NCBI GenBank assembly: GCA_001768565.1
Contig: MEOE01000013.1
Span: 186,001 to 250,000, forward strand
Length of the DNA stretch: 64,000 nt
From: Bacteroidetes bacterium GWF2_33_16
Lineage (GTDB): Bacteria; Bacteroidota; Bacteroidia; Bacteroidales; UBA12077
Direction of reading: 5' to 3'
Below, one piece after another: positions 1-64,000 of the stretch. The notes beneath the pieces are model-generated. The model searched no databases. It saw nothing but the letters and a program-made list of their open reading frames with translations, and was not told the DNA's origin. Made by a program: the position numbers and the translations under genes. Each line of letters starts with the position of its first letter. The first letter of the stretch is position 1.

Positions 1-359
1 TAGCAGTTTGTATGGCATGTCCTGTTGTAGCAATTCACAAAGAAAGAAATGAAATAATAATTCATGGTGGAGCAGTTCATTTCTCAAAAGAGTTTATTGA
101 AAATTCTGAAAATAAAATTTTTGGACAGATAGTACTATTAGACAAAAATGGATGGCATAAAGCTGATAACAATGCTTATTTAACAAAACTATCACAAGAA
201 CATGGTACTATTAAAGCAACACAGGATTTTATCAACACAATAAAAATTGGTGATTTAATTGGTGTTATTCCAGTACATTCGTGTCTTACAGCCAATTTAA
301 TGAAAGGATATCTTACTACCGACAATGAATGGATTGATCATTTCTCAGGAAGCAAATAA
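1..359 (+). CDS. D-threonine aldolase / D-serine dehydratase-like enzyme, C-terminal part (5' end outside window)
   Basis: The frame is open from the first bases, so this is the 3' end of a longer gene; 118 residues are visible. Family knowledge: PLP enzymes of the alanine racemase N-terminal fold with a D-serine-dehydratase-like C-terminal domain (D-threonine aldolase, D-serine dehydratase) bind a metal through a His-x-Cys pair in that domain. Here the motif PVHSC lies near the end (His and Cys at about residues 92 and 94 of the visible part), preceded by SQEHG, which matches the usual S-E-E-H-G block, and by the characteristic CPVV. The PLP lysine lies outside the window, so the exact substrate cannot be judged. 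A strong terminator follows 20 bases after the stop. Identity of the domain is fairly sure; the reaction is inferred. Confidence 0.75.
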   Translation, partial: AVCMACPVVAIHKERNEIIIHGGAVHFSKEFIENSENKIFGQIVLLDKNGWHKADNNAYLTKLSQEHGTIKATQDFINTIKIGDLIGVIPVHSCLTANLMKGYLTTDNEWIDHFSGSK

Positions 360-378
360 TTTTTTATTATATAAAGCA

Positions 379-405
379 GGCCCGGGTAATTTCCCGAGCC
401 CTTTT
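379..405 (+). terminator. Rho-independent terminator after the D-threonine aldolase-like gene
   Basis: An 8-base stem (GGCCCGGG at 379-386 with CCCGAGCC at 393-400, one mismatch) with a 6-base loop is followed by CTTTT. It sits directly after the stop at 359 and is strikingly GC-rich for this genome. Confidence 0.75.
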
Positions 406-407
406 AA

Positions 408-460
408 ACCGGCGGAACTCCCATCCGCATGTCTGAACACCCTTTGTGGCGGCTATTTTA
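408..460. other. GC-rich structured intergenic block
   Basis: Within the 275-base gap before the symporter gene, a short block that is much richer in G+C than its surroundings contains the hairpin GCGGA (412-416) / TCCGC (424-428) followed by further GC-rich sequence up to about 453. No reading frame is evident. It could be the tail of a structured RNA or a repeat fragment; I do not recognise it. The remaining sequence to 634 is AT-rich and shows no clear promoter to me. Confidence 0.3.
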
Positions 461-634
461 TTTCTTATTATAGCAAAGATACAAATAGAATATAATTTTC
501 ATAATTTTTACTCAAACATTTATTAAAACCGGAATTATATAAAAATTGTTCAGGTTTTCTTAAAAAAATCAATATTTAAAATGCTTTTTTTATAATTTGG
601 TGCCCAAATAAAAATCATAAACAAACAATAATAT

Positions 635-2065
635 ATGGAATCGTTACTCCAAAATACTTATTTCTGGATTGTAATTATCTACTTTGCTATAGTAATTGGA
701 ATATCCTTTTTAACTAAAAAAGTTGCAAGCAGATCAGTTGCTGATTACCTTGTAGCAGGCAGGAATCTTGGAGTATTATTGTGTTCAGTTGTAGTTGCTG
801 CCGAATGGCTAGGTGGCATGAGCACAATCGGGGTAAGCGAGAAAGCTTTTAAAACATTATCGTTTCAACCTATTCTTTATAATATTGCTACTTCCATTGG
901 AATGATAATTATTGGATTTACAGTTGCAAAACACTATAGGCAAAATAATGTACATACAGTGAGTGAAATGCTCGATAAGCTTTTTGGCCGCAGTGTGAAA
1001 AAAATATCAGCTATTGCTTTTCTAATTGCATATTTAACTCTTGCATACGTACAGTTACAAACTGCAACCAGCGTTATAAGTTCAATTTTTCAGATTGACT
1101 GGTTTACTTCAGTATTTATTGCAGCAGGTGTAATTACACTTTACACATATATTGGCGGTATGCATGCATTAGCTGTTACATCAGTAATGCATCTGGTAGT
1201 TATGTTTGTTGGGTTGGGAATAGCAATGATTATAGGACTGGTAAATGTTGGTGGTTTCTCAAATCTCCAAACCTTGCTAGAAGCAAAGGGAGCAGTTGGA
1301 AGTATTTATAATCCGTTTGGTGTTGGTTTAAACGAAGCATTTAGTTTGTTACTTGGTGGTATTCTTGGAGGAATGGCAGCGCAAGCAAGTATTCAACCAA
1401 TTTTTGCAGCCAGAAATGCCGGGATAGCTAAAAAAGCAGCAATACTATCGAGCGCATATATTGCACCATTTGGTGTTATGACAGCTATTTTAGGATTAAT
1501 AGCTGCCACAGGTATGTATGATATTGGTACCGAAAATGCAAAATTAGCTCTAACAAACCTCCTGGTTAATCCACAATTTATTCATCCTATTTTAGGCGGA
1601 TTAGCATTGGCCGGTATTTTAGCTGCAATACTTTCAACCGTTGGACCTGTTAACTTTGCTGTAGTCACAATTGCTACAAAAGATATTTACCATGGGTTTA
1701 TTAATCCTGAGGCCGATGAACAAAAAGTTATAAAAACTGCTAAAAAGCTTGTAATAATTGTTAGTTTTATTACAATTCCATTGGCATATTATTTCCAAAG
1801 CGGAATATTGGATTCAGCATATATTAGTTATGCAATTCGGGCTATTGGTGCAATTGTAATACTATTTGGAATTTATTTTAAAGGATGGATTTCTCCATTC
1901 AGTGTTAAGCTTGCATTTATTGGTGGTACAATAGCAGTTTTCATCTGTATTTTGGCTGAAAAGCTTAAATGGTTTCATATAGACAAAACATATGGTGCCG
2001 TAATTTTCGCAATTATTGCACTTATTATAGGATTTTTTGTTACAAGATTTAAAAAAGTAAACTAG
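635..2065 (+). CDS. Sodium:solute symporter (SSS family)
   Basis: A 476-residue hydrophobic protein with about 13 membrane segments. The N-terminal block with ADYLVAGRNLG followed by a helix containing AAEWLGGMSTIG is typical of the SSS (PutP/SGLT) family, which moves organic solutes into the cell with Na+. The length is normal for the family. The ATG at 635 is preceded by an A-rich stretch and no Shine-Dalgarno sequence, as usual in Bacteroidota. It is followed after 5 bases by a CoA-transferase gene and then by a metallo-hydrolase gene, so the solute may be a carboxylic acid that is then activated to a CoA thioester. The substrate cannot be read from the sequence. Confidence 0.85.
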   Translation: MESLLQNTYFWIVIIYFAIVIGISFLTKKVASRSVADYLVAGRNLGVLLCSVVVAAEWLGGMSTIGVSEKAFKTLSFQPILYNIATSIGMIIIGFTVAKHYRQNNVHTVSEMLDKLFGRSVKKISAIAFLIAYLTLAYVQLQTATSVISSIFQIDWFTSVFIAAGVITLYTYIGGMHALAVTSVMHLVVMFVGLGIAMIIGLVNVGGFSNLQTLLEAKGAVGSIYNPFGVGLNEAFSLLLGGILGGMAAQASIQPIFAARNAGIAKKAAILSSAYIAPFGVMTAILGLIAATGMYDIGTENAKLALTNLLVNPQFIHPILGGLALAGILAAILSTVGPVNFAVVTIATKDIYHGFINPEADEQKVIKTAKKLVIIVSFITIPLAYYFQSGILDSAYISYAIRAIGAIVILFGIYFKGWISPFSVKLAFIGGTIAVFICILAEKLKWFHIDKTYGAVIFAIIALIIGFFVTRFKKVN

Positions 2066-2070
2066 GATAA

Positions 2071-3294
2071 ATGGAAAAAGGTCCATTATTTGGAATAAAA
2101 GTACTGGAACTGTCAAATGTACTTGCCGGGCCCAGTGTTGGAGTTGCATTGGCTGAACTTGGAGCAACAGTGATAAAAGTCGAAAATCTTTTAACACAAG
2201 GTGATGTAACACGAACTTGGAAATTACCAACAGAAGACTCAGAAACAGATATATCAGGATATTTCAGTTGTATTAACTGGGGTAAAAAATCTATCTCGCT
2301 AGATCTTAATAAACAGGAAGGCTTAGAACTTATTTATAAACTTACAGAAGTTTCTGATATTGTATTGGTATCCTACAAACCAGGTGATGCAGAAAAATTA
2401 CGAGTAAATTATAATACCCTCAAGGCAAGAAATAATCGCTTAATTTATGTCCACCTCACTGGTTATGGATTAAAAAATCCACGTGCCGGATATGACGCAA
2501 TTATTCAGGCTGAAAGCGGGTTTACCTATATGAATGGAGAACCTGATGGAAAACCTGTAAAAATGCCTGTGGCTCTGATGGATATTTTAGCTGGACATCA
2601 ACTTAAAGAAGCGATTCTTTTAGCATTGCTAAACAGGGAGAAAAATGGCAATGGCCAATATATTGAAACAAGTTTGATAAAAAGTGGAGTTGCCTCGTTA
2701 GCAAACCAGGCAACAAACTGGCTAGTTGGAAACAATGTTCCACAACGAATGGGATCCGATCATCCAAATATTGTGCCTTATGGTACTATTTTTTATAGTA
2801 AAGATAAAAAGCCAATAGTACTTGCTATTGGCAGCGACAAGCATTTTGCCGATTTATGCAAAGTTCTTGGCAAATCAGAACTAGCAAAAGATTCCAATTA
2901 TAGTACCAATTTTGTACGTGTAAAAAACCGGGATGAATTAAATATTTTAATTCAGAATTTAATAGAGCAATTTTATCGCGACCAATTACTGGATGAACTT
3001 TCAAAGAAAAATGTTCCTGCCGGAGGTGTGTACGATATGAAAGAAGTTTTTGAGCTCCCAGAAATACAAGAGCTTATTATGGAATCAGAAACTACTGGTG
3101 GAATACCAATTAAAGGGCTTAGAACGATTGCTTTTTCAATGGATGGAAAAACCAAATTTGCTGAAATATCTGCCCCACCTCATTATGGAGAACATACCCA
3201 ACAAATATTAAAAGACTTTTTAGGATATTCTAATGATAAGATTAACGAATTGATGGAAAATCAGGTTATATATGTAAGAAACAAATCAAAGTAA
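2071..3294 (+). CDS. CaiB/BaiF family (class III) CoA-transferase
   Basis: A 407-residue cytoplasmic protein of the class III CoA-transferase family (formyl-CoA, carnitine and succinyl-CoA-dependent transferases). The opening GIKVLELSNVLAGP, the LGATVIKVE block and MDILAGHQ around residues 170-177 are family signatures. Asp171 aligns with the catalytic aspartate that forms the mixed anhydride in formyl-CoA transferase. The gene starts 5 bases after the symporter stop and 16 bases before the hydrolase gene, so the three are very likely one transcript. Likely role: moving CoA from a donor thioester onto the acid taken up by the symporter. The acid is unknown; family assignment is firm. Confidence 0.85.
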   Translation: MEKGPLFGIKVLELSNVLAGPSVGVALAELGATVIKVENLLTQGDVTRTWKLPTEDSETDISGYFSCINWGKKSISLDLNKQEGLELIYKLTEVSDIVLVSYKPGDAEKLRVNYNTLKARNNRLIYVHLTGYGLKNPRAGYDAIIQAESGFTYMNGEPDGKPVKMPVALMDILAGHQLKEAILLALLNREKNGNGQYIETSLIKSGVASLANQATNWLVGNNVPQRMGSDHPNIVPYGTIFYSKDKKPIVLAIGSDKHFADLCKVLGKSELAKDSNYSTNFVRVKNRDELNILIQNLIEQFYRDQLLDELSKKNVPAGGVYDMKEVFELPEIQELIMESETTGGIPIKGLRTIAFSMDGKTKFAEISAPPHYGEHTQQILKDFLGYSNDKINELMENQVIYVRNKSK

Positions 3295-3310
3295 TAAAAA
3301 TATAATTAAA

Positions 3311-4018
3311 ATGAAAAGCTGGAATCTTTCAAATGGTTACAAAATAAATACAGTATTAACTGGCAGATGTAATTCTTATCTAATTTCAACTCCCAATGGA
3401 AATTTATTGGTAGACACAGGTATGAAGAGAAGTCGCTTGCAAATATTGAGGAATATTAGATTTCTGGAACTAACCAATTCGTCTATAAGCTATTTATTAC
3501 TAACTCATACTCATTTTGATCACTGCCGAAATGCAGCTTTTCTTAAAAAAGAAATGAACCTTACGATTATTACAAGCAAAGAAGATGAAAATTACACTAT
3601 TAATGGTTATACTCCTTTGCCTAAAGGAACCAATGCAATTTCCAGATTTTTATTAGTATTTGGCAAAAGAATTGGTAAAAAATGGTTTGGTTACCAGGAA
3701 TTTGCTCCTGATATAGCCGTGAAAGATTACCTAAGTATGGCAGATATGGGTTTTCAGGTTGAAATTATATCCACCCCCGGACATACTTCCGGATCAATAA
3801 GTATTATAGTAAATAAAGAGATTGCCATTGTTGGTGATACGATGTTTGGTATTTTTAAAAATACAATCTTCCCTCCTTTTGCTGATGATGAAAAAGAGCT
3901 ATTTAAAAGCTGGAAAAAACTTTTTGATACAGGCTGTAATCTATTTTTACCTGGACATGGAGGAGAAATTAGCAGAGAATTAGTCAAAAAAGGGCTAAAT
4001 AAGCGAACAAAAAAATAA
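3311..4018 (+). CDS. MBL-fold metallo-hydrolase
   Basis: A 235-residue protein with the complete metallo-beta-lactamase-fold metal site: THTHFDH at residues 65-71, TPGHTSG with His158, GDTMFG with Asp176, and LPGHGG with His216. These bind two metal ions and place it among glyoxalase-II-like thioester or phosphodiester hydrolases. It is the last gene of the symporter/CoA-transferase operon and ends within the stem of a strong bidirectional terminator. Hydrolysis of a CoA or glutathione-type thioester would fit the context, but that is inference only. Confidence 0.85.
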   Translation: MKSWNLSNGYKINTVLTGRCNSYLISTPNGNLLVDTGMKRSRLQILRNIRFLELTNSSISYLLLTHTHFDHCRNAAFLKKEMNLTIITSKEDENYTINGYTPLPKGTNAISRFLLVFGKRIGKKWFGYQEFAPDIAVKDYLSMADMGFQVEIISTPGHTSGSISIIVNKEIAIVGDTMFGIFKNTIFPPFADDEKELFKSWKKLFDTGCNLFLPGHGGEISRELVKKGLNKRTKK

Positions 4019-4044
4019 GCCCCTGAAAATAAGGGGCTTATTTT
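4012..4044. terminator. Bidirectional rho-independent terminator
   Basis: A perfect 12-base stem (AAAATAAGCCCC at 4012-4023, GGGGCTTATTTT at 4033-4044) with a 9-base loop. The flanking A and T runs make it work on both strands. It separates the plus-strand hydrolase gene from the convergent citrate operon. Confidence 0.9.
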
Positions 4045-4062
4045 ATTAAAGGAGTACTTTTA

Positions 4063-5838
4063 TTAATTTTCGTTCAGATAATTTACAAGTCCTTTAGCTT
4101 TGAAAACCGCCAGTAACTGTTGTGGAAGAGGTGCAAACTTGAAAACCTTATCGTTTATTTTTATTTCACCGTTTTCAAAATTTATATCAACCTTATCGCC
4201 TTGTTTATAATTGTTCACAGCTTCGGGTACTACCAAAATTGGCAAACCCTGATTTACTGATGAACGATAGAAAATACGGTTTACCGATTTGCAAATTACT
4301 GCTTTTACACCAGCATGAGCTAAACCTACTGCGGGGTGTTCGCGCGAGCTGCCACAACCAAAGTTATCACCTGCGATAATGATATCGTCTGCTTTAACAT
4401 TTTCGGCAAATTGCTCATCAAAACCTTTAAAAAGATGAGGCATAATTGCAGGAGGATCTGAACTTAACACGCTATAAGTAAGATTTCCTGCAAACATCTG
4501 GTCGGTATTTAGGTTATCAGCATCTGCATAATTCCAAACTACTCCAGCTTTGCGATTCTCACCTTTTGGAATTGAAACTGTAGTTCCTACTTGAACATTA
4601 GTAACAAACTTATCGTTGGCCTTTATTCCACGTGGATCTGTTATTTCTCCATAAATTGACGAGTATGCAACAGCTGCCGGACTTGCTAAATAAATAGAAG
4701 AATTTTTATTTCCCATTCTACCTTTAAAGTTTCGGTTTGCTGTTGAGATCACAGTGAAATTATCAGCTGGAATTCCTTGTCCTGTTCCTAAACATGGTCC
4801 GCAAGATGATGCAAGAATGGTTGCTCCGGCTTTCATCAATTTAGTAATTAAACCTTCTTCAATTGCCTGCATATAAATATCTTTTGAAGCTGGGATTACC
4901 AAAAGTTGAAAATCTTTAGCAATCGTTTTTCCATCTAGTATTTCAGCAGCAATTCTGATATCATCCAATCGTCCATTAGTGCAAGTTCCAATTACAGCCT
5001 GATTTAGTTTTGTTCCCTGAACTTCAGAGATTGCTTTAACATTCTCTGGACTATGAGGTGCAGCCACAACTGGAAATATCTCACTTAAGTTAATTTCCAT
5101 TACCTTATCGTAGTGCGCATCAGCATCAGCCCAAACACCATTTATTTTGTCTGTACCAAGATGTTTTGCCAAAACCTCATCAGCAGGAAAAACAGCATTC
5201 TTTGCACCCATTTCAGATGCAAGGTTAGCAATCGTCATTCTTTCTGAAATAGAAAGAGTTTTTACACCTTCGCCATGGTACTCAATAGACATATAGTTTG
5301 CACCATCAGTACCAATTTTTCCAATAATCCAAAGACTTAAATCTTTTGCATAAACGCCTTTATTGAGTTTGCCTTTAAGAACAATTTTCATCGATTCGGG
5401 CACACGAAACCAGGTTTCACCTTTTTTCCATAAACCTGCTGATTCAGTACGATCGATTCCTGCAGCCATAGCATTGAATGCTCCTGCAGTACTAGTATGG
5501 CTATCGCTACCAACAACGATCATTCCTGGTTTTGCATAATACGACATAAGTTGGTGACAAATACCATCGCCGGCATCATGAAACTTTGTAATTCCCTGTT
5601 CGCGAGCAAATGTTCTGATATAATTATAATCATTTGCCAACTTAGCATCTGTTGGTGGTGCATTATGATCGAGGGTGATTAACAATTGGTTTGAGTCGAA
5701 TACATTTTTTCCACCCATCTTCTCAAATGTTTTACGAATACTAGCCGTATTATCGTGTGTTAGTACGATATTTGGTTTTGCAAATACGATTGCTCCTGTT
5801 GAAGCACCGAATATTTTTTCTGCAAATGTTTTTCCCAT
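4063..5838 (-). CDS. Aconitase-superfamily hydro-lyase, fused large and small domains (LeuC-LeuD type), paralogue B
   Basis: A 591-residue protein with the catalytic iron-sulphur part first and the swivelling small domain at the end, as in aconitase, but with sequence of the isopropylmalate/homoaconitate dehydratase kind. Cluster ligands are Cys286 in GTCTNGR and Cys346/Cys349 in SSCGPCLG. The small domain carries DNFGCGSSREHP at about 491-502, with the active-site serine and arginine. It is the last gene of the citrate operon, 31 bases after a paralogue. Likely reaction: reversible hydration/dehydration of a tri- or dicarboxylic hydroxyacid such as citrate/isocitrate. A mesaconase, citramalate or isopropylmalate substrate cannot be excluded, because the two paralogues differ in their substrate loops. 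Confidence 0.75.
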   Translation of the reverse strand: MGKTFAEKIFGASTGAIVFAKPNIVLTHDNTASIRKTFEKMGGKNVFDSNQLLITLDHNAPPTDAKLANDYNYIRTFAREQGITKFHDAGDGICHQLMSYYAKPGMIVVGSDSHTSTAGAFNAMAAGIDRTESAGLWKKGETWFRVPESMKIVLKGKLNKGVYAKDLSLWIIGKIGTDGANYMSIEYHGEGVKTLSISERMTIANLASEMGAKNAVFPADEVLAKHLGTDKINGVWADADAHYDKVMEINLSEIFPVVAAPHSPENVKAISEVQGTKLNQAVIGTCTNGRLDDIRIAAEILDGKTIAKDFQLLVIPASKDIYMQAIEEGLITKLMKAGATILASSCGPCLGTGQGIPADNFTVISTANRNFKGRMGNKNSSIYLASPAAVAYSSIYGEITDPRGIKANDKFVTNVQVGTTVSIPKGENRKAGVVWNYADADNLNTDQMFAGNLTYSVLSSDPPAIMPHLFKGFDEQFAENVKADDIIIAGDNFGCGSSREHPAVGLAHAGVKAVICKSVNRIFYRSSVNQGLPILVVPEAVNNYKQGDKVDINFENGEIKINDKVFKFAPLPQQLLAVFKAKGLVNYLNEN

Positions 5839-5869
5839 GATTTTATCAGTTAATGATTTTTAGAAATCG

Positions 5870-7681
5870 CTATAATAAACCTCCGTTTCGGTATATCTCA
5901 ACCTGAACATCGGTAAACTTATTTATTTCAGCAGTTTTATTATTCTTAAGGTTAGTTACCTTTCCATTTTCCATATCCACTCGGATCTTATCTCCGGATT
6001 GAATATCAATGGATTCTAATAAACCTGGTTTATAAGTAAGTATTGGAAAAGCTGCATTGATTGCATTCCTTTCGTAAATAGCACCGTATGATTCAGCAAT
6101 AATGCACGAAATTCCTAATGAAGCAAAGCAATCAACGGCTTGTTGACGCGAACTGCCAGCACCAAAGTTCTTTGAAGTAATAACGATATCGTTGGATTGG
6201 GCTTTTTTAGCAAAATCCTCATAACCTTTCAAATTATCGAAAGTATATTGCCCCATTTCCTTAATATCGGTAATAGTAAGGTAACGATTATGGAAAATCA
6301 TATCGGTGTCGATATCATCCTTTAAAATTACCCAAACTCTACCTTCAACTACAAGCGGTTTATCTTTTTGTGCTTCTTTTTTAACACCAAGTTTAAATCC
6401 TGTAACTTCAGGTTTTGCAAATTCGGCTGGTTTTGCTGGTATCTCTTCAGGTGTGGTAATAAATCCTGCTACTGCTGAAGCAGCAACAATGCTCGGCGAA
6501 GCCAAGTAAACAAAACCGCTTCCTTGTTTTCCTTCGAAATTTCGGTTTCCGGAACTTATAGTTACCTCTTTAGGTCCATTCTGACCAACTTGTCCGGCTG
6601 CACAACCTGCACAGCCTGCATTCGATACCAATGCACCTGCATCTTTAAAAATTTGAATCAACCCTTCATCCATTGCCTGTTTCCAAATAGGATCGGTTGA
6701 AGGAACAATTTTAAGAACAACGCCAGGTGCTACTTTTCTTCCATTTAGTACCTTAGCAGCTTCTCTCAAATCTTCCATTCGGCCGTTAGTGCAACTTCCA
6801 ATAAAAGCTGAGTCAATCTTTTTCCCTTTTTCAGATGCAACACTTGAATTATCGTGAGGTTTTCCAGGACGAGATAACATCAGCTCAAATTTACTAATAT
6901 CAATTTCCTTGATATCCTCATATTTTGCATCCTCATCAGCTTTCAAAAACTCAAGTTTTTTGCCTGTTTTTTGCTCACAATATTCGTGAATTACTTTGCT
7001 TGGAGGAAATAAGAAGATGATAGCGCCCATTTCTGTTGCCATAGAAGCAATGGTGATTCGTTCATCTAGTGTTAGTTTTTCAATAGCCTCACCATAAAAC
7101 TCAACGGAGTAGCCAAGTAGTTTATTTGCACCAAAAATCTTTAGTAGATTTAAAGTTATATCCTTTGCAGAAATAGTTGAAGGGAGTTTTCCTTTAAACA
7201 CCAGTTTTATTGAAGGCGGAACTTTAAACCACAGCGATCCTTTTGCCCAGGCAGCGGCTATATCCTGATCACCCATGCCTTGTCCAAAAGAACCAATTGC
7301 ACCCATGATATTAGCATGTGAATCAGTGCTTACAAAGGTGCTACCTGGCCAGGCAAGTCCATTATCAATAGCAAGATGGGTTCCTATTCCAGCATCAATA
7401 TCAAATACCTTGATGCCATTCTCTCTTGCATACATTCGACAATATTGCTGGTTTGCAGCATACTTTTGATCCGAGCCTGTTGGATTACAATCGAATGTAA
7501 AATAAGTGCGGGCAGGATCATTTACAGTTAAGCCATTGTTTACAAGATTCTTAACCACGTTAGCTCCACCAAAATCACGAGCAACGCGGGCATCAATTAA
7601 AATATCAACTATTTCGCCAGCATTAACAATCTTCTTATTGCTATGGTTGGCTATTATTTTCTCTATTAGATTCATAGACAT
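5870..7681 (-). CDS. Aconitase-superfamily hydro-lyase, fused large and small domains, paralogue A
   Basis: A 603-residue paralogue of the next gene, with the cluster ligands in GSCTNGR (Cys297) and in NAGCAGC (Cys357, Cys360). The small domain has KNFGAGSSRQQAVDC at about 504-518. The frame also has an in-frame ATG 24 bases upstream (7705), but the ATG at 7681 follows an A-rich leader and begins MSMNLIEK, so I prefer it. The gene lies between the HD-like gene and paralogue B. The RQQAV rather than REHP context beside the catalytic arginine suggests a different substrate from its neighbour. One of the two presumably acts as the operon's aconitase, feeding the isocitrate-dehydrogenase-like enzyme. 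Confidence 0.75.
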   Translation of the reverse strand: MSMNLIEKIIANHSNKKIVNAGEIVDILIDARVARDFGGANVVKNLVNNGLTVNDPARTYFTFDCNPTGSDQKYAANQQYCRMYARENGIKVFDIDAGIGTHLAIDNGLAWPGSTFVSTDSHANIMGAIGSFGQGMGDQDIAAAWAKGSLWFKVPPSIKLVFKGKLPSTISAKDITLNLLKIFGANKLLGYSVEFYGEAIEKLTLDERITIASMATEMGAIIFLFPPSKVIHEYCEQKTGKKLEFLKADEDAKYEDIKEIDISKFELMLSRPGKPHDNSSVASEKGKKIDSAFIGSCTNGRMEDLREAAKVLNGRKVAPGVVLKIVPSTDPIWKQAMDEGLIQIFKDAGALVSNAGCAGCAAGQVGQNGPKEVTISSGNRNFEGKQGSGFVYLASPSIVAASAVAGFITTPEEIPAKPAEFAKPEVTGFKLGVKKEAQKDKPLVVEGRVWVILKDDIDTDMIFHNRYLTITDIKEMGQYTFDNLKGYEDFAKKAQSNDIVITSKNFGAGSSRQQAVDCFASLGISCIIAESYGAIYERNAINAAFPILTYKPGLLESIDIQSGDKIRVDMENGKVTNLKNNKTAEINKFTDVQVEIYRNGGLL

Positions 7682-7730
7682 TTTTTTGTGTTTATTAACT
7701 TTCAACTACAGTCTTCGTTCTTCAAACTTC

Positions 7731-8276
7731 TTATACTTTCAACCTATCTTTAAAAGGCTCAAAAGTCATAAAATCGGCATGATGAACGATATATGCCTCG
7801 ACAGTTCTTTTAACAAGATCGCCTTCACCAGCATGCGTTGCAATTATATGACACACATCAGCAGGTACTCCGCATTGTTCAGCTAAAGATACACCCGAAA
7901 AAGGATGGCGAAGATATTTTCCATAACTTCCCTGAATAGCTTTTCCGTTTGCATCGAGAACATATTCGAGCAGTTTACCAACATCGGCAAGTATTGCTCC
8001 GGCTATAAGCACATCCATATTGATTGGAAGCTCTCCATGATAAAAATCATTACATTTTTCAGCAGATGCTTTTGCAATGTGAACCACACTTCGTTTATGA
8101 TCCATGAAAGTTACTTTTAAATCAGGTCCACAAAGCAATGTAAAAGGTATTGTATTTAGGTCTTTTTCAGTGAGAACACTTTTCTCGAGAGCTAGCTCCC
8201 ATGTTTTTGCCGTCTTTTCTCTCAGATCTTTATCTTCGATCCAATTAAGCTCTGGCCAAAGTTCGTATATATTCAT
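7731..8276 (-). CDS. Small HD-domain-like protein of the citrate operon
   Basis: A 181-residue protein with the spacing of an HD-superfamily metal-dependent phosphohydrolase: His60 (MDHKRS), ILADVGK at 95-101, His124, His148 (ATHAGEGD) and HHAD at 165-168. The namesake His-Asp pair is Ala97-Asp98, so one metal ligand of the canonical motif is missing. It lies between the isocitrate-dehydrogenase-like gene and hydro-lyase A, with 24-49 base gaps, so it is clearly part of the operon. Its role is unknown. A nucleotide or coenzyme phosphohydrolase, or a regulatory or binding protein with a damaged site, are the options. No signal peptide or membrane segment is seen. Confidence 0.65.
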   Translation of the reverse strand: MNIYELWPELNWIEDKDLREKTAKTWELALEKSVLTEKDLNTIPFTLLCGPDLKVTFMDHKRSVVHIAKASAEKCNDFYHGELPINMDVLIAGAILADVGKLLEYVLDANGKAIQGSYGKYLRHPFSGVSLAEQCGVPADVCHIIATHAGEGDLVKRTVEAYIVHHADFMTFEPFKDRLKV

Positions 8277-8300
8277 CTTTACTGTTTTTTAAATGATTAA

Positions 8301-9497
8301 TTATAAAGCAGCAATTATTGCATCAGCCATTTGCGTGGTTGAAGCTGCACCTTGTTTCAGAACTTCAGGAGAACCTTTAAGTTTCATCATATCATAAGCT
8401 CTCACTTTTCCTTCTGCAACAACTTTTGCCACAGCTTTATTTATCTTTTCGGCAATTGCATTTTCTCCAATATGCTCAAGCATCATTACTGCAGAAGCTA
8501 TCATTGCAATAGGATTTACGATACTTGTTTCATACTCTGCATATTTTGGAGCCGATCCATGTGTTGGTTCGAAAACACAAACACCTGATTCAGGGTTGAA
8601 CTGAGCTGAGGTAGCAAATCCCAATCCACCGATAAGACCTGCAAAAGCATCAGAAACGATATCACCAAACATGTTACCTGCAACAATCACATTATAATTT
8701 TCAGGATTCTTTGTTAACCACATTGTCATGGCATCGATATTTACATCTTCTACCCAAATATCTGGATACTGTGATTTGCTCATTTCCTGTGCTATTTTTA
8801 GCATCATTCCTGAGGTTTCTCTAATTACGTTAGGTTTTTCACAAACAGTAATCTTTTTAAAACCACGTTTTTGAGCATACTCAAAAGCTGCTTTAACAAT
8901 TCTGGTTGTATATTTTTTTGTGAAAATACGGGTTGAAATTGCCAGTTCTTCACGTGGACACCATTTAAAATTTTCAACAAATTTCTTATGAGTCATAAAT
9001 GCATCATAAACCTGATCAGATGGATTGGTCCATTCAACACCACCATAAAGTCCTTCAGTATTTTGACGGAAGATCATTACATCAATTTTGGGTTCATCAA
9101 CTCCTCCATCGGCTTTTCTTCTTATAAAGTTCAGTGGGTTCCCAACATAGGTCAAGCAGGGGCGCATACAAATGTCAAGATTGAAATGCTGTCTCATTGA
9201 TACAATTGGACTATAATAATTAAAGCCTTTACCTTGAAGCTCAGGCGCGAGTTCTGCTGCAGCTTTATCTTTTGGTTTTGAAGTGATAGCTCCGAAAAGA
9301 CCAATTTTGTGCTGTTCAAGTAATTTTATAGTTCTATCTGGAAGTGGATTTCCTTCCTTGCACCAAAATTCCCAACCTATGTCAGCATGAACATAATCTG
9401 CTTTGAAACCTGCTGCATCAAGAACTCTTAATGTTTCATTCAGTACTGCTTTTCCTATACCATCACCTGGCATTGTAACGATTTTTCTCTTTTCCAT
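8301..9497 (-). CDS. Isocitrate dehydrogenase-like enzyme (isocitrate/isopropylmalate dehydrogenase family)
   Basis: A 398-residue beta-decarboxylating dehydrogenase. Seen in the sequence: GDGIG at 11-15, substrate arginines in SMRQHFNLDICMRP (Arg102, Arg112) and FRQNTEGLYGG (Arg144, Tyr151), Lys221, metal-binding Asp255, Asp279 and Asp283 in GDIVSDAFAGLIGG, and the cofactor loop HGSAPKYA at 313-320. The Lys-Tyr pair in that loop is what NADP-dependent isocitrate dehydrogenases have, while NAD-dependent relatives usually have Asp-Ile, so NADP preference is a cautious inference. Its place between CitF and two aconitase-like genes argues for isocitrate rather than isopropylmalate. It could run toward 2-oxoglutarate or in the reductive direction. 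Confidence 0.8.
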   Translation of the reverse strand: MEKRKIVTMPGDGIGKAVLNETLRVLDAAGFKADYVHADIGWEFWCKEGNPLPDRTIKLLEQHKIGLFGAITSKPKDKAAAELAPELQGKGFNYYSPIVSMRQHFNLDICMRPCLTYVGNPLNFIRRKADGGVDEPKIDVMIFRQNTEGLYGGVEWTNPSDQVYDAFMTHKKFVENFKWCPREELAISTRIFTKKYTTRIVKAAFEYAQKRGFKKITVCEKPNVIRETSGMMLKIAQEMSKSQYPDIWVEDVNIDAMTMWLTKNPENYNVIVAGNMFGDIVSDAFAGLIGGLGFATSAQFNPESGVCVFEPTHGSAPKYAEYETSIVNPIAMIASAVMMLEHIGENAIAEKINKAVAKVVAEGKVRAYDMMKLKGSPEVLKQGAASTTQMADAIIAAL

Positions 9498-9538
9498 ATT
9501 GACTCCTGTTTTTTTATTGTTCTTTTTATATTATTTAT

Positions 9539-11095
9539 TTATTCCTTAATTTTCTTTACTACATCGATTACTGTTCCATCAACCCATTTTATGGCTGCTA
9601 CGATTTTTTCTTCGAACTCAATAGCTTTAGGTTTTCCGCATATTTTTTCAGCTTCGTCCTTTAACTGCTGAATTGTTTTAATTGGCAGTTTTGAGTTCTT
9701 CATTTTATTTATCAAGTCTTTACGAAGCGGATTTATTGCTATACCACGCTCGGTTACTATTATGTCAATAAGTTCACCTGGTCCGCATATAGTGGTAACC
9801 TCATCTCTAATAACTGGAATTCTATCTCTGAAAAGCGGAATAGGAAGTATAACATTCTTCCCAAATAAACAATTCTGCCATCCACCGATTCCGTGAAGCA
9901 AATATCCATCGGAGTGGGTAACAACATTCGCATTAAAATTCACATCTACTTCAGTAGCACCAAGTATTACAACGTCAAGGATACCTTCGAAATTTCCTTT
10001 TCCATGATAATTATAGCTTGTAAAAGGACTTGTGTTTACATGTCGAGGATTATCTCTCATTGAACGAACACCATCAAGATCAAAAGTTTGACCATCAAGA
10101 ATATATTCTACTAATCCCTCTTCCAAAAGATCAACAAGGTATTTGTTGCTACCGCCTCTTGCGAATCTGGCTTTGATTCCTTTCCTACGCATTATTTCTC
10201 CAAAATAAATGCCAATGGAAAGAGCTGTTCCACCTGCGCCAGCCTGGAATGAAAATCCATCGTAAATCAGTTCAGCCTCTTCGCAAAATTTTGCAGTAAG
10301 TTCGGCTATAAGCAACCTATCTGGACTTTTGGTTATTTTTGTGGTTCCTGAAACAATTTTTTCAGGAATACCTACCTGATCAACCTTAACTACATAATCC
10401 ACATAGTTGCCATGTATCTGCCATGGAATGCATGGGAAAGGAACAAGATTATCTGTAACAACTATCACTTTGTCTGCATATTGCGAATCAGCAAGGGCAA
10501 AACCTAATAATCCACATGCCGAAGGACCGTTTACACCATTTGAATTTCCAAATGGATCGGCTGTAGGAGCAGCAATTACTGCAATATCGATTTCAACTTC
10601 GCCATCCTGTACAGCCTGATACCTGCCACCATGCGAACGAAGAATGCCAACACCTTTCATCTTCCCTTGAGTTGTAAATTTTCCCAATGGACCATTCATA
10701 CTTCCCTCAATATGGTGTATAGTTCCATCTTCGAGATATTTTATAAGTGGTTGATGACAGGTAAAAGAAGCAGACGGGAACCATACAAGATCTTTAATAC
10801 CCATCTCATGAGCAATATCAAATATCTGAACAGCAATAAGATCTCCATCGCGGAAATGATGATGTGTAGATATTGTCATTCCGTCCTTGATACCAGATTT
10901 AATAAGCGCATCTTTCAGACTATCAACCAGTTTATTTCCATCTAAAGGATAATCAGCACTTGTTGATATTTTTGGAGCATATTTTCTCCCTGTTGGTTTA
11001 TATTTTCCAACCCCTTTGAAAGGGATCACTTTTTTACCATTGATTGTCTCAGGAATCATCCTGCCGACAGCATTTTTAACTAATTTATTTGCCAT
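9539..11095 (-). CDS. citF: Citrate lyase alpha subunit (acetyl-ACP:citrate ACP-transferase)
   Basis: A 518-residue protein close to the usual 510 of CitF. Characteristic blocks are the glycine-rich FQAGAGGTALS, the long central match around FDLDGVRSMRDNP, NANVVTHSDGYLLHGIGGWQN, the ICGPGELIDIIVTERGIAINP block and the C-terminal DGTVIDVVKKIKE. CitF exchanges citrate for acetate on the acyl-carrier prosthetic group, after which the beta subunit cleaves citryl-ACP to oxaloacetate. Its start overlaps the end of the fused CitD-CitE gene by 11 bases, which implies translational coupling of the complex. A citramalate lyase, which has homologous subunits, is the main alternative. Confidence 0.87.
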   Translation of the reverse strand: MANKLVKNAVGRMIPETINGKKVIPFKGVGKYKPTGRKYAPKISTSADYPLDGNKLVDSLKDALIKSGIKDGMTISTHHHFRDGDLIAVQIFDIAHEMGIKDLVWFPSASFTCHQPLIKYLEDGTIHHIEGSMNGPLGKFTTQGKMKGVGILRSHGGRYQAVQDGEVEIDIAVIAAPTADPFGNSNGVNGPSACGLLGFALADSQYADKVIVVTDNLVPFPCIPWQIHGNYVDYVVKVDQVGIPEKIVSGTTKITKSPDRLLIAELTAKFCEEAELIYDGFSFQAGAGGTALSIGIYFGEIMRRKGIKARFARGGSNKYLVDLLEEGLVEYILDGQTFDLDGVRSMRDNPRHVNTSPFTSYNYHGKGNFEGILDVVILGATEVDVNFNANVVTHSDGYLLHGIGGWQNCLFGKNVILPIPLFRDRIPVIRDEVTTICGPGELIDIIVTERGIAINPLRKDLINKMKNSKLPIKTIQQLKDEAEKICGKPKAIEFEEKIVAAIKWVDGTVIDVVKKIKE

Positions 11096-12290
11096 AATTT
11101 TCTCTCCAATCAGTACTTAATTTACCAGCTTCAATAGCCTGTTCAATAGTTCTCTGTGCGCGTTTTACAACAGGAGGATCGATCATTTTCGAACCAAGCG
11201 CCACAACTCCCAAACCTTTTTCTGTTGCTTCAAAGAATGCATTTACGATCTTCATCGCTTTATCAATCTCCTTTTCATCAGGAGCATAGTTCTCGTGTAT
11301 TACAGGTATTTGTCTAGGATGAATACAACCCATTCCATCAAATCCAAGAGCTTTAGATCTGAGCACATTTTGTTTTAATGCTTCCATGTCGGACACATCG
11401 GAAAAAACAGAGTCGATAGGCTGAACACGGGCTGCACGGGCCGAATTAACTACCTGCGAACGCGCAAAGAATGTTTCTGTTCCTTCGTTAGTTCTCTGTG
11501 TTCCTAAGTCAGCAGTATAATCTTCCAATCCAATGGCCAAGGATACAACATTTTCGGAGGCAGCTATCTCATATGAATTGATTACTCCTAGCGCACTCTC
11601 AATAATAGGCATTATCCAAATCTTTCTTTTGTTTTTATTCAGAGCTTTAATCTCATCATTTACCTGCTTAACCTGAGCAGCACTTTCGCATTTGGGAAGG
11701 AGTATAAGATTTACATTATGATTCACAACCATTCTAAGATCTTCTAGTCCGAGCGGAAGTTGATTTATTCTTACCATTCTTTCAGCGCCGTAAAAATCGA
11801 CTGATCGAAGCGTGTTTCTTACAAGTATTCGTGTTTCGAATTTCTTTGCCGGGGCAACAGAATCTTCAAGGTCAAGTATTATTCCATCCGGACTGTGTAT
11901 TCCAGCATTTAGGGCCAGCTTTGGAGAATCGCCAGGCAAATAAAGCCTCGACCTTCTGTTGGTTTCCCTTTCTGTTTGTGAATTATTTTCAGGGATTAAT
12001 GGAAACAGATATTCTTTATCTGTACTAACAAGAATCTTTACCGCAGCTTCAATCCTTGCAGCTATAACATAATCCAGCGCTCCTGTATCTTCTATCTTCA
12101 GGTTAGCATTTTTAATATCAAAGAATTTAAGCACATCTCTACAAAGTGCTTCAATTTTATCGCCGAAAAGAGGTTTGACTTTGCTGATCACTTCTATTTT
12201 GAGACCACCACTTTTGGTTATCTCCAAAGTGATCTTGCAGTCAGAACGAACCTCTTTCCCGCAATTCCCAGTTTCTGCTATTTTTGACAT
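11085..12290 (-). CDS. Fused citrate lyase gamma (acyl carrier) and beta (citryl-ACP lyase) protein
   Basis: A 401-residue fusion. Residues 1-95 are a CitD-like acyl carrier: AETGNCGKEVRSDCKI at 5-20, with Ser16 in the position of the serine that carries the phosphoribosyl-dephospho-CoA group, then the FGDKI block and DTGALDYVIAARIEA. After a polar linker of about 15 residues, residues 110-401 are CitE-like: RRSRLYLPGDSP, ILDLEDSVAP (acidic metal ligands), MVRINQLPLG, PIIESALG and GCIHPRQI. Free-standing CitD is about 98 residues and CitE about 300, so both parts are complete. It follows the regulator gene by 30 bases and overlaps citF. No citC, citG or citX gene for activating the carrier is in the window. 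Confidence 0.83.
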   Translation of the reverse strand: MSKIAETGNCGKEVRSDCKITLEITKSGGLKIEVISKVKPLFGDKIEALCRDVLKFFDIKNANLKIEDTGALDYVIAARIEAAVKILVSTDKEYLFPLIPENNSQTERETNRRSRLYLPGDSPKLALNAGIHSPDGIILDLEDSVAPAKKFETRILVRNTLRSVDFYGAERMVRINQLPLGLEDLRMVVNHNVNLILLPKCESAAQVKQVNDEIKALNKNKRKIWIMPIIESALGVINSYEIAASENVVSLAIGLEDYTADLGTQRTNEGTETFFARSQVVNSARAARVQPIDSVFSDVSDMEALKQNVLRSKALGFDGMGCIHPRQIPVIHENYAPDEKEIDKAMKIVNAFFEATEKGLGVVALGSKMIDPPVVKRAQRTIEQAIEAGKLSTDWRENYGK

Positions 12291-12320
12291 ATTTAATTGT
12301 TTATTATTATGTAATTAGGA

Positions 12321-12869
12321 TCAATTTAATTTGACTACCCATAAAAGCTGCGCATCATTATCACTAATATTAATGAATGTATGCAACTGATTTGAATTAA
12401 AATAAAAGCTATCGCCCTTATTCAGTAAATATTTATTTTTGTTTACATGAACTTCAAAAATGCCTTCGATAATAAAACAGAACTCCTGACTGGGATAACT
12501 GCTTGTCATAATATCAGTAGAGTCGGAATTCTTTTTAAAGTGAATTATATAAGGCTCCATCTGCTTATTGAGGTCATAGTTCGAAAGAAGATATGAGCTG
12601 GTTCCTTTATCGTTGTGTTTAAAGATCTTTCGTTTATTTGCTCTAACTACCGGATTTCTAACTCCAGCCTCATTCTCACCAATAAGTTCGCCAACCGTAG
12701 TAGTGAGTGCATCGGCAATTTTTATCAGTGTTATTAGTGAAGGGAAAGATTTTGATTTTTCTATTTGAGAAATTAAACTTGGAGTCATACCGATTGCGCT
12801 AGCCAAATCATTGGTCTGAATGTTAAGGCTTTCTCTTCGCTTTTTTATTCTTTCGCCGATCCTATGCAT
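12321..12869 (-). CDS. XRE-family transcriptional regulator with C-terminal cupin domain
   Basis: A 182-residue protein. Residues 7-60 form an XRE-type helix-turn-helix (GMTPSLISQIEKSKSFPSL). Residues 105-180 form a small cupin barrel (SQEFCFIIEGIFEV, NKGDSFYFNSNQLHTF), which in this family binds a small-molecule ligand. It is the first gene of the citrate operon, reading the same way, so it probably controls its own operon in response to citrate or a related acid. No clear operator or TAnnTTTG element was found in the 222 bases upstream; a small AAGAATTCTT palindrome at about 12962 is the only symmetry noted. Confidence 0.85.
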   Translation of the reverse strand: MHRIGERIKKRRESLNIQTNDLASAIGMTPSLISQIEKSKSFPSLITLIKIADALTTTVGELIGENEAGVRNPVVRANKRKIFKHNDKGTSSYLLSNYDLNKQMEPYIIHFKKNSDSTDIMTSSYPSQEFCFIIEGIFEVHVNKNKYLLNKGDSFYFNSNQLHTFINISDNDAQLLWVVKLN

Positions 12870-13091
12870 AATAGGAATACGTAATTAAGTAAGATTTCAC
12901 AAATTAAATACAATTTAATTTATTAAACAAAGTTTTCTTAATTAGAAATTGATTCAATACCAAGAATTCTTAAGATTTAATAAATGACCAATTGACACCA
13001 TATTGAAATTACTTAAGACCTTTTGAAATCTTTTTAAATATGAGTAACTTGAACATATTTTTAAACAGTATTAAACCTAATTCATTAAGCC

Positions 13092-13577
13092 ATGACTAAG
13101 CAAACTGACAATAATTTGATTTGTTGCCCAGAGTTTAAACCAGAACTATGGGATGATAAAATTCTCGAGTGGCATAATAAAAAATTTATTAAGGATAGTG
13201 TATTTACGATATTCTTTATGCCTGTTAACTTTGGTGCTGTTATGAGAAGGATAGACAATAAAGTGCGAAAAGCTGATGCATCAACACCTGATTTTCTTTG
13301 CCTGGCCGATCATGTTTCAAGATGGAAAATGGATGTATATCTTGCTGTTGACAAGGATATTCCAAATGCTAATAATATTGTATTAAGTGGCAAGTTTTTC
13401 AGTAAGGTTTACGAAGGTCCATTTAAAGATACAGGAAAATGGTGTAAAGATTTTGAGAACGAGGCCAAATTAAAAGGTTTTACTGTAAATAAATGGTTCA
13501 TGTGGTACACTACCTGCCCTAAATGCGCAAAGAAGTACGGTAAAAATTATGTGGCTATCATTTCACAGGTTGAATAA
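13092..13577 (+). CDS. Conserved hypothetical protein with C-terminal CPKC motif
   Basis: A 161-residue soluble protein of a family that I recognise as widespread and without assigned function, sometimes loosely labelled hydrolase. It has a Cys-Cys pair at 11-12 (NLICCPEF), a conserved middle (WKMDVYLAVDKDIP, LSGKFFSKVYEGPF) and a CPKCAKKYGKNYV end with Cys142 and Cys145. The alternating strands resemble the GyrI-like effector-binding fold, which is inference. The two Cys pairs could bind a metal ion together. It stands alone, divergent from the citrate operon and convergent with the Lrp gene, 14 bases from its end. Confidence 0.7.
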   Translation: MTKQTDNNLICCPEFKPELWDDKILEWHNKKFIKDSVFTIFFMPVNFGAVMRRIDNKVRKADASTPDFLCLADHVSRWKMDVYLAVDKDIPNANNIVLSGKFFSKVYEGPFKDTGKWCKDFENEAKLKGFTVNKWFMWYTTCPKCAKKYGKNYVAIISQVE

Positions 13578-13591
13578 ACTTAAGAAAAGAA

Positions 13592-14053
13592 TTAAATACT
13601 AAATTCTCTGTCTATTGTCTGATCGAGTGAGATAAAGGTTTCTGTTCGTCCTACACCTGGAATATTTTGAATGGTATTTACAAGTACATTCATTAAATGC
13701 TGATTATCTGTACAGTAAATTTTAAGCAATAGCGCCCATGTTCCGGTTGTAAAATGGCATTCTGTAACTTCAGGAATCTTATCAATATCTCTAATAACAT
13801 TTTTGTACACATGTGCTTTTTCGAGATAAACACCCACAAAAGCACATATATCATAGCCTACAGCCTTTGGTTTAATGGTAAATTTCGAGCCACTAATAAT
13901 ACCCGATTCTTCAAGTTTGTTATATCTCTGATGAATAGCTGCACCCGATATTCCGCAGGCTCTTGCAATTTCCAAAAAAGGAGTTCGTGCATTTTTTATA
14001 AGAAAAGATAAAATCTTTCTATCTGTTGCATCAATCTGTAATTTTTTACTCAT
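13592..14053 (-). CDS. Lrp/AsnC family transcriptional regulator
   Basis: A 153-residue protein with the standard layout: a winged helix-turn-helix at 5-60 (DRKILSFLIKNARTPFLEIA, AIHQRYNKLEESGII) and a RAM/AsnC ligand-binding domain at 70-150. Such regulators usually bind amino acids or 2-oxoacids. A near-perfect inverted repeat begins at its start codon and extends upstream, which suggests autoregulation. Its target genes cannot be read from context; the neighbouring citrate and two-component genes are candidates only by position. Confidence 0.9.
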   Translation of the reverse strand: MSKKLQIDATDRKILSFLIKNARTPFLEIARACGISGAAIHQRYNKLEESGIISGSKFTIKPKAVGYDICAFVGVYLEKAHVYKNVIRDIDKIPEVTECHFTTGTWALLLKIYCTDNQHLMNVLVNTIQNIPGVGRTETFISLDQTIDREFSI

Positions 14054-14100
14054 AATACATAATGATTTATAACCATATTACAATATTATGTATTATTATG
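14051..14100. promoter_or_regulatory. Candidate Lrp operator (inverted repeat)
   Basis: CATAATACATAAT (14051-14063) is repeated inverted at 14085-14100 as ATTATGTATTATTATG, with 12 of 13 positions matching and 21 bases between. The left arm includes the Lrp start codon. Spacing of about three helical turns between arm centres suits cooperative Lrp binding. Confidence 0.5.
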
Positions 14101-14147
14101 TAATCTAGAAACTAATTTCGCTAGTTATTTAATTCTACCCGACTATT

Positions 14148-15515
14148 TTATTTCGCTGATTTAATTTTTAATGTAAAAATTGTTTCCTCGGGAGTTGACT
14201 TTGTTAAAGCCAATGCCCCACCCTGCACATTTGCTAATTGTCTGGAAAGACTAAGTCCTATACCTGTGCCTTCTTTACGTGTAGTGAAAAATGGAACAAA
14301 AATTTTATCCTGGATATCTTGAGGTATTCCTCCTCCATTATCAGAGATATCTATATAAATTGCACTATTATGATCACTCCATACAGAAATACCTATCGTT
14401 GATTTTTTTTTATTCTTTATTGCTTCAAATGAATTTTTAATCAGGTTTATAAGTATTTGTTCAAGCATAGCTTTGTCTGCAATGGCTTTTAAATTTGAAA
14501 ACCGGGTTTTGTAATTTAATTCCACACCTGTTTGTACTGCTTCATCATGCAATAAAACCAATATATTATTGATTAGATCATCCACATCGATTTGCATAAG
14601 AGTTGGATGAGGAATAAGAGTTAAGCTTCGAAACCGTTTAACAAAATCAATCATTCCTTTGCTGCGTTCCTCGATTATTTTAAGACCCTTTATTGTATCG
14701 GCAATAATTTCGGGAGAGATTTCGACAACACTTCCAGTGGGTTGAGTATTTTCATTTAGAATCTCCAATAAAGTAGAAATAGTTGAGTTAATTGGCCCGG
14801 CTGAATTCATTAATTCATGCGTAAGCACACGGATTAGTTTTTGCCATCCCTCCATTTCACGCTCGTCGAGCTCTCCCCTGATATTTTGAAAGGATACAAT
14901 TTTTATTTCTTCTTTTGGAAACTTAAGCAAAGCAGCCCGAATCGTTAAATGCTGCAAATATCCATCACGATAAATACTTATTAGTTTTGATTCATCAGGT
15001 TTTATTTCCTCTATTGCCTTTGCAAATGCATTATCAATAGACCTTAAATCATTTATATTTTCTAGTCCTCCCCTACCTATTATCTTTTTTGCAGAAGAGT
15101 TTTTCATTTGAATCAATCCATCCTTTGTCAGCGATATTATTCCGATGTTTATATGTTCGAAAAGCGTTGTGAGATATTCGTTTTGTTGTAAGCTATCAAC
15201 TTTAAGTTCCTTAATCTGCTCCAAAACTCTATTTAATTTGCTATGAAAGTTTTTGAATTGATTGTTTTTTGTTTTGCCAACAAAATTTGTTGTGGTGTCG
15301 GCACAATTTATAGAATCGAATAGTTGTTCAAGCTCACGACTAATCGTATTTTGACTTCGTACCAACAGATACACTTGCACACCAAGTATAACGAAGAGAT
15401 TTATTAAGTAAAACCAATCTGGCTTTGAAACAGATACAAATGCAATGATTATACATGTAATTAAAATACCAATAACTCTTAACCAGATTTGTATATAATG
15501 TCTTTTAAGTAACAT
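14148..15515 (-). CDS. Membrane sensor histidine kinase (NtrB/NtrY-like)
   Basis: A 455-residue kinase with two membrane helices at about 10-30 and 35-53, a PAS-like region at about 115-215, a dimerisation domain with the phospho-accepting His233 in VLTHELMN, and a HATPase domain with LEQILINLIKNSFEAI, DNGGGIP and GTGIGLSLSRQ. It follows the sigma-54 activator gene by 43 bases on the same strand and is surely its partner. The periplasmic loop between the helices is only a few residues, so the signal is probably sensed in the membrane or cytoplasm. The neighbouring divergent permease may be the target or the source of the signal. Confidence 0.88.
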   Translation of the reverse strand: MLLKRHYIQIWLRVIGILITCIIIAFVSVSKPDWFYLINLFVILGVQVYLLVRSQNTISRELEQLFDSINCADTTTNFVGKTKNNQFKNFHSKLNRVLEQIKELKVDSLQQNEYLTTLFEHINIGIISLTKDGLIQMKNSSAKKIIGRGGLENINDLRSIDNAFAKAIEEIKPDESKLISIYRDGYLQHLTIRAALLKFPKEEIKIVSFQNIRGELDEREMEGWQKLIRVLTHELMNSAGPINSTISTLLEILNENTQPTGSVVEISPEIIADTIKGLKIIEERSKGMIDFVKRFRSLTLIPHPTLMQIDVDDLINNILVLLHDEAVQTGVELNYKTRFSNLKAIADKAMLEQILINLIKNSFEAIKNKKKSTIGISVWSDHNSAIYIDISDNGGGIPQDIQDKIFVPFFTTRKEGTGIGLSLSRQLANVQGGALALTKSTPEETIFTLKIKSAK

Positions 15516-15558
15516 ATTGAATATCTTTAATCGATTCTTAAAATTAAACCTAATTTAA

Positions 15559-16923
15559 TTACAGTTCATAATCTTTTATTTTTCGATAAAGTGTTTGTCT
15601 GCCAACACCCAGTTCTTTTGCAACCGCAGAAAGATTTCCTTTATTACGTTTTAAAGAACTGGCTATAACTATTTTTTCTGCCTCGTTTAAGCTTAATGGT
15701 TTATCAATAAGATTAATACTATCATTGTGTTGTTGCACCAAAAGATCGCCTGAAGGAATAATTTTCCCTTCGCAAAGAATTACAGCCCGTTCAACAGCAT
15801 GACTAAGTTCTCTGACATTTCCGGGCCAGTGGTAAGCCATTAACCTTTCTATAGCGCTACTGCTAAATGATAAGTTTTGCTTACCATATTTTTCAGCATA
15901 TTTTTGAAGATAATAGTTTGCAATTAATAGTTTATCGTCGCCTCTGGAACGAAGTGGAGGTAATTCAATTTGTATAGTGTTTATTCGGTAAAGTAAATCC
16001 TCGCGAAATACTTTATTTGCAACCATTTCATGAACATTTCGATTAGTGGCACATACAAGTCGTACATCAATTAATATAGATTCCGAACCACCCACAGGTG
16101 TTAATTCCCTATTTTGTATTACCGTTAGCAACTTTGCCTGCATTGCCTGCGATAAATTGCCAATCTCATCGAGGAAAAGTGTACCACCATTCGCAAGAAC
16201 CAATCGACCTGTTTTATCTTCGCGTGCATCGGTAAAAGCTCCTTTTTTATAACCAAAAAGTTCGCTTTCAAAAAGCGACTCAGTTATTGTACCCATATCG
16301 ATACTTAAAAAAATACCTTTTGATCTTGATGATTGCCTGTGAATTTCCCTTGCAACCAGCTCTTTGCCTGTACCATTTTCGCCAAGAATCAGCATGTTCG
16401 CATCAGTTGGAGCAACCTTTTCGATCATTCGAAAAACATCCTGTATAGCTGGCGAATTACCCAATATGCTCTGATATTTGCTATTAAAACTTTGTTTAAG
16501 CTGATTTTGCTGCAATCGTAATGCACTTAATTCACGACGCGATTTACTCAACTCCAAACCACTTGTTACAGTAGCCAATAACTTTTGATTATCCCAGGGT
16601 TTAAGAATAAAATTTGATGCTCCTTTTTGTAAAGCTTCAACAGCAAGTTCAACATCACCATAGGCAGTAATAAGGATTACCACCTGATCATGGTCTATTT
16701 TCTTTATCTCTTTAAGCCAAAAGAAACCTTCCTTCCCGGAATTGTCAGTCGAATCAAAGTTCATATCCAGAATTACAATATCAATGTATTCCTTTTGAAG
16801 TATTTCAGGTATTTTTTTGGGATTCGTAGTCGATAAAACTTTGCCAACTTTCCGCTTTAGATATAGCGCAAGAGACTCAATAACACTCGGATTATCATCA
16901 ACAATTAAAATAGTTCCTTCCAT
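15559..16923 (-). CDS. Sigma-54-dependent response regulator (NtrC family)
   Basis: A 454-residue protein: receiver domain with phospho-acceptor Asp53 (VILDMNFD), AAA+ domain with Walker A GENGTGKE at 181-188, sigma-54 contact loop GAFTDA at 228-233 and GGTLFLDEIGNL, and a Fis-type DNA-binding end (NLSAVAKELGVGRQTLYRKI). The contact loop is GAFTDA rather than the textbook GAFTGA, a variant I believe is common in Bacteroidota. On its promoter side, TACTTTTG lies at 16951-16944, a -7-like match without a clear -33 element. It is divergent from a permease gene preceded by a sigma-54-type promoter and paired direct repeats, the natural candidate target. Confidence 0.9.
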   Translation of the reverse strand: MEGTILIVDDNPSVIESLALYLKRKVGKVLSTTNPKKIPEILQKEYIDIVILDMNFDSTDNSGKEGFFWLKEIKKIDHDQVVILITAYGDVELAVEALQKGASNFILKPWDNQKLLATVTSGLELSKSRRELSALRLQQNQLKQSFNSKYQSILGNSPAIQDVFRMIEKVAPTDANMLILGENGTGKELVAREIHRQSSRSKGIFLSIDMGTITESLFESELFGYKKGAFTDAREDKTGRLVLANGGTLFLDEIGNLSQAMQAKLLTVIQNRELTPVGGSESILIDVRLVCATNRNVHEMVANKVFREDLLYRINTIQIELPPLRSRGDDKLLIANYYLQKYAEKYGKQNLSFSSSAIERLMAYHWPGNVRELSHAVERAVILCEGKIIPSGDLLVQQHNDSINLIDKPLSLNEAEKIVIASSLKRNKGNLSAVAKELGVGRQTLYRKIKDYEL

Positions 16924-16982
16924 AGGAAATGATTTTTATTTATCAAAAGTAGTTAGAAAAATGTAAAAAGTAAATTCATTGT

Positions 16983-17014
16983 ATGATTTTGAGACAAGTA
17001 CTGGATGATTTTGA
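16983..17014 (+). promoter_or_regulatory. Paired direct repeats, candidate enhancer for the sigma-54 activator
   Basis: ATGATTTTGA occurs at 16983-16992 and again at 17005-17014, exactly 22 bases apart, about two helical turns, so both copies face the same side of the DNA. They lie 70-100 bases upstream of a -24/-12 element and next to the gene of a sigma-54 activator. Confidence 0.5.
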
Positions 17015-17083
17015 ACCATTAAAATATAATAACTATTTGATAACAATTATTTATGTATCTGTAATACTGATTTTTAATCTATT

Positions 17084-17099
17084 TGGCATAGTAGTTGAA
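17084..17099 (+). promoter_or_regulatory. Sigma-54 (-24/-12) promoter of the FtsX-like permease
   Basis: TGGCAT-AGTAG-TTGAA matches the RpoN consensus TGGCAC-N5-TTGCA with the right spacing between the GG and the second element; the -12 GC is GA. It is 51 bases before the ATG at 17151. Confidence 0.6.
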
Positions 17100-17150
17100 A
17101 AAAATATCAATAATTTTAAAATAATAAAACATCATTAAATAATTAATACA

Positions 17151-19478
17151 ATGTTTATAAATTACATCATCACTGCCTGGAGAAGCCTGTTAAAAAACCG
17201 AACTGTTTCTATAATAAACATTGGAGGATTAACCATTGGGTTAGCTTCGGCTTTGTTGGCCATTTTATTTGCTCAACATGAATTGAGCTATGAAAAAATG
17301 CACGAAAAAGCTGACCGGATATGCAGGGTTTATTTAAAAGGAAATTTTGATCAGTTAAACTGGGTTCCTACATCATTTGGTCCTGATGGTCCAGCTATAA
17401 AGAATATGTTCCCTGAAGTAGAGAAGTTTGCCAGAATGTATAATTATGCCAATACACCTGTAAGAGTGGGCGAAAATATATTTTATGAGAATTTATTGTA
17501 TGCTGCAGACTCCAATATTTTCGATATTCTTACATTTAATTTTGTCCAAGGATATACTTCAAATGAATTAAATTCGGTAGTAATTTCTGAACGTGCAGCC
17601 AAAAGATACTTTGGATCAGAAAATCCAATTGCACGTACCATAAATATAAATCAATATGGCCAGAAATATGATTTTATAGTTACTGGAGTATTTAAAGATT
17701 TTGCATCAAATACACATCTTGAAATTGATTTTATTTTACCTTTTGATGTAATCAGAAGACATACCTGGATAAAACCAGAAGAATATCAAGGCACGGCATA
17801 TATGACATATATTTTGTTAAATAAGGAGATTGCTGCTGACAAATTAAGTCAGAAAATTGAGGCTAATTATAAAATACCTGTTGCAATTGAAAATATTAGA
17901 GCATTTTTAATTCCTCTTAAAGAAATACATATGAAAGGTTCCTATAGTAATAATAAGGGAAAACTATTAATATTTCTTTTAGGTGGATTTTTTGTTTTAG
18001 TTATTACTTGTCTTAATTACATTAATCTTACCAATATATTATTTTCAACCCGCAACAAAGAGATTGGAATAAGAAAGGTCGTTGGAGCAAGATATAAAAA
18101 TATTGTATTCCAATTTCTTACAGACACAGTACTTTCTACAGCCATTGCATTTAACCTTGCCTTACTAACAATTAAGCTTGTTTTGCCATGGTTTAATTCA
18201 TTAATGGATACTAATATACAGCTGGAATCTGACTCAAATACTCTTCTTATGCTATTTCTGGTTTTAATTGCAACAATTTTGGTATCAGGATTGTATCCAG
18301 CTCTTCGTTATTCATTCGCAAAACCAGTATCGCTAATGAAGCCAACAGCTATAGCCCTTGGTGGTAAGGGTTATTCAAGATGGATACTCACCACTTTTCA
18401 GTTTTTTCTTGCAATTATTTTTATTCAGACAATTCTGGCAATGAATAAGCATGGCAATTTTCTTGGTAGTGATTCTTACAAAAAATATAACTCCGATAAT
18501 GTGATTTGCATTTCAGGTACACCATGGGGTGATTTAACCAAAGTAAAAGAGGAACTACTAAAAAATCCTGCCATTGAATCTGTTTCATGGGGGTCAAATC
18601 TCCCTGAATATCAGGTTAATTTTTCAACAGATTGGAAAGATAAAGATAATAAAACCCTGGCTTCGATCTACAATTTTGATGAAGATTACATTAAAGTTTT
18701 TAAAATATCAATGCTTGAAGGACGCTTTTTTTCGAAAGATTTTCCATCGGATGCTGAAAATGCTGTAGTAATTAACAAAATGGCCGCAAATAACCTTGAT
18801 TATGAAGATCCGCTCGGCAAATCATTATTAGTTGGCAAAAAGTACTACACTATTATCGGAATTATTGATTCATACAGGGCTATTCCTCCTATTTTTGACC
18901 ATGTTCCATTATTGCTTCTTACGGGTTCAAAAACATCAGAATTTCTTACAATTAGGATTAATCCTAATAAAATGGATCCTGCAAAAGAATATATCATAAA
19001 AACACTTAAATCGTTTAATTCAGATATTCCTATTGAGTTAAAAAACCATTTTGATGTACTCTTTGAGACTACTGAAGCCAAGTCATTTTTGTCATCGGCC
19101 CAACTTCTAAACATGTTTTTTTACCTTACAATAATTACTTCACTGGTAGGATTATTCGGTCTTTCTTTGTTTATTGCTGAGCGTAACCGAAGGGTAATAA
19201 GCATTAGAAAGGTATTTGGAGCCTCAATAATAAATATTATGTTCAGGCTATCAAAAGGAATAATTGTTCAGGTTCTGATTGCTATTATACTTGCAACACC
19301 GGTTTCGATGATGATAATGATGGGTTATCTTTCTATTTTTCCGTCAAATTTTAGTCTTGGAATATCCATTTATATTTTTGGCGGAATAGTTGCAATGGTA
19401 TTGGTATTATTAACTGTAGGTTGGCAAACATGGCGAGCAGCAAATGCAAACCCAGCTGATGCATTGAGATGTGAATAA
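17151..19478 (+). CDS. FtsX/MacB-like ABC transporter permease
   Basis: A 775-residue protein with the architecture common in Bacteroidota: N-terminal membrane helix after a short basic segment (NYIITAWRSLLKNRTVSIINI), a large periplasmic MacB-core domain, three membrane helices with the FtsX block around NKEIGIRKVVGARYKNI, a second periplasmic domain and a second FtsX block (RRVISIRKVFGASIINI). No ATPase gene is adjacent, so it must borrow one encoded elsewhere. Such proteins usually drive efflux or mechanotransmission across the envelope. Upstream is a sigma-54-type promoter, and the divergent genes encode a sigma-54 activator and kinase, so it is probably stress-induced. Confidence 0.85.
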   Translation: MFINYIITAWRSLLKNRTVSIINIGGLTIGLASALLAILFAQHELSYEKMHEKADRICRVYLKGNFDQLNWVPTSFGPDGPAIKNMFPEVEKFARMYNYANTPVRVGENIFYENLLYAADSNIFDILTFNFVQGYTSNELNSVVISERAAKRYFGSENPIARTININQYGQKYDFIVTGVFKDFASNTHLEIDFILPFDVIRRHTWIKPEEYQGTAYMTYILLNKEIAADKLSQKIEANYKIPVAIENIRAFLIPLKEIHMKGSYSNNKGKLLIFLLGGFFVLVITCLNYINLTNILFSTRNKEIGIRKVVGARYKNIVFQFLTDTVLSTAIAFNLALLTIKLVLPWFNSLMDTNIQLESDSNTLLMLFLVLIATILVSGLYPALRYSFAKPVSLMKPTAIALGGKGYSRWILTTFQFFLAIIFIQTILAMNKHGNFLGSDSYKKYNSDNVICISGTPWGDLTKVKEELLKNPAIESVSWGSNLPEYQVNFSTDWKDKDNKTLASIYNFDEDYIKVFKISMLEGRFFSKDFPSDAENAVVINKMAANNLDYEDPLGKSLLVGKKYYTIIGIIDSYRAIPPIFDHVPLLLLTGSKTSEFLTIRINPNKMDPAKEYIIKTLKSFNSDIPIELKNHFDVLFETTEAKSFLSSAQLLNMFFYLTIITSLVGLFGLSLFIAERNRRVISIRKVFGASIINIMFRLSKGIIVQVLIAIILATPVSMMIMMGYLSIFPSNFSLGISIYIFGGIVAMVLVLLTVGWQTWRAANANPADALRCE

Positions 19479-19490
19479 TTCATTTAACAA

Positions 19491-19522
19491 AAAAATCCGA
19501 AGCTTTCAAACTTCGGATTTTT
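19491..19522. terminator. Bidirectional rho-independent terminator
   Basis: A perfect 12-base stem AAAAATCCGAAG / CTTCGGATTTTT with an 8-base loop lies between the convergent permease and oxidoreductase genes. Confidence 0.9.
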
Positions 19523-19547
19523 GCTTTATACGAATCAATCGGTTTTA

Positions 19548-20099
19548 TTACACCTTTTGTAATTGTTTTACTATTTCGGTACCACGAATTATTGCTTTCT
19601 CGTTCATTGGAACCAAATGGTGATAACGCTCAGGTAATGATTTTTTAATACCTGCAACCACATTTTCCATTTTAACAATAGGTTTAATCTTTAAATATCC
19701 ACCTAAAACAATCATGTTAAATGTTTTTGTTGAGTCCATCTTTGCAGCCTCTTCAGCAGCATCAACAAGATAAACATTAATATCTTTGCGCTCAGGATGA
19801 CGAGTTATACCATTGCTATCGTATATTAATGTACCACCTTTCTTAACCATCTTTTCAAATTTATCCATAGATTGCTGGTTAAGTATAATAGCAGTATCAA
19901 ACTCACCAACTATTGGAGAGCTAATTCTTTCGTCACTTAAAATAACAGTTACGTTTGCTGTTCCACCACGCATTTCGGGTCCGTATGATGGCATCCAGGT
20001 TACTTCTTGTCCCTGAACAATACCAGAGTAGCAAAGAATTTTTCCCATAGAAAGTACTCCTTGTCCACCAAATCCGGCTATAATTAATTCTTCAGTCAT
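19548..20099 (-). CDS. 2-oxoacid:ferredoxin oxidoreductase, gamma subunit
   Basis: A 183-residue protein with the family signature AGFGGQGVLSMGK at its start, then PSYGPEMRGGTANVTV. It is the gamma domain of 2-oxoacid:acceptor oxidoreductases (KorC type). I chose the ATG at 20099 (MTEELIIAGFGGQG); a longer frame begins with a TTG only 2 bases past the preceding stop and adds ten residues before the conserved fold. It is the last of four co-directional subunit genes. The complex decarboxylates a 2-oxoacid with CoA and reduces ferredoxin. Confidence 0.9.
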   Translation of the reverse strand: MTEELIIAGFGGQGVLSMGKILCYSGIVQGQEVTWMPSYGPEMRGGTANVTVILSDERISSPIVGEFDTAIILNQQSMDKFEKMVKKGGTLIYDSNGITRHPERKDINVYLVDAAEEAAKMDSTKTFNMIVLGGYLKIKPIVKMENVVAGIKKSLPERYHHLVPMNEKAIIRGTEIVKQLQKV

Positions 20100-20131
20100 T
20101 TTTTCTAAAGTTTTAAATTTACAAATCAATT

Positions 20132-20914
20132 TTATTGTTCAGCAGGCACTTTTATATCACCTAGTGGATAAAATGGAAACATATTTTCTACCATCCATTC
20201 ATTTGCCTGAACAGGTTCCATTTTCCAACCTGAGTTACAGTTAGAAACGATCTCAACAAACGAAACCCCTTTATTTAATTTTTGATTTTCGAATGCCTGT
20301 TTAATCGCTTTTTTAGCTTTACGAACAGCACCTGGTGTATGTACAGCCTGACGAGTAACATAATATGTACCAGGCAATTGAGCTACCAGTTCAGTCATTT
20401 TTAATGGATTACCCATTGAAATAACTTCTCGTCCGTACGGCGAAGTTGAAGATTTCATTCCTGGTAATGTAGTTGGAGCCATCTGTCCACCAGTCATACC
20501 GTAAATTCCGTTGTTTACAAAAATAATTACAATATTTTCGCCACGGTTACAAGCATGAATTGTTTCAGCAGTACCAATAGCAGCTAAATCGCCATCGCCC
20601 TGATAAGTAAATACAAACTTTTCGGGATACAAACGCTTAATGGCGGTAGCTAAGGCAGGAGCTCTACCATGCGCTGCTTGCTGCATATCAATATCCATAA
20701 ATTCGTAAGCCAATACAGAACAACCAACAGGAGCTATTCCAATGGTTTCCGATTGAATACCCATTTCTTCGATCGTTTCCAAAACTAATCTATGAGCAGT
20801 TCCGTGTCCACATCCGGGACAATAACTTAGAGGTTTTTCAGTAAAAAGACTGGTTTTTTTAAATACCAGATTTTCTTCTTTAACTATATCTTTGTTTGTT
20901 ATATTTTCAGCCAT
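20132..20914 (-). CDS. 2-oxoacid:ferredoxin oxidoreductase, beta subunit (TPP-binding)
   Basis: A 260-residue protein with the thiamine-diphosphate motif GDGDLAAIG at 106-114 closing with NNGIYGM, and four cysteines placed for the proximal [4Fe-4S] cluster: Cys32 and Cys35 (YCPGCGHG), Cys65 (GCSVLAY) and Cys226 (SNCNSGW). It has the short form typical of Kor/Vor beta subunits. It lies between the alpha and gamma genes with gaps of 11 and 32 bases. Confidence 0.92.
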   Translation of the reverse strand: MAENITNKDIVKEENLVFKKTSLFTEKPLSYCPGCGHGTAHRLVLETIEEMGIQSETIGIAPVGCSVLAYEFMDIDMQQAAHGRAPALATAIKRLYPEKFVFTYQGDGDLAAIGTAETIHACNRGENIVIIFVNNGIYGMTGGQMAPTTLPGMKSSTSPYGREVISMGNPLKMTELVAQLPGTYYVTRQAVHTPGAVRKAKKAIKQAFENQKLNKGVSFVEIVSNCNSGWKMEPVQANEWMVENMFPFYPLGDIKVPAEQ

Positions 20915-20925
20915 TTCCTATCCTC

Positions 20926-22002
20926 CTATAAAAAATTTTGTTCTAAAGCAGTTAAAACTTCTGCCGGTGATGGAATAATACCACCCATACGTCCATAATG
21001 CTCAACCGGTATTGAACATCTTACAGCAAGTTTCACGTCTTCAATCATTTGTCCGGCGCTCATCTCAACAGTTAATATACCTTTTACCTGTTTCGACAAT
21101 TCTAATAAACGTGCAGAAGGAAATGGAAATAATGTAATTGGTCTTAAAAGGCCTACTTTAATTCCTTTTGCTCTGGCCATCTGAATAGATTTCTGACAAA
21201 TACGAGAACTTGTACCATAAGCAACAAATAGATATTCTGCATCTTCGGTTTGAATCTCTTCGAAACGAACTTCGTTCTTTTCAATTTCCCTATATTTTGC
21301 CTGCAGTTTATGATTAAAATCTTCTTGCTTATGTGGATCAAGATCTAACGAAGTAATAATGTTATGAGGTCTATCTGGAGTTTTACCTGTAGTAGCCCAA
21401 GGAGACATTTTCTTAATTTCTTCGTTTGTCCAACGTGGTATCTGGTCGCTAATTTCTACTTTCTCCATCATTTGACCAATAGCACCATCGGAAAGAATTA
21501 ATGCAGGATTTCTGTATTTAAATGCTAACTCGAAAGCTAATCCAACAAAATCGTACATTTCCTGAACAGAAGCAGGGGCTAATACTATCAACCTGTAATC
21601 ACCATGACCTCCACCTTTAACTGATTGAAAATAGTCTGATTGAGCTGGTTGAATAGTACCTAAACCTGGTCCTCCACGAACCACATTTACTATTAAACAA
21701 GGTAGTTCGGCTCCGGCAATATAAGTAATACCTTCTTGTTTTAAGCTAATACCCGGGCTCGATGATGATGTCATCACTTTTTTACCTGCTCCAGCACCGC
21801 CATATACCATGTTAATAGCAGCCACTTCGCTTTCGGCTTGTAACACAACCATTCCGGTACGTTTCTCAGGTTGTTCTGCCATAAGGTACTCAAGAACTTC
21901 GGACTGAGGAGTAATCGGATATCCGAAATATCCATCGACACCCGCGCGAATAGCTGCTTCAGCTATTGCCTCGTTGCCTTTCATTAATCGTAATTCTTTC
22001 AT
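20926..22002 (-). CDS. 2-oxoacid:ferredoxin oxidoreductase, alpha subunit (KorA/VorB type)
   Basis: A 358-residue protein carrying domains I and II of the oxidoreductase: MKGNEAIAEAAIRAG, YFGYPITPQSEVLEYL, QAESEVAAINMVYGGAGAGK and SSSSPGISLKQEG. Sequences of this type are often annotated as the 3-methyl-2-oxobutanoate enzyme (VorB); 2-oxoglutarate is equally possible. In this window 2-oxoglutarate is attractive because an isocitrate dehydrogenase lies 11 kb away, but substrate choice cannot be decided by eye. It follows the ferredoxin-subunit gene by 26 bases. Confidence 0.88.
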   Translation of the reverse strand: MKELRLMKGNEAIAEAAIRAGVDGYFGYPITPQSEVLEYLMAEQPEKRTGMVVLQAESEVAAINMVYGGAGAGKKVMTSSSSPGISLKQEGITYIAGAELPCLIVNVVRGGPGLGTIQPAQSDYFQSVKGGGHGDYRLIVLAPASVQEMYDFVGLAFELAFKYRNPALILSDGAIGQMMEKVEISDQIPRWTNEEIKKMSPWATTGKTPDRPHNIITSLDLDPHKQEDFNHKLQAKYREIEKNEVRFEEIQTEDAEYLFVAYGTSSRICQKSIQMARAKGIKVGLLRPITLFPFPSARLLELSKQVKGILTVEMSAGQMIEDVKLAVRCSIPVEHYGRMGGIIPSPAEVLTALEQNFL

Positions 22003-22028
22003 TATTGTAGTTCTTTATTGATTTAATA

Positions 22029-22259
22029 CTATTCGTTTACTTTCATTCTGTAAACTGTAATTACCGCATCGGGGCATACCATTGCACAGTTTGCACAACC
22101 AGTGCATGCTTCGGGATTTGCCATATAGGCATAATGATAGCCTTTTCCGTTAACTTCATCGTGAAGTGCAATTACTTCTGTAGGGCATGCTGGAACACAC
22201 ACACCACAGCCCTTGCATCTCTCAATGTTAACTACGATTGATCCTTTAACTTTTGCCAT
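22029..22259 (-). CDS. 2-oxoacid:ferredoxin oxidoreductase, delta (2x[4Fe-4S]) subunit
   Basis: A 76-residue ferredoxin with two complete cluster motifs: Cys15/18/21/25 and Cys52/55/58/62, each ending in CP. It is first in the four-gene operon (delta-alpha-beta-gamma), a common order in Bacteroidota. A TATCTTTG sequence at 22303-22296 on the minus strand matches the Bacteroidota -7 element and would give a leader of about 30 bases; no good -33 partner is visible. Confidence 0.9.
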   Translation of the reverse strand: MAKVKGSIVVNIERCKGCGVCVPACPTEVIALHDEVNGKGYHYAYMANPEACTGCANCAMVCPDAVITVYRMKVNE

Positions 22260-22410
22260 TATTGTAATCTGTTTTAGTTATTTTTTGAATGTTTTCAAAG
22301 ATAAAAATTTTTACTCTATTAATGTATTAAAATTCGAATGTCATTGACTGTTATTCAACACCTGTTTATTCAAATAACGAAAATTACTTTTCTGTAATCT
22401 CCTGATTTAT

Positions 22411-23745
22411 TTAGCTTTGCTTATGATGCTGATTAAAAATACGCAGTCTTTCTTCAAGAATAGGCAATTGAGCTCTTTGAATTTGCGACACACAAGCTCT
22501 TAATCCTTCGATACGTTCGCTACCTGTTGTAATTAAGGAGATTGCACTAATTCCGTAATATAGAAGTTTCTCGAGTAAATCAACACCATCAAATCCCGGG
22601 TATGAGAAAGTAAAATAAAACCCATCAGCTAAGGGTTGATCCTCATCCATATCGTAGACTATTTTAAATCCATTATCGGCAAATAGCTTTTTCATGATTT
22701 TAGCTCTTTCACCATATTCCCTGACTCCTTCAACAAAGTTAAAATCACCATCATTTGCAGCCTTGAGCATTGCAGCTAAACCATATTGAGCTGAGTGGCT
22801 TGTTCCTGATGACAAAGAATATACGGCTCCATAAATCATTGAATAGCCAAAACCATCAGTTTTAAAGAAACGTTTTAAATCAGGAAACTTACGATCAAAC
22901 AATTCATTTGAAATAACAAGCATTCCCACTCGCTGTCCTGCATAACTAAATGATTTCGAGCTCGAAATCAATAAAATATAATTTTTTGTATAATTTGCAA
23001 CTGATGATTGATATGGAGGTATACCTGGCTTCGACATATCTTTTCTAAAATCCATTGCAAAGTATGCAAGGTCTTCCATTACAACTACATCGTATTTATT
23101 TGCTAATTCGCCAATAATTTGCAACTCTTGCTCGGTAAAACAAATCCATGATGGATTATTTGGATTTGAATAAAGTATAGTTGAAATATTACCTTTTGAA
23201 AGATAGGATTCGAGCTTTGATCTTAGTTTTTCTCCACGATAATTATACACATCGAACGATTCGAACTTTAGACCTAAGACTCTGTGTTGTTGTTTTTGAA
23301 CAGGAAAACCTGGGTCGATAAACAAGGTTGTATCCTTATTGGCATCTCGTCGGCACGAAACCATAAACGAAGCCATTCCTCCTTGCATTGATCCAACTGT
23401 AGGAATACAATTTTTGGAATCAACATCGATATTCATAAAGTTTTTTACAAATCGGGAAATCTCTGTTTTAAGAATATCTACCCCCTCAATCATAGGGTAT
23501 TTTGATGCCACACCTTTACGTAGGGCTTCAATCTCTCCATCAATTCCAATTTGTGCAGGAGGCAATCCAGGTACGCCCATTTCCATCCGGATGTATTTTT
23601 CTCCAGTTTCTTTTTCGATTTCATTTACTAATCTAACTAGTTCACGAATTGCGCCAAGGCCAACCTTCTCGAGTCCACTGGCTTCAATTTTCTTTTTAAC
23701 AACACCAGCATCAATTGGTGTTTTATTTATTGCAGAATTTGTCAT
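22411..23745 (-). CDS. PLP-dependent aminotransferase, class I/II
   Basis: A 444-residue fold-type I aminotransferase. The PLP lysine is Lys264 in LLISSSKSFSYAGQRVG, with Arg272 for the cofactor phosphate, NPNNPSW at 194-200 and DLAYFAMDF at 225-233 for the ring. The N-terminal part includes MEMGVPGLPPAQIG. It is monocistronic between the oxidoreductase and flavodoxin operons. Amino-acid deamination to a 2-oxoacid for the neighbouring ferredoxin oxidoreductase is a plausible but unproven link. Confidence 0.85.
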   Translation of the reverse strand: MTNSAINKTPIDAGVVKKKIEASGLEKVGLGAIRELVRLVNEIEKETGEKYIRMEMGVPGLPPAQIGIDGEIEALRKGVASKYPMIEGVDILKTEISRFVKNFMNIDVDSKNCIPTVGSMQGGMASFMVSCRRDANKDTTLFIDPGFPVQKQQHRVLGLKFESFDVYNYRGEKLRSKLESYLSKGNISTILYSNPNNPSWICFTEQELQIIGELANKYDVVVMEDLAYFAMDFRKDMSKPGIPPYQSSVANYTKNYILLISSSKSFSYAGQRVGMLVISNELFDRKFPDLKRFFKTDGFGYSMIYGAVYSLSSGTSHSAQYGLAAMLKAANDGDFNFVEGVREYGERAKIMKKLFADNGFKIVYDMDEDQPLADGFYFTFSYPGFDGVDLLEKLLYYGISAISLITTGSERIEGLRACVSQIQRAQLPILEERLRIFNQHHKQS

Positions 23746-23825
23746 AAGTAGTAGTTTGTTTGTGACAATATTAAATAAAGTTAAACTTTTAAAAAAGATT
23801 ATAAAACATAGCTATTTATCCTTTA

Positions 23826-23860
23826 AAACAATAGGCAGCCAATGCAGCTACCTATGTTTG
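23826..23860 (-). terminator. Terminator of the flavodoxin operon
   Basis: Stem ATAGG (23831-23835) with CCTAT (23851-23855), continued inward by AGC/GCT after a mismatch. On the minus strand it is followed by TGTTTT. It lies 31 bases past the flavodoxin stop codon. Confidence 0.6.
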
Positions 23861-23890
23861 TTTCGTAATAATATAGAATGATTTTAAATT

Positions 23891-24412
23891 TTATTTAAAC
23901 AAAGGCTTAATAACCTTAACCCATTTTTTTACTCTTTCATCTGTAAGCTCAGGCTCAAAATCTTCATTCACAGGCAATCCCAGAAATTTTCCATCTATTA
24001 CAGCTAAAGATTCTCCGAAATCGTAACCTTCGGTTGCAACATGACCAACTATTTCGCCACCATTTTTCATGATTTTTTCACCAACGATACCCATAGCATC
24101 AACAAAATGATTACCGTATGATATCTGATCTCCAAGTCCAAACATTGCAATTGCTTTGTTTGCAAAATTGATCTTTTCAATCTCGGGCAAAAACACATCC
24201 CAGTCATTTGCTGATTTATCTGCTTGCCAGGTTTCTTTACCAATAGTTGACAATCCAAATACTACATTCTCATATTTCTCTACATCAGCAGCTTTAGCTG
24301 TTTTTACAGGAATAAGGTCAACATTATCAAAACCTAAAGCTGCAACAACTTTTTTTGCTACCTTTTCGGTTGAACCACCAAGTGGTCCATAAAATAATCC
24401 TATTTTTTTCAT
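23891..24412 (-). CDS. fldA: Flavodoxin
   Basis: A 173-residue long-chain flavodoxin: FMN phosphate loop FYGPLGGSTEKVAKKV at 8-23, the segment around FGLSTIGKETWQ and FGLGDQISYGNHFVDAMG for the FMN ring. It carries single electrons in place of ferredoxin, typically when iron is limiting. It is downstream of the symporter gene but has its own complete promoter inside the end of that gene, so it is probably expressed separately. Likely partners are the 2-oxoacid oxidoreductase and hydrogenase. Confidence 0.9.
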   Translation of the reverse strand: MKKIGLFYGPLGGSTEKVAKKVVAALGFDNVDLIPVKTAKAADVEKYENVVFGLSTIGKETWQADKSANDWDVFLPEIEKINFANKAIAMFGLGDQISYGNHFVDAMGIVGEKIMKNGGEIVGHVATEGYDFGESLAVIDGKFLGLPVNEDFEPELTDERVKKWVKVIKPLFK

Positions 24413-24440
24413 ATATATTTTTTGTTTTAAGTTCGTGTAT

Positions 24441-25910
24441 CTAACAAATATACGATTTTATTTTTTTTATCAAATTGTACGCATAGCTAAACAGTGGATT
24501 AATAGCAAATGAAACAATCATGCCTATTGTACCTGCTTGCGGAGAAGAACTTGGTCCCCAAATAATAAATAATATTATACAAACAGATAACCCTATAAAT
24601 GCTGATGATAAGGCCCCAAATTTATTCATATTCTTATTAAATAAACCCCAAACAAAAGGTCCGAGGAAGAATGATCCTACCGCCCCCCAAGATATTCCAA
24701 GGATAGCAACTATCGATTCGGGTTTTATTAAAGCAATTATAACCGAAATAATAATAAACAATACGCTTCCAATACGCATAAAACCTGTAAGTCCTTTATC
24801 ACTAATATTTTTGTTAACAAAACCTGCATAGAAATCCTTTACTAAGGATGAACTTGAGATTAAAACCAGCGCAGCCAATGTTGACATTGATGCAGATAAT
24901 ATTAGCACCAAAATAATTACAGTTAGTGATTGAGGAACAACAAGATTTAACAGTTCGGGCATTAAAGCATCTGCATCTATCGCTCCTGCTGCCCCTGCAG
25001 GAAATGATAATGGAGCATTTCCGGGATGTAAGAATACTCTGGTTGTTGAACCAATAAAATATGCAATACATCCAATTAATAAAGCAAAAAAGGTAGAAGC
25101 GATCATTCCAATTTTTACTGATCGTTTATCCTTAATAGCATAAAATTTTTGGATAAGTTGAGGCATAGCAAAGGGAGCCACACTAGTTAAGAATATCAGG
25201 GAAAATAAAGGCCACCATCCAGGAGGACCAACAGTTTCTGTTAGTTTAGGATTAATATTTGATAAGGTTTCGGTAATTGAAACCATGCCGCCACCTTTAT
25301 TTATAGTAAATAATGCTAAGATAATTACACTTACTGTCATTATTATTCCAAAAAAAGTATCAATAATTGACATTGATTTATATCCACCCAACACCAAATA
25401 TATAGATGTAAATACACCCATTGCCACAACGATCTGCCAGTATTGAATTTCTGGAAATGAGGCGTCGAAAAGCTTTGATAAGCCTATAAAAACTGCTGCC
25501 GAATAAGGAACAAGAAATACAAATATAGCTATTGATGAAGCAAGCTTAAAAAAACTACTATCGTATCTTTTTTCCAAAAATTCGCTTAGCGTAGAGACCC
25601 CATATTCAATTGACATTTTTTTGATTTTCCAACCCATTAAAGCCCAAACGCCTAAAACACCTATCAATGCATTAAATACTCCGATCCATATTCCTGAAAA
25701 ACCAAATCCCCAACCTACTTTACCTGCAAATCCGATAAAAACTACAGCCGAAAAATACGCTGTTCCATATGAAAATGCCGACATCCAGGGACCTACATTA
25801 CCTCCTCCTAAAAAAAAGTCGGAAAAAGATTTTGTTTTTCGTAATCCAATGATCCCAATAATAATGATCATCAAGGCATAAGCTGTTAATACGATTATTT
25901 TTATTGCCAT
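24441..25910 (-). CDS. Sodium:solute symporter (SSS family)
   Basis: A 489-residue membrane protein with about 13 helices. The start (KTKSFSDFFLGGGNVGPWMSAFSYG) and the later LSTLAALVLISSSSLVKDF are SSS signatures. It is the fourth gene of an operon with an acyl-CoA synthetase, a 50-residue membrane protein and an outer-membrane porin, so it most likely imports a monocarboxylate or aryl acid. It is only distantly related to the other symporter at 635-2065. Confidence 0.87.
   Translation of the reverse strand: MAIKIIVLTAYALMIIIIGIIGLRKTKSFSDFFLGGGNVGPWMSAFSYGTAYFSAVVFIGFAGKVGWGFGFSGIWIGVFNALIGVLGVWALMGWKIKKMSIEYGVSTLSEFLEKRYDSSFFKLASSIAIFVFLVPYSAAVFIGLSKLFDASFPEIQYWQIVVAMGVFTSIYLVLGGYKSMSIIDTFFGIIMTVSVIILALFTINKGGGMVSITETLSNINPKLTETVGPPGWWPLFSLIFLTSVAPFAMPQLIQKFYAIKDKRSVKIGMIASTFFALLIGCIAYFIGSTTRVFLHPGNAPLSFPAGAAGAIDADALMPELLNLVVPQSLTVIILVLILSASMSTLAALVLISSSSLVKDFYAGFVNKNISDKGLTGFMRIGSVLFIIISVIIALIKPESIVAILGISWGAVGSFFLGPFVWGLFNKNMNKFGALSSAFIGLSVCIILFIIWGPSSSPQAGTIGMIVSFAINPLFSYAYNLIKKIKSYIC
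24445..24474 (-). promoter_or_regulatory. Bacteroidota-type promoter of flavodoxin
   Basis: On the minus strand TTTG (24474-24471) is followed after 18 bases by TATATTTG (24452-24445), both matching the Bacteroidota -33/-7 consensus TTTG / TAnnTTTG. The predicted start near 24438 gives a 25-base leader to the ATG at 24412. The promoter overlaps the stop region of the upstream symporter gene. Confidence 0.6.
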
Positions 25911-25921
25911 TATTTTTTAAA

Positions 25922-27178
25922 TTAAAAATAGTGTGATACTGAAAATAAAATGCGTTTATTATTTACTTCATGTGTGTTTTTAACTAAACCATAATCTGCC
26001 AGATCGATAGTACCATAAGCTGCTACAGTATATTCAAATTCTAATCCCATCTGGAAGTTTTTTATACGATAAGTTACATTGGGTGCTATTCTGTATAAAT
26101 AGGCTATATCCAGTGCCATTCCATAATTTCTTTTCTTATCTAAAAGATGATCATTTGCCCCCAGATTTTTTGTATATCCGCCAAAAATTCCTACCTTAAA
26201 TTGATCTCCATACACAATATTTGTCCACAAATACAAGTGATTAAACGGAGTATATTCTTCTTTACCTGATAAACTATCGATACTACTTACTCCATATCCA
26301 CCAAGTAAGATGTTTTCCGAGAGATTTTGTCCGTAAACCGCTTTTCCTTTTACAACCAGTTTAGGTTTCTGAAATTTAAAATAACCCATGTATGACATTG
26401 AGCTTACTTTAGAATCAGTTGTGTAGAATATACCAGATGTTATTGAAGTATCAACAACTGTGCGCGGCTGAATACTTTTATAATCGACCGCAACACCGAA
26501 CAAGAAATCGCCCGGATTATATTGCAACTGCAAGTGCAAATTGGGTAATCCTGAATTTTTAATGTATTTGGCTGATTTTCCATCGGGACCTGTATTTGCA
26601 TAGTCGCTCTGATAAATAGCTGCACCAATAAGTTTAAATTGACCCATTTTATGAGATACAAAAAGCATAGGGCTTCGGTTAAATGCATTAAAAGGCAAAC
26701 CTGTATTTATTGAAAGCACAGAAGGAAAAACTTCTTTTGTAAACATCGGATGCCAATCGCGGCCAATAAGCACTTCTGTTTTTTCCCAGCTTAACTTCGA
26801 ATATGCATTTCGCAAACGAACACGAGCGGTAAAGCCATCAACGCCACCTGTAAAATCCACTTCGAGATACCCAAGCAATTTAGCACCAAAAACATCTGGT
26901 CCTGTTATTTTACCTGTAACTCGTGATGCAATATCTACTAAACCCAGCGAACCTTGGGCATTCAGATCGCTCCCATTGGCATCAAAATTTAAATCTTTAG
27001 GATAAATATGCAACAACCCTTCCAGCGCTTCTACATTTTGACGTGAGTCATAATAAAAATCACTTCGAATAAATCCCGAAAGTTTAATGTCGATTTTCTT
27101 TTCTTCTGGTTCTTGAGCAAAGGCCTGGTTTGCAAAAAAACTAAGTACTATAATTATACTTGATAAATAGAATTTCAT
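25922..27178 (-). CDS. Outer-membrane beta-barrel porin-like protein
   Basis: A 418-residue protein with a signal peptide (cleavage after about residue 21, ANQAFAQ) and then alternating amphipathic strands ending in the aromatic C-terminus VSHYF that the barrel assembly machinery recognises. It resembles DcaP-like or other substrate-specific porins of Bacteroidota. Twelve bases separate it from the symporter gene and 13 from the small membrane protein, so it probably admits the symporter's substrate through the outer membrane. Confidence 0.78.
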   Translation of the reverse strand: MKFYLSSIIIVLSFFANQAFAQEPEEKKIDIKLSGFIRSDFYYDSRQNVEALEGLLHIYPKDLNFDANGSDLNAQGSLGLVDIASRVTGKITGPDVFGAKLLGYLEVDFTGGVDGFTARVRLRNAYSKLSWEKTEVLIGRDWHPMFTKEVFPSVLSINTGLPFNAFNRSPMLFVSHKMGQFKLIGAAIYQSDYANTGPDGKSAKYIKNSGLPNLHLQLQYNPGDFLFGVAVDYKSIQPRTVVDTSITSGIFYTTDSKVSSMSYMGYFKFQKPKLVVKGKAVYGQNLSENILLGGYGVSSIDSLSGKEEYTPFNHLYLWTNIVYGDQFKVGIFGGYTKNLGANDHLLDKKRNYGMALDIAYLYRIAPNVTYRIKNFQMGLEFEYTVAAYGTIDLADYGLVKNTHEVNNKRILFSVSHYF

Positions 27179-27191
27179 TTTTGATTTAATA

Positions 27192-27344
27192 TTATTTTTT
27201 CTCTAATTCAATTCCAAATTTCTCCCAACCCTTAACAAATCCTTCTTTTACATTAGGCCACCTAATGATTACAGCAATAAGTAATAAGATCGCCATTATA
27301 AGAAGCAACTTCTCGTTAAAAGTTAACTCTTTGAGCTTTCGCAT
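27192..27344 (-). CDS. 50-residue single-pass membrane protein of the symporter operon
   Basis: A short frame from ATG at 27344 to TAA at 27192 encodes 50 residues: a basic start (MRKLKEL), one hydrophobic helix at about 13-28 (LLLIMAILLLIAVIIRW) and an amphipathic charged tail (KGWEKFGIELEKK). It fills the gap exactly, 9 bases after the synthetase gene and 13 before the porin gene. Its location and form resemble the small accessory proteins that occur beside some sodium symporters; that parallel is inference. Codon use and spacing make a real gene likely. Confidence 0.7.
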   Translation of the reverse strand: MRKLKELTFNEKLLLIMAILLLIAVIIRWPNVKEGFVKGWEKFGIELEKK

Positions 27345-27353
27345 TTTTCTAGT

Positions 27354-29411
27354 TTATTTTTCTATTCTGATTCGTGCATCAACCGCAACTACTCTGTCGG
27401 CTTTACCTAACAATGGATTCAAGTCCATTTCGGCAATTTCTGGTGCAGCTTTAACCAAAGCTGAAACTCTAACAACAATTTCAGCAAATAAATCTTCATT
27501 TACCCCTTCTTGTCCACGAGCGCCTTTTATTATTCCATAGCTTTTTAGCTTACGAATCATTTCCAAGGCTTCAGGTGTTGCTATTGGAGAGAGTCCTGCG
27601 CTTACATCTTTAAGTACTTCTATAAAAATACCACCCAGTCCGCACAATACCATATGACCAAATTTGGGTTCAGATTTTGCTCCAACAAATAGCTCAATAC
27701 CAGATAACATGGGTTGAATTAAAATAGCTGTAGTTTCTTTTATTTTAATCATTCGATCGAACTCTCTGGCAACTATATCTGTATCTTTTACATTTAGAAC
27801 AACACCACCAACATCTGATTTATGAACAGGGCCTACAACTTTCATTACTACAGGCAATCCAAGTTTCTGAGCTTCTTTAACTGCATCTTCCCTATTTGTT
27901 ACAACAGCCTCTCCTGCTCTAGAAATTTTTGCTGCATCGAGTAATTGCTGTACTTTTTCGGGTGATAAATAGCCATTTTCAGAACTATCAATTACTTTTC
28001 TAATTAATGCTGTATCAACTGCAGGCATATCAATCTTTTCGTCTATTGGCTTTGGAGTATGATAAACTTTAGCCAATGCATTTCCAAAAACAACCTCATC
28101 TGGGAAATTAATTCGTCCTTTTGAAATAAATGCATCAATCTCTTCTTTAACATTTATTATAGATGGTAATATTGGATAAATTGGTTTTTTGCAGTTTTTC
28201 ATCTTTTCATCGAGCAAATCGTACACATCGTATACCGGAAATAATCCCGGACTGCCAAAAATAACAGCCATTGCATCAATAGTATCAAAATCATTTTCGC
28301 ATGCATCAATTATATGTCCTAATTGCTCAGCATTTCCTGTAGCTAAAAAGTCGATTGGGTTTGCTACCGATGATCCTGGAAATAACTTTCCTAGCAATTC
28401 TTTTGCTTTTGGCCCATCGATATGAGGAATCTCAAGCTTGTTATTCGAAAGTGCATCTGTAAGCATTACAGCAGGTCCACCGGCATGCGTAATTATAGCA
28501 ATATTTTTCCCTTTTAATTCGGGGTGCATAAAAATAGAAGCGACAGTAGCCAATTCATCACGACCAGCACAACGAACAATTCCTGCTTTACGGAATAAGG
28601 CTTCAACTGCTACATCAGGACTGGCTAAAGCACCTGTATGAGAAGATGCTGCACGACTCCCAGCTTCTGAGCTGCCCGATTTTATTGCTGCAATTTTACA
28701 ACCTTTGCGAATAAGAGACGAAGCATGTTTTAATAATAAGTCGGGCTTATTAACACTTTCGATATATAATAACTTAACTTTTGAACTTGTTTTGGGATCA
28801 TAATTCTCATCCATATATTTAAGAATATCCTCAACTCCCATTTGAGCACTATTACCAACAGAATAAACACTCGCGAATTTTAAACCTTTAGGAATACTGG
28901 CTTCCATAATAAAAACAGCTGTTGCACCCGAACCCGAAATAAAATCGACGCCCTGAGGATCAAGCGTTGGAATTGGTGTGGTAAACACACCATTGTAATT
29001 AGGATTTAAAACACCGATACAATTTGGGCCAATTAAACAAGCTTTATTATTATTGATGATTTCAACAATCTCTTTCTCGAGCTTTGCTCCTTCGGCGTTT
29101 TCCTCGCTAAAGCCAGCAGAGAGAATAATAAATGCTTTGGATTTTTTTTTCTCAGCTAAAATACGAACTGTTTCTGGGCAAAACTTAGCAGCAATAGCAA
29201 TTATTGCTAAATCAACCTGAGGCAAATCCGATGTTTCTTTGTAACACTTTATTCCTTGTACTTGTTCTTCCTTAGGATTTACAACATATAAATCGCCCTT
29301 GAATTTTCCATCGATAATATTTTTTAAAACCTTACCGCCAGTTTTATAGATATTGTCTGAGCCACCTACTACAACTATACTTTTGGGATCAAGAAGCTGT
29401 TTTGTTATCAT
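27354..29411 (-). CDS. ADP-forming acyl-CoA synthetase, fused alpha-beta
   Basis: A 685-residue enzyme. The CoA-binding and ligase domains of the alpha part come first (DPKSIVVVGGSD, GPNCIGVLNP), with the phospho-accepting histidine His258 in AASSHTGALASP. The ATP-grasp beta part is at the end (LPVVMKVVGPVHKSDVGGVV, GIELFVGAKSEPKFGHM, EMDLNPLL). Such enzymes make ATP from acyl-CoA plus ADP and phosphate, or activate acids. I start it at the ATG 29411; a GTG 33 bases upstream overlaps a TACATTTG -7-like element (29451-29444) and is unlikely. It leads the porin/symporter/flavodoxin operon. Confidence 0.88.
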   Translation of the reverse strand: MITKQLLDPKSIVVVGGSDNIYKTGGKVLKNIIDGKFKGDLYVVNPKEEQVQGIKCYKETSDLPQVDLAIIAIAAKFCPETVRILAEKKKSKAFIILSAGFSEENAEGAKLEKEIVEIINNNKACLIGPNCIGVLNPNYNGVFTTPIPTLDPQGVDFISGSGATAVFIMEASIPKGLKFASVYSVGNSAQMGVEDILKYMDENYDPKTSSKVKLLYIESVNKPDLLLKHASSLIRKGCKIAAIKSGSSEAGSRAASSHTGALASPDVAVEALFRKAGIVRCAGRDELATVASIFMHPELKGKNIAIITHAGGPAVMLTDALSNNKLEIPHIDGPKAKELLGKLFPGSSVANPIDFLATGNAEQLGHIIDACENDFDTIDAMAVIFGSPGLFPVYDVYDLLDEKMKNCKKPIYPILPSIINVKEEIDAFISKGRINFPDEVVFGNALAKVYHTPKPIDEKIDMPAVDTALIRKVIDSSENGYLSPEKVQQLLDAAKISRAGEAVVTNREDAVKEAQKLGLPVVMKVVGPVHKSDVGGVVLNVKDTDIVAREFDRMIKIKETTAILIQPMLSGIELFVGAKSEPKFGHMVLCGLGGIFIEVLKDVSAGLSPIATPEALEMIRKLKSYGIIKGARGQEGVNEDLFAEIVVRVSALVKAAPEIAEMDLNPLLGKADRVVAVDARIRIEK

Positions 29412-29697
29412 AATATATTTTAATGTATTTTCTGAATCTGGCACAAATGTACTAAAAAAGACCCACTCGACTGCTTACAATCTGTAAGTTAAAACCCTAT
29501 TTAGCTTAAATATTTGCAAAAATTCATCGTTTTATTAATGATTTTGAATTACTTCAACCTGTTATTCTATTATACAACATGTTTTAATGTCAAAGTAAAT
29601 TTTACTTAATTGTTTTATTCTTAACAAATATTAAATGGGCATAGAGATTTGAAAATAAGAATAAAGTATACTTCTATAAATTTCCCTGATCAAAATC

Positions 29698-29730
29698 ATT
29701 GGAAATTACATAACAGAATTATTATATTTG
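29698..29730 (+). promoter_or_regulatory. Bacteroidota-type promoter upstream of the 23-codon frame
   Basis: ATTG at 29698-29701 and TATATTTG at 29723-29730 with a 21-base spacer fit the -33/-7 pattern; the -7 element is a perfect TAnnTTTG. A start near 29737 would give a leader of about 13 bases before the ATG at 29750. Confidence 0.55.
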
Positions 29731-29749
29731 TATTATCATATATACAATT

Positions 29750-29821
29750 ATGAATTCTTACGACTCAACAAATTTGTACCATAACTTCGGTAAAGGACTC
29801 TTCGAGTGCTGGATTTGTTGA
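29750..29821 (+). CDS. Possible 23-residue leader peptide upstream of hypD activase
   Basis: ATG at 29750 to TGA at 29819-29821 encodes 23 residues beginning MNSYDSTNLY and ending GLFECWIC. It starts about 13 bases after the predicted transcription start of a good promoter, and the stretch is less AT-biased than its flanks, both of which favour real translation. It contains two Cys and one Trp codon close to the stop. A cis-acting leader peptide or a small secreted or regulatory peptide are possible. There is no homologue that I recognise, and chance occurrence is not excluded. Confidence 0.4.
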   Translation: MNSYDSTNLYHNFGKGLFECWIC

Positions 29822-29910
29822 CTTTCTGTTTTACTTCATCATCTTAATTATTCATTTGGATTTTTTGTTTTTTAAACTCAAAAAGAATATTCGATTTAAA
29901 AACAACGATT

Positions 29911-29929
29911 TATGATTTCTAATCATAAC
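29911..29929. promoter_or_regulatory. Inverted repeat TTATGAT-N5-ATCATAA before the activase gene
   Basis: A perfect 7-base inverted repeat with a 5-base centre lies 37 bases before the activase ATG. The inner TGAT-N5-ATCA recalls the half-sites of Crp/Fnr-family regulators, which would suit an oxygen-sensitive radical enzyme. No regulator gene is adjacent. Confidence 0.4.
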
Positions 29930-29965
29930 TTCTTAAATCAACATTCGAAAATAAACTACTAAATA

Positions 29966-30760
29966 ATGCAAGGTACCATCTTCGACATAAAGCATTTCGC
30001 TGTTCACGACGGACCAGGAATTCGACAAACGATCTTTTTTAAGGGCTGTCCGCTAAACTGCTGGTGGTGTCATAACCCCGAAAGTCAGAATATTGAACCC
30101 GAAGATTTTATCAGAGTAAACAAACTTGATGGTAAAGAATTTAAAAAAGGTGAAGAGATTGGCTATAAGATTACAAAAGATGAATTATTTAAGATTATTT
30201 CAGGCGATAAGATTTTCTTCGAAGAATCGGATGGTGGTGTAACTTTTTCGGGTGGCGAGCCTTTGATGCAAGCCGATTTTTTATACGAAACGGCTCTGTT
30301 GAGCAAGCAAAATAATATTCATACTTGCCTTGATACAACTGGCTTTGCATCTGAAAAAACAATTCAGAAAATAGCCAGTGTTATCGATTGTTTTTTATTT
30401 GATATTAAGATTATCGATAATGAATTGCATAAAAAATATACAGGTGTTTCGGTAGTTGGAATCTTAAATAATTTACAATGGCTCGATGCAAATCATAAAA
30501 ATGTGATCTTACGATTTCCTGTAATTCCGGGAATAACAAATACAAGCAAGAATTTAAATGAAATAAAGGAGTTTATTTCGGGTTTAAAAAATACAAAACA
30601 GATTGATTTGTTACCTTTTCATACGATATCGAAAAGCAAGTACAATCGATTTAATAAAGAATACAAAATGGGCGATACTCCTGCCATATCGGATAATGAG
30701 ATGAAAGAACTAAAAAAGGAGTTTGAAACTATTGGTTTTACTGTTGGTATTGGAGGATAA
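29966..30760 (+). CDS. Glycyl radical enzyme activase (radical SAM) for HypD
   Basis: A 264-residue radical SAM protein. CxxxCxxC is at Cys28/32/35 in FKGCPLNCWWCHNPES, the GGEP motif in VTFSGGEPLMQ, and the N-terminal FDIKHFAVHDGPGIRQTIF is the usual activase opening. It cleaves S-adenosylmethionine to place the radical on Gly762 of the enzyme encoded 70 bases downstream. Many relatives of non-PFL glycyl radical enzymes carry an extra ferredoxin-like insert after CHNPES; here about 50 residues without cysteines replace it, so there is a single cluster, as in PflA. The pairing with HypD is by adjacency. Confidence 0.88.
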   Translation: MQGTIFDIKHFAVHDGPGIRQTIFFKGCPLNCWWCHNPESQNIEPEDFIRVNKLDGKEFKKGEEIGYKITKDELFKIISGDKIFFEESDGGVTFSGGEPLMQADFLYETALLSKQNNIHTCLDTTGFASEKTIQKIASVIDCFLFDIKIIDNELHKKYTGVSVVGILNNLQWLDANHKNVILRFPVIPGITNTSKNLNEIKEFISGLKNTKQIDLLPFHTISKSKYNRFNKEYKMGDTPAISDNEMKELKKEFETIGFTVGIGG

Positions 30761-30767
30761 ATTAATT

Positions 30768-30794
30768 TAGCTTTTAGCTGTCAGCTAATAGCTA
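30768..30794. repeat. Intercistronic hairpin between activase and hypD
   Basis: TAGCTTTTAGCTG (30768-30780) and CAGCTAATAGCTA (30782-30794) are inverted copies with one mismatch around a single base. The hairpin is not followed by a T run, so it looks like an mRNA-stabilising or repetitive palindrome, not a terminator. Confidence 0.5.
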
Positions 30795-30830
30795 TTAGTA
30801 AGAAATTTATAAAAGCTAAGTCTTAAAACG

Positions 30831-33194
30831 ATGAATACACGAATAAAAAACTTACGAACCCAGAGCTTAACTGCAATAAATAAGTTATCGCATGAGAGAG
30901 CTAAGCTAGTAACTGATTTTTACAAACAAACCGAATCTCAGCAATTATCGGTCCCTGTAAAAAGAGCGTTAACATTCAAGTATATACTAGAAAATAAGAA
31001 GATTTGCATAAACGAAGGTGAGTTAATTGTTGGTGAACGCGGACCAGCTCCAAAAGAAACGTCTACTTATCCGGAAGTTAGTTTACATTCATTGCAGGAT
31101 CTTGAAATTCTTGATTCTCGCCCAAAGGTTTGGTTCAGGGTTGATGATGAAACCAAAAATATCTATCAGAAGGAGATTATTCCATTCTGGAAAGGAAAAT
31201 CACAGCGAGACAAAATATTTGCACAATTACCAGACGAATGGAAAGCAGCGTATGAAGCAGGAGTTTTTACTGAGTTTCAGGAGCAACGTGCTCCCGGGCA
31301 TACTGTTGCCGGGAAAAAAATTTTCAGAAAAGGAATGCTCGATCTGAAAAAAGATATTCATAATTCAATTCAAAAATATGAGAAACTGAATAATTCAGAA
31401 TCAAAAAATAAAATGGAAGAACTCAAGGCAATGGAGATTGCTGCAGATGCAATTATTCTTTTTGCTAACCGATATGCTGATGAGTTGGAGAAACTTTCAA
31501 AAACAGAAAAAGATAGTAAGCGCAAAGCTGAACTTGTTGAGATGGTGAGAATTTGTAGAAAAGTCCCAGCTCATGCTCCTGACACTTTTCACGAAATGTT
31601 ACAGCATTATTGGTTTGTACATTTAGGTGTAATTACCGAACTCAATCCATGGGATTCATTCAATCCGGGCAGATTAGACCAGCATTTGTATCCATATTAT
31701 AAAAAAGAAATGGAAAGCGGTTCATTAAGCAAAGAGCAAGCATTAGAATTATTGCAAGCGTTCTGGGTAAAATTCAACAATCATCCTTCTCCACCAAAAA
31801 TGGGTGTTACCGCATTAGAAAGTAACACATATACCGATTTTGCTTTAATAAATTTAGGTGGGGTTAATGAAGATGGCTCCGATGCTGTAAATGAGCTTAC
31901 TTACACTTTATTAGATGTAATTGAAGAAATGCGCATTTTGCAACCAAGCTCAATGGTTCAGATTAGCAAAGTAAATCCTGACAGCTTTATAAAAAGAGCA
32001 ATTAACATTACAAAGACAGGATTTGGTCAGCCTTCGTTTTTTAATACCGATGCCATTGTAAAAGAACTTGTAAATCAAGGAAAAGATATTGTTGATGCAC
32101 GCAACGGTGGAGCCAGCGGTTGTGTCGAAACAGGGGCGTTCGGAACCGAAAGTTACATTCTTACAGGTTATTTTAATTTAAATAAGATTCTCGAAATCAC
32201 CTTACATAATGGAATTGATCCAAGAACAGGAAAACTAATAGGAATACACACAGGCGACCCGAGAAACTTTAAAAGCATTGATGAACTTATTGATGCATAC
32301 AAAAAGCAACTAGACCATTTCGCCGATATCAAACTAAAAGGAAACATTATAATAGAAAAGATTTATGCTGAGGAAATGCCGGTACCTTTTCTTTCGTTAA
32401 TTATTGATGACTGCATTACAAATGGAGTTGATTATAATGCTGGAGGCGCAAGATACAATACAAGCTATGTTCAGGGCGTGGGACTAGGAAGCATAACAGA
32501 CAATTTAACATCTATAAAATATAATGTTTTTGATAAAAAGAAAATCAGCATGGATGAGCTTTTAAAAGCTATGAAAGCTAACTTTGAAGGTTACGACCAG
32601 CTTCGTCACGATCTGATTTACGAAACACCCAAATATGGTAACGATGATGACTATGCTGATTTGCATGCAGTGGATGTTTTCAATATTTTTTATGATGCTA
32701 TAAATGGCAAGCCAACCTATCGAGGTGGTGTTTTCAGAATTAATATGTTACCAACAACCAGTCATGTTTATTTCGGAAGCGTTATGAAAGCAACAGCCGA
32801 TGGTCGAAAAGCCTTTGAACCATTATCGGAAGGTATTAGTCCATTTCAAGGTGCTGATAAAAAAGGCCCAACGGCTGTATTGAAATCGGCAGCCAAAATT
32901 GACCATATTAAAACAGGTGGAACATTATTAAATCAGAAATTTTCTCCCTCGTTTTTTATAGATGATAAGAGTATTACCAAACTTTCACAATTAATTCGCA
33001 GTTATTTCAGAATGGATGGACATCATATTCAGTTTAATGTTGTAAGCGCTGCAACATTGAGGGAGGCACAAAAGCATCCAGAGAAATTTACCGACCTTAT
33101 TGTTCGAGTAGCTGGTTATAGTGATTATTTTAACGATTTGGGAGAAAGTCTGCAAAACGAAATTATCAGAAGAACAGAACATGAAGAAGTATAA
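30831..33194 (+). CDS. hypD: trans-4-hydroxy-L-proline dehydratase (glycyl radical enzyme)
   Basis: A 787-residue glycyl radical enzyme with the thiyl cysteine Cys431 and catalytic Glu433 in GGASGCVETG and the radical Gly762 in RVAGYSDYF. Active-site residues that I recall for Clostridioides difficile HypD are His160, Asp278, Ser334, Phe340, Cys434, Glu436, Tyr450, Thr645 and Gly765. Each is present here with the same identity at a constant shift of three (157, 275, 331, 337, 431, 433, 447, 642, 762). The N-terminal region also matches (ERA..., RALTFKYILEN, YEAGVFTEF, RAPGHTV). The enzyme dehydrates hydroxyproline to pyrroline-5-carboxylate, which can be reduced to proline. No proC-like reductase is in the window. 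Confidence 0.9.
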   Translation: MNTRIKNLRTQSLTAINKLSHERAKLVTDFYKQTESQQLSVPVKRALTFKYILENKKICINEGELIVGERGPAPKETSTYPEVSLHSLQDLEILDSRPKVWFRVDDETKNIYQKEIIPFWKGKSQRDKIFAQLPDEWKAAYEAGVFTEFQEQRAPGHTVAGKKIFRKGMLDLKKDIHNSIQKYEKLNNSESKNKMEELKAMEIAADAIILFANRYADELEKLSKTEKDSKRKAELVEMVRICRKVPAHAPDTFHEMLQHYWFVHLGVITELNPWDSFNPGRLDQHLYPYYKKEMESGSLSKEQALELLQAFWVKFNNHPSPPKMGVTALESNTYTDFALINLGGVNEDGSDAVNELTYTLLDVIEEMRILQPSSMVQISKVNPDSFIKRAINITKTGFGQPSFFNTDAIVKELVNQGKDIVDARNGGASGCVETGAFGTESYILTGYFNLNKILEITLHNGIDPRTGKLIGIHTGDPRNFKSIDELIDAYKKQLDHFADIKLKGNIIIEKIYAEEMPVPFLSLIIDDCITNGVDYNAGGARYNTSYVQGVGLGSITDNLTSIKYNVFDKKKISMDELLKAMKANFEGYDQLRHDLIYETPKYGNDDDYADLHAVDVFNIFYDAINGKPTYRGGVFRINMLPTTSHVYFGSVMKATADGRKAFEPLSEGISPFQGADKKGPTAVLKSAAKIDHIKTGGTLLNQKFSPSFFIDDKSITKLSQLIRSYFRMDGHHIQFNVVSAATLREAQKHPEKFTDLIVRVAGYSDYFNDLGESLQNEIIRRTEHEEV

Positions 33195-33275
33195 ACTTTG
33201 CAAAATTGTATTTAAGTCATATTAACGAATTAAAAAATAATTTATCTTTCACTAATTTTTAGAAAATCAAAAATC

Positions 33276-34631
33276 ATGAGAAAAATAATTAAATCCCTGC
33301 AATTAAGTCATATTCTTATTTTTATTCTGCTACAACTGGTTTTATCAGTTAACGCCCAATCTACTAGAAATTTAAAGGAAGAGCTTGAAAAAATACCGGG
33401 AGTTATGGTGTTCACGATGAAATCCGATCCAATGTTTTCGGAATCATATGAATTATTTTTCACCCAGCCTGTAGATCATAATAATCCTGATGGTGAGAAA
33501 TTCACACAACGGGTACTTTTAGGTCATGTAGGATTCGATCGTCCAACAGTAGCTGTTATTGAAGGTTATAGTATTTATACTGATAAAGCGGGTGAGATAA
33601 CTAAATTCTTAAACGCAAATCAAATAACCATTGAACATCGTTTTTTTGCAGATTCACGACCCGATAGTATTCCATGGAATTACCTAACTATTAAGCAAGC
33701 AGCTGCTGATCATCACGAAATAATTTCAGAACTAAAAAAGATATACGAAAAGAAGTGGGTTTCAACAGGAATAAGCAAAGGAGGACAAGCAACAATATAT
33801 CACAGGCGTTTTTATCCAAGCGATGTAGATGTTAGTGTGCCATATGTCGCTCCGTTGAATTTCAGCGACGAAGATGAAAGATATTATTCATTTTTAAAAA
33901 CAGTAGGAACACCTGAATGCCGCAAGAAAATTTATAATTACCAACTTATTTTATTCCAAAATAAAGCAAAACTAATGCCTATGATTAAGCAGATGGCAAA
34001 AACCAGGAATTATAGTTTTTCTATGGGTATCGATAGAGCATTTGACCTAAGTGTACTTGAATATTCGTTTTCATTCTGGCAGTGGTGCGGAAGCTGCGCA
34101 TTAATTCCTGACAGAACAGCTATTCTTGATGATATTTATCAACATTACATATATGTTAATCCAATAAGTTTTTTCGAGGATTCGGATATAAAGCATAATT
34201 TGCCATTTTATTACCAGGCACTTACCGAGATAGGAATGTATGGTTATGAAATTGGGCCATTCAAAAAATATCTGAAAGATACCACAAATATCACATTTGA
34301 ATTCAATCTACCCGAAGGTGTAGAAGAGGTAACCTATAACTACGAAGCAATGCATGACATTAACCAATGGATTCAAACTGAAGGCAACTATATGCTTTAT
34401 ATTTATGGAAAAAATGATGCCTACTTTGCAACAGCAGTTGAGCCATCAAAAAATACAAATGCTGTTAGAATGGTGAATCCGAAAGGTTGCCATACTACAC
34501 GTATTGAAACATTTCCTGATAATATGAAAAAAGAAATTTATAAAATCCTGCAAGATTGGATGTCGGAAAAGCCTCAAACCTTGAATCAGGTAAGTGGTGG
34601 AAGTTCTGATGTAATGTTTGAAGTTTTTTAA
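33276..34631 (+). CDS. Secreted S37-family serine peptidase (tripeptidyl/prolyl aminopeptidase type)
   Basis: A 451-residue alpha/beta-hydrolase-fold peptidase with a signal peptide (about 1-28, ending VNAQ). The nucleophile elbow is STGISKGGQ with Ser167, the acid Asp381 in IYGKNDAYF, and the histidine His406 in PKGCHTTRI, which is the PS-10/S37 pattern. Family knowledge links such enzymes to removal of tripeptides or Pro-containing N-termini. Placed 81 bases after hypD, it may release hydroxyproline-containing peptides in the periplasm. The gap has no terminator that I can see. Confidence 0.8.
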   Translation: MRKIIKSLQLSHILIFILLQLVLSVNAQSTRNLKEELEKIPGVMVFTMKSDPMFSESYELFFTQPVDHNNPDGEKFTQRVLLGHVGFDRPTVAVIEGYSIYTDKAGEITKFLNANQITIEHRFFADSRPDSIPWNYLTIKQAAADHHEIISELKKIYEKKWVSTGISKGGQATIYHRRFYPSDVDVSVPYVAPLNFSDEDERYYSFLKTVGTPECRKKIYNYQLILFQNKAKLMPMIKQMAKTRNYSFSMGIDRAFDLSVLEYSFSFWQWCGSCALIPDRTAILDDIYQHYIYVNPISFFEDSDIKHNLPFYYQALTEIGMYGYEIGPFKKYLKDTTNITFEFNLPEGVEEVTYNYEAMHDINQWIQTEGNYMLYIYGKNDAYFATAVEPSKNTNAVRMVNPKGCHTTRIETFPDNMKKEIYKILQDWMSEKPQTLNQVSGGSSDVMFEVF

Positions 34632-34644
34632 CAGCACACATTTT

Positions 34645-34744
34645 TGGCTAAAGCCCTTTTATACAATAACTTGAATAACCCCAGCCTTATTCCGATAATT
34701 ATCGGAAGGGGTTATAGAATATAACAAACATGGACTTTAGTCCA
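34645..34744. repeat. 100-base MITE-like palindromic element
   Basis: The ends TGGCTAAAGCC (34645-34655) and TGGACTTTAGTCCA (34731-34744) are imperfect inverted copies. Inside lie AACCCC (34677-34682) and GGGGTT (34708-34713) around the 18-base perfect palindrome TTCCGATAATTATCGGAA (34690-34707). The whole folds into nested hairpins. It fills the gap between the two peptidase genes and codes for nothing. Confidence 0.6.
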
Positions 34745-34779
34745 TTTAATTTATTTACTAAAACCCTAAATCAATCCTT

Positions 34780-36417
34780 ATGTTACGAAAGTTTACAATT
34801 ATTTTCTTACTGCTTTTCTTAAGCAATCAAATTCATTCCATTGCATGCACAATAATTGCAGTAGGTAAAAAAGCAACAGCAGATGGTTCAAATATAATCT
34901 CGCATACCGATACCGGGCCAGATTCCAGAATCTTTGTTGTTCCGGCAAAAACCTTTAAGCCAGGCGAAAAAACACCAGTTTATTGGGGAATACAAGATGC
35001 AGACCGCGCTTTAAATGATGATGGAATTATTTTAGGATATATTCCTCAAGTAGAAAAAACTTACAAATATTTTCAATCGGCCTATTCGCATGTAAATGAA
35101 TTTCAGCTAGGAATAGCAGAAAGCACAACTGATCAAAGAGATGAGCTCAAATGCACTCAAGAGAATGGTAAGCAAATAATGACCATTGAGCAAGCTCAGA
35201 TTTTTGCTTTGCAACGCTATAAAATTGCGCGCGAAGCTGTTCAGTTTATTGGTGATTTAATGACAACTTACGGATTTCTTCCATCGAGTGGTGATGGTTC
35301 CGAAACACTCGTAATTGCCGATACAGAAGAAATTTGGGTTCTCGAAGTATTTGGTGTTGGCGCCGGATGGACTCCAGAAAGTGGCAAACCAGGCGCAATT
35401 TGGGCTGCACAAAGATTACCAGAAGATCAGGCAACTATGATTCCAAATTATAGCATAATAAAAGAAATTAATGCCGATGATAAAGACAACTTCATGGTTT
35501 CGGCAAATTATATGCAAGAAGCTATTGATCGTGGTTGGTACAATCCAGCATCAGGTAAACCTTTTATATGGCAAGAAACGTATGCTCCACTTCCTGCAGA
35601 ATATGCCACAAGCAGGTTTTGGTTGTTTCATCAAACCTTTGCGCCAAATTTAAAGCAATGGCCAGATCGTTTTCTAAAAGGAAATATTTACAAAGGAATT
35701 AGTCCATATTTCCAGATTGTTGAGCCTTTATCGATATATCCATTTTCAATTGCACCTGAGAAAAAAATATCGGTTCAGGATGTTATTGCTTTTCAGCGAT
35801 CAGTTTATGACGGAACCATTTACGATATGACAGCTGATCCAAACTGGTTGGTTCCTGATGGAAAAGGTGGTTATGCAAAAAGTCCATTGGCTACTCCATT
35901 TCCTGGAAGTGATTTAAGAAAATTGTTAAACATAACCTATCGTCGTCCGGTTGCACGCCACAGAGGACATTACGGAATGGTGTTGCAGCTTCGCGGTTGG
36001 TTACCGAACGAAATTGGTGGAGTTTACTGGGTTTATCTCGACAATCCATATTTTAGTCCGTATGTTCCAATTTATGCAGGAAATCTTTCAACGCACGAAT
36101 CATATCAGATTTACGATCCGAACAAATACGACGAAAAATCAGCTCGCTGGGCAATCGATTTTGTTGATAATCTGGCAAACTTAAAATTCCAGTATGCAAT
36201 AAAAGATGTTTGGGCTGTAAGAGATCCTTTCGAGGAAAAAATCTTTACAAGTCAGAGTAAAGTTGAAGAAGAAGCAATGAAACTTTACAAGAAGAATCCA
36301 AAAGCTGCACAGGAATATTTAACCAATTATTCGAATGGCTTAATGAATGATGCAACTAACATGTTTAATGGGTTACGAAATACCTTAATAGTAAAATATA
36401 CGAATAACCAGGAATAG
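34780..36417 (+). CDS. C69-family dipeptidase (PepD-like), secreted
   Basis: A 545-residue Ntn-hydrolase. A signal peptide ends just before Cys23 in HSIACTIIAVGKKATADGS; in this family that cysteine becomes the N-terminal nucleophile after processing. SHTDTG follows as expected and the length is typical for the longer Bacteroidota form. It cleaves dipeptides, and with the S37 peptidase would finish peptides for uptake. A terminator 20 bases downstream ends the hypD-peptidase set. Confidence 0.88.
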   Translation: MLRKFTIIFLLLFLSNQIHSIACTIIAVGKKATADGSNIISHTDTGPDSRIFVVPAKTFKPGEKTPVYWGIQDADRALNDDGIILGYIPQVEKTYKYFQSAYSHVNEFQLGIAESTTDQRDELKCTQENGKQIMTIEQAQIFALQRYKIAREAVQFIGDLMTTYGFLPSSGDGSETLVIADTEEIWVLEVFGVGAGWTPESGKPGAIWAAQRLPEDQATMIPNYSIIKEINADDKDNFMVSANYMQEAIDRGWYNPASGKPFIWQETYAPLPAEYATSRFWLFHQTFAPNLKQWPDRFLKGNIYKGISPYFQIVEPLSIYPFSIAPEKKISVQDVIAFQRSVYDGTIYDMTADPNWLVPDGKGGYAKSPLATPFPGSDLRKLLNITYRRPVARHRGHYGMVLQLRGWLPNEIGGVYWVYLDNPYFSPYVPIYAGNLSTHESYQIYDPNKYDEKSARWAIDFVDNLANLKFQYAIKDVWAVRDPFEEKIFTSQSKVEEEAMKLYKKNPKAAQEYLTNYSNGLMNDATNMFNGLRNTLIVKYTNNQE

Positions 36418-36436
36418 GTTAATTTGATATTACTTC

Positions 36437-36480
36437 AAAAGAGGTTGTCTTAAAACACATAAAAGACAACCTCTTTTTTT
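36437..36480 (+). terminator. Rho-independent terminator after the dipeptidase gene
   Basis: A perfect 14-base stem AAAAGAGGTTGTCT (36437-36450) / AGACAACCTCTTTT (36464-36477) with a 13-base loop is followed by a T run. Confidence 0.92.
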
Positions 36481-36487
36481 CAATTGC

Positions 36488-36513
36488 GAACAAATCCTGT
36501 TCATTTTCGAACA
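36488..36513 (+). promoter_or_regulatory. Triple GAACA/TGTTC half-site cluster upstream of a sigma-54 promoter
   Basis: GAACA (36488-36492), TGTTC (36498-36502) and GAACA (36509-36513) alternate in orientation at 10-11 base centre spacing. They form two overlapping palindromes about 60-80 bases before the -24/-12 element, a typical enhancer position. Confidence 0.45.
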
Positions 36514-36569
36514 CTTTTTTACCCTACAAAAACAGATCAATCCATTGAAAATTAATATATAAAAAGCAT

Positions 36570-36585
36570 TGGCTCAATTTTTGAA
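36570..36585 (+). promoter_or_regulatory. Sigma-54 (-24/-12) promoter of the second FtsX-like permease
   Basis: TGGCTC-AATTT-TTGAA has the RpoN pattern with correct spacing and the same TTGAA second element as the promoter at 17084-17099. It lies 29 bases before the ATG at 36615. Confidence 0.58.
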
Positions 36586-36614
36586 AATCATGCCAACGAA
36601 TAAAAAAATGAGCT

Positions 36615-39026
36615 ATGTTAAAAAATTACTTTATTACAGCTTTTCGAAATCTTTTAAAAAACAAATTCTTTTCAATAATAAATATTGTTGGATTATCAAT
36701 TGGCATTGCGGCATGCATGCTTATTATGCTTTATGTTAATTACGAAAGAAGCTACGATAATCATGTAGATGACATCGATAATATTTATAGGGTTCTTTAC
36801 GAAAGAGAAACTGAAACAGGTGAAATTGTTCAGTTTGCATCAGCTAGTCCAACAGTTGGACCAGCTATTACTGAGAAGTTTCCAGAAATAATTAAGTATG
36901 CCCGTGCATATAAACTCGAAGGAGTATTATCTTTTGATGATATCTCGTTTAGAGAAGAAAACATGTTTTGGGCAGAACCCAATTTTCTTGAATTGTTTTC
37001 GTATAAGTTAATTACCAAACTAAGCGACAGCTTGCTTTCAGAGCCAAATACAATGGTGATTTCGGACAAAATAGCCAGAAAATATTTTGGAGAAAAAGAT
37101 CCACTCGGTAGAATACTTTTTTTAGATGGAAATCAATCTTTTAAGGTTGTTGGAATATTTAAATCGCAGCCCTCCAATATGCATTTTAAAGCCGATATTT
37201 TATTATCGTATATAAATTGGGAAAACCAGCTTGGAGAAAATGCCAAAACTTTTGGGTGGATTTATTCAGGTTTTTATACATACATAAAAGTTTCTGAAAA
37301 TAGTGATTTAGCAAGCCTAAACTCCAAAATAGAATCATTTATTAACGAAGAGCTTAAAGAGTTTATGCAATTATATAAAATAAGAATTAGTTATAAACTT
37401 CAGCCAGTTAAAGATATTCATCTTACTTCGCATTTTATGCACGAATTAGCCAATAATGGCAATAAGAACTCAGTCGTTTTCTTACAAATTATTGCGTGGT
37501 TCATACTACTTATTGCCTGGATAAATTTTGTTAACTTACTTACAATAAGCTCTATAAAAAGGTCAGGCGAAATAGGTTTGCGAAAAATACTGGGAGGCAC
37601 AAAACACCAACTTATCAGGCAGTTTCTATTCGAGTCGGTTATTATAAACACAATCTCCTTACTTTTTGCCCTTGCAATAATTGAGGCAAGCATGCATATT
37701 TTCTCAACTATTACAGGAATTCCGGCAAATTACTTTGCATGGAACAGACTTTGGTTTTGGAAATATGTAAGTATAATTTTTACAATCGGCACTCTACTGG
37801 CTGGTTCCTATCCGGTATGGGGAATTTTATCGAATAAAATAATAAATACCTTAAAAAGTCGGTTTACTGGTTCAAAAAGATCAGTTTTATTGCGCAAAGT
37901 TCTTGTAAGTTTCCAGTTTTTTATGGCTGTAGTTCTTATTAGTGGAACAATAGCAGTTTACAATCAGCTTCAATTTTTGAAATCAATGGAAACGGGTATA
38001 GATAAATCCAATATTCTGACAATCTACACACCAAGAGTAGGTGGTAACGATATACTTTCTAAACGCAAATCGTTTTGTGACGAAATATCGAAATTTCCAT
38101 TTGTTAAGCATATATCCTTTTCTTCGGTTATTCCTGGAAAACACAACATGTTTAACCGAGGTGGTATTTATCGTTTAGGCGATGATCCTACAACGGGAAA
38201 AAACTATAGGCTAACTGAGGTTGATTATCATTTTACAGATGTGTATTCAAATGTTTTTATTGATGGCAGAAATTTTTCAGAAGATAATGCGTCAGATGCA
38301 TCATCGGTAATTATAAACCTAACAGCTATGAATCTTTTAGGATATAACAAACCAGAAAATGCCATAGGATCAAAAATTATGCTGGAAGGACAAGAAACAA
38401 CAATAATTGGTGTAATTGAAAATTTCCATCAGGAATCACCACGTAATGAATTTGAACCACAAATTTTTAGATTAGCAAAGCGTTATCATGGCTATTTTTC
38501 AATTAAACTAGCTGATAATAGCAAGTTATTAGAGGCACAATCTGCAATAGAAAAAACCTATCATGATTTTTTCCCAGGTAATCCATTCGAATATTTCTTT
38601 TTAGAAGATTATTACAAACAGCAATATTCTATCGAAACAAAATTTGGAAAAGTATTTGCAATATTCTCTGTCTTAGCATTATTTATTACACTACTTGGAA
38701 TACTCAGCCTATCGTCGTTTTCAGCAGCCCAGCGCAGAAAAGAAATAAGCATACGGAAAGTAATGGGTGCCAGTGCAAATCAGATTTTAATATTACTTTC
38801 GAAAAGCTACATTTTATTGTTGTTGGTTGCATTCTTACTTTCAGCACCACTAATTAACTATGCTATAGATAAATGGCTTACTAACTTTGCTAACAAAATG
38901 GATTTATCTATCTGGATATTTATTATCCCAATGGTTTTAGTATCGGTATTTAGTTTGATTACAGTTTTTTATCAATCGTACAAAATAGCTAACGAAGATC
39001 CAGCCAAGTCATTAAGATATGAATAG
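36615..39026 (+). CDS. FtsX/MacB-like ABC transporter permease
   Basis: An 803-residue paralogue of the permease at 17151-19478, with the same layout: N-terminal NYFITAFRNLLKNKFFSIINI and helix, periplasmic MacB-core, FtsX block with SGEIGLRKILGGTKHQL, a second periplasmic domain and a second FtsX block with RKEISIRKVMGASANQI, ending NEDPAKSLRYE. No ATPase gene is nearby. It has its own sigma-54-type promoter. A LytTR regulator follows 94 bases later. Confidence 0.85.
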   Translation: MLKNYFITAFRNLLKNKFFSIINIVGLSIGIAACMLIMLYVNYERSYDNHVDDIDNIYRVLYERETETGEIVQFASASPTVGPAITEKFPEIIKYARAYKLEGVLSFDDISFREENMFWAEPNFLELFSYKLITKLSDSLLSEPNTMVISDKIARKYFGEKDPLGRILFLDGNQSFKVVGIFKSQPSNMHFKADILLSYINWENQLGENAKTFGWIYSGFYTYIKVSENSDLASLNSKIESFINEELKEFMQLYKIRISYKLQPVKDIHLTSHFMHELANNGNKNSVVFLQIIAWFILLIAWINFVNLLTISSIKRSGEIGLRKILGGTKHQLIRQFLFESVIINTISLLFALAIIEASMHIFSTITGIPANYFAWNRLWFWKYVSIIFTIGTLLAGSYPVWGILSNKIINTLKSRFTGSKRSVLLRKVLVSFQFFMAVVLISGTIAVYNQLQFLKSMETGIDKSNILTIYTPRVGGNDILSKRKSFCDEISKFPFVKHISFSSVIPGKHNMFNRGGIYRLGDDPTTGKNYRLTEVDYHFTDVYSNVFIDGRNFSEDNASDASSVIINLTAMNLLGYNKPENAIGSKIMLEGQETTIIGVIENFHQESPRNEFEPQIFRLAKRYHGYFSIKLADNSKLLEAQSAIEKTYHDFFPGNPFEYFFLEDYYKQQYSIETKFGKVFAIFSVLALFITLLGILSLSSFSAAQRRKEISIRKVMGASANQILILLSKSYILLLLVAFLLSAPLINYAIDKWLTNFANKMDLSIWIFIIPMVLVSVFSLITVFYQSYKIANEDPAKSLRYE

Positions 39027-39120
39027 AAAAGATGTTATAAGAAAGTCTTAGAAATTAAAATGATGTATTTGTATTTATTTATTTTCAAATTGGGTATTTT
39101 CGTATTCTAAATTTTGCAAA

Positions 39121-39978
39121 ATGAATCTAATAGCCTACCTAAAACAACCCTTTCCAAAAGCAGAATCTAAATGGAAAATTATAATCCTTATAAGTTTGTT
39201 TGTAGCTCTATTTCTTATTGTTTTTGAACCCTTTGGAATTAATTTATATAAAAGTAACATAAAAACCCTTATTCTAGCTGGTTACGGAGTTGTAACTTTT
39301 CTTATTCTTGTATTTAATCTAATTATTGTTGAACATATATTTTCTAAATTTTTTGAGGAGAAAAACTGGACCTTATGGAAAGATTTTGTTTGGTTACTCT
39401 GGGTTATTTTTAGTATCGGGCTTGGAAATGCTTTATATACATTATACATTTTTAATGGTTCCAAATTTGGCCTGCAAGTTCTAATTAGTTTTCAATTATT
39501 TACATTAATAGTTAGTTTATTTCCAATCACTATTCTCATAATAACGAAACAAAACTATCTCTTAAAAAAGAATTTAATTTCGGCAACTGCATTTAATAAA
39601 ATCATTGAGCAAGTAAAACCATCTAATAGTGAAAAGCGAATAATTCATTTTTATGCTGATAATGAAAAAAACTTTGTAGAATTTGATATTAATGATTTCT
39701 TTTTTGTAGAATCTTCTGGTAACTATATAGAAATATATATTTTAAAAGAAAATCGAATTACCCGCAAGACATTTAGAAGCACACTTCGACGAGCTTTAGT
39801 ATTCTTCGATAAAGCACCAGAAGTTATCCAATGTCACAGAGCTTTTATTGTAAATACTTCAAAAATCATAAACGCTAAAGGGAATTCGCAAGGATTAATA
39901 CTTCAGCTTGAAAACTGCGATTACGAAGTACCAGTTTCAAGAAACTATGTCGATATTGTTCGAAACCAGATAAAATAA
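39121..39978 (+). CDS. Membrane-anchored LytTR-family DNA-binding regulator
   Basis: A 285-residue protein with four hydrophobic helices in the first 145 residues and a C-terminal LytTR DNA-binding domain at about 185-285 (FFFVESSGNYIEIY, RKTFRSTLRRAL, QCHRAFIVN, VPVSRNYVDIVRNQI). This single-component design is common in Bacteroidota and transmits a membrane signal directly to DNA. No receiver domain or kinase is present. Its targets are unknown; the flanking permease and envelope genes are candidates. Confidence 0.85.
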   Translation: MNLIAYLKQPFPKAESKWKIIILISLFVALFLIVFEPFGINLYKSNIKTLILAGYGVVTFLILVFNLIIVEHIFSKFFEEKNWTLWKDFVWLLWVIFSIGLGNALYTLYIFNGSKFGLQVLISFQLFTLIVSLFPITILIITKQNYLLKKNLISATAFNKIIEQVKPSNSEKRIIHFYADNEKNFVEFDINDFFFVESSGNYIEIYILKENRITRKTFRSTLRRALVFFDKAPEVIQCHRAFIVNTSKIINAKGNSQGLILQLENCDYEVPVSRNYVDIVRNQIK

Positions 39979-40005
39979 GATTACTTCATCACCTTTTTAA
40001 ATCGT

Positions 40006-40121
40006 AAATTTTTACCACAAAGTCACTCAAAGTGAATTTCGCAAAGGAACACAAAGGACTAGTTAATGTTTTTCTTTATTATTCTTCGTGTTAGCCTTTA
40101 CAATACTTTGTGGTAAAATTT
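40006..40121. repeat. Long interrupted inverted repeat built of CACAAAG-type units
   Basis: AAATTTTTACCACAAAG (40006-40022) is repeated inverted as CTTTGTGGTAAAATTT (40106-40121). The inner parts also match imperfectly (CAAAGGAACACAAAG near 40042 against CTTCGTGTTAGCCTTT near 40086). It resembles the short interspersed palindromes found in many environmental bacteria and encodes no protein. Confidence 0.55.
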
Positions 40122-40285
40122 CAGTTTATAGAACACCCTAATTATTAGTTTTTAATCACTCAACTTTGTATTTCGACACACGACTTATTCATCCATCACA
40201 AAAGCTTGTCGAATATCCCTAAACTTTGGCAGCGCTGTTTTTTCGTCCTATTCTTGCATTGTCAAAACGACAACATGTTTAACCT

Positions 40286-40303
40286 GCCTGTCGGCAGACA
40301 GGC
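40286..40303. repeat. REP-like hairpin GCCTGTC-GGCA-GACAGGC
   Basis: A perfect 7-base stem with a GGCA loop, strongly GC-rich for the region, lies 18 bases before the next start codon. No T run follows. Similar hairpins are frequent as interspersed repeats in Bacteroidota. Confidence 0.55.
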
Positions 40304-40321
40304 TTAAAAATTATAAAAATT

Positions 40322-40642
40322 ATGAAAAAAGTATGGTATTTATTAGTAGCAGCAGTTTTAATTATTGCAGGTTTTATTTTAAATTACACTTATGCACCTA
40401 TGTTTAGTGCAGGTGATTATGCTTGTAATTATTTTGCAGCAGGCGATTTTGCTTTGGGTGTTTTTGCGGCAGGTAAATTTTCTGCAGGAATCTTTTCAAT
40501 TGGTATTTTTTCAATTGGTATTTTCTCAGTAAGTATATTTAATGTTGCCATATACTCTGTAGGGATCTTTGTAATTGCATATAAAAAACGATTACCTAAT
40601 ATGCTCAATAAAGAAACTGAAGAAAAAGCAGAAATCGTATAA
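40322..40642 (+). CDS. Membrane-anchored hydrophobic pentapeptide-repeat protein
   Basis: A 106-residue protein with a signal/anchor helix at about 4-22 and then twelve five-residue repeats in which Phe or Tyr recurs at exactly 28, 33, 38, 43, 48, 53, 58, 63, 68, 73, 78 and 83. The consensus is G-x-F-[SA]-[IAV], for example GIFSI. This periodicity is that of pentapeptide-repeat beta-helices, but with Gly two places before the aromatic and an almost uncharged surface. A polar tail (KKR then Glu/Lys-rich) follows. Function is unknown. It has its own terminator, so it is a separate unit. Confidence 0.75.
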   Translation: MKKVWYLLVAAVLIIAGFILNYTYAPMFSAGDYACNYFAAGDFALGVFAAGKFSAGIFSIGIFSIGIFSVSIFNVAIYSVGIFVIAYKKRLPNMLNKETEEKAEIV

Positions 40643-40650
40643 TCAATTTT

Positions 40651-40682
40651 CCCACGAGAATTAAATATCTCGTGGGTCTTTT
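40651..40682 (+). terminator. Rho-independent terminator after the pentapeptide-repeat gene
   Basis: A perfect 9-base stem CCCACGAGA / TCTCGTGGG with an 8-base loop is followed by TCTTTT. Confidence 0.9.
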
Positions 40683-40704
40683 AACACAACATTATTTTAA
40701 AACT

Positions 40705-41520
40705 ATGAAAAGAATTATTTTAATATCAATAATATATATTTCTACAATATTAATTGTATCTGCGCAATTCGACGATCGCTTTTACTTTCCATTAAAAGAT
40801 TGGGGTAAAATTGAAAATCTGATTTACGAAGAATTATTTTTTGAAATTGATGAGGTTACATTAAATGCAATTTTACTTAAACCTGAGTTCACGCCTAAAG
40901 CAACAATACTATTTTATCACGGAGCAGGGGGAAATGTTACAACTTATATGAATATTGCAAGGCCAATGCTAGAAGCAGGTTATCAGGTTTTTATGCTTGA
41001 TTTCAGAGGATATGGCAAATCTACAGGCACTCCCACTCATATAAATATAGCAAAAGATGCTCAAATTGTTTTTGATAGAATAATGGAGAAGGAAGGAATA
41101 AAAAACACGCAATTAATTATTTATGGAGCTTCTATGGGGACACAGATTGCAACCAAAATGGCCAAGAATAACCAATCTAAAATTGCTTGTCTTATCCTTG
41201 ATGGAACAATTAGTTCATTTACAGAGATGGCTCTACTTTCGGTTCCTGAAGAACAGAAACCTATGATAGCTCAGTATGTAACATCTCCATATTCTGCAAA
41301 AAATGATATAAAAGAAATTATAAATCTACCAAAATTATTTATCCATAGTAAAGAAGATAAGTCAGTTCCATTTTCACAAGGTGAATCCGTTTATACTAGT
41401 GCTTTGGAACCAAAAGATTTATGGATTTATAATGGAGAACATCTTACATCAGCAATTATTTATCCCGAAATTTTCATTCAAAAAATTGATAATTTGTTTA
41501 ACACTTTAAGTTTAAAATAA
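40705..41520 (+). CDS. Exported alpha/beta hydrolase
   Basis: A 271-residue alpha/beta-hydrolase with a signal peptide (MKRIILISIIYIST...VSAQ). The nucleophile elbow is YGASMGTQ, the oxyanion region FYHGAGGN, and DFRGYGKSTG is a typical early motif; an acid lies in HSKEDKSVPF and the histidine in NGEHLTS. An in-frame ATG at 40672 lies inside the preceding terminator, so I start at 40705. It resembles the BAAT/YqiA-like peptidase S9-type esterases; the substrate is unknown. It is 1 base from the next gene. Confidence 0.82.
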   Translation: MKRIILISIIYISTILIVSAQFDDRFYFPLKDWGKIENLIYEELFFEIDEVTLNAILLKPEFTPKATILFYHGAGGNVTTYMNIARPMLEAGYQVFMLDFRGYGKSTGTPTHINIAKDAQIVFDRIMEKEGIKNTQLIIYGASMGTQIATKMAKNNQSKIACLILDGTISSFTEMALLSVPEEQKPMIAQYVTSPYSAKNDIKEIINLPKLFIHSKEDKSVPFSQGESVYTSALEPKDLWIYNGEHLTSAIIYPEIFIQKIDNLFNTLSLK

Positions 41521-41521
41521 A

Positions 41522-42721
41522 ATGAAAAGAAAGAGAATCATAGCAGTATTAATCCTTTTTGCCTTTTTCTTTACTAATTGTAAAGGAGGAGAAGTAATTT
41601 TAAATAACTCAATTAGTAAAATCCCATTCGAATACCGACTTGGACTTCCAATAATTAAGGTAAGTATTAATGGAAAAAGCTATGATTTTCTTTTCGATAC
41701 AGGTGCTATAAATGTGATTTCTGAGGAATTATCTAAAATACCCGGGATAAACACCTCTTTTATTAAAATAGTAAGGGATTCACAAGGAGCAAAATCAAAA
41801 CTTAAATCAGTAAAAATCGATTCTATACTTATTGGAAATGCTGCTTTTTCGAATATAAGTGCCGTGGTTGCTGATCTTAGTAAGTCGGTTGAGATATCAT
41901 GTTTACATATTGATGGAATAATTGGTTCGGATTTAATGAAATTAGCAATTTGGCAAATCGATTATGAAAACCAACTAATTACCTGTACAAAAGATAAATC
42001 ACTTTTAGAAATACCAAAAAAGCACAATACCATAAAATTCAAAACAACAAGCACAGGCAAACAATATGTTGATATAATACTAGAGAATCAGGTTGAAAAA
42101 TCGCTAACTTTTGATACAGGTTCAAATGGAGGTTATAGTTGTTCAAAAAAAACATATAAAAAATTAGTTAAAAACAATTCTATACTAATTAAAAACCTTG
42201 GGTATGGTAGTAAAAATTCAGGCTTATATGGCAGAGAAAATCCAGATACAACATTTTATGTTTTAATAAATGATTTTGAAATAGGAAATCTAGCTTTAAA
42301 GAATATTCCTGTACAATTCAAACAGAATGGATCGAGAACAATAGGCAATGAATTTTTAAAAAACTATCGTGTAATAATCGATTGGAAGGCTCGTGAGATT
42401 ATCTTAATACCTAACCATAACAAAGAATACGATTTTAGTCGTTGGAAATCATTTGGATTTTCACCATATCTTGAGGATAACAAGTTCTTTGTAGGTTTTA
42501 TAGTAAAAGGTTCGAGTGCCGATGAGCAAGGATTAAAACTTGGTGATCAAATAATTGAAATTAATAGTTATGATTACAGCAGAGTACCTCTTGAAGATTA
42601 TTGTGATTTTATATCCAATAGTATATTTTCTGAAAGTGATAGCATTTCAATAAGTATATTAAGAGAAAATAAAGTTCTAAATATGAGCCTTTTTAACAAT
42701 CCTATTCTTAAAAATTATTAA
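41522..42721 (+). CDS. Retropepsin-like aspartyl protease with PDZ domain, envelope protein
   Basis: A 399-residue protein with two aspartyl-protease half-domains, FLFDTGA at about 55-61 and LTFDTGSNGG near 196-205, and a C-terminal PDZ domain at about 320-395 (GSSADEQGLKLGDQIIEIN). The N-terminal hydrophobic stretch ends in a cysteine (FFFTNCKGG); the residue before it is Asn, so lipidation is doubtful but export is likely. Clan AA proteins of this two-motif plus PDZ type are common in Bacteroidota and poorly characterised. It forms an operon with the flanking genes (gaps of 1 and 8 bases). Confidence 0.8.
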   Translation: MKRKRIIAVLILFAFFFTNCKGGEVILNNSISKIPFEYRLGLPIIKVSINGKSYDFLFDTGAINVISEELSKIPGINTSFIKIVRDSQGAKSKLKSVKIDSILIGNAAFSNISAVVADLSKSVEISCLHIDGIIGSDLMKLAIWQIDYENQLITCTKDKSLLEIPKKHNTIKFKTTSTGKQYVDIILENQVEKSLTFDTGSNGGYSCSKKTYKKLVKNNSILIKNLGYGSKNSGLYGRENPDTTFYVLINDFEIGNLALKNIPVQFKQNGSRTIGNEFLKNYRVIIDWKAREIILIPNHNKEYDFSRWKSFGFSPYLEDNKFFVGFIVKGSSADEQGLKLGDQIIEINSYDYSRVPLEDYCDFISNSIFSESDSISISILRENKVLNMSLFNNPILKNY

Positions 42722-42729
42722 AACTAAGA

Positions 42730-43530
42730 ATGAAAATAGAGTACACCTTATTGCTTTTATTCCTTATAGCATTATCAAACATTACTTATGGAGGTATTAA
42801 GACTATTGAAGGAAAAGTTTTAGATAACAAACAACAAGCTCTTCAATATGTTAGCATCGGAATAATAAACAAAACATATGGAACAATTTCAAATGAAAGT
42901 GGATATTTTAAAATTCAGATAAATGAAAACCAACTCGCTTACAACGACTCGCTTCGCTTTTCAATGATTGGTTTCGAATCAAGATTATTTTCAGTAAAGG
43001 AAATGTTCGATAATCGATTTTCAACCATAATCCTGATTGAAAAAATTGAATCTATACCTGAGGTTGTGATCACGTCAAGAAGATTAGAAACAATTGAAAA
43101 TGGAACTACAATTAACTTATTTCCAATCTATGTTCAATTAGCCATTTCAGAAATTCCGAATCAGAATTTAGGGTCAGAAATAGGTAGAAGCTTTTCAATT
43201 AATCATAAAAATACTATAATTGAAAAACTTAAATTTTATATTGCCCAAAATAACTACGATTCAGTAACATTTAGAGTAAATATTTATTCTGTTAAACACA
43301 ATAAACCCTATAAAAACATCCTAACTCAAAATATTTTCGTACAAGTAATTAATGGAAAGACAGAATGGATATCAGTAAATTTAAAACCATACAATATTTA
43401 TATAAATAATGATATCATAGTATCTTTAGAGTGGGTTGAAAAATCAGAAAAAGGGAATACCCTTGTTTTTCCTCTGGCAAGACCTTCTGCTGCAACACAT
43501 TATTATAAATATGGAAGTCAAAACAAGTAG
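42730..43530 (+). CDS. Carboxypeptidase-regulatory-like domain protein, exported
   Basis: A 266-residue protein with a signal peptide (to about residue 21) and a CarboxypepD_reg-like domain at about 25-100 (TIEGKVLDNKQQALQYVSIG, GTISNESGYFKI, LRFSMIGFES), as found at the start of TonB-dependent receptors, but without a plug or barrel. The rest is beta-rich with no motif that I recognise. Likely a periplasmic or surface protein working with the aspartyl protease encoded before it. Confidence 0.75.
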   Translation: MKIEYTLLLLFLIALSNITYGGIKTIEGKVLDNKQQALQYVSIGIINKTYGTISNESGYFKIQINENQLAYNDSLRFSMIGFESRLFSVKEMFDNRFSTIILIEKIESIPEVVITSRRLETIENGTTINLFPIYVQLAISEIPNQNLGSEIGRSFSINHKNTIIEKLKFYIAQNNYDSVTFRVNIYSVKHNKPYKNILTQNIFVQVINGKTEWISVNLKPYNIYINNDIIVSLEWVEKSEKGNTLVFPLARPSAATHYYKYGSQNK

Positions 43531-43600
43531 AAACGCTTTTCTGCAATGTCAAGTCTAATGGAGATTACATTTAAATATTAAAAGCAATAAAAAATAAACA

Positions 43601-44455
43601 ATGAGAATAATACTGCGCATTTTATTACCACTTATTATTGGAATACTTGTTGCCACAATTATGCATTTTACTATTCGTTGGTGGGTATTTTGGATTATAT
43701 TTCCCTATATTGGATTCTCAATTACAACAGGAAATTTTATCCGCTTTATTCTCAAAGGACGTAAAAAACTAGTTGGCAGAAAGATCGCTATTTTGATGGT
43801 ACTACCATGCTTATTATTGTTTGTACCAATCATAAATCACGAAAACTTCCAATTGGGAGGTGTATTTCTGCTAATTCTTATTGGCTTTTTTGGTAAAGGT
43901 GTTATTCATTATGCCGTAGCAAAAATATTTGGTCCACTTATATGGGGACGTGGCTTTTGCGGATGGGCATGCTGGAATGCTGCTATTTTCGATTGGCTAC
44001 CTATAACTGGGAAAAAGAAAGATATTCCAAAAAATGCATGGAATTTTAGATATATTAGTCTTTTCATTTCTTTATTAATTCCAGTTTATTTAATATTCGT
44101 ATTAAACTATAATGTTTATGAAAATTATCTGCATAAAATAGAAATGCTCTGGATGTTTGCCGGAAATGCACTTTATTATGCAATAGGAATTCCATTAGCA
44201 TTTATTTACAAAGACAAAAGAGCTTTCTGTAAATTAGTTTGTCCTGTTGCATTGGTAATGAAACCAACAAGTACAGTCAGCCTAATAAAAATTAAACCAA
44301 AACAAAACGATTGTATAGAATGTGGAGCTTGCAATAAAATTTGTCCAATGGATATTGATGTAATGAGTTTTATTAAGGAAAGAAAGCCCATTGCTCATAC
44401 CGAATGTATTCTTTGTTCTGATTGCAGAATTGTGTGCCCGGTAAATGCAATTTAA
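43601..44455 (+). CDS. Membrane-bound 4Fe-4S ferredoxin (NapH/NosR-like)
   Basis: A 284-residue protein with five or six membrane helices, the motif GRGFCGWACWNAAI (Cys120, Cys124), a second FCKLVCPVALV after the last helix, and two ferredoxin motifs at the C-terminus (CIECGACNKICP and CILCSDCRIVCP). The family passes electrons between the quinone pool or membrane partners and periplasmic or cytoplasmic acceptors. In most relatives the first motif reads CGWxCP; here Trp replaces Pro. The electron partner is unknown. It is the last gene before a strand change. Confidence 0.82.
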   Translation: MRIILRILLPLIIGILVATIMHFTIRWWVFWIIFPYIGFSITTGNFIRFILKGRKKLVGRKIAILMVLPCLLLFVPIINHENFQLGGVFLLILIGFFGKGVIHYAVAKIFGPLIWGRGFCGWACWNAAIFDWLPITGKKKDIPKNAWNFRYISLFISLLIPVYLIFVLNYNVYENYLHKIEMLWMFAGNALYYAIGIPLAFIYKDKRAFCKLVCPVALVMKPTSTVSLIKIKPKQNDCIECGACNKICPMDIDVMSFIKERKPIAHTECILCSDCRIVCPVNAI

Positions 44456-44552
44456 TAATTAGCTTTACATTTAATTGTTTATTTAACCTGAAGTAGTTAT
44501 TTATATATAATTAAAAGCAGAAAGGTTTATGCTTTTAACTTGAACCTTATTG

Positions 44553-45101
44553 TTATTTGAATTTGGCATTTAATGTTTTCCACTCATTTTCAGTGATCTG
44601 AAAAATATATACATCCAGATCGTGATATCTGATTTGTCTATTAATGGTCATTCCATTTTTTTTAGCAACATTTTGAGATGCAATGTTTCGAATATCTATA
44701 ATTGATATAATATGGTCCAATTTTTCATGTCCAAAACCAAAATCTCTAAAAAATATTGCAGCCTCAGTTGCATATCCAAATCCCCAAAATTTTGGTAAAA
44801 GTGAATACCCAATCTCAATCTCTTGCTTATCTTCCACAATCTGTGTTAACAGGCCGCACATCCCGATAAATTCATTCGTATCTTTATTAATTAGAGCATG
44901 GTGGCCATATCTATTCTCTGCATACCTTTTAAACTGGAAATTAATCCAATCTCTGGCACTTTCTTCAGGTGTTTTATTAAGGTCGATTCCCAAAAAAGGT
45001 AATGATGGATTATGAATAAAAAAATCTTTCCATATTACTTTATCTGATTCCTCAAGCTTTCTTATAAATAATCGATTTGTAGTTCTTCCATGAGCATACA
45101 T
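44553..45101 (-). CDS. GNAT-family N-acetyltransferase (RimJ/RimL type)
   Basis: A 182-residue protein with the GNAT core: RLFIRKLEESD at the start, then EIGYSLLPKFWGFGYATEAA (acetyl-CoA loop) and IISIIDIRNIASQNVAKKNGM. It begins at ATG 45101; the two extra upstream codons start with TTG. Such enzymes acetylate protein N-termini, amino acids or antibiotics; the substrate is unknown. It is not obviously linked to its neighbours. Confidence 0.85.
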   Translation of the reverse strand: MYAHGRTTNRLFIRKLEESDKVIWKDFFIHNPSLPFLGIDLNKTPEESARDWINFQFKRYAENRYGHHALINKDTNEFIGMCGLLTQIVEDKQEIEIGYSLLPKFWGFGYATEAAIFFRDFGFGHEKLDHIISIIDIRNIASQNVAKKNGMTINRQIRYHDLDVYIFQITENEWKTLNAKFK

Positions 45102-45180
45102 AACCAATACTTTTTAATTAAGTAAAAATAAAAAAATATATACAAATTGAAATGTACACTTTTTATATTATTTATTAAAA

Positions 45181-45681
45181 CTAAACTGTTTGCTCCTTGT
45201 ACTTGTTCTGAAGCTCTAACATTGCCTTATGAAAATCGGGGAAGAGTTTCCATAAATCCTTATCACAACTTGTTAACTTATCGCACTCAATGCAAGCATC
45301 GTATCCATTTTCTATAGCACATGCTCTAACAGTACAGTGTTGAATTACTACTCCTGCAGGTTTTTCTGTATTTTTGCATTGCCAGCAAATGGTAGTCTCC
45401 GAATTAAAATCAACCCCAAACCGTTCTTTTATTTTCCATAACTCATACACTTCTTTCTTTTTTGCATCGCTATTTTCAACTGTTGCAACATAGAATTTGC
45501 AATCAGCAGGACAAGTATAACCACAAAAGTTAAGCTTTTTGGGATCAATCTTTTCATTACCAAATATATTACCCATACTATTAGCAGCGAATAGTTTTGA
45601 ACCCATCATTAAAGTGCAACAAGCTATTCCTGCTTGTGAACTTTTCTTTAAAAAATTACGTCGATCGATTTTTAATGCCAT
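45181..45681 (-). CDS. Tat-exported DUF3795-type cysteine-rich protein
   Basis: A 166-residue protein with a twin-arginine signal (DRRNFLKKSSQAG then a hydrophobic stretch) and about ten cysteines in the mature part: CGYTCPADC, CWQC, HCTVRACA and ACIECDKLTSCD. The pattern matches DUF3795, a family of unknown function with likely metal or iron-sulphur sites. A Tat signal implies that it is folded with cofactor before export, yet the Bacteroidota Tat motif is short here, so membrane anchoring is possible. It lies just after the hydrogenase-linked gene group. Confidence 0.78.
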   Translation of the reverse strand: MALKIDRRNFLKKSSQAGIACCTLMMGSKLFAANSMGNIFGNEKIDPKKLNFCGYTCPADCKFYVATVENSDAKKKEVYELWKIKERFGVDFNSETTICWQCKNTEKPAGVVIQHCTVRACAIENGYDACIECDKLTSCDKDLWKLFPDFHKAMLELQNKYKEQTV

Positions 45682-45747
45682 ACTATTTTCCTTTGGTTTT
45701 TATTACTTAAGATTATAAATTTAAATTTTACCCTATTGATAAATGAA

Positions 45748-45779
45748 AAAAGCACGAACCAAAAATAGTCCGTGCTTTT
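45748..45779 (-). terminator. Rho-independent terminator downstream of the TM1266-like gene
   Basis: Stem AAAAGCACGAAC (45748-45759) / GTCCGTGCTTTT (45768-45779) with one mismatch and an 8-base loop. It works for the minus-strand gene ending at 45800. Confidence 0.8.
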
Positions 45780-45799
45780 AAACCAGAAATCCCCTAAAA

Positions 45800-46060
45800 T
45801 TAATCCGCAAAAATCATCCGTTGTGATTGTATCCCACCAATTGTTTTGAGTTCTTTTTCAAGTTTGTCCATTTCGGCAACATCACCGGTAAGCTCCAATA
45901 TAATAAGTCCACTTGAGCTGCAAAGATTATCGGTAACTTCGTGTAATCCTAACCGGGTTTTAATAGAGCAACCAAATTTTGTAAGAAGCGCTTGAACTTT
46001 GCCAGCTTCCTTTTGCCTGTCGGTGATTAAAACACCAAGAATTCTTATTTCTTTTGCCAT
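45800..46060 (-). CDS. TM1266-type [FeFe]-hydrogenase-system regulator, copy 1
   Basis: An 86-residue ACT/NikR-C-like protein: ILGVLITDRQKEAGKVQALLTKF, SIKTRLGLHE and GLIILELTGDVAEMDKLEKEL. Family knowledge: the TM1266 family occurs beside [FeFe]-hydrogenase maturation genes and is proposed to regulate them, though without a DNA-binding domain of its own. It is downstream of the TonB receptor on the same strand. A paralogue lies at the other side of that receptor gene. Confidence 0.8.
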   Translation of the reverse strand: MAKEIRILGVLITDRQKEAGKVQALLTKFGCSIKTRLGLHEVTDNLCSSSGLIILELTGDVAEMDKLEKELKTIGGIQSQRMIFAD

Positions 46061-46188
46061 TTTTGGATTTTTAATAAACGAAGTAAGTTACTAAAAATTA
46101 TTATGTAAGTCAAAAAACAATTTCCAATTACAGTTGTTTTTAATTCTATAATCCTGTTTATCAATCCTTTATTTAATAGATTAATTTC

Positions 46189-48579
46189 CTAAAACAGAAC
46201 TTTCATTTTAACATAAATATTTCTTCCGGGTTCAATATCAATCGTTCCACGATTTGTAGCAAGATGATTGCGATATGCTCTGTCTCCAATATTTTCAATA
46301 CCACCAAAAACCTGAAATTTAGCAACTTTTGCATTAATCAAAGCTGAATGAATGGCTATATCGAAACGAGCAAAACCTTTTGTAGATATTTCTCCATCAG
46401 CCACTTTATTCTGATCTGCAAATCCAATAGCCATAATATCAATACCCAAATATTTAGGTAATTCATATCGTAATCCCAATCGTCCGTTTACAGGAGGAAT
46501 CAGTGGTAAACTTTTATCATTCTTTATATCCTGTCCACGAACAAAAGATCCTGTGCCAAAAGCGGTAAATGTTTTGTAAAAATTATATTCAAAATTCATA
46601 TCAATACCATACAACCTTGCCTGGTCAACATTTGAATTTATAAGAGCAGGAACCGTATCTATAACTCCAGTTGTCAATGTGTAAATAAACTCACCATTCT
46701 GTTCAACAATCATATCCGACAACCAGTTAACGAATCCATTTATTTTAAAATGGAAATTGGGTTTCCAGATTCTAACTCCTAAATCCATCGAGTAACCTTT
46801 TTCAGGATTAAGTCCCGGATCACCCAAACGAACCAAGTTGCCCAAGTCGATATACTTAAAACTCTCTTCGAGTGATGGAGCACGGAACGAACGACCTGCA
46901 TTAAAGCTGATATCCATATCCTTTGTTAGTTTATACAATGCTCCTAAATTAGCACTCCAAGAAATTTTGTATTCTTTGTTTTTTTCGAAAGTAATTCGCT
47001 GGTTTGCCGGATTGTCATTTCGTACATCATTTGTAATAATGTAATCCACATCAAATGCTTGTTCATTAGCAATACGAACACCATCAAAACGTCCACCAAG
47101 CAAAACTTTAAGTTTGTCATTTAGCATCCTTTGCTCATTCTGCAAATAAACACCTGCTGTACCAAAGGTAGCTTCTGGTATCGGCGTTTCGCCTCTAACA
47201 ATATTGTTTGTAGCGATAATACTTCCACTTGTATTTAATACATCAACACGAATATACTTTTCACGGCTTGTAACAATCTTCCTTTGCCATGTATCAACTC
47301 CTGCAATAAAGCTATTATTGGGAGCAAAGCTCCAGTCGGTCTGAATCTGCAATCCATCCGTAGTATGGTCACCAACTGGGGTAAAAAGTTCAGGTGTTGT
47401 AATACGAGTCGGAGTAACCACTGGCGAATTTGGAAGTAATTCAACATCACGAGAAATAAACTGGTGAAAATATTTAACATTTAATAGTTTAAAAGAGGAT
47501 GAAATACCTTCAATCTGATAATTGGCAGAAAAAAGTTCGCGTTTTGCATCAGTATAGGTTGCCTTTGAGGGTCCTGGGAATGCTGATCCACCCGGTATAC
47601 CAACATCATCTGCATCAAAAAGCTGGTAATTAACTTTAAATGTATGATTTTCGGATACTTTTAGTCCAGCCGAAAGCGAAATACTTTCATCAGAAAACTG
47701 ACTATTAGTAATTAATCCATCAGGTGTTTGAACATCATTTGCATCACGTAGCGAACCACTTAATCTTACAAACCATCTTTTTGAACCTGAGTTAAAAGTA
47801 AGTTTCCGTGTAAATAATTCATTTGATCCACTATAGCCAGAGTTAAAACTACCATTAAAATAAGTTGATGAGTTAAAATAACCTTCTTTTGAAATAACAT
47901 TTACAATACCACCCATTGCACCTGTTCCATATAATGAGGAAGAAGCACCTTTAATTACTTCAATTCGATCAATATCATCCACATCGAAGAAAGCCATTGA
48001 AGCCATAAGGTCGGTAGCTGTTTCAATGCGGTTTCCATCAACCATCATAACGATTCGTTGTTCGCCCAATCCGCGAATATTAACTCCTGTAGCCCACATT
48101 CCATCGCGACTTAACGCAACACCAGGCTCTTGCTGTAAAACATCAGATAAGGTAAAAGAAGATGCACGTTCAATCTGGTAGCGGTTTACAATTACAAGTG
48201 GGGCGGGTATTTCTTTAATCATCTGTTCGTGGCGTGTACTGCTAACAATAACCTCACCAAGAGTAATCATTTCTTTATCCAGCTTCAACTCTAGTTCCTG
48301 ATCTGATTGTATTAGAACTTTGTTCTCATTTCTTTTATAACCCAGATAAGAAACGATAAGATGATAACTTCCGTCTAAAATACCTTTTATTTGAAATTCA
48401 CCTGTAAGATTAGTTACAGAATTATAATGATAATTTGTTGCATCGTTGATTAGCTGAACATGAACACCATTTAGTTTTTCATTTGTTTGAGAATCTGCAA
48501 CAATACCTTTCAGTTCATAATTTTGCGAATATGCCTGAATCGAGATAAAAAGGAAAAATAATAGTTTAATAGTTTTCAT
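46189..48579 (-). CDS. TonB-dependent outer-membrane receptor
   Basis: A 796-residue receptor: signal peptide 1-19 (IQAYSQ), carboxypeptidase-regulatory-like domain 20-100, plug about 125-235 (LSDVLQQEPGVALSRDG, VNIRGLGEQRIVMMVDGNR, IEVIKGASSSLYGTGAMGG) and a 22-strand barrel with aromatic end (VKMKVLF). It is translationally coupled to the TM1266-like gene upstream by a 14-base overlap. The ligand is unknown. The divergent ABC importer suggests uptake of a small soluble compound or cofactor precursor, with the small regulators tying it to the hydrogenase. Confidence 0.88.
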   Translation of the reverse strand: MKTIKLLFFLFISIQAYSQNYELKGIVADSQTNEKLNGVHVQLINDATNYHYNSVTNLTGEFQIKGILDGSYHLIVSYLGYKRNENKVLIQSDQELELKLDKEMITLGEVIVSSTRHEQMIKEIPAPLVIVNRYQIERASSFTLSDVLQQEPGVALSRDGMWATGVNIRGLGEQRIVMMVDGNRIETATDLMASMAFFDVDDIDRIEVIKGASSSLYGTGAMGGIVNVISKEGYFNSSTYFNGSFNSGYSGSNELFTRKLTFNSGSKRWFVRLSGSLRDANDVQTPDGLITNSQFSDESISLSAGLKVSENHTFKVNYQLFDADDVGIPGGSAFPGPSKATYTDAKRELFSANYQIEGISSSFKLLNVKYFHQFISRDVELLPNSPVVTPTRITTPELFTPVGDHTTDGLQIQTDWSFAPNNSFIAGVDTWQRKIVTSREKYIRVDVLNTSGSIIATNNIVRGETPIPEATFGTAGVYLQNEQRMLNDKLKVLLGGRFDGVRIANEQAFDVDYIITNDVRNDNPANQRITFEKNKEYKISWSANLGALYKLTKDMDISFNAGRSFRAPSLEESFKYIDLGNLVRLGDPGLNPEKGYSMDLGVRIWKPNFHFKINGFVNWLSDMIVEQNGEFIYTLTTGVIDTVPALINSNVDQARLYGIDMNFEYNFYKTFTAFGTGSFVRGQDIKNDKSLPLIPPVNGRLGLRYELPKYLGIDIMAIGFADQNKVADGEISTKGFARFDIAIHSALINAKVAKFQVFGGIENIGDRAYRNHLATNRGTIDIEPGRNIYVKMKVLF

Positions 48580-48829
48580 CGTTTTTCTTGTTTTTAAGTA
48601 CTACCGATTTTACCTGTAAGCCTTTTAATCGACCCAACTGACCAGTTAAAGATCCAATTTCATCGGTGGTTCCTTCAAGAACAAGAGAAATAATACTTTG
48701 GCCATTACCACGTGGCAACCCCTGTCGGCCAATAATAATTACGGAATGTTTTGAGATAATGTCGTTCAGGATATGAACGCTTTCTTTACTCTCAATTAAT
48801 ATAAGTGCGGTTCCAATTCTCTTTTCCAT
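48566..48829 (-). CDS. TM1266-type [FeFe]-hydrogenase-system regulator, copy 2
   Basis: An 87-residue paralogue of copy 1: RIGTALILIESKESVHILNDI, IIGRQGLP and SIISLVLEGTTDEIGSLTGQL. It overlaps the start of the TonB receptor gene by 14 bases. It has an unusual, clear Shine-Dalgarno GGAGG (48841-48837) 7 bases before the ATG, and a leader of about 90 bases with a perfect hairpin. A TATCTTTG -7-like element is at 48933-48926. The two paralogues differ enough to have different partners or ligands. Confidence 0.78.
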   Translation of the reverse strand: MEKRIGTALILIESKESVHILNDIISKHSVIIIGRQGLPRGNGQSIISLVLEGTTDEIGSLTGQLGRLKGLQVKSVVLKNKKNDENY

Positions 48830-48836
48830 CAGATTT

Positions 48837-48887
48837 CCTCCGGATTAGATTTTTTCTTTAACCTTGAAATAGAATAACTTCTATTTC
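48837..48887 (-). promoter_or_regulatory. Structured 5' leader with Shine-Dalgarno and hairpin
   Basis: A perfect hairpin GAAATAGAA-TAAC-TTCTATTTC (48866-48887) precedes a strong GGAGG ribosome-binding site (48841-48837), rare in this organism. Such an arrangement could regulate translation of the TM1266-like and TonB receptor genes. I found no match to a known riboswitch. Confidence 0.4.
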
Positions 48888-49041
48888 TCAGAAAGAGTAA
48901 ATCAGGTTTACTGTTAATTATTTCACAAAGATAAAACCTTTTTATCAATTAAAAAACATGATCTAAAACAGATAGAAGTTTAAAGTTTAAAGTTCAGAGT
49001 TAGAATTTAAAAAATAGTAGTTTTGCTAAAAAGGAAATTGC

Positions 49042-50007
49042 ATGAAAAGATACTTGTTTGGAATATTGATTATTTTGCTTGTTTTAACAGGATGTAATTC
49101 AAAATCATCAAATAAAAAAATTACCATAGCCACATTAAAAGGGCCATCTGCAATGGGAATGATTAAAATGATTGATAGCCTGGCAAATACTAAAAATGCC
49201 CAAATCGAGATATTAATTTTTAATGAGCCCATCCAGGTACGAAAGCTAATGCTCGAGAATAAAGTTGATTTTGCTATTCTGCCAACAACTATGGGAGCTA
49301 TACTCTACAACAAAGGTTTACCTTATAAATTGGCAGCTATTCCAGTTTGGGGAACACTCTATTTATTTGGAACAGACTCAACTATTCTTACCTGGAATGA
49401 TTTAAAAGGAAAAAGGATTCACTTAATGGGAAAAGGAATGACTCCGGATGTTTTATTTAAATATCTTTTAATTCGAAATAATATTGATCCTGATAAAGAT
49501 GTAATATTAGATTACTCCTTCCCTACTCACATTGATCTTGCAAATGCAGTGGCAGCAGAGAGAGCAACTCTCGGAGTAATTTCGGAACCAATGGTAAGCC
49601 TGGTGATGCAAAAAAATAATAATGTATATTCTTTGTTTGATCTGAACGCCGAATGGCAAAAAATACATAGCAATATTCCAATTGCCCAAACAGCATTTCT
49701 TGTAAATTCAGAATTCGCTCAAAAAAATCCTCAATTTGTTGATCAACTATTGAATGAATATCAAAAATCGACAGAATGGGTAAATACAAATCCTGATTTA
49801 GCAGCTGATCTAATTGTAAAGTATTCTATTCTCCCCAATATTTCGGTTGCCAAAGAATCAATTCCTCGTTCAAACCTTAATTTTGTGAAGGCTGCAGAAT
49901 TGCGTACCGAAATAAATCATTATCTTGATGTTTTTTACGCTTTGAATCCAGATATTATTGGAGGCAAAATACCTGATGACGATTTTATACTTCGAAATAA
50001 AAAATAA
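49042..50007 (+). CDS. ABC transporter substrate-binding lipoprotein (SsuA/NMT1-like)
   Basis: A 321-residue periplasmic binding protein with a proper lipobox (LVLTGC, Cys18) and two lobes of the NMT1/SsuA type (FNEPIQVRKLMLENKVDFAILPTTMG, WNDLKGKRIHLMGKGMTPD, TLGVISEPM). It binds a small organic solute for the ABC importer encoded downstream. A TAGTTTTG sequence at 49018-49025 matches the -7 consensus. It is divergent from the TM1266/TonB receptor pair, which suggests one uptake pathway across both membranes. Related proteins bind sulphonates, pyrimidine precursors or nitrate; the ligand is unknown here. Confidence 0.83.
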   Translation: MKRYLFGILIILLVLTGCNSKSSNKKITIATLKGPSAMGMIKMIDSLANTKNAQIEILIFNEPIQVRKLMLENKVDFAILPTTMGAILYNKGLPYKLAAIPVWGTLYLFGTDSTILTWNDLKGKRIHLMGKGMTPDVLFKYLLIRNNIDPDKDVILDYSFPTHIDLANAVAAERATLGVISEPMVSLVMQKNNNVYSLFDLNAEWQKIHSNIPIAQTAFLVNSEFAQKNPQFVDQLLNEYQKSTEWVNTNPDLAADLIVKYSILPNISVAKESIPRSNLNFVKAAELRTEINHYLDVFYALNPDIIGGKIPDDDFILRNKK

Positions 50008-50080
50008 ACTAAGAAATTCGCACACAAAGTATATTTTTTTTACCTTTATATAACAATTCAAGTTACACCCCGAATATTTA

Positions 50081-50488
50081 ATGAGCACAGAAAATATAGA
50101 AACAAATAGCTTAAACTACGATTGGAGCAATAAAAGCATTCTGGTCGCAGATGATGAATATATTAATTTAATATTTATTGAAAAATCATTACAACCAACA
50201 AAAATCAAAATCTTTAAAGCACAAACCGGAGAGCAGGCAGTACAACTTTTTAAAGATAATCCTGAAATTAACCTTATTCTGATGGATATTCGTATGCCCG
50301 ATATGGATGGAGTTGAAGCTATTAAGCTAATACGCAAAGAAAACAGGACTGTACCAATTATTGCTTTTACCGCTTATGCTTTAACGAATAATGAAGTAAA
50401 TGCCTTAGATTATGGCTGCAATGACTATATTTCCAAACCATCGAAGCCACAATTCCTTATTCAAAAGATTAACGAATTCATAAAATAA
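50081..50488 (+). CDS. Stand-alone response-regulator receiver domain
   Basis: A 135-residue protein: a 17-residue leader and one CheY-like receiver domain (ILVADDEY, phospho-acceptor Asp69 in LILMDIRMPDMDG, FTAYAL, ISKPSKP). No output domain is present. It sits between the substrate-binding and permease genes of one importer, with gaps of 73 and 60 bases, which is unusual. It may be phosphorylated by the kinases encoded at 53659-57200. Confidence 0.85.
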   Translation: MSTENIETNSLNYDWSNKSILVADDEYINLIFIEKSLQPTKIKIFKAQTGEQAVQLFKDNPEINLILMDIRMPDMDGVEAIKLIRKENRTVPIIAFTAYALTNNEVNALDYGCNDYISKPSKPQFLIQKINEFIK

Positions 50489-50548
50489 CCTGCCCAAGTC
50501 AGAATTTATTTGTAATTTTTCGGTTTAATTAATTACTGACAAATTAGA

Positions 50549-51301
50549 ATGAATTTTACTCTTACAAAAAACAGGATTATTTCCATAATATCTGTAATAA
50601 TATTGCTCTTACTTTGGAAGCTTTTGTCTGTTTTCTATAATTCAGAATTCATTTTACCATCACCCGAATCAACACTTGTTTCTGTTTTTGAACTTTTTAC
50701 AGCTAAGGGTTTCATTTATATTGTCGGAGCTACAATTTTACGTGGAATTGTTGGATTTATACTGTCATTTATTCTTGGTATACTTCTGGGTATATTTGCA
50801 GGCATTAACAGTTCGTTCAATTCTTTCTTAAAACCATTATTGGTAACTATACGGTCTATTCCAGTAATTTCTATTATTCTTCTGGCACTTATTTGGTTTC
50901 AGGTTGATATGGTTCCTGTGTTTATTGCATTTTTAACCATGTTCCCTATTATTTGTACTAATGTAATTGAGGGTATTCGCAATGTAGATAAAGATTTGGT
51001 TGAAATGGCAAGGATTTATAAAATAGAACAAACAAAAATTGTTAAAGAGGTTTATTTACCTGCAATTACACCATTTATTTTTAGTGGGTCATCGAGTGCT
51101 ATGGGATTTGGATGGCGTGCAATAATTATAGGCGAAGTACTAAGCCAACCACAGTTTGGAATTGGCACTTTAATGCAAACAGCACAAACATACCTATTGG
51201 TAGACCAGGTAATTGCCTGGACAATTATTGCTGTTATTATTAGCTACCTTTTTGAGCTTGTTATTCGAAGAGTTGAACACAGAATTGTAATCTGGAAATA
51301 A
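50549..51301 (+). CDS. ABC transporter permease (SsuC/TauC-like)
   Basis: A 250-residue permease with six membrane helices and the EAA loop EMARIYKIEQTKIVKEVYLPAI in its usual position before the last helices. It belongs to the nitrate/sulphonate/taurine importer class and pairs with the ATPase encoded 2 bases downstream. The lipoprotein SBP lies two genes upstream. Confidence 0.88.
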   Translation: MNFTLTKNRIISIISVIILLLLWKLLSVFYNSEFILPSPESTLVSVFELFTAKGFIYIVGATILRGIVGFILSFILGILLGIFAGINSSFNSFLKPLLVTIRSIPVISIILLALIWFQVDMVPVFIAFLTMFPIICTNVIEGIRNVDKDLVEMARIYKIEQTKIVKEVYLPAITPFIFSGSSSAMGFGWRAIIIGEVLSQPQFGIGTLMQTAQTYLLVDQVIAWTIIAVIISYLFELVIRRVEHRIVIWK

Positions 51302-51303
51302 GT

Positions 51304-51999
51304 ATGAGCCTAAAAATTAATAATTTAAGCAAATCATTTCAGGATCATGTTATTTATAGCGATTTCTCAATTGAAATCCCGGAACATACAATTACATGTA
51401 TATTGGGGCCTTCGGGATGCGGCAAGACTACACTGTTAAATTTAATAAGCAAAACGATATTACCTGAGGCTGGACAATTTGTTGGAATCAACAACCATAT
51501 TGTTTCATACATTTTTCAAGAACCTCGATTACTGCCATGGAAAACAGTTCGCGAGAATATTGCTTTTGTTTTAAGCGAAATCGACAACACCAAAGAAACA
51601 GTTGACAAATATCTCCGGTTGGTTGAGCTTGAAAAATTTGCTGATTATTATCCTGCAAAGCTCAGCGGAGGAATGAAACAACGCGTTGCGATTGCACGCG
51701 CATTTGCTTATCCTTCGGATATTATTTTAATGGATGAACCACTTAAAACACTCGATTTTAAGCTGAAACAAAACCTGATGAACTCTTTCCGTAAGTTATG
51801 GCAGTTTGATAAGCGAACTGTTGTATTTGTAACGCACGAGGTTGATGAAGCTCTTATGCTTGGCAATGATATTTATGTTTTTAGCAAAGCCCCAGTAGAA
51901 ATAAAACAGAAATTCAGTATTAATGCCTCGTCTGAACGCATACTTGAAAGCATGGAAATGGTTGAATTAAAAAAGAGTATTTTACAAGTGATGGAGTGA
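51304..51999 (+). CDS. ABC transporter ATP-binding protein (SsuB/TauB-like)
   Basis: A 231-residue ATPase: Walker A GPSGCGKTTL at 35-44, Q-loop FQEPRLLPW, signature LSGGMKQR, Walker B IILMDEPLKTLD and switch histidine VTHEVDEAL. This is a full importer ATPase of the nitrate/sulphonate class. It ends 8 bases from the convergent ribF gene, with no obvious terminator between them. Confidence 0.9.
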   Translation: MSLKINNLSKSFQDHVIYSDFSIEIPEHTITCILGPSGCGKTTLLNLISKTILPEAGQFVGINNHIVSYIFQEPRLLPWKTVRENIAFVLSEIDNTKETVDKYLRLVELEKFADYYPAKLSGGMKQRVAIARAFAYPSDIILMDEPLKTLDFKLKQNLMNSFRKLWQFDKRTVVFVTHEVDEALMLGNDIYVFSKAPVEIKQKFSINASSERILESMEMVELKKSILQVME

Positions 52000-52007
52000 T
52001 TTAAATT

Positions 52008-52937
52008 TTAATAAATCAACTCCTCTATTTCATTTTTATCTTTTTGAAGCTGAAAATGCAGATCATCTGACTTACTAAGAATTAGTTCGCCCCGCATGCG
52101 TTTATGAAAAATTAAAGTAGCAAGTTTCCCTATTAAATTATGATTGGGTTCAAGATCAAATAAATGAACCTGTATTGAGGGCTGTGATTCATTTGTATTT
52201 TTAATATTGAGCATTCCTCTGTAATTTAGATTACCGCAAGTTAATGAAACAGCATAAACCCCTTCGAGAGGAACCAGTTTTATTTCTTCTTCAATAATCA
52301 TCTCTAATGTTGGGAATCCAACATCACGGCATTTCTGACTTCCTCCTTTGAGCTCGCCCATCATAATAAAATGATGATCGAGATATGCATTTGCACGCTG
52401 AATTCGACCCTCAGAAATCGCTTTACGTGTAATAGTCGAACTTACTGTTTCGTTTTCCAGGTCTTGTTCTGGTATTTCTTCTACTTCGAAGTTATGATCC
52501 CTGGTAAGTTTATAGAGATATGAATAATCCCCTTCCCTATTATGTCCAAAATGATGGTTAAAACCAACGATTATCTTTTTTGCATGTAGTTTACCTAATA
52601 AAATATCTTCAACAAATTCTTGCGATGTGGTTTGCGCAAATTCTTTGGTAAAGTTAATAATTATCAAATGATCGAGTCCTGCCTTTTCGAGCAGGTAAAT
52701 TTTCTCGCGCTGCGTATTAATCAGCTTAAGTGTTTTACCAGCGGTTTCGGGATATAAAACCAAGCGTGGATGTGGATGGAAGGTAATAAGAACAGATTCT
52801 CCATTTATTTCATGAGCCAGATTATTCAATCGTTTGATAATAACCTTATGACCAATATGAACTCCATCGAAAGAACCGGTTGTAACTACCGGATTTTTTA
52901 TGGTATAAAGATTATCGAAACTTCTATGAATCTGCAT
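52008..52937 (-). CDS. ribF: Bifunctional riboflavin kinase / FAD synthetase
   Basis: A 309-residue enzyme. The nucleotidyltransferase half has GSFDGVHIGHK at 21-31, LITFHPHPR and GFNHHFGHNREGD, and the kinase half at about 185-305 has GGSQKCRDVGFPTLEM and EGVYAV. It makes FMN and FAD from riboflavin. The location beside the flavin-dependent HydB and flavodoxin genes is suggestive but may be chance, since ribF is a housekeeping gene. Confidence 0.93.
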   Translation of the reverse strand: MQIHRSFDNLYTIKNPVVTTGSFDGVHIGHKVIIKRLNNLAHEINGESVLITFHPHPRLVLYPETAGKTLKLINTQREKIYLLEKAGLDHLIIINFTKEFAQTTSQEFVEDILLGKLHAKKIIVGFNHHFGHNREGDYSYLYKLTRDHNFEVEEIPEQDLENETVSSTITRKAISEGRIQRANAYLDHHFIMMGELKGGSQKCRDVGFPTLEMIIEEEIKLVPLEGVYAVSLTCGNLNYRGMLNIKNTNESQPSIQVHLFDLEPNHNLIGKLATLIFHKRMRGELILSKSDDLHFQLQKDKNEIEELIY

Positions 52938-53004
52938 AACAATTTAGTAACTAGTGATTTGTAATTGGTGACTTGAGAATTAATTATTCACAATTTACTA
53001 TTAA

Positions 53005-53628
53005 TCATTTTTTTTGTTTTACAAAATAGGCCACTTTCTCAATTGATGTGATCATGTCGTATTCTTCGAGATGCACATTCTGGGGAACACTGAGTGGCGT
53101 TGAAGTATAATTTAAAATTCCCTTTATACCAGCATTTACCAATGTTTCTAATACTGAAACAGCATTTTCAGGAGGAACTGTCATTATGCCAATTCGAATA
53201 TCAAGCTCATTGACCAATTTATTTATTTCTGATATTGGATAACATTTAACACCAGCTATTACTCTGTTTGCTTTTTCAGGGTCGTTATCGAAAGTAGCAA
53301 CAATTCTCAATTTAGGCCTTTTGCCATTAAAATAGGTAGTTATAGCTTTTCCTAAGTTTCCCACTCCAATAATTGCAGCATTTATGCCTTCATCAGTATC
53401 AATTATCTTTGAGATAACATCGATCAAAGCTTTAACATCGTATCCTTTTTTAAGCGTTGTTGAATAGCCTATTAGCATAATATCGCGTCGTACCTGAACT
53501 GCAGTAAAATTGTGCAAATTTGCCAATTCGTGCGAATAGATATGAGTTTTTCCTTTTGCCAGGCAATTTAAAAGTGTCCTGCGGTATTCACTCAACCTTC
53601 CAATGGTTTTTTCAGGAAGTTTATTCAT
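53005..53628 (-). CDS. rex: Redox-sensing transcriptional repressor Rex
   Basis: A 207-residue protein: winged helix at 5-60 (RLSEYRRTLL, ELANLHNFTAVQVRRDI) and a Rossmann domain with IGVGNLGKA at 87-95 and acidic Asp114, which selects NADH. Rex releases DNA when the NADH/NAD+ ratio rises, and so derepresses fermentative and hydrogenase genes. It sits next to the hydrogenase island, but no canonical TTGTGAA-type Rex site was found in the 61370-61644 promoter region by eye. Confidence 0.93.
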   Translation of the reverse strand: MNKLPEKTIGRLSEYRRTLLNCLAKGKTHIYSHELANLHNFTAVQVRRDIMLIGYSTTLKKGYDVKALIDVISKIIDTDEGINAAIIGVGNLGKAITTYFNGKRPKLRIVATFDNDPEKANRVIAGVKCYPISEINKLVNELDIRIGIMTVPPENAVSVLETLVNAGIKGILNYTSTPLSVPQNVHLEEYDMITSIEKVAYFVKQKK

Positions 53629-53658
53629 ATTTTTATCAATTATTAATTATCAATATTT

Positions 53659-54789
53659 TTATTTTGGCAATTCAACTGTAAAAGTACTTCCCCTATCAGG
53701 TTCACTTTCAATGTGTATATCGCCATTATACAAATCGACAACTCTCTTTACGATAGGCAAACCCAGTCCACTGCCTGAAATATTTCTTGTTTGTTCATTC
53801 TTTACTCTATAAAACTCATTAAACAATTGGTCCTTTTCTTCATTATTTAATCCTATTCCAGAGTCCTTAATGCAAATGATTATCTTTTCGTTTTCGCTTT
53901 TCATATTAATATCAACGCTTCCACCCTCTTTATTGTACTTAACAGCATTCGATATTAAGTTATTAAAAATGATCTCCAGATCGTCTGGATCAGCATTCAT
54001 AGTAACCTCATCATCATCGGTTAACGAAAACTTAATATCTTTCTGAATAGCATAAGGAAGTATTGCCTCTATAGCATACTGAGCAACATCTTTAATCTTT
54101 AATAATTGAAACTTATCTGTTTTCTTTTCGAACTTAATTTTTGTAAGATCTAATAAATCCATAATAAGATTTCGCATACCTTTAATGCGCTGTAGTGAAC
54201 GTTCAATCATTTGTTCATAATCCTCAATTCGGCTTCCAGCTTGTTTCTCCTGCATAATTCTTAAATACCCTTCAATCGCGTTTAATGGAGCTTTTAGCTC
54301 ATGAGATAAAACTGACAAAAATTGATGTCGTATTTCTTTGCCATCTTGTTTCAGCTTCTTCGTTACTCCACGTAAAAACAGATGTTTCGACACGTTTTCG
54401 AGCGATGACTTAAGTTCTTGTGGTGTAAATGGCTTTGGAATAAAATCATATGCACCCTGACTAGTAGCTTTAACAGCTAATTCAAGCGATGCATACGATG
54501 TAATCATCATCACAATGATTTCGGGATTATTCTTATTAATAAATTCGAGAACATCGGTACCCTGTATACCAGGTAATTTATTATCGAGGAGTACAATATC
54601 AATATGTTTATTTTTGATCTCTTTGATGGCTTCCTCACCTGTTCCTACTTCAATTACCTGAAAACCAATATCAGAATCCATAAATGGAAAACTAACCGTA
54701 AAATTATTCAGTATCCTGCTTACTCCGGAACGGATTCCGGGCTCATCATCAACAACCATTACCACCAAACTTTTCACCTTATTTTCCAT
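53659..54789 (-). CDS. Receiver-histidine kinase hybrid
   Basis: A 376-residue protein with an N-terminal receiver domain (Asp69 in VLLDNKLPG) and a C-terminal histidine kinase: His163 in VLSHELKAPLNAIEGYL, N box NLISNAVKYNKEGG, DSGIGLN, SGSGLGLPIV. No membrane segment is present. It starts 2 bases after the stop of a receiver-only gene, which in turn follows the hydrogenase-like kinase gene. The three probably form one phosphorelay or signalling complex sensing redox state. Confidence 0.88.
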   Translation of the reverse strand: MENKVKSLVVMVVDDEPGIRSGVSRILNNFTVSFPFMDSDIGFQVIEVGTGEEAIKEIKNKHIDIVLLDNKLPGIQGTDVLEFINKNNPEIIVMMITSYASLELAVKATSQGAYDFIPKPFTPQELKSSLENVSKHLFLRGVTKKLKQDGKEIRHQFLSVLSHELKAPLNAIEGYLRIMQEKQAGSRIEDYEQMIERSLQRIKGMRNLIMDLLDLTKIKFEKKTDKFQLLKIKDVAQYAIEAILPYAIQKDIKFSLTDDDEVTMNADPDDLEIIFNNLISNAVKYNKEGGSVDINMKSENEKIIICIKDSGIGLNNEEKDQLFNEFYRVKNEQTRNISGSGLGLPIVKRVVDLYNGDIHIESEPDRGSTFTVELPK

Positions 54790-54791
54790 GG

Positions 54792-55187
54792 TTAAATTTT
54801 AAGCAATTTATTAATTTCTTTGTGTAATTGATCTTTTCTTATTCCTTTTTCGAGATATAAGTCAGCTTTTATCCATTGTTTGTCAGCTGTGGTATTTATT
54901 CCGAAAGAATAACCTGTTTCAGATGCTACGGCTGTTGCCAGAATTATTGGTACATCTGGATATTTACGTTTCATTTTAAAACAAAGTACAAAACCACTGT
55001 CATCTTTTTCCATCATAAGATCAAAAATGGCAAGGTCGGGTTTGGTACTTTCTATAATATACTCAGCCTCTCTCTGACTAGTAGCTGTTATTACCTCAAA
55101 TCCAAAACTTTCTACAAACATTTTCATCTGAAAAAGATAATCAGAATCATCGTCAGCAATTAGTACTAATTTTTTATTTTGTGCCAT
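54792..55187 (-). CDS. Stand-alone receiver-domain response regulator
   Basis: A 131-residue CheY-like protein: IADDDSD at 10-16, Asp56 in LAIFDLMMEKDD, and a KADLYLEKGI end. There is no output domain. It lies between the hydrogenase-like kinase gene (18 bases) and the hybrid kinase gene (2 bases). The residues after Asp56 (LMMEKDDSG) resemble receivers of Fe-hydrogenase-linked signalling loci. Confidence 0.85.
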   Translation of the reverse strand: MAQNKKLVLIADDDSDYLFQMKMFVESFGFEVITATSQREAEYIIESTKPDLAIFDLMMEKDDSGFVLCFKMKRKYPDVPIILATAVASETGYSFGINTTADKQWIKADLYLEKGIRKDQLHKEINKLLKI

Positions 55188-55205
55188 AATACATTGTTTT
55201 ATGGT

Positions 55206-57200
55206 TTATCTCATTCTTGGGATTTCTATTCTAAAACTTGTTCCAGTTGGGCCTTTTAATGCATCGGCATTCGACTCAAGGTCAATTTTTCCTTTATGCA
55301 TTTTAACTATTCCGTAAGCTGTTGCTAAACCAAGGCCTGTACCTTTTCCAATACCTTTTGTGGTAAAAAATGGCTCAAAAATCTTTTCCTTATCTTCATC
55401 CTTTATGCCCAAACCAGTATCTGAAATCGTGAAAATCACTTCGTTTCCGGTATCTTCCAGAATTACATTTAGCTCGCCTCCATTATGCATTGCCTCAACG
55501 GAGTTTTTAATCAGGTTGGCAATTACCTGTATCATTTGTTCCTGATCGAGCCAGGCTATCTTGTTTTTTAACTTTTCTGAATTAATCGTTGCTTTTACGT
55601 TTGGAGGAATAATTACAGCCTCGAGGCACTGTTCTGATAATTTAATAATATCCACCTCGGTAGAATTTACCTGGTTTTTACGGGCAAAATTTAATAATCC
55701 ACCTACAATCTTCTTGCATCGGTTAGATTGTTCTACAATAAGTTTTAAATCCTTGTACAGATCTGAATCTTTAGGTGTTTCTTCGAGTAAAATATTAGCA
55801 TACATAATAACAACACCTAGCGGATTATTAAGTTCGTGAGCAATACCTGCTGAAAGCTGACCCATGCTTGCCATTTTTTCTGATTGCTTAAGAGCCTGCT
55901 GTGTTGATGATAATTTATCGTTGGTAACTGCCAATTCAGAAATAGAATTATGCAATTTCTCAATAGTATAGGGCAAACACATTTCAGTTTCTGCTAATCC
56001 CTGTGCAATAGCGATAGCGTGTTCTTCGCAGCTATCATAACCACAAGCACCACAGTTTAAATGATCTTTAGATTCTTTTTTACCCATTGATTCCAGAATA
56101 AGTCTTATATCATTCCAATCTGGAAACTCAAGAACTCTTCGTTTAGCTTCAAAAGAAACCGACAAGTTAACTTCGCTATACTCGTCGATGTATTTCTGCC
56201 ATTCCTTTTCGTTTAATGAATAGAGCTTTTTGTGCACATAATTATTTACTAAAGTACGTCTTGCATACTGACGTCCACCACTTGACATACCGGGCCCCAT
56301 GATACAACCTTCGCAGCCAAGTAATTCAAGATGCTGGTTTTTAATCAGTCCATCTTCAAATTCTTTTATCGCTTCCTGAAAATCATTGCGCCCTTCAGCA
56401 ACAATAATATCACCAACCAAAATATCATCTGTTATTCCTGCAGTCTGTAACAATCCTCTGCTTACCGGGAAAATAGCACCTTTCCCACCTAATGGTGGAT
56501 CAAATTCAGTTGCTTGAACTGATTTTTGAGTAATATTTAATTTGGTAAATATCTCGCGTAGTTCAGTGAATGTAATCATCTCGTCAACCTCATCCGATTC
56601 GGCTTTTTTAGCCACGCAAGGACCAATAAAAACTATATTTATATTTTCACCATACTTTTTTCTCATAACCCTTGACATAGCTACCATTGGGGAAACAAGT
56701 GGAGCCAGATCTTTTACCAGTGCCGGATGATAATGTTGTATATAGTTAACTATTGCCGGACAATCTGATGAAATATAGCATTTTTCTGTTCCCTGATCGA
56801 TAAGTTTTCGGTATTTCTTTGCAACTAAATCGGCTCCAAATGAAACTTCAGAAACGATGTCAAAGCCAATGGCTCGAATCATTGAAACAAATATCTTGTA
56901 ATTGGCAACTTCTTTAAACTCAGCAGGAAAACTCGGAGCCACAATTGCTATATTTTTCTTTCCCGACTTTAATAGTTCAAACATCTTTTCGGTGGTATTT
57001 ATATATACTTTTGCTCCCTGACTACAAACTTTAGTGCAATTACCACAACCTATGCAACGCTCATTTAATACTTCGGCCTGACCATTAATAATTTTTATAG
57101 CCTTAGCAGGACATTCGCGAACACAGGTAAAACAAACCCTACATCGGTTTTTCAGTGTATAAACCAGGTATCTGTTTTTATTTGATGATGACTCTTCCAT
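55206..57200 (-). CDS. [FeFe]-hydrogenase-like histidine kinase (redox or H2 sensor)
   Basis: A 664-residue cytoplasmic sensor. Two ferredoxin motifs come first (Cys20/23/26/30 and 49/52/55/59), then a hydrogenase large-subunit-like domain to about 345, an iron-sulphur domain with Cys383/386/391/408 (CGACGYDSC...MCLPY), a short coiled linker and a kinase with His455 ([11 protein letters not shown]), [18 protein letters not shown] and [11 protein letters not shown]. The active-site loops are degenerate: TSCCPGW is SSDCPAI (Cys147 kept, proton-relay Cys lost), MPCTAKK is GPCVAKK (Cys195), and ACPGGC is GCEGC (Cys296, Cys299). So a [4Fe-4S] site is likely but the H-cluster di-iron site is doubtful. 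Confidence 0.87.
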
Positions 57201-57214
57201 TACCAGTTCAATTT

Positions 57215-58936
57215 TTATAACAATACATCGCGTTCACTATATCGAGTATGCAATAGGCTATTTGCCTTTACGCTTAGTGGTTCTTCAAGAAATTTTTCAT
57301 ACAATCGGATGATAGCAGGATTCTTATGAGCGACTTTCAATCCATCCTTTTCATCCAAATCATACACCGCTTTTGCTCTGCCTTTCATTACTTTTTCATC
57401 GGAACAAAAAGGCTGTCCACCTCCATTTATGCAACCACCAGGGCAAGCCATTATCTCAATATAATGTAAGTCTTTTCGACCATTCCTGATTTCTTCCAAC
57501 AAATTTTTTGCATTTTTTAATCCACTCACAACTGCTATTCCCAAATTTAAATCACCAATCTGGATATTCATTTCTCTTCTTTCTTTTGTACCCCGTAGCT
57601 TGGTAATCTTGTATTCTGGCATCTCCTTTTTTGAATATAAAAAGTGAGTAGTTCTAATTATTGCTTCGGCCATTCCGCCTGAAACAGAAACAAGCTTACC
57701 GGCCGAACTTCTTGTATTAAAAGGATTATCAGCCATCTCTTCCTGAAGCTGCTGAACATCGATCCCACATAAATTAATAAGCTTAACCAATTCACGCGAA
57801 GTAAGCACGAGATCTATATCTGAAATTCCTTTATGTGTCATTTCTTCGCGTTGAGCCTCGAATTTCTTGGCAGTGCAGGGCATAATTGAAACGGAGAATA
57901 TCTTTTCAGGAGATATTTTTTCTTCCTGTGCAAAATAACCTTTAATCAGAGTCCCCATCATTTGCTGAGCTGATTTGCACGTGGACACATTTTCCATTAA
58001 GTCAAAATGCGATTGTTCCATATATTTAATCCAACCAGGACAACAACTGCTTATTAATGGCAAACCGTTATCGTATTTTATGCGATCAAGCAATTCTGCA
58101 GATTGTTCATAAATCAATAAATCAGAACCAAATGTTGTATCAAAAACCTTAAAGAATCCTATTTTTCGAAGGGCAGCATTAATTAATCCACTAATATCTT
58201 TGCCAGAACGAATACCAAGATCTTCTGCAACAGAAATAGCAATGGTGGGTGAATATTGAACAATAACTTTACTGTCTTTCTTGTTAAGCATCTCGAGCAA
58301 CACATCAAAATTAATTTTTTCGTGCAATGCACCAGTAGGGCAAACCATAATACACTGACCACAATGAACACAATTTGAGAAATTCAAATCCTTATTCATT
58401 GTTGTGGCAATGGCAGTCTTATTACCTCTTTTTATAAAATCAAATGTCGAAACAGACTGAATTTCTTCACAAACACGAACACAACGACCACAAAGAACAC
58501 ATTTTGCCGGATCGTGAACAATTCCCGGACTCGATTGATCTAGATTTGCCTTTGACTTATTTCCTGAAATTCTTCGTTCACGAATATTAAGTTCAACAGC
58601 TAAATCCTGTAGTTCGCAGTTTCCATTTCGTACACAATAAAGGCAATCATCAGGATGATTTGAAAGGAGCAACTCAACCAGCATTTTACGTGATCGAATG
58701 ACTCTAGGAGAATGGGTTTTAATTTTAAGCGACTCTTCGACATGAAAGGAACATGATGGAATTAATCCCGGTTTGCCTTCTATCTCAACAACACATAAAC
58801 GACATGCGCCAGTTGGAGAAAATCCTTCCATACGGCATAGTGTTGGAACCTTAATTCCATTTCGGTTTAATGTATCAAGAATAGTCTCTCCCTCTTTTGC
58901 CTGAATTTGCTGATTATTTACTTCTATATTTACCAT
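57215..58936 (-). CDS. hydA: NAD(H)-linked [FeFe]-hydrogenase catalytic subunit
   Basis: A 573-residue HndD/HydA-type protein. A [2Fe-2S] domain is at 30-65 (CRMEGFSPTGACRLC), a His-Cys cluster site at 94-107 (HPDDCLYCVRNGNC), two [4Fe-4S] motifs at 146-156 and 189-199, and the H-cluster loops are complete: ISSCCPGW with Cys298/299, IMPCTAKKFE with Cys353, and MACPGGCINGGGQPF with Cys498/502. All proton-relay and cluster ligands are intact, so it should be catalytically active. It forms a trimer with the HydB and HydC products; such trimers can use NADH and reduced ferredoxin together (electron confurcation). Confidence 0.93.
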   Translation of the reverse strand: MVNIEVNNQQIQAKEGETILDTLNRNGIKVPTLCRMEGFSPTGACRLCVVEIEGKPGLIPSCSFHVEESLKIKTHSPRVIRSRKMLVELLLSNHPDDCLYCVRNGNCELQDLAVELNIRERRISGNKSKANLDQSSPGIVHDPAKCVLCGRCVRVCEEIQSVSTFDFIKRGNKTAIATTMNKDLNFSNCVHCGQCIMVCPTGALHEKINFDVLLEMLNKKDSKVIVQYSPTIAISVAEDLGIRSGKDISGLINAALRKIGFFKVFDTTFGSDLLIYEQSAELLDRIKYDNGLPLISSCCPGWIKYMEQSHFDLMENVSTCKSAQQMMGTLIKGYFAQEEKISPEKIFSVSIMPCTAKKFEAQREEMTHKGISDIDLVLTSRELVKLINLCGIDVQQLQEEMADNPFNTRSSAGKLVSVSGGMAEAIIRTTHFLYSKKEMPEYKITKLRGTKERREMNIQIGDLNLGIAVVSGLKNAKNLLEEIRNGRKDLHYIEIMACPGGCINGGGQPFCSDEKVMKGRAKAVYDLDEKDGLKVAHKNPAIIRLYEKFLEEPLSVKANSLLHTRYSERDVLL

Positions 58937-58955
58937 AACATTCGGTTCGATCAGG

Positions 58956-60908
58956 TTATTTACTGATTATTGCACTAAACTTACAGGTTTCGTAACATAC
59001 ACCGCAGCCAATACATTTATCCTGTACAATAAAATGAGCATATTTAGGCGTTCCAAAAATAGCATTCGTTGGGCATTTTTTTGCACATAATGTACATCCA
59101 GTGCATGCATCCACACTAATTTCAAAGGTTCTCAGTTCCTGGCATACTCCAGCAGAACAATTTCTATCGAAAATATGTTCTTCGTATTCATCACGAAACC
59201 ATTTTAGTGTGGTAAGAACTGGATTAGCAGCTTTTTTACCTAACCCACACATCGATGTATCTTTAATCACTTCGGCAAGGCTTTCGAGTTGCATAACGCC
59301 TTTGAATCGTTGAAGGGTGGTATATCCAACATCATCCTTCGGTCTTTTACTAATATTCTCGAGTATTTCGTACATTCGACGTGTTCCTTCCCTGCAAGGA
59401 ATGCAAACACCGCAGCTCTCCTTTTGTAGGAAATTCATGAAATACTTTACGGTATCAATAATACAGTTGTCTTCATCGAGCACCACCATGCCTGCCGATC
59501 CAAGCGATGCTCCGGTGAGCATTATCGAATCAAAATCTACTAGGGTATCGATATGGTCTTCGGTTAATGAGCCACCTGATGGACCACCAATATGCACTGC
59601 TTTAAATTTTCTGTTATTCGGAACACCTCCAGCTATGCGGAAAATAATATCACGAAGCTTGGTACCCATTTCCACTTCTACTAACCCTGCATATTGTATT
59701 TTACCACTGATAGAAAAAACTTTAGTCCCCTTACTTTCGGCTGTACCAATTGATGTAAACCATTGAGCACCTTTATCTATGATTGCAGGAACATTAACTA
59801 TTGTTTCGACATTATTAACAACCGTAGGTTGACCAAATAAACCTTTTGTAGCAGGATATGGGGGTTTGGAATGAGGCCGACCTCTTTTGCCTTCAATACT
59901 GGCAATAAGAGCTGTTTCTTCGCCACAAACATAAGCACCAGCACCTTTCTTAACAATAATATCGAGCGAATAACCACTATTTAGAATATCATGACCAAGT
60001 AATCCAAATTCTTTGGCTTGCTGAATTGCATTTGTGATTCGCTGAATAGCAAGATCGTATTCCCACTCAATATAAATATAAGCTTTTCTTGCACCAATAG
60101 CATAGGCCGAAATAGCAATACCTTCAACAACTTTATGAGGATCGCTCTCGATTAAGAGACGTTCCATAAATGCACCCGGATCACTTTCTCCTGCATTGCA
60201 GATTAAATACTTTTGATCTGCTGGAGTTTGTAACGCAATTCTCCACTTTTTACCAGTATAAAATCCTTCTCCGCCTCTTCCTCGAAGCTTACTTTCGTCA
60301 ATAATAGTACAAACATCTTCGTGAGTGCAATGTTTGAGTACTTTTACCAGTGACTTATAACCTCCATAAGCAATATATTCATATATCGAATTAGGATCAA
60401 TTATACCACAGTTTTTAAGAATAATCCTCTGCTGAGAGCTGAAATAAGCTATTTCGTCAATATAAGGTGTATTCTCATAAGGTTCGTGCATTTTATTACG
60501 GAACTGGCCAAAAACATTTTCTTCGGCAATATAATTATTAAAGTTACCATCCAGTATGGCAATTATATTGTCTTCGCCAACATTTTTATATAACAACCTG
60601 GTTTTTCCTGGCAATTGTATTGATACAAATGTTTCGAGAGAGCAAATACCAATACATCCAACCTCTATAACCTTAGCTTTTATTTCGCGTTCTTTGAGGT
60701 AATTCTCAATAAATAAAGTAAGATTTTTTGTTCCTGAAATAATGGAAGAAGAATTCTGACTTACAGCAATAACCGGAAAATCAACCTTATCGCGCTTAAT
60801 ATATGTCAGTTTTTCGGCAACTTCTTTTGAATAAGTATTGGATTCATTAAGAAGTATATCATTAATAATGAATTCCTTTGTGGGTTGTATATTCTTATCG
60901 AAAATCAT
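58956..60908 (-). CDS. hydB: NADH-binding hydrogenase subunit (NuoF-like)
   Basis: A 650-residue flavoprotein. The core has GRGGEGFYTGKKW (NADH) and GAGAYVCGEETALIASIEGK (FMN), an SLBB segment, the N3 cluster site SCGVCIPCREG with a later cysteine, and two C-terminal ferredoxin motifs (CTGCTLCAKKCP, CIGCGVCYETCK). The N-terminal thioredoxin-like domain, which usually holds a [2Fe-2S] cluster with four cysteines, keeps only Cys85 and Cys89. The usual first pair is replaced by serines in AVSQNSSSI near residue 50. Its ATG overlaps the hydC stop by 4 bases. Confidence 0.92.
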   Translation of the reverse strand: MIFDKNIQPTKEFIINDILLNESNTYSKEVAEKLTYIKRDKVDFPVIAVSQNSSSIISGTKNLTLFIENYLKEREIKAKVIEVGCIGICSLETFVSIQLPGKTRLLYKNVGEDNIIAILDGNFNNYIAEENVFGQFRNKMHEPYENTPYIDEIAYFSSQQRIILKNCGIIDPNSIYEYIAYGGYKSLVKVLKHCTHEDVCTIIDESKLRGRGGEGFYTGKKWRIALQTPADQKYLICNAGESDPGAFMERLLIESDPHKVVEGIAISAYAIGARKAYIYIEWEYDLAIQRITNAIQQAKEFGLLGHDILNSGYSLDIIVKKGAGAYVCGEETALIASIEGKRGRPHSKPPYPATKGLFGQPTVVNNVETIVNVPAIIDKGAQWFTSIGTAESKGTKVFSISGKIQYAGLVEVEMGTKLRDIIFRIAGGVPNNRKFKAVHIGGPSGGSLTEDHIDTLVDFDSIMLTGASLGSAGMVVLDEDNCIIDTVKYFMNFLQKESCGVCIPCREGTRRMYEILENISKRPKDDVGYTTLQRFKGVMQLESLAEVIKDTSMCGLGKKAANPVLTTLKWFRDEYEEHIFDRNCSAGVCQELRTFEISVDACTGCTLCAKKCPTNAIFGTPKYAHFIVQDKCIGCGVCYETCKFSAIISK

Positions 60909-61369
60909 GAGTTCTCAATTTGCATGTAAAAATTCACAATTTCATGTACTTTCTCAACAGTCATTGATGTAAAATATTTGTCATTAACAGCCATCACGGG
61001 ACCCTTGCCACAGCCACTTAAACATTCGGTTTCTTCAATACTGAATAAGCCATTCTTTGTAACCTCGCCACTTTTAATACCTAATTTTTTATATAGCTCT
61101 TTAATAATTATTGCATTAGAATGAATATGGCAGGACGTTCCGTTACAAATACTAATATGGTGCTTTCCTTTAGGTTCGAATCGAAACTGATTATAAAAGG
61201 TTGCTAATCCATAAATTTTACTTGTTGGCATTTGCAGGTGACTTCCTACTTTTATGAGAGCTTCTTTTGAAATAAAACCAAGGTTTTCCTGTATTTCCTG
61301 CAAAATAGGGATCAGATTATCCGTTTGAACAAAAGGGTATTTTTGTAGTATTGAATCAATATCGGGCAT
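60905..61369 (-). CDS. hydC: [2Fe-2S] hydrogenase subunit (NuoE-like)
   Basis: A 154-residue NuoE-type thioredoxin-like protein with all four ligands: Cys75 and Cys80 (CNGTSCH) and Cys116 and Cys120 (CLSGCGKGP). It is first in the hydC-hydB-hydA operon and overlaps hydB by 4 bases. A perfect TATATTTG -7 element is at 61419-61412 on the minus strand, giving a leader of about 36 bases, but without a clear -33 partner. Confidence 0.92.
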   Translation of the reverse strand: MPDIDSILQKYPFVQTDNLIPILQEIQENLGFISKEALIKVGSHLQMPTSKIYGLATFYNQFRFEPKGKHHISICNGTSCHIHSNAIIIKELYKKLGIKSGEVTKNGLFSIEETECLSGCGKGPVMAVNDKYFTSMTVEKVHEIVNFYMQIENS

Positions 61370-61644
61370 AGCGCAGATTATTTAATAAATCATTTAAATC
61401 CCTAATCCCTACAAATATACAAAATTTATTGTTATAAATTGTACATTGTTATTTATTTCACACTACCTGACAAAAATCATTAAGTAACGATATGTTTTTA
61501 ATTATAAGGCTATTACGATTAAACAAATATAAAATATAGTTTTAAACATGAAAATATTTACAATTATTGATGTTCGTATATTTACTTTTGTAATCGAATT
61601 AATTAGTAAATTTGAATTTTTAGGGGATTATTGAATATTGAGAA
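61370..61644. promoter_or_regulatory. Divergent promoter region between hydCBA and the sensor operon
   Basis: This 275-base AT-rich region holds a minus-strand TATATTTG (61419-61412) for hydC and two plus-strand TAnnTTTG matches (TACTTTTG at 61583-61590 and TAAATTTG at 61607-61614) for the [2Fe-2S] gene. No convincing -33 elements at standard spacing and no Rex-type palindrome are visible. It is the obvious place for control of hydrogenase synthesis. Confidence 0.5.
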
Positions 61645-61890
61645 ATGAAAAAAGAAATTGTTATTTGTTTGGGGAGTTCATGTTTTTCGAGAGGAAATAA
61701 GCAAACTGTTCAGATTATTAAAACCTACTTAAAGGAGCATAATCTCGAGGAGAAAGTTTATTTTCATGGAAGTCATTGTTTTGGAAACTGCGAAAATGGC
61801 CCCATGCTTAGGGTTGATGAAAAAATTTATCAAAGTGTTACTCCCGAAAATATAGTTTACCTGCTGGAAAATATTTTTGAAAAAGAATAA
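61645..61890 (+). CDS. Small thioredoxin-like [2Fe-2S] protein
   Basis: An 81-residue protein with Cys8 and Cys13 (ICLGSSCFSRG) and Cys45 and Cys49 (HCFGNCENGP), the full ligand set of a NuoE-type [2Fe-2S] domain without the helical N-terminus. It starts the divergent sensor operon, 32 bases before a hydrogenase-like sensor gene. It probably passes electrons to that sensor. Similar three-gene sets with a SpoIIE phosphatase are known beside bacterial [FeFe]-hydrogenases. Confidence 0.85.
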   Translation: MKKEIVICLGSSCFSRGNKQTVQIIKTYLKEHNLEEKVYFHGSHCFGNCENGPMLRVDEKIYQSVTPENIVYLLENIFEKE

Positions 61891-61922
61891 AATTGTTCTT
61901 GTAATACTGAATTTTAAATTAT

Positions 61923-63782
61923 ATGCAATTAGTTGAGATATTAAAAGACAAATGCGACCTTAGTTATTCATGCGTACGGGTATGCCCAGTTAACGCTATT
62001 GAAGTTAAGGTTAATAAAGATTATGCCCGCATAATTCCTGAACGTTGCATTGGATGCGGGAGTTGCACCTCTGTTTGTCCACAGGATGCAATTCGGTTTC
62101 TCGACTCAAAAGAGCAAACCAAGAAACTTCTAAAAGAAAAAAGCAAAAAAGTAGCTGTTGTTGCACCAAGTATTTCAGGTGAATTTCATGATATTACTGA
62201 CTATAGAAAATTTGTTCAGATGTTTAAGCAATTGGGCTTCGATCATATTAACGAGGTATCCTTTGGTGCTGATATAATTTCTCTCAAGTATGCTGAACTA
62301 TTTACTAATTTTAAAGGAAAATACTATATATCAACCGCATGCCCAGTAGTTGTTTCCTATGTTCAGAAATTCCAACCTGAACTTCTAGGTAACCTTGTAC
62401 CTCTTGTTTCGCCTATGATAGCAACTGCTAAAATTGTTCGAAAAATATACGGTAATGATACAAAAGTAATATATGTTGGGCCTTGTATCGAAAATAAAAA
62501 TGAGGCTATGGATTTTTCAGATGATGGAAGAATTGATGCAGTACTTACTTTTATTGAACTCAGAGAGTTGTTCAATGAGTTTAACATTCACGAAAGCACC
62601 CTCGAATACTCTGAGTTCGATACCCCTATTGGTTATAAAGGATCATTATTCCCTATATCCAATGGTTTACTGCAATCGGCCGATATTAGCGAAGATTTGC
62701 TTACTGGAGAAGTAATAAATGCCGAAGGCAAATCAAATATGCTAAATGCAGTAAAACAGTTTTTCGAAGATACAGAAACCATAAAAAAACATTTTAACCT
62801 TTATTATTGCGAAGGTTGTTTAATGGGACCAGGAACATCACGAAACGGTAAAAAATTTATTCGTCGTACCCGTGTTACCGATTATGCCAATAAACGATTA
62901 AAAAGCTTTGATCACAAAATCTGGAAAAAGGAAATAGAAAAATACTGGGATCTCGATTATTCAAGAACATTTATTAATGATGATCAGCGTATAGAAACTC
63001 CCTCAGAAGAAAAAATTCAGGAAGTACTAAAAGCAATTGGCAAAGATACTGGAAATCCTGATTTGGGTTGTAATGCCTGTGGTTACAATTCGTGTCGAGA
63101 CTTTGCCATAGCAGTATCAAAAGGACTTGCAAAAACAGAAATGTGCCTTACTTATACATTAAAAAACAGACACGAATATATAAAGTCGTTGCGGTCGACA
63201 AACGAAAAACTGGCTCAAACCCAAAAAGCATTGCAAGATTCCGAGCAAGTTGCCCGTAAAGAGAAAGAAGCTGCGCAGGAAGCATCAGATATCATTAATA
63301 ATATGTTGCATAAATTGAATGCTGGTATTGTAATTATTGATAAAAACCTAAAAATTATCCAATCAAACAACAGTTTTGTTGAGATATTAGGTGAAGAAGC
63401 AAAAACAATTAACGAAGTGATTCCTCAACTTCTTGGTGCCGATTTAAAAACCTTAGTACCATTTAATATTTACAATCTGTTTAACAATGTTTTCTCAACC
63501 AACGAAAACATTCTGAATCGTGATATTTATATTGATGACCGTTTTTTAAACTTATCCATCTTTGTAATCAGAAAAGACAAAATCGTGGGAGCTGTTTTCC
63601 GTGATATGTACTCACCTGAAGTACGTAAAGAAGAGGTAATTAAGCGTGTAAATGACGTAATCGATAAAAACCTCGAGATGGTTCAGAAAATTGGATTCCT
63701 GCTTGGCGAGGGTGCTTCGGAAACAGAACAGATGATGAACTCAATAATAGAACTTTACAAAACATTCAAGAAAAAAGAATAA
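61923..63782 (+). CDS. [FeFe]-hydrogenase-like PAS sensor (phosphatase-linked)
   Basis: A 619-residue relative of the hydrogenase-like kinase, collinear with it up to about residue 420, then a coiled segment and a PAS domain at about 460-570, but no kinase domain. Hydrogenase-type loops are degenerate: STACPVV with Cys140, GPCIENK with Cys188, and YCEGCLMGPG with Cys296/299. The iron-sulphur domain has Cys383/386/391/408. In the first ferredoxin motif only Cys11, Cys17 and Cys21 remain, with Ser14 at the second ligand position. It is followed after 2 bases by a SpoIIE phosphatase gene, its likely output partner. Confidence 0.85.
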   Translation: MQLVEILKDKCDLSYSCVRVCPVNAIEVKVNKDYARIIPERCIGCGSCTSVCPQDAIRFLDSKEQTKKLLKEKSKKVAVVAPSISGEFHDITDYRKFVQMFKQLGFDHINEVSFGADIISLKYAELFTNFKGKYYISTACPVVVSYVQKFQPELLGNLVPLVSPMIATAKIVRKIYGNDTKVIYVGPCIENKNEAMDFSDDGRIDAVLTFIELRELFNEFNIHESTLEYSEFDTPIGYKGSLFPISNGLLQSADISEDLLTGEVINAEGKSNMLNAVKQFFEDTETIKKHFNLYYCEGCLMGPGTSRNGKKFIRRTRVTDYANKRLKSFDHKIWKKEIEKYWDLDYSRTFINDDQRIETPSEEKIQEVLKAIGKDTGNPDLGCNACGYNSCRDFAIAVSKGLAKTEMCLTYTLKNRHEYIKSLRSTNEKLAQTQKALQDSEQVARKEKEAAQEASDIINNMLHKLNAGIVIIDKNLKIIQSNNSFVEILGEEAKTINEVIPQLLGADLKTLVPFNIYNLFNNVFSTNENILNRDIYIDDRFLNLSIFVIRKDKIVGAVFRDMYSPEVRKEEVIKRVNDVIDKNLEMVQKIGFLLGEGASETEQMMNSIIELYKTFKKKE

Positions 63783-63784
63783 GT

Positions 63785-64000
63785 ATGGAGAACAGGTTCT
63801 ATATTGAGGTTGATTGCCAACAAAAAAACCACGAAGGGGAACGAATCTGTGGTGATGTTTTTCTTTCGGAACGAATAAAATCCGAAGGTCGAACAATTGT
63901 AGTTTTATCAGATGGTATGGGCCATGGAATTAAGGCAAATATGCTTGCTACACTCACAGCCACAATGGCTCTGAACTTCACAAAAGAACATAAGGATGTA
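63785..64000 (+). CDS. SpoIIE-family protein phosphatase, N-terminal part (continues past window)
   Basis: Seventy-two residues are visible from the ATG at 63785, 2 bases after the sensor stop. The PP2C-like motifs CGDVFL and VVLSDGMGHGIKANMLATLTA are those of SpoIIE-type serine phosphatases (Asp metal ligands in GD and SDGMGHG). The close spacing means co-translation with the hydrogenase-like PAS sensor. Together they fit the pattern of phosphatase-linked sensory hydrogenases. Length and C-terminal domains are unknown. Confidence 0.85.
   Translation, partial: MENRFYIEVDCQQKNHEGERICGDVFLSERIKSEGRTIVVLSDGMGHGIKANMLATLTATMALNFTKEHKDV

Follow-up and report, generated by a model that had tools for sequence, protein, structure and literature searches.

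A TonB-dependent receptor, a TM1266 protein and an ABC importer form a conserved module in genomes that nearly always encode the [FeFe]-hydrogenase HydA, and in the order sample analyzed here the importer is strongly associated with the absence of the maturase genes hydE, hydF and hydG. In the genomes that lack these maturases, HydA is under functional constraint. The module, its link to HydA and its enrichment where hydEFG are missing are best fitted by import of a cofactor precursor, which the preliminary description of this DNA had offered as an example of a presumed ligand. There is a nearly even chance that receptor and importer together are a scavenging route for the [2Fe] subcluster of the H-cluster or a late precursor thereof.

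Gene organization of the locus

The window, i.e., the whole stretch of 64 kb that was analyzed, contains a TonB-dependent receptor with an N-terminal CarboxypepD_reg domain (46189-48579, minus strand), preceded on the same strand by a TM1266 protein (48566-48829) that overlaps its start by 14 bp. Beyond a divergent intergenic region (48830-49041), the importer unit is encoded on the plus strand and comprises a lipoprotein SBP of the NMT1/SsuA class (49042-50007), a CheY-like single-domain response regulator (50081-50488) that was absent from the preliminary description, the permease (50549-51301) and the ATPase (51304-51999). All ORFs of the complete importer reported earlier, divergent from the TM1266-receptor pair, were thereby recovered. 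The importer's neighbours, all on the minus strand, are what we take to be a RibF-like FAD synthetase (52008-52937) and a Rex-like redox repressor (53005-53628), a response regulator-histidine kinase hybrid (53659-54789) and a CheY-like response regulator (54792-55187), both read by eye, an Fe-hydrogenase domain fused to a histidine kinase, putatively an H2-sensing kinase (55206-57200), HydA, the catalytic subunit of a group A [FeFe]-hydrogenase (57215-58936) with intact SSCCPGW, MPCTAKK and CPGGC motifs, and presumably the HydB (NuoF-like; 58956-60908) and HydC (NuoE-like; 60905-61369) subunits. Within the 64-kb window, neither an Rfam match at gathering thresholds nor a tRNA (ARAGORN) was found.

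Of the two TM1266 copies that were thought to flank the receptor, the upstream one is indeed a TM1266 protein. It scores 76.5 bits against the TM1266 equivalog TIGR03959 (cut-off 60.8), whose family name reads 'putative regulator', and 70.1 against PF21699 (cut-off 27), and it matches PDB 2nzc (E 2e-9). The other, 128 bp beyond the receptor (45800-46060, minus strand), is related to TM1266 but belongs to a separate subfamily, CPF_0552 (NF052672; 103.8 bits, cut-off 85). It stays under both TM1266 cut-offs (24.9 bits for TIGR03959, 22.2 for PF21699), and BLASTP gives no alignment between the two proteins. CPF_0552 occurs in 11 of 80 relatives, with hydG at the same locus in 10 of these 11, and comes after hydG-hydF-hydE in the genome of the sister species, G294.

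The divergent region holds a candidate Rex-like site at 48911-48928 (CTGTTAATTATTTCACAA), which fits TTGTTAAnnnnTTAACAA at 12 of 14 fixed positions. Sites of the TTGTTAAnnnnTTAACAA type, presumably Rex-like, recur upstream of TM1266 in 26 of 60 relatives versus 0.5 expected from shuffled sequences, a number to be taken as no more than indicative, since the pattern was picked after inspection of the data, the shuffles preserved base content only and the rows are related. The first Rex pattern, TTGTGAAnnnnTTCACAA, was weaker and was set aside.

Conservation of the module in relatives

A phylum-wide sample yielded the window's own genome as the sole match (1 of 198, E <= 1e-15), so the comparison was moved to an order sample of 198 genomes. 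In relatives, the arrangement TM1266-receptor/SBP-permease-ATPase is conserved, mostly at a distance from hydrogenase genes. Where at least 4 kb of sequence lies upstream of the SBP (58 of 80 relatives), TM1266 is present in 50 loci, the receptor in 50 and both in 49; receptor and importer are thus not scattered relative to TM1266, in line with the linkage first proposed. TM1266 and the receptor lie on the same strand and at most 100 bp apart in 56 of the 57 loci that have both, and overlap in 40 when counted from the earliest start codon. Permease and ATPase accompany the SBP in all 67 loci whose downstream sequence extends for 2.2 kb or more. The CheY-like receiver is shared by 15 of 80 relatives. 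Homologues of the 22 query proteins excepted, no further gene family recurs beside the module in more than nine of the 80 loci. The five distant SBPs among the 12 of the order sample (29-40% identity) come without most of the module: none adjoins TM1266, a fused permease-ATPase protein follows in three, and neither is seen beside the SBP in two. In one of these five genomes, G293, TM1266 is present and divergent from a 35%-identical receptor.

Only 17 of 80 relatives have a hyd gene in the available sequence around the module (13 of the 43 loci that span 15 kb or more); physical linkage with hydrogenase genes is thus largely a feature of the window's clade. In the sister species (G294), for instance, the receptor stands between TM1266 and hydG-hydF-hydE. 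In the order sample, TM1266 adjoins HydG in 26 of its 30 best loci, the receptor in two and neither in two; in importer-bearing genomes, its neighbour is the receptor.

Importer, HydA and maturases across genomes

At the genome level, HydA is found in all 12 SBP-bearing genomes of the order sample, in which 132 of 198 genomes are HydA-positive overall, and in 48 of 50 SBP-bearing genomes from elsewhere. This supports the notion of a hydrogenase-linked uptake system. HydE, HydF and HydG are all absent from 12 of the 132 HydA-positive genomes, and 10 of these 12 carry the SBP, compared to two of the other 120 (Fisher p 1e-11). The association persists when only close SBP orthologues are counted (5/12 versus 2/120; p 5e-5) and among genomes that are at least 90% complete (10/11 versus 2/104). 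An enzyme that is kept while its cofactor biosynthesis is absent, as in cofactor scavenging, is seen in 10 of the 12 order-sample carriers and in 21 of the 50 others. The remainder of the 50 carriers comprises 15 with all three maturases, seven with HydF only, three with HydE only, one with HydG only, one with HydE and HydG, and two with neither HydA nor any maturase. Many of the genomes are metagenome bins, and the completeness figures are those of the order sample.

Related genomes show the same contrast. G200 (SBP, no maturases) and G319 (maturases, no SBP) belong to one genus, and the pairs G269/G373 and G293/G394 differ likewise within one family each, so that all three informative pairs agree; on the SBP tree, 11 changes in HydG presence are needed. 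Counterexamples are G247 and G351 (78% complete), which are HydA-positive and lack both maturases and SBP; G351 shares its family with the carrier G240. Strict replacement of hydEFG by the importer was rejected because all maturases are present in 15 of the 50 carriers, among them Draconibacterium orientale, whose genome is complete. One maturase-less SBP carrier, Mariniphaga anaerophila DSM 26910 (5.0 Mb), is an isolate.

HydA is functionally constrained in the absence of maturases: all 10 order-sample genomes without maturases keep the H-cluster motifs, as do the 12 HydA sequences aligned from the other 21, and dN/dS values of 0.024-0.058 in four pairs indicate purifying selection. The variant TSCSPGW, with Ser for the second Cys, was considered as a sign of inactive HydA and discarded, as the identical motif is found in PDB 7q4v ('Iron hydrogenase HydA1'), which we take to be A. 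woodii HydA1.

A putative scavenging route

We infer a ligand, a direction of transport and a role for TM1266 along the following lines. The [2Fe] subcluster or a late precursor would be released by other cells, carried across the outer membrane by the TonB receptor, captured in the periplasm by the lipoprotein SBP and delivered into the cytoplasm by the ABC transporter. HydF, if retained, would mediate insertion into apo-HydA; otherwise insertion would be direct. Inside the cell, TM1266 may sense or handle the cofactor, either made (TM1266-hydG) or taken (TM1266-receptor). For makers, such as the window's species, imported cofactor would be a supplement; takers, having lost hydEFG, would depend on it. 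Synthetic [2Fe] mimics are reported to mature HydA even without HydF (PMC10421094); delivery of a [2Fe] unit can therefore be enough. The HydE-only genomes (3/50) argue against this cargo, as they fit poorly with a finished [2Fe] unit. To our knowledge, a free [2Fe] precursor is undocumented in nature, and a non-exhaustive search of open-licence papers returned no description of natural uptake of H-cluster parts. More tentatively, natural uptake of the [2Fe] unit, an iron-CO-CN organometallic compound, might enable many Bacteroidales to use [FeFe]-hydrogenases in the absence of HydE, HydF and HydG, making the cofactor a public good in anoxic communities.

Several known systems resemble parts of this proposal. 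In PQQ scavenging, the enzyme is kept, biosynthesis is absent, and uptake involves the TonB receptor PqqU and the periplasmic PqqT (PMC12124388). Both cases combine a dependent enzyme lacking its biosynthesis genes with a dedicated TonB receptor in Gram-negative bacteria, and PqqT shares the fold of the SBP (Z 26-27). YncD, which we take to be PqqU, shares that of the receptor (Z 36). PQQ is, however, an organic cofactor serving periplasmic enzymes, whereas the cargo proposed here is organometallic, bound for the cytoplasm and putative. B12 uptake by BtuB-BtuFCD likewise pairs a TonB receptor with an ABC importer; its cofactor is organometallic and costly to make, and the system occurs in makers and non-makers. 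Yet the importer here is of the SsuA/NMT1 type, and the receptor resembles BtuB in fold only (Z 37), staying under the cut-off of the BtuB equivalog TIGR01779 (128.9 of 599.7 bits). SsuABC, TauABC and thiamin-precursor importers have SBP, permease and ATPase of the same class; the importer here differs in its pairing with TM1266 and a TonB receptor. Artificial maturation, in which apo-HydA is activated by outside [2Fe] without maturases (PMC10421094, PMC6212873), is a laboratory procedure, as opposed to a natural transport route. Eukaryotes with the enzyme are described as having maturases in some cases, not all (PMC3785491), and Giardia as having a hydrogenase without HydE, HydF and HydG (PMC5874029). 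Giardia thus parallels the maturase-less genomes in keeping HydA, although it is a eukaryote. We know of no such importer in Giardia.

Alternative explanations

An ordinary nutrient (an iron chelate, riboflavin, a thiamin precursor or a sulfonate) could be what the importer carries for hydrogenase-rich cells, with hydEFG loss as a separate matter, which we regard as unlikely. The domain scores place the transporter in the NMT1/SsuA class (PF09084 37.1 bits, cut-off 20.5; PF00528 74.1, 26.4; PF00005 100.1, 25). The lipobox Cys18 of the SBP is invariant in 65 rows, its nearest solved relative is 3hn0, and its fold matches SsuA, PqqT, CmpA/NrtA and the formyl-pyrimidine binder 3ix1 (Z 22-27), a class that binds sulfonates, nitrate, thiamin precursors and PQQ. 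The receptor is a TonB-dependent receptor by PF07715 (87.2 bits over 23.9) and PF00593 (130 over 27), and its AlphaFold model (pLDDT 82.7) gives near-tied matches to BtuB, YncD, Cir, ChuA and OprC (Z 34-37). Fold searches with SBP and receptor pick out no single ligand, and among the matches listed, the importer proteins reach no equivalog cut-off for a known substrate, including SaoA/SaoP (NF040729, 166.8 of 360 bits; NF040733, 138.6 of 295) and the aliphatic sulfonate model TIGR01728 (57.6 of 163.5). The receptor's best-scoring NCBIfam models are heme/haemoglobin ones, all under cut-off (TIGR01785, 205.6 of 316.85 bits), and, as noted, the full maturase set is retained in 15 of 50 carriers; both observations would suit a nutrient. 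Riboflavin was considered because RibF adjoins the importer, and was demoted as favourite because RibF directly precedes TM1266 in importer-free genomes as well. An ordinary nutrient is no substitute for maturases, yet SBP and maturase loss coincide, both across the order sample and inside a single genus.

Also improbable, and ranking just behind, is that maturase-less genomes use an unrecognised H-cluster pathway for which the importer supplies one ingredient, e.g., a CO/CN-iron compound or a bridge precursor. The carriers with HydE, HydF or HydG only, or with HydE and HydG, would accord with this, as would G240, in which the TM1266-receptor pair adjoins hypF-hypA-hypB (NiFe-site maturation genes). 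A 2011 paper reportedly expressed an active [FeFe]-hydrogenase in Synechocystis with no maturation proteins added. Against it, the hyp adjacency occurs in a single genome, and no candidate for a new maturase emerged next to the module or hydABC: no new gene family recurs beside the former, and nothing stood out beside the latter in four maturase-less genomes read by eye.

A sampling effect, in which maturases were missed in fragmentary bins and hydrogenase-bearing anaerobic Bacteroidales inherit both traits by descent, is very improbable: hydG, hydF and hydE can cluster, so that one assembly gap can take all three, many genomes are bins and the traits do cluster on the SBP tree, but completeness is 92-99% and contamination no higher than 2% in the ten order-sample cases, all three genes are absent from only 2 of 120 HydA-positive genomes without the SBP, the M. 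anaerophila isolate shows the pattern, and the within-genus and within-family contrasts agree.

Implications for hydrogenase maturation

A 2018 review places HydE, HydF and HydG in all microorganisms with [FeFe]-hydrogenase and considers all three essential for HydA maturation (PMC6212873). Contrary to this account, constrained HydA occurs without maturases in a number of bacterial genomes. Other Bacteroidales do keep them, as hydGEF is reported in Bacteroides thetaiotaomicron, where it is down-regulated under iron limitation (PMC10434189). A TonB/ABC importer marks most maturase-less HydA-positive genomes of the order sample and, in close relatives, stands beside a hydrogenase-associated protein. 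If the cargo of this importer is the [2Fe] unit or one of its precursors, the H-cluster would join B12 and PQQ as a scavenged cofactor, and TM1266 would gain a candidate role. HydA maturation without maturases would become testable in a cultured isolate, and biotechnology may gain a possible natural transporter for feeding [2Fe] compounds to cells.

Gene organization of the locus

In the window, the TM1266 gene (48566-48829, minus strand) overlaps by 14 bp the start of the gene for a TonB-dependent receptor (46189-48579, minus), and a small CPF_0552-family gene (45800-46060, minus) lies 128 bp beyond the receptor. The preliminary description had counted this small gene as a second TM1266 regulator, which does not hold: 48566-48829 alone is a TM1266 equivalog, and BLASTP gives no alignment between the two products. 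Further downstream of the CPF_0552 gene, a DUF3795 protein with a signal-like N-terminus is encoded (45181-45681). Divergent from the TM1266-receptor pair, the plus strand carries the lipoprotein substrate-binding protein (SBP; 49042-50007) of an ABC importer, its permease (50549-51301) and its ATPase (51304-51999). A single-domain CheY-like receiver (50081-50488, plus) is inserted between SBP and permease, with a counterpart in 15 of 80 relatives, mostly close to the window's clade. The genes convergent with the ATPase encode RibF and Rex, a pair of regulatory proteins and a hydrogenase-kinase, followed by hydA, hydB and hydC; several of these names are provisional. Besides HydA, the window encodes two Fe-hydrogenase-domain proteins, the histidine kinase fusion just named (55206-57200) and a ferredoxin-hydrogenase (61923-63782), which possibly serve in H2 sensing.

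Conservation of the module

Among 198 genomes of the window's order (the order sample), the SBP search gave 24 matches at E <=1e-8, of which 12 with E 3e-36 or better were used. Seven form a close group, S1 (the window's genome G000, its sister species G294, and G269, G200, G219, G333 and G240), and five a distant group, S2, with 29-40% identity (G257, G363, G302, G293 and G318). The remaining 12 matches have E-values from 8e-15 to 4e-10; their reading frames span 574-656 amino acids, and they were excluded as a different protein. Permease and ATPase are present in all six close relatives, and in five of these TM1266 and receptor adjoin the importer genes or stand one gene off; in G240, the contig stops at the SBP and the TM1266-receptor pair is on a separate contig. 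A scan of 84,980 species, one genome each, yielded 110 SBP relatives, the best 80 of which were retained and are all titled Bacteroidetes, Bacteroidota or subgroups thereof. From these best 80, TM1266 and receptor both occur in 49 of the 58 loci with at least 4 kb upstream of the SBP (TM1266 only in L099, receptor only in L145, neither in L102, L107, L111, L136, L160, L161 and L165), and all 67 loci that extend far enough downstream have permease and ATPase. A hyd gene is visible in only 17 of the 80 loci, whose sequence ranges from 3 to 21 kb, and no further gene family recurs in more than nine of the 80, homologues of the 22 query proteins aside. CPF_0552 genes adjoin HydG as tandem pairs in eight loci (L091, L094, L095, L097, L098, L099, L153 and L157); the window and L090 each have a single copy that neighbours the receptor, with no HydG there. 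In both genomes of family f62, an 844-amino-acid secreted repeat protein, BNR/VPS10-like as judged by eye, is encoded between SBP and TM1266 (L028, 10501-13035; L029, 7546-10080).

TM1266 itself matches (E <=1e-6) in 60 of the 198 order genomes, 48 of them over the cut-off, with G293 and the whole of S1 among them. Among the best 30 loci of this sample, 26 directly adjoin HydG, two adjoin the receptor (G240, G333) and two neither; Rex and RibF lie ahead of TM1266 in some. Based on these neighbours, the importer genes appear to flank TM1266 at the position that hydG takes elsewhere. In the sister species the order is TM1266-receptor-hydG-hydF-hydE-CPF_0552, and the window's genome has hydG-hydF-hydE on a contig other than the window's. 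The receptor of G240 is 41% identical to that of the window, and in G293 TM1266 is divergent from a receptor with 35% identity. One locus of G240 (L229, C176, 4420-10781) has a TM1266-receptor pair followed by hypF, a hypA-like gene just under the cut-off and hypB, which are NiFe hydrogenase maturation genes; this was seen in one genome.

Upstream of TM1266, an imperfect palindrome, TTGTTAAnnnnTTAACAA, occurs with at least 12 of 14 positions in 26 of 60 regions, against 0.5 expected from base-content shuffles. It resembles Rex sites. The window's copy lies at 48911-48928, and the window has two more single matches that are equally strong; a weaker match (11/14) at 61446 upstream of hydC is equalled at 11 or more others. 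Joint control by the locus-encoded Rex through these putative sites is plausible.

HydA without maturases

The hydrogenase link of the uptake system, as first proposed, is strong: HydA occurs in all 12 SBP genomes of the order sample and in 48 of 50 further SBP genomes (the second set). HydA (PF02906, E <=1e-30) was found in 132 and HydF (E <=1e-40) in 118 of the 198 order genomes; HydG and HydE were searched in the 18 genomes with HydA and without HydF, and six of these with HydG or HydE (G206, G214, G251, G292, G323, G345) were not counted as maturase-less. The other 12 lack HydE, HydF and HydG alike: all of S2, the five S1 members from outside the window's genus, and also G247 and G351. In four S2 genomes, HydG gives weak matches only (167-190 vs. 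a cut-off of 312 bits), presumably ThiH-like proteins. The SBP is present in 10 of the 12 maturase-less genomes vs. two of the 120 others with HydA (G000, G294), with a Fisher p of 1e-11 in a test that ignores kinship, as does that for S1 alone (5/12 vs. 2/120; p 5e-5). In genomes at least 90% complete, the proportions are 10/11 and 2/104. Close relatives differ likewise: SBP without maturases vs. maturases without SBP distinguishes G200 from G319 within a genus, and G269 from G373 and G293 from G394 within families, although G394 has its maturases in pieces with HydE below the cut-off and G373 has one excluded weak SBP match. Two pairs are uninformative, as G351 (paired with G240) is 78% complete and has HydA with neither maturases nor SBP, and G199 (paired with G318) is without HydA.

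The second set was drawn from the 80 loci, and the 30 left out were for the most part short contigs, additional loci from one genome, or genomes that S1 already contains. The set comes without completeness figures and includes near-copies (L161/L164; L156 and G200). All three maturases are present in 15 of the 50 genomes and none in 23, 21 of which have HydA; the rest carry HydF only (seven), HydE only (three), HydG only (one) or HydE and HydG (one). G408 and G425 have the SBP with neither HydA nor any maturase found. The isolate Mariniphaga anaerophila DSM 26910 has two HydA matches and no maturase found; the complete genome of Draconibacterium orientale combines the importer with all three. 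On a quick gene tree of 62 SBPs, which is not a species tree and has parts left unsure by several long branches, HydG presence requires 11 changes; complete maturase sets require 11 on the best tree, six of them forced by well-supported branches. Importer and hydEFG show a strong inverse association in the order sample, and the second set shows a weaker one.

HydA is real in the maturase-less genomes, judging from its conserved motifs and substitution rates. We aligned 53 HydA ORFs, one per locus, which include the 10 maturase-less SBP genomes of the order sample and 12 of the 21 in the second set. C.GGC is kept in all 53 and PC.A[KR] in 52, the exception (MSC) being one row of the maturase-bearing G294. 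The first motif occurs as TSCCP, SSCCP or TSCSP, and TSCSPGW is shared with PDB 7q4v; SSACP appears in two overlapping loci from G240, a genome with a TSCCP copy as well. In four pairs from maturase-less genomes dN/dS is 0.037, 0.058, 0.028 and 0.024, where dS is >1 for the third and fourth pairs; a fifth pair is saturated.

A possible role in cofactor uptake

According to PMC6212873, HydG, HydE and HydF are responsible for producing the [2Fe] unit and inserting it, and general machinery provides the [4Fe-4S] part. HydA can also be matured by synthetic [2Fe] units, with HydF and even without it, according to PMC10421094, so one compound could bypass all three maturases. The importer system might accordingly take up a single compound, the [2Fe] unit, that would replace the need for HydE, HydF and HydG. 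Partial loss sparing HydF would be expected en route to full loss. Genomes with HydE only, of which there are three (G420, G424, G435; HydE over the cut-off, HydF and HydG not found), would not be expected under such a bypass.

The SBP model (pLDDT 94.6) is nearest to 3hn0 of Parabacteroides distasonis (Z 34), followed by SsuA, PqqT, CmpA/NrtA and thiamin-precursor binders, and the receptor model (pLDDT 82.7) matches BtuB, YncD, Cir, ChuA and OprC almost equally well; in this comparison of models, neither set of fold matches indicates a ligand. Gram-negative bacteria usually take up scarce cofactors by combining a TonB receptor with an ABC importer. PQQ scavenging (PMC12124388) is a close logical parallel to the uptake proposed here. 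We infer the cargo, and we give roughly even chances to cofactor scavenging as the role of the importer system.
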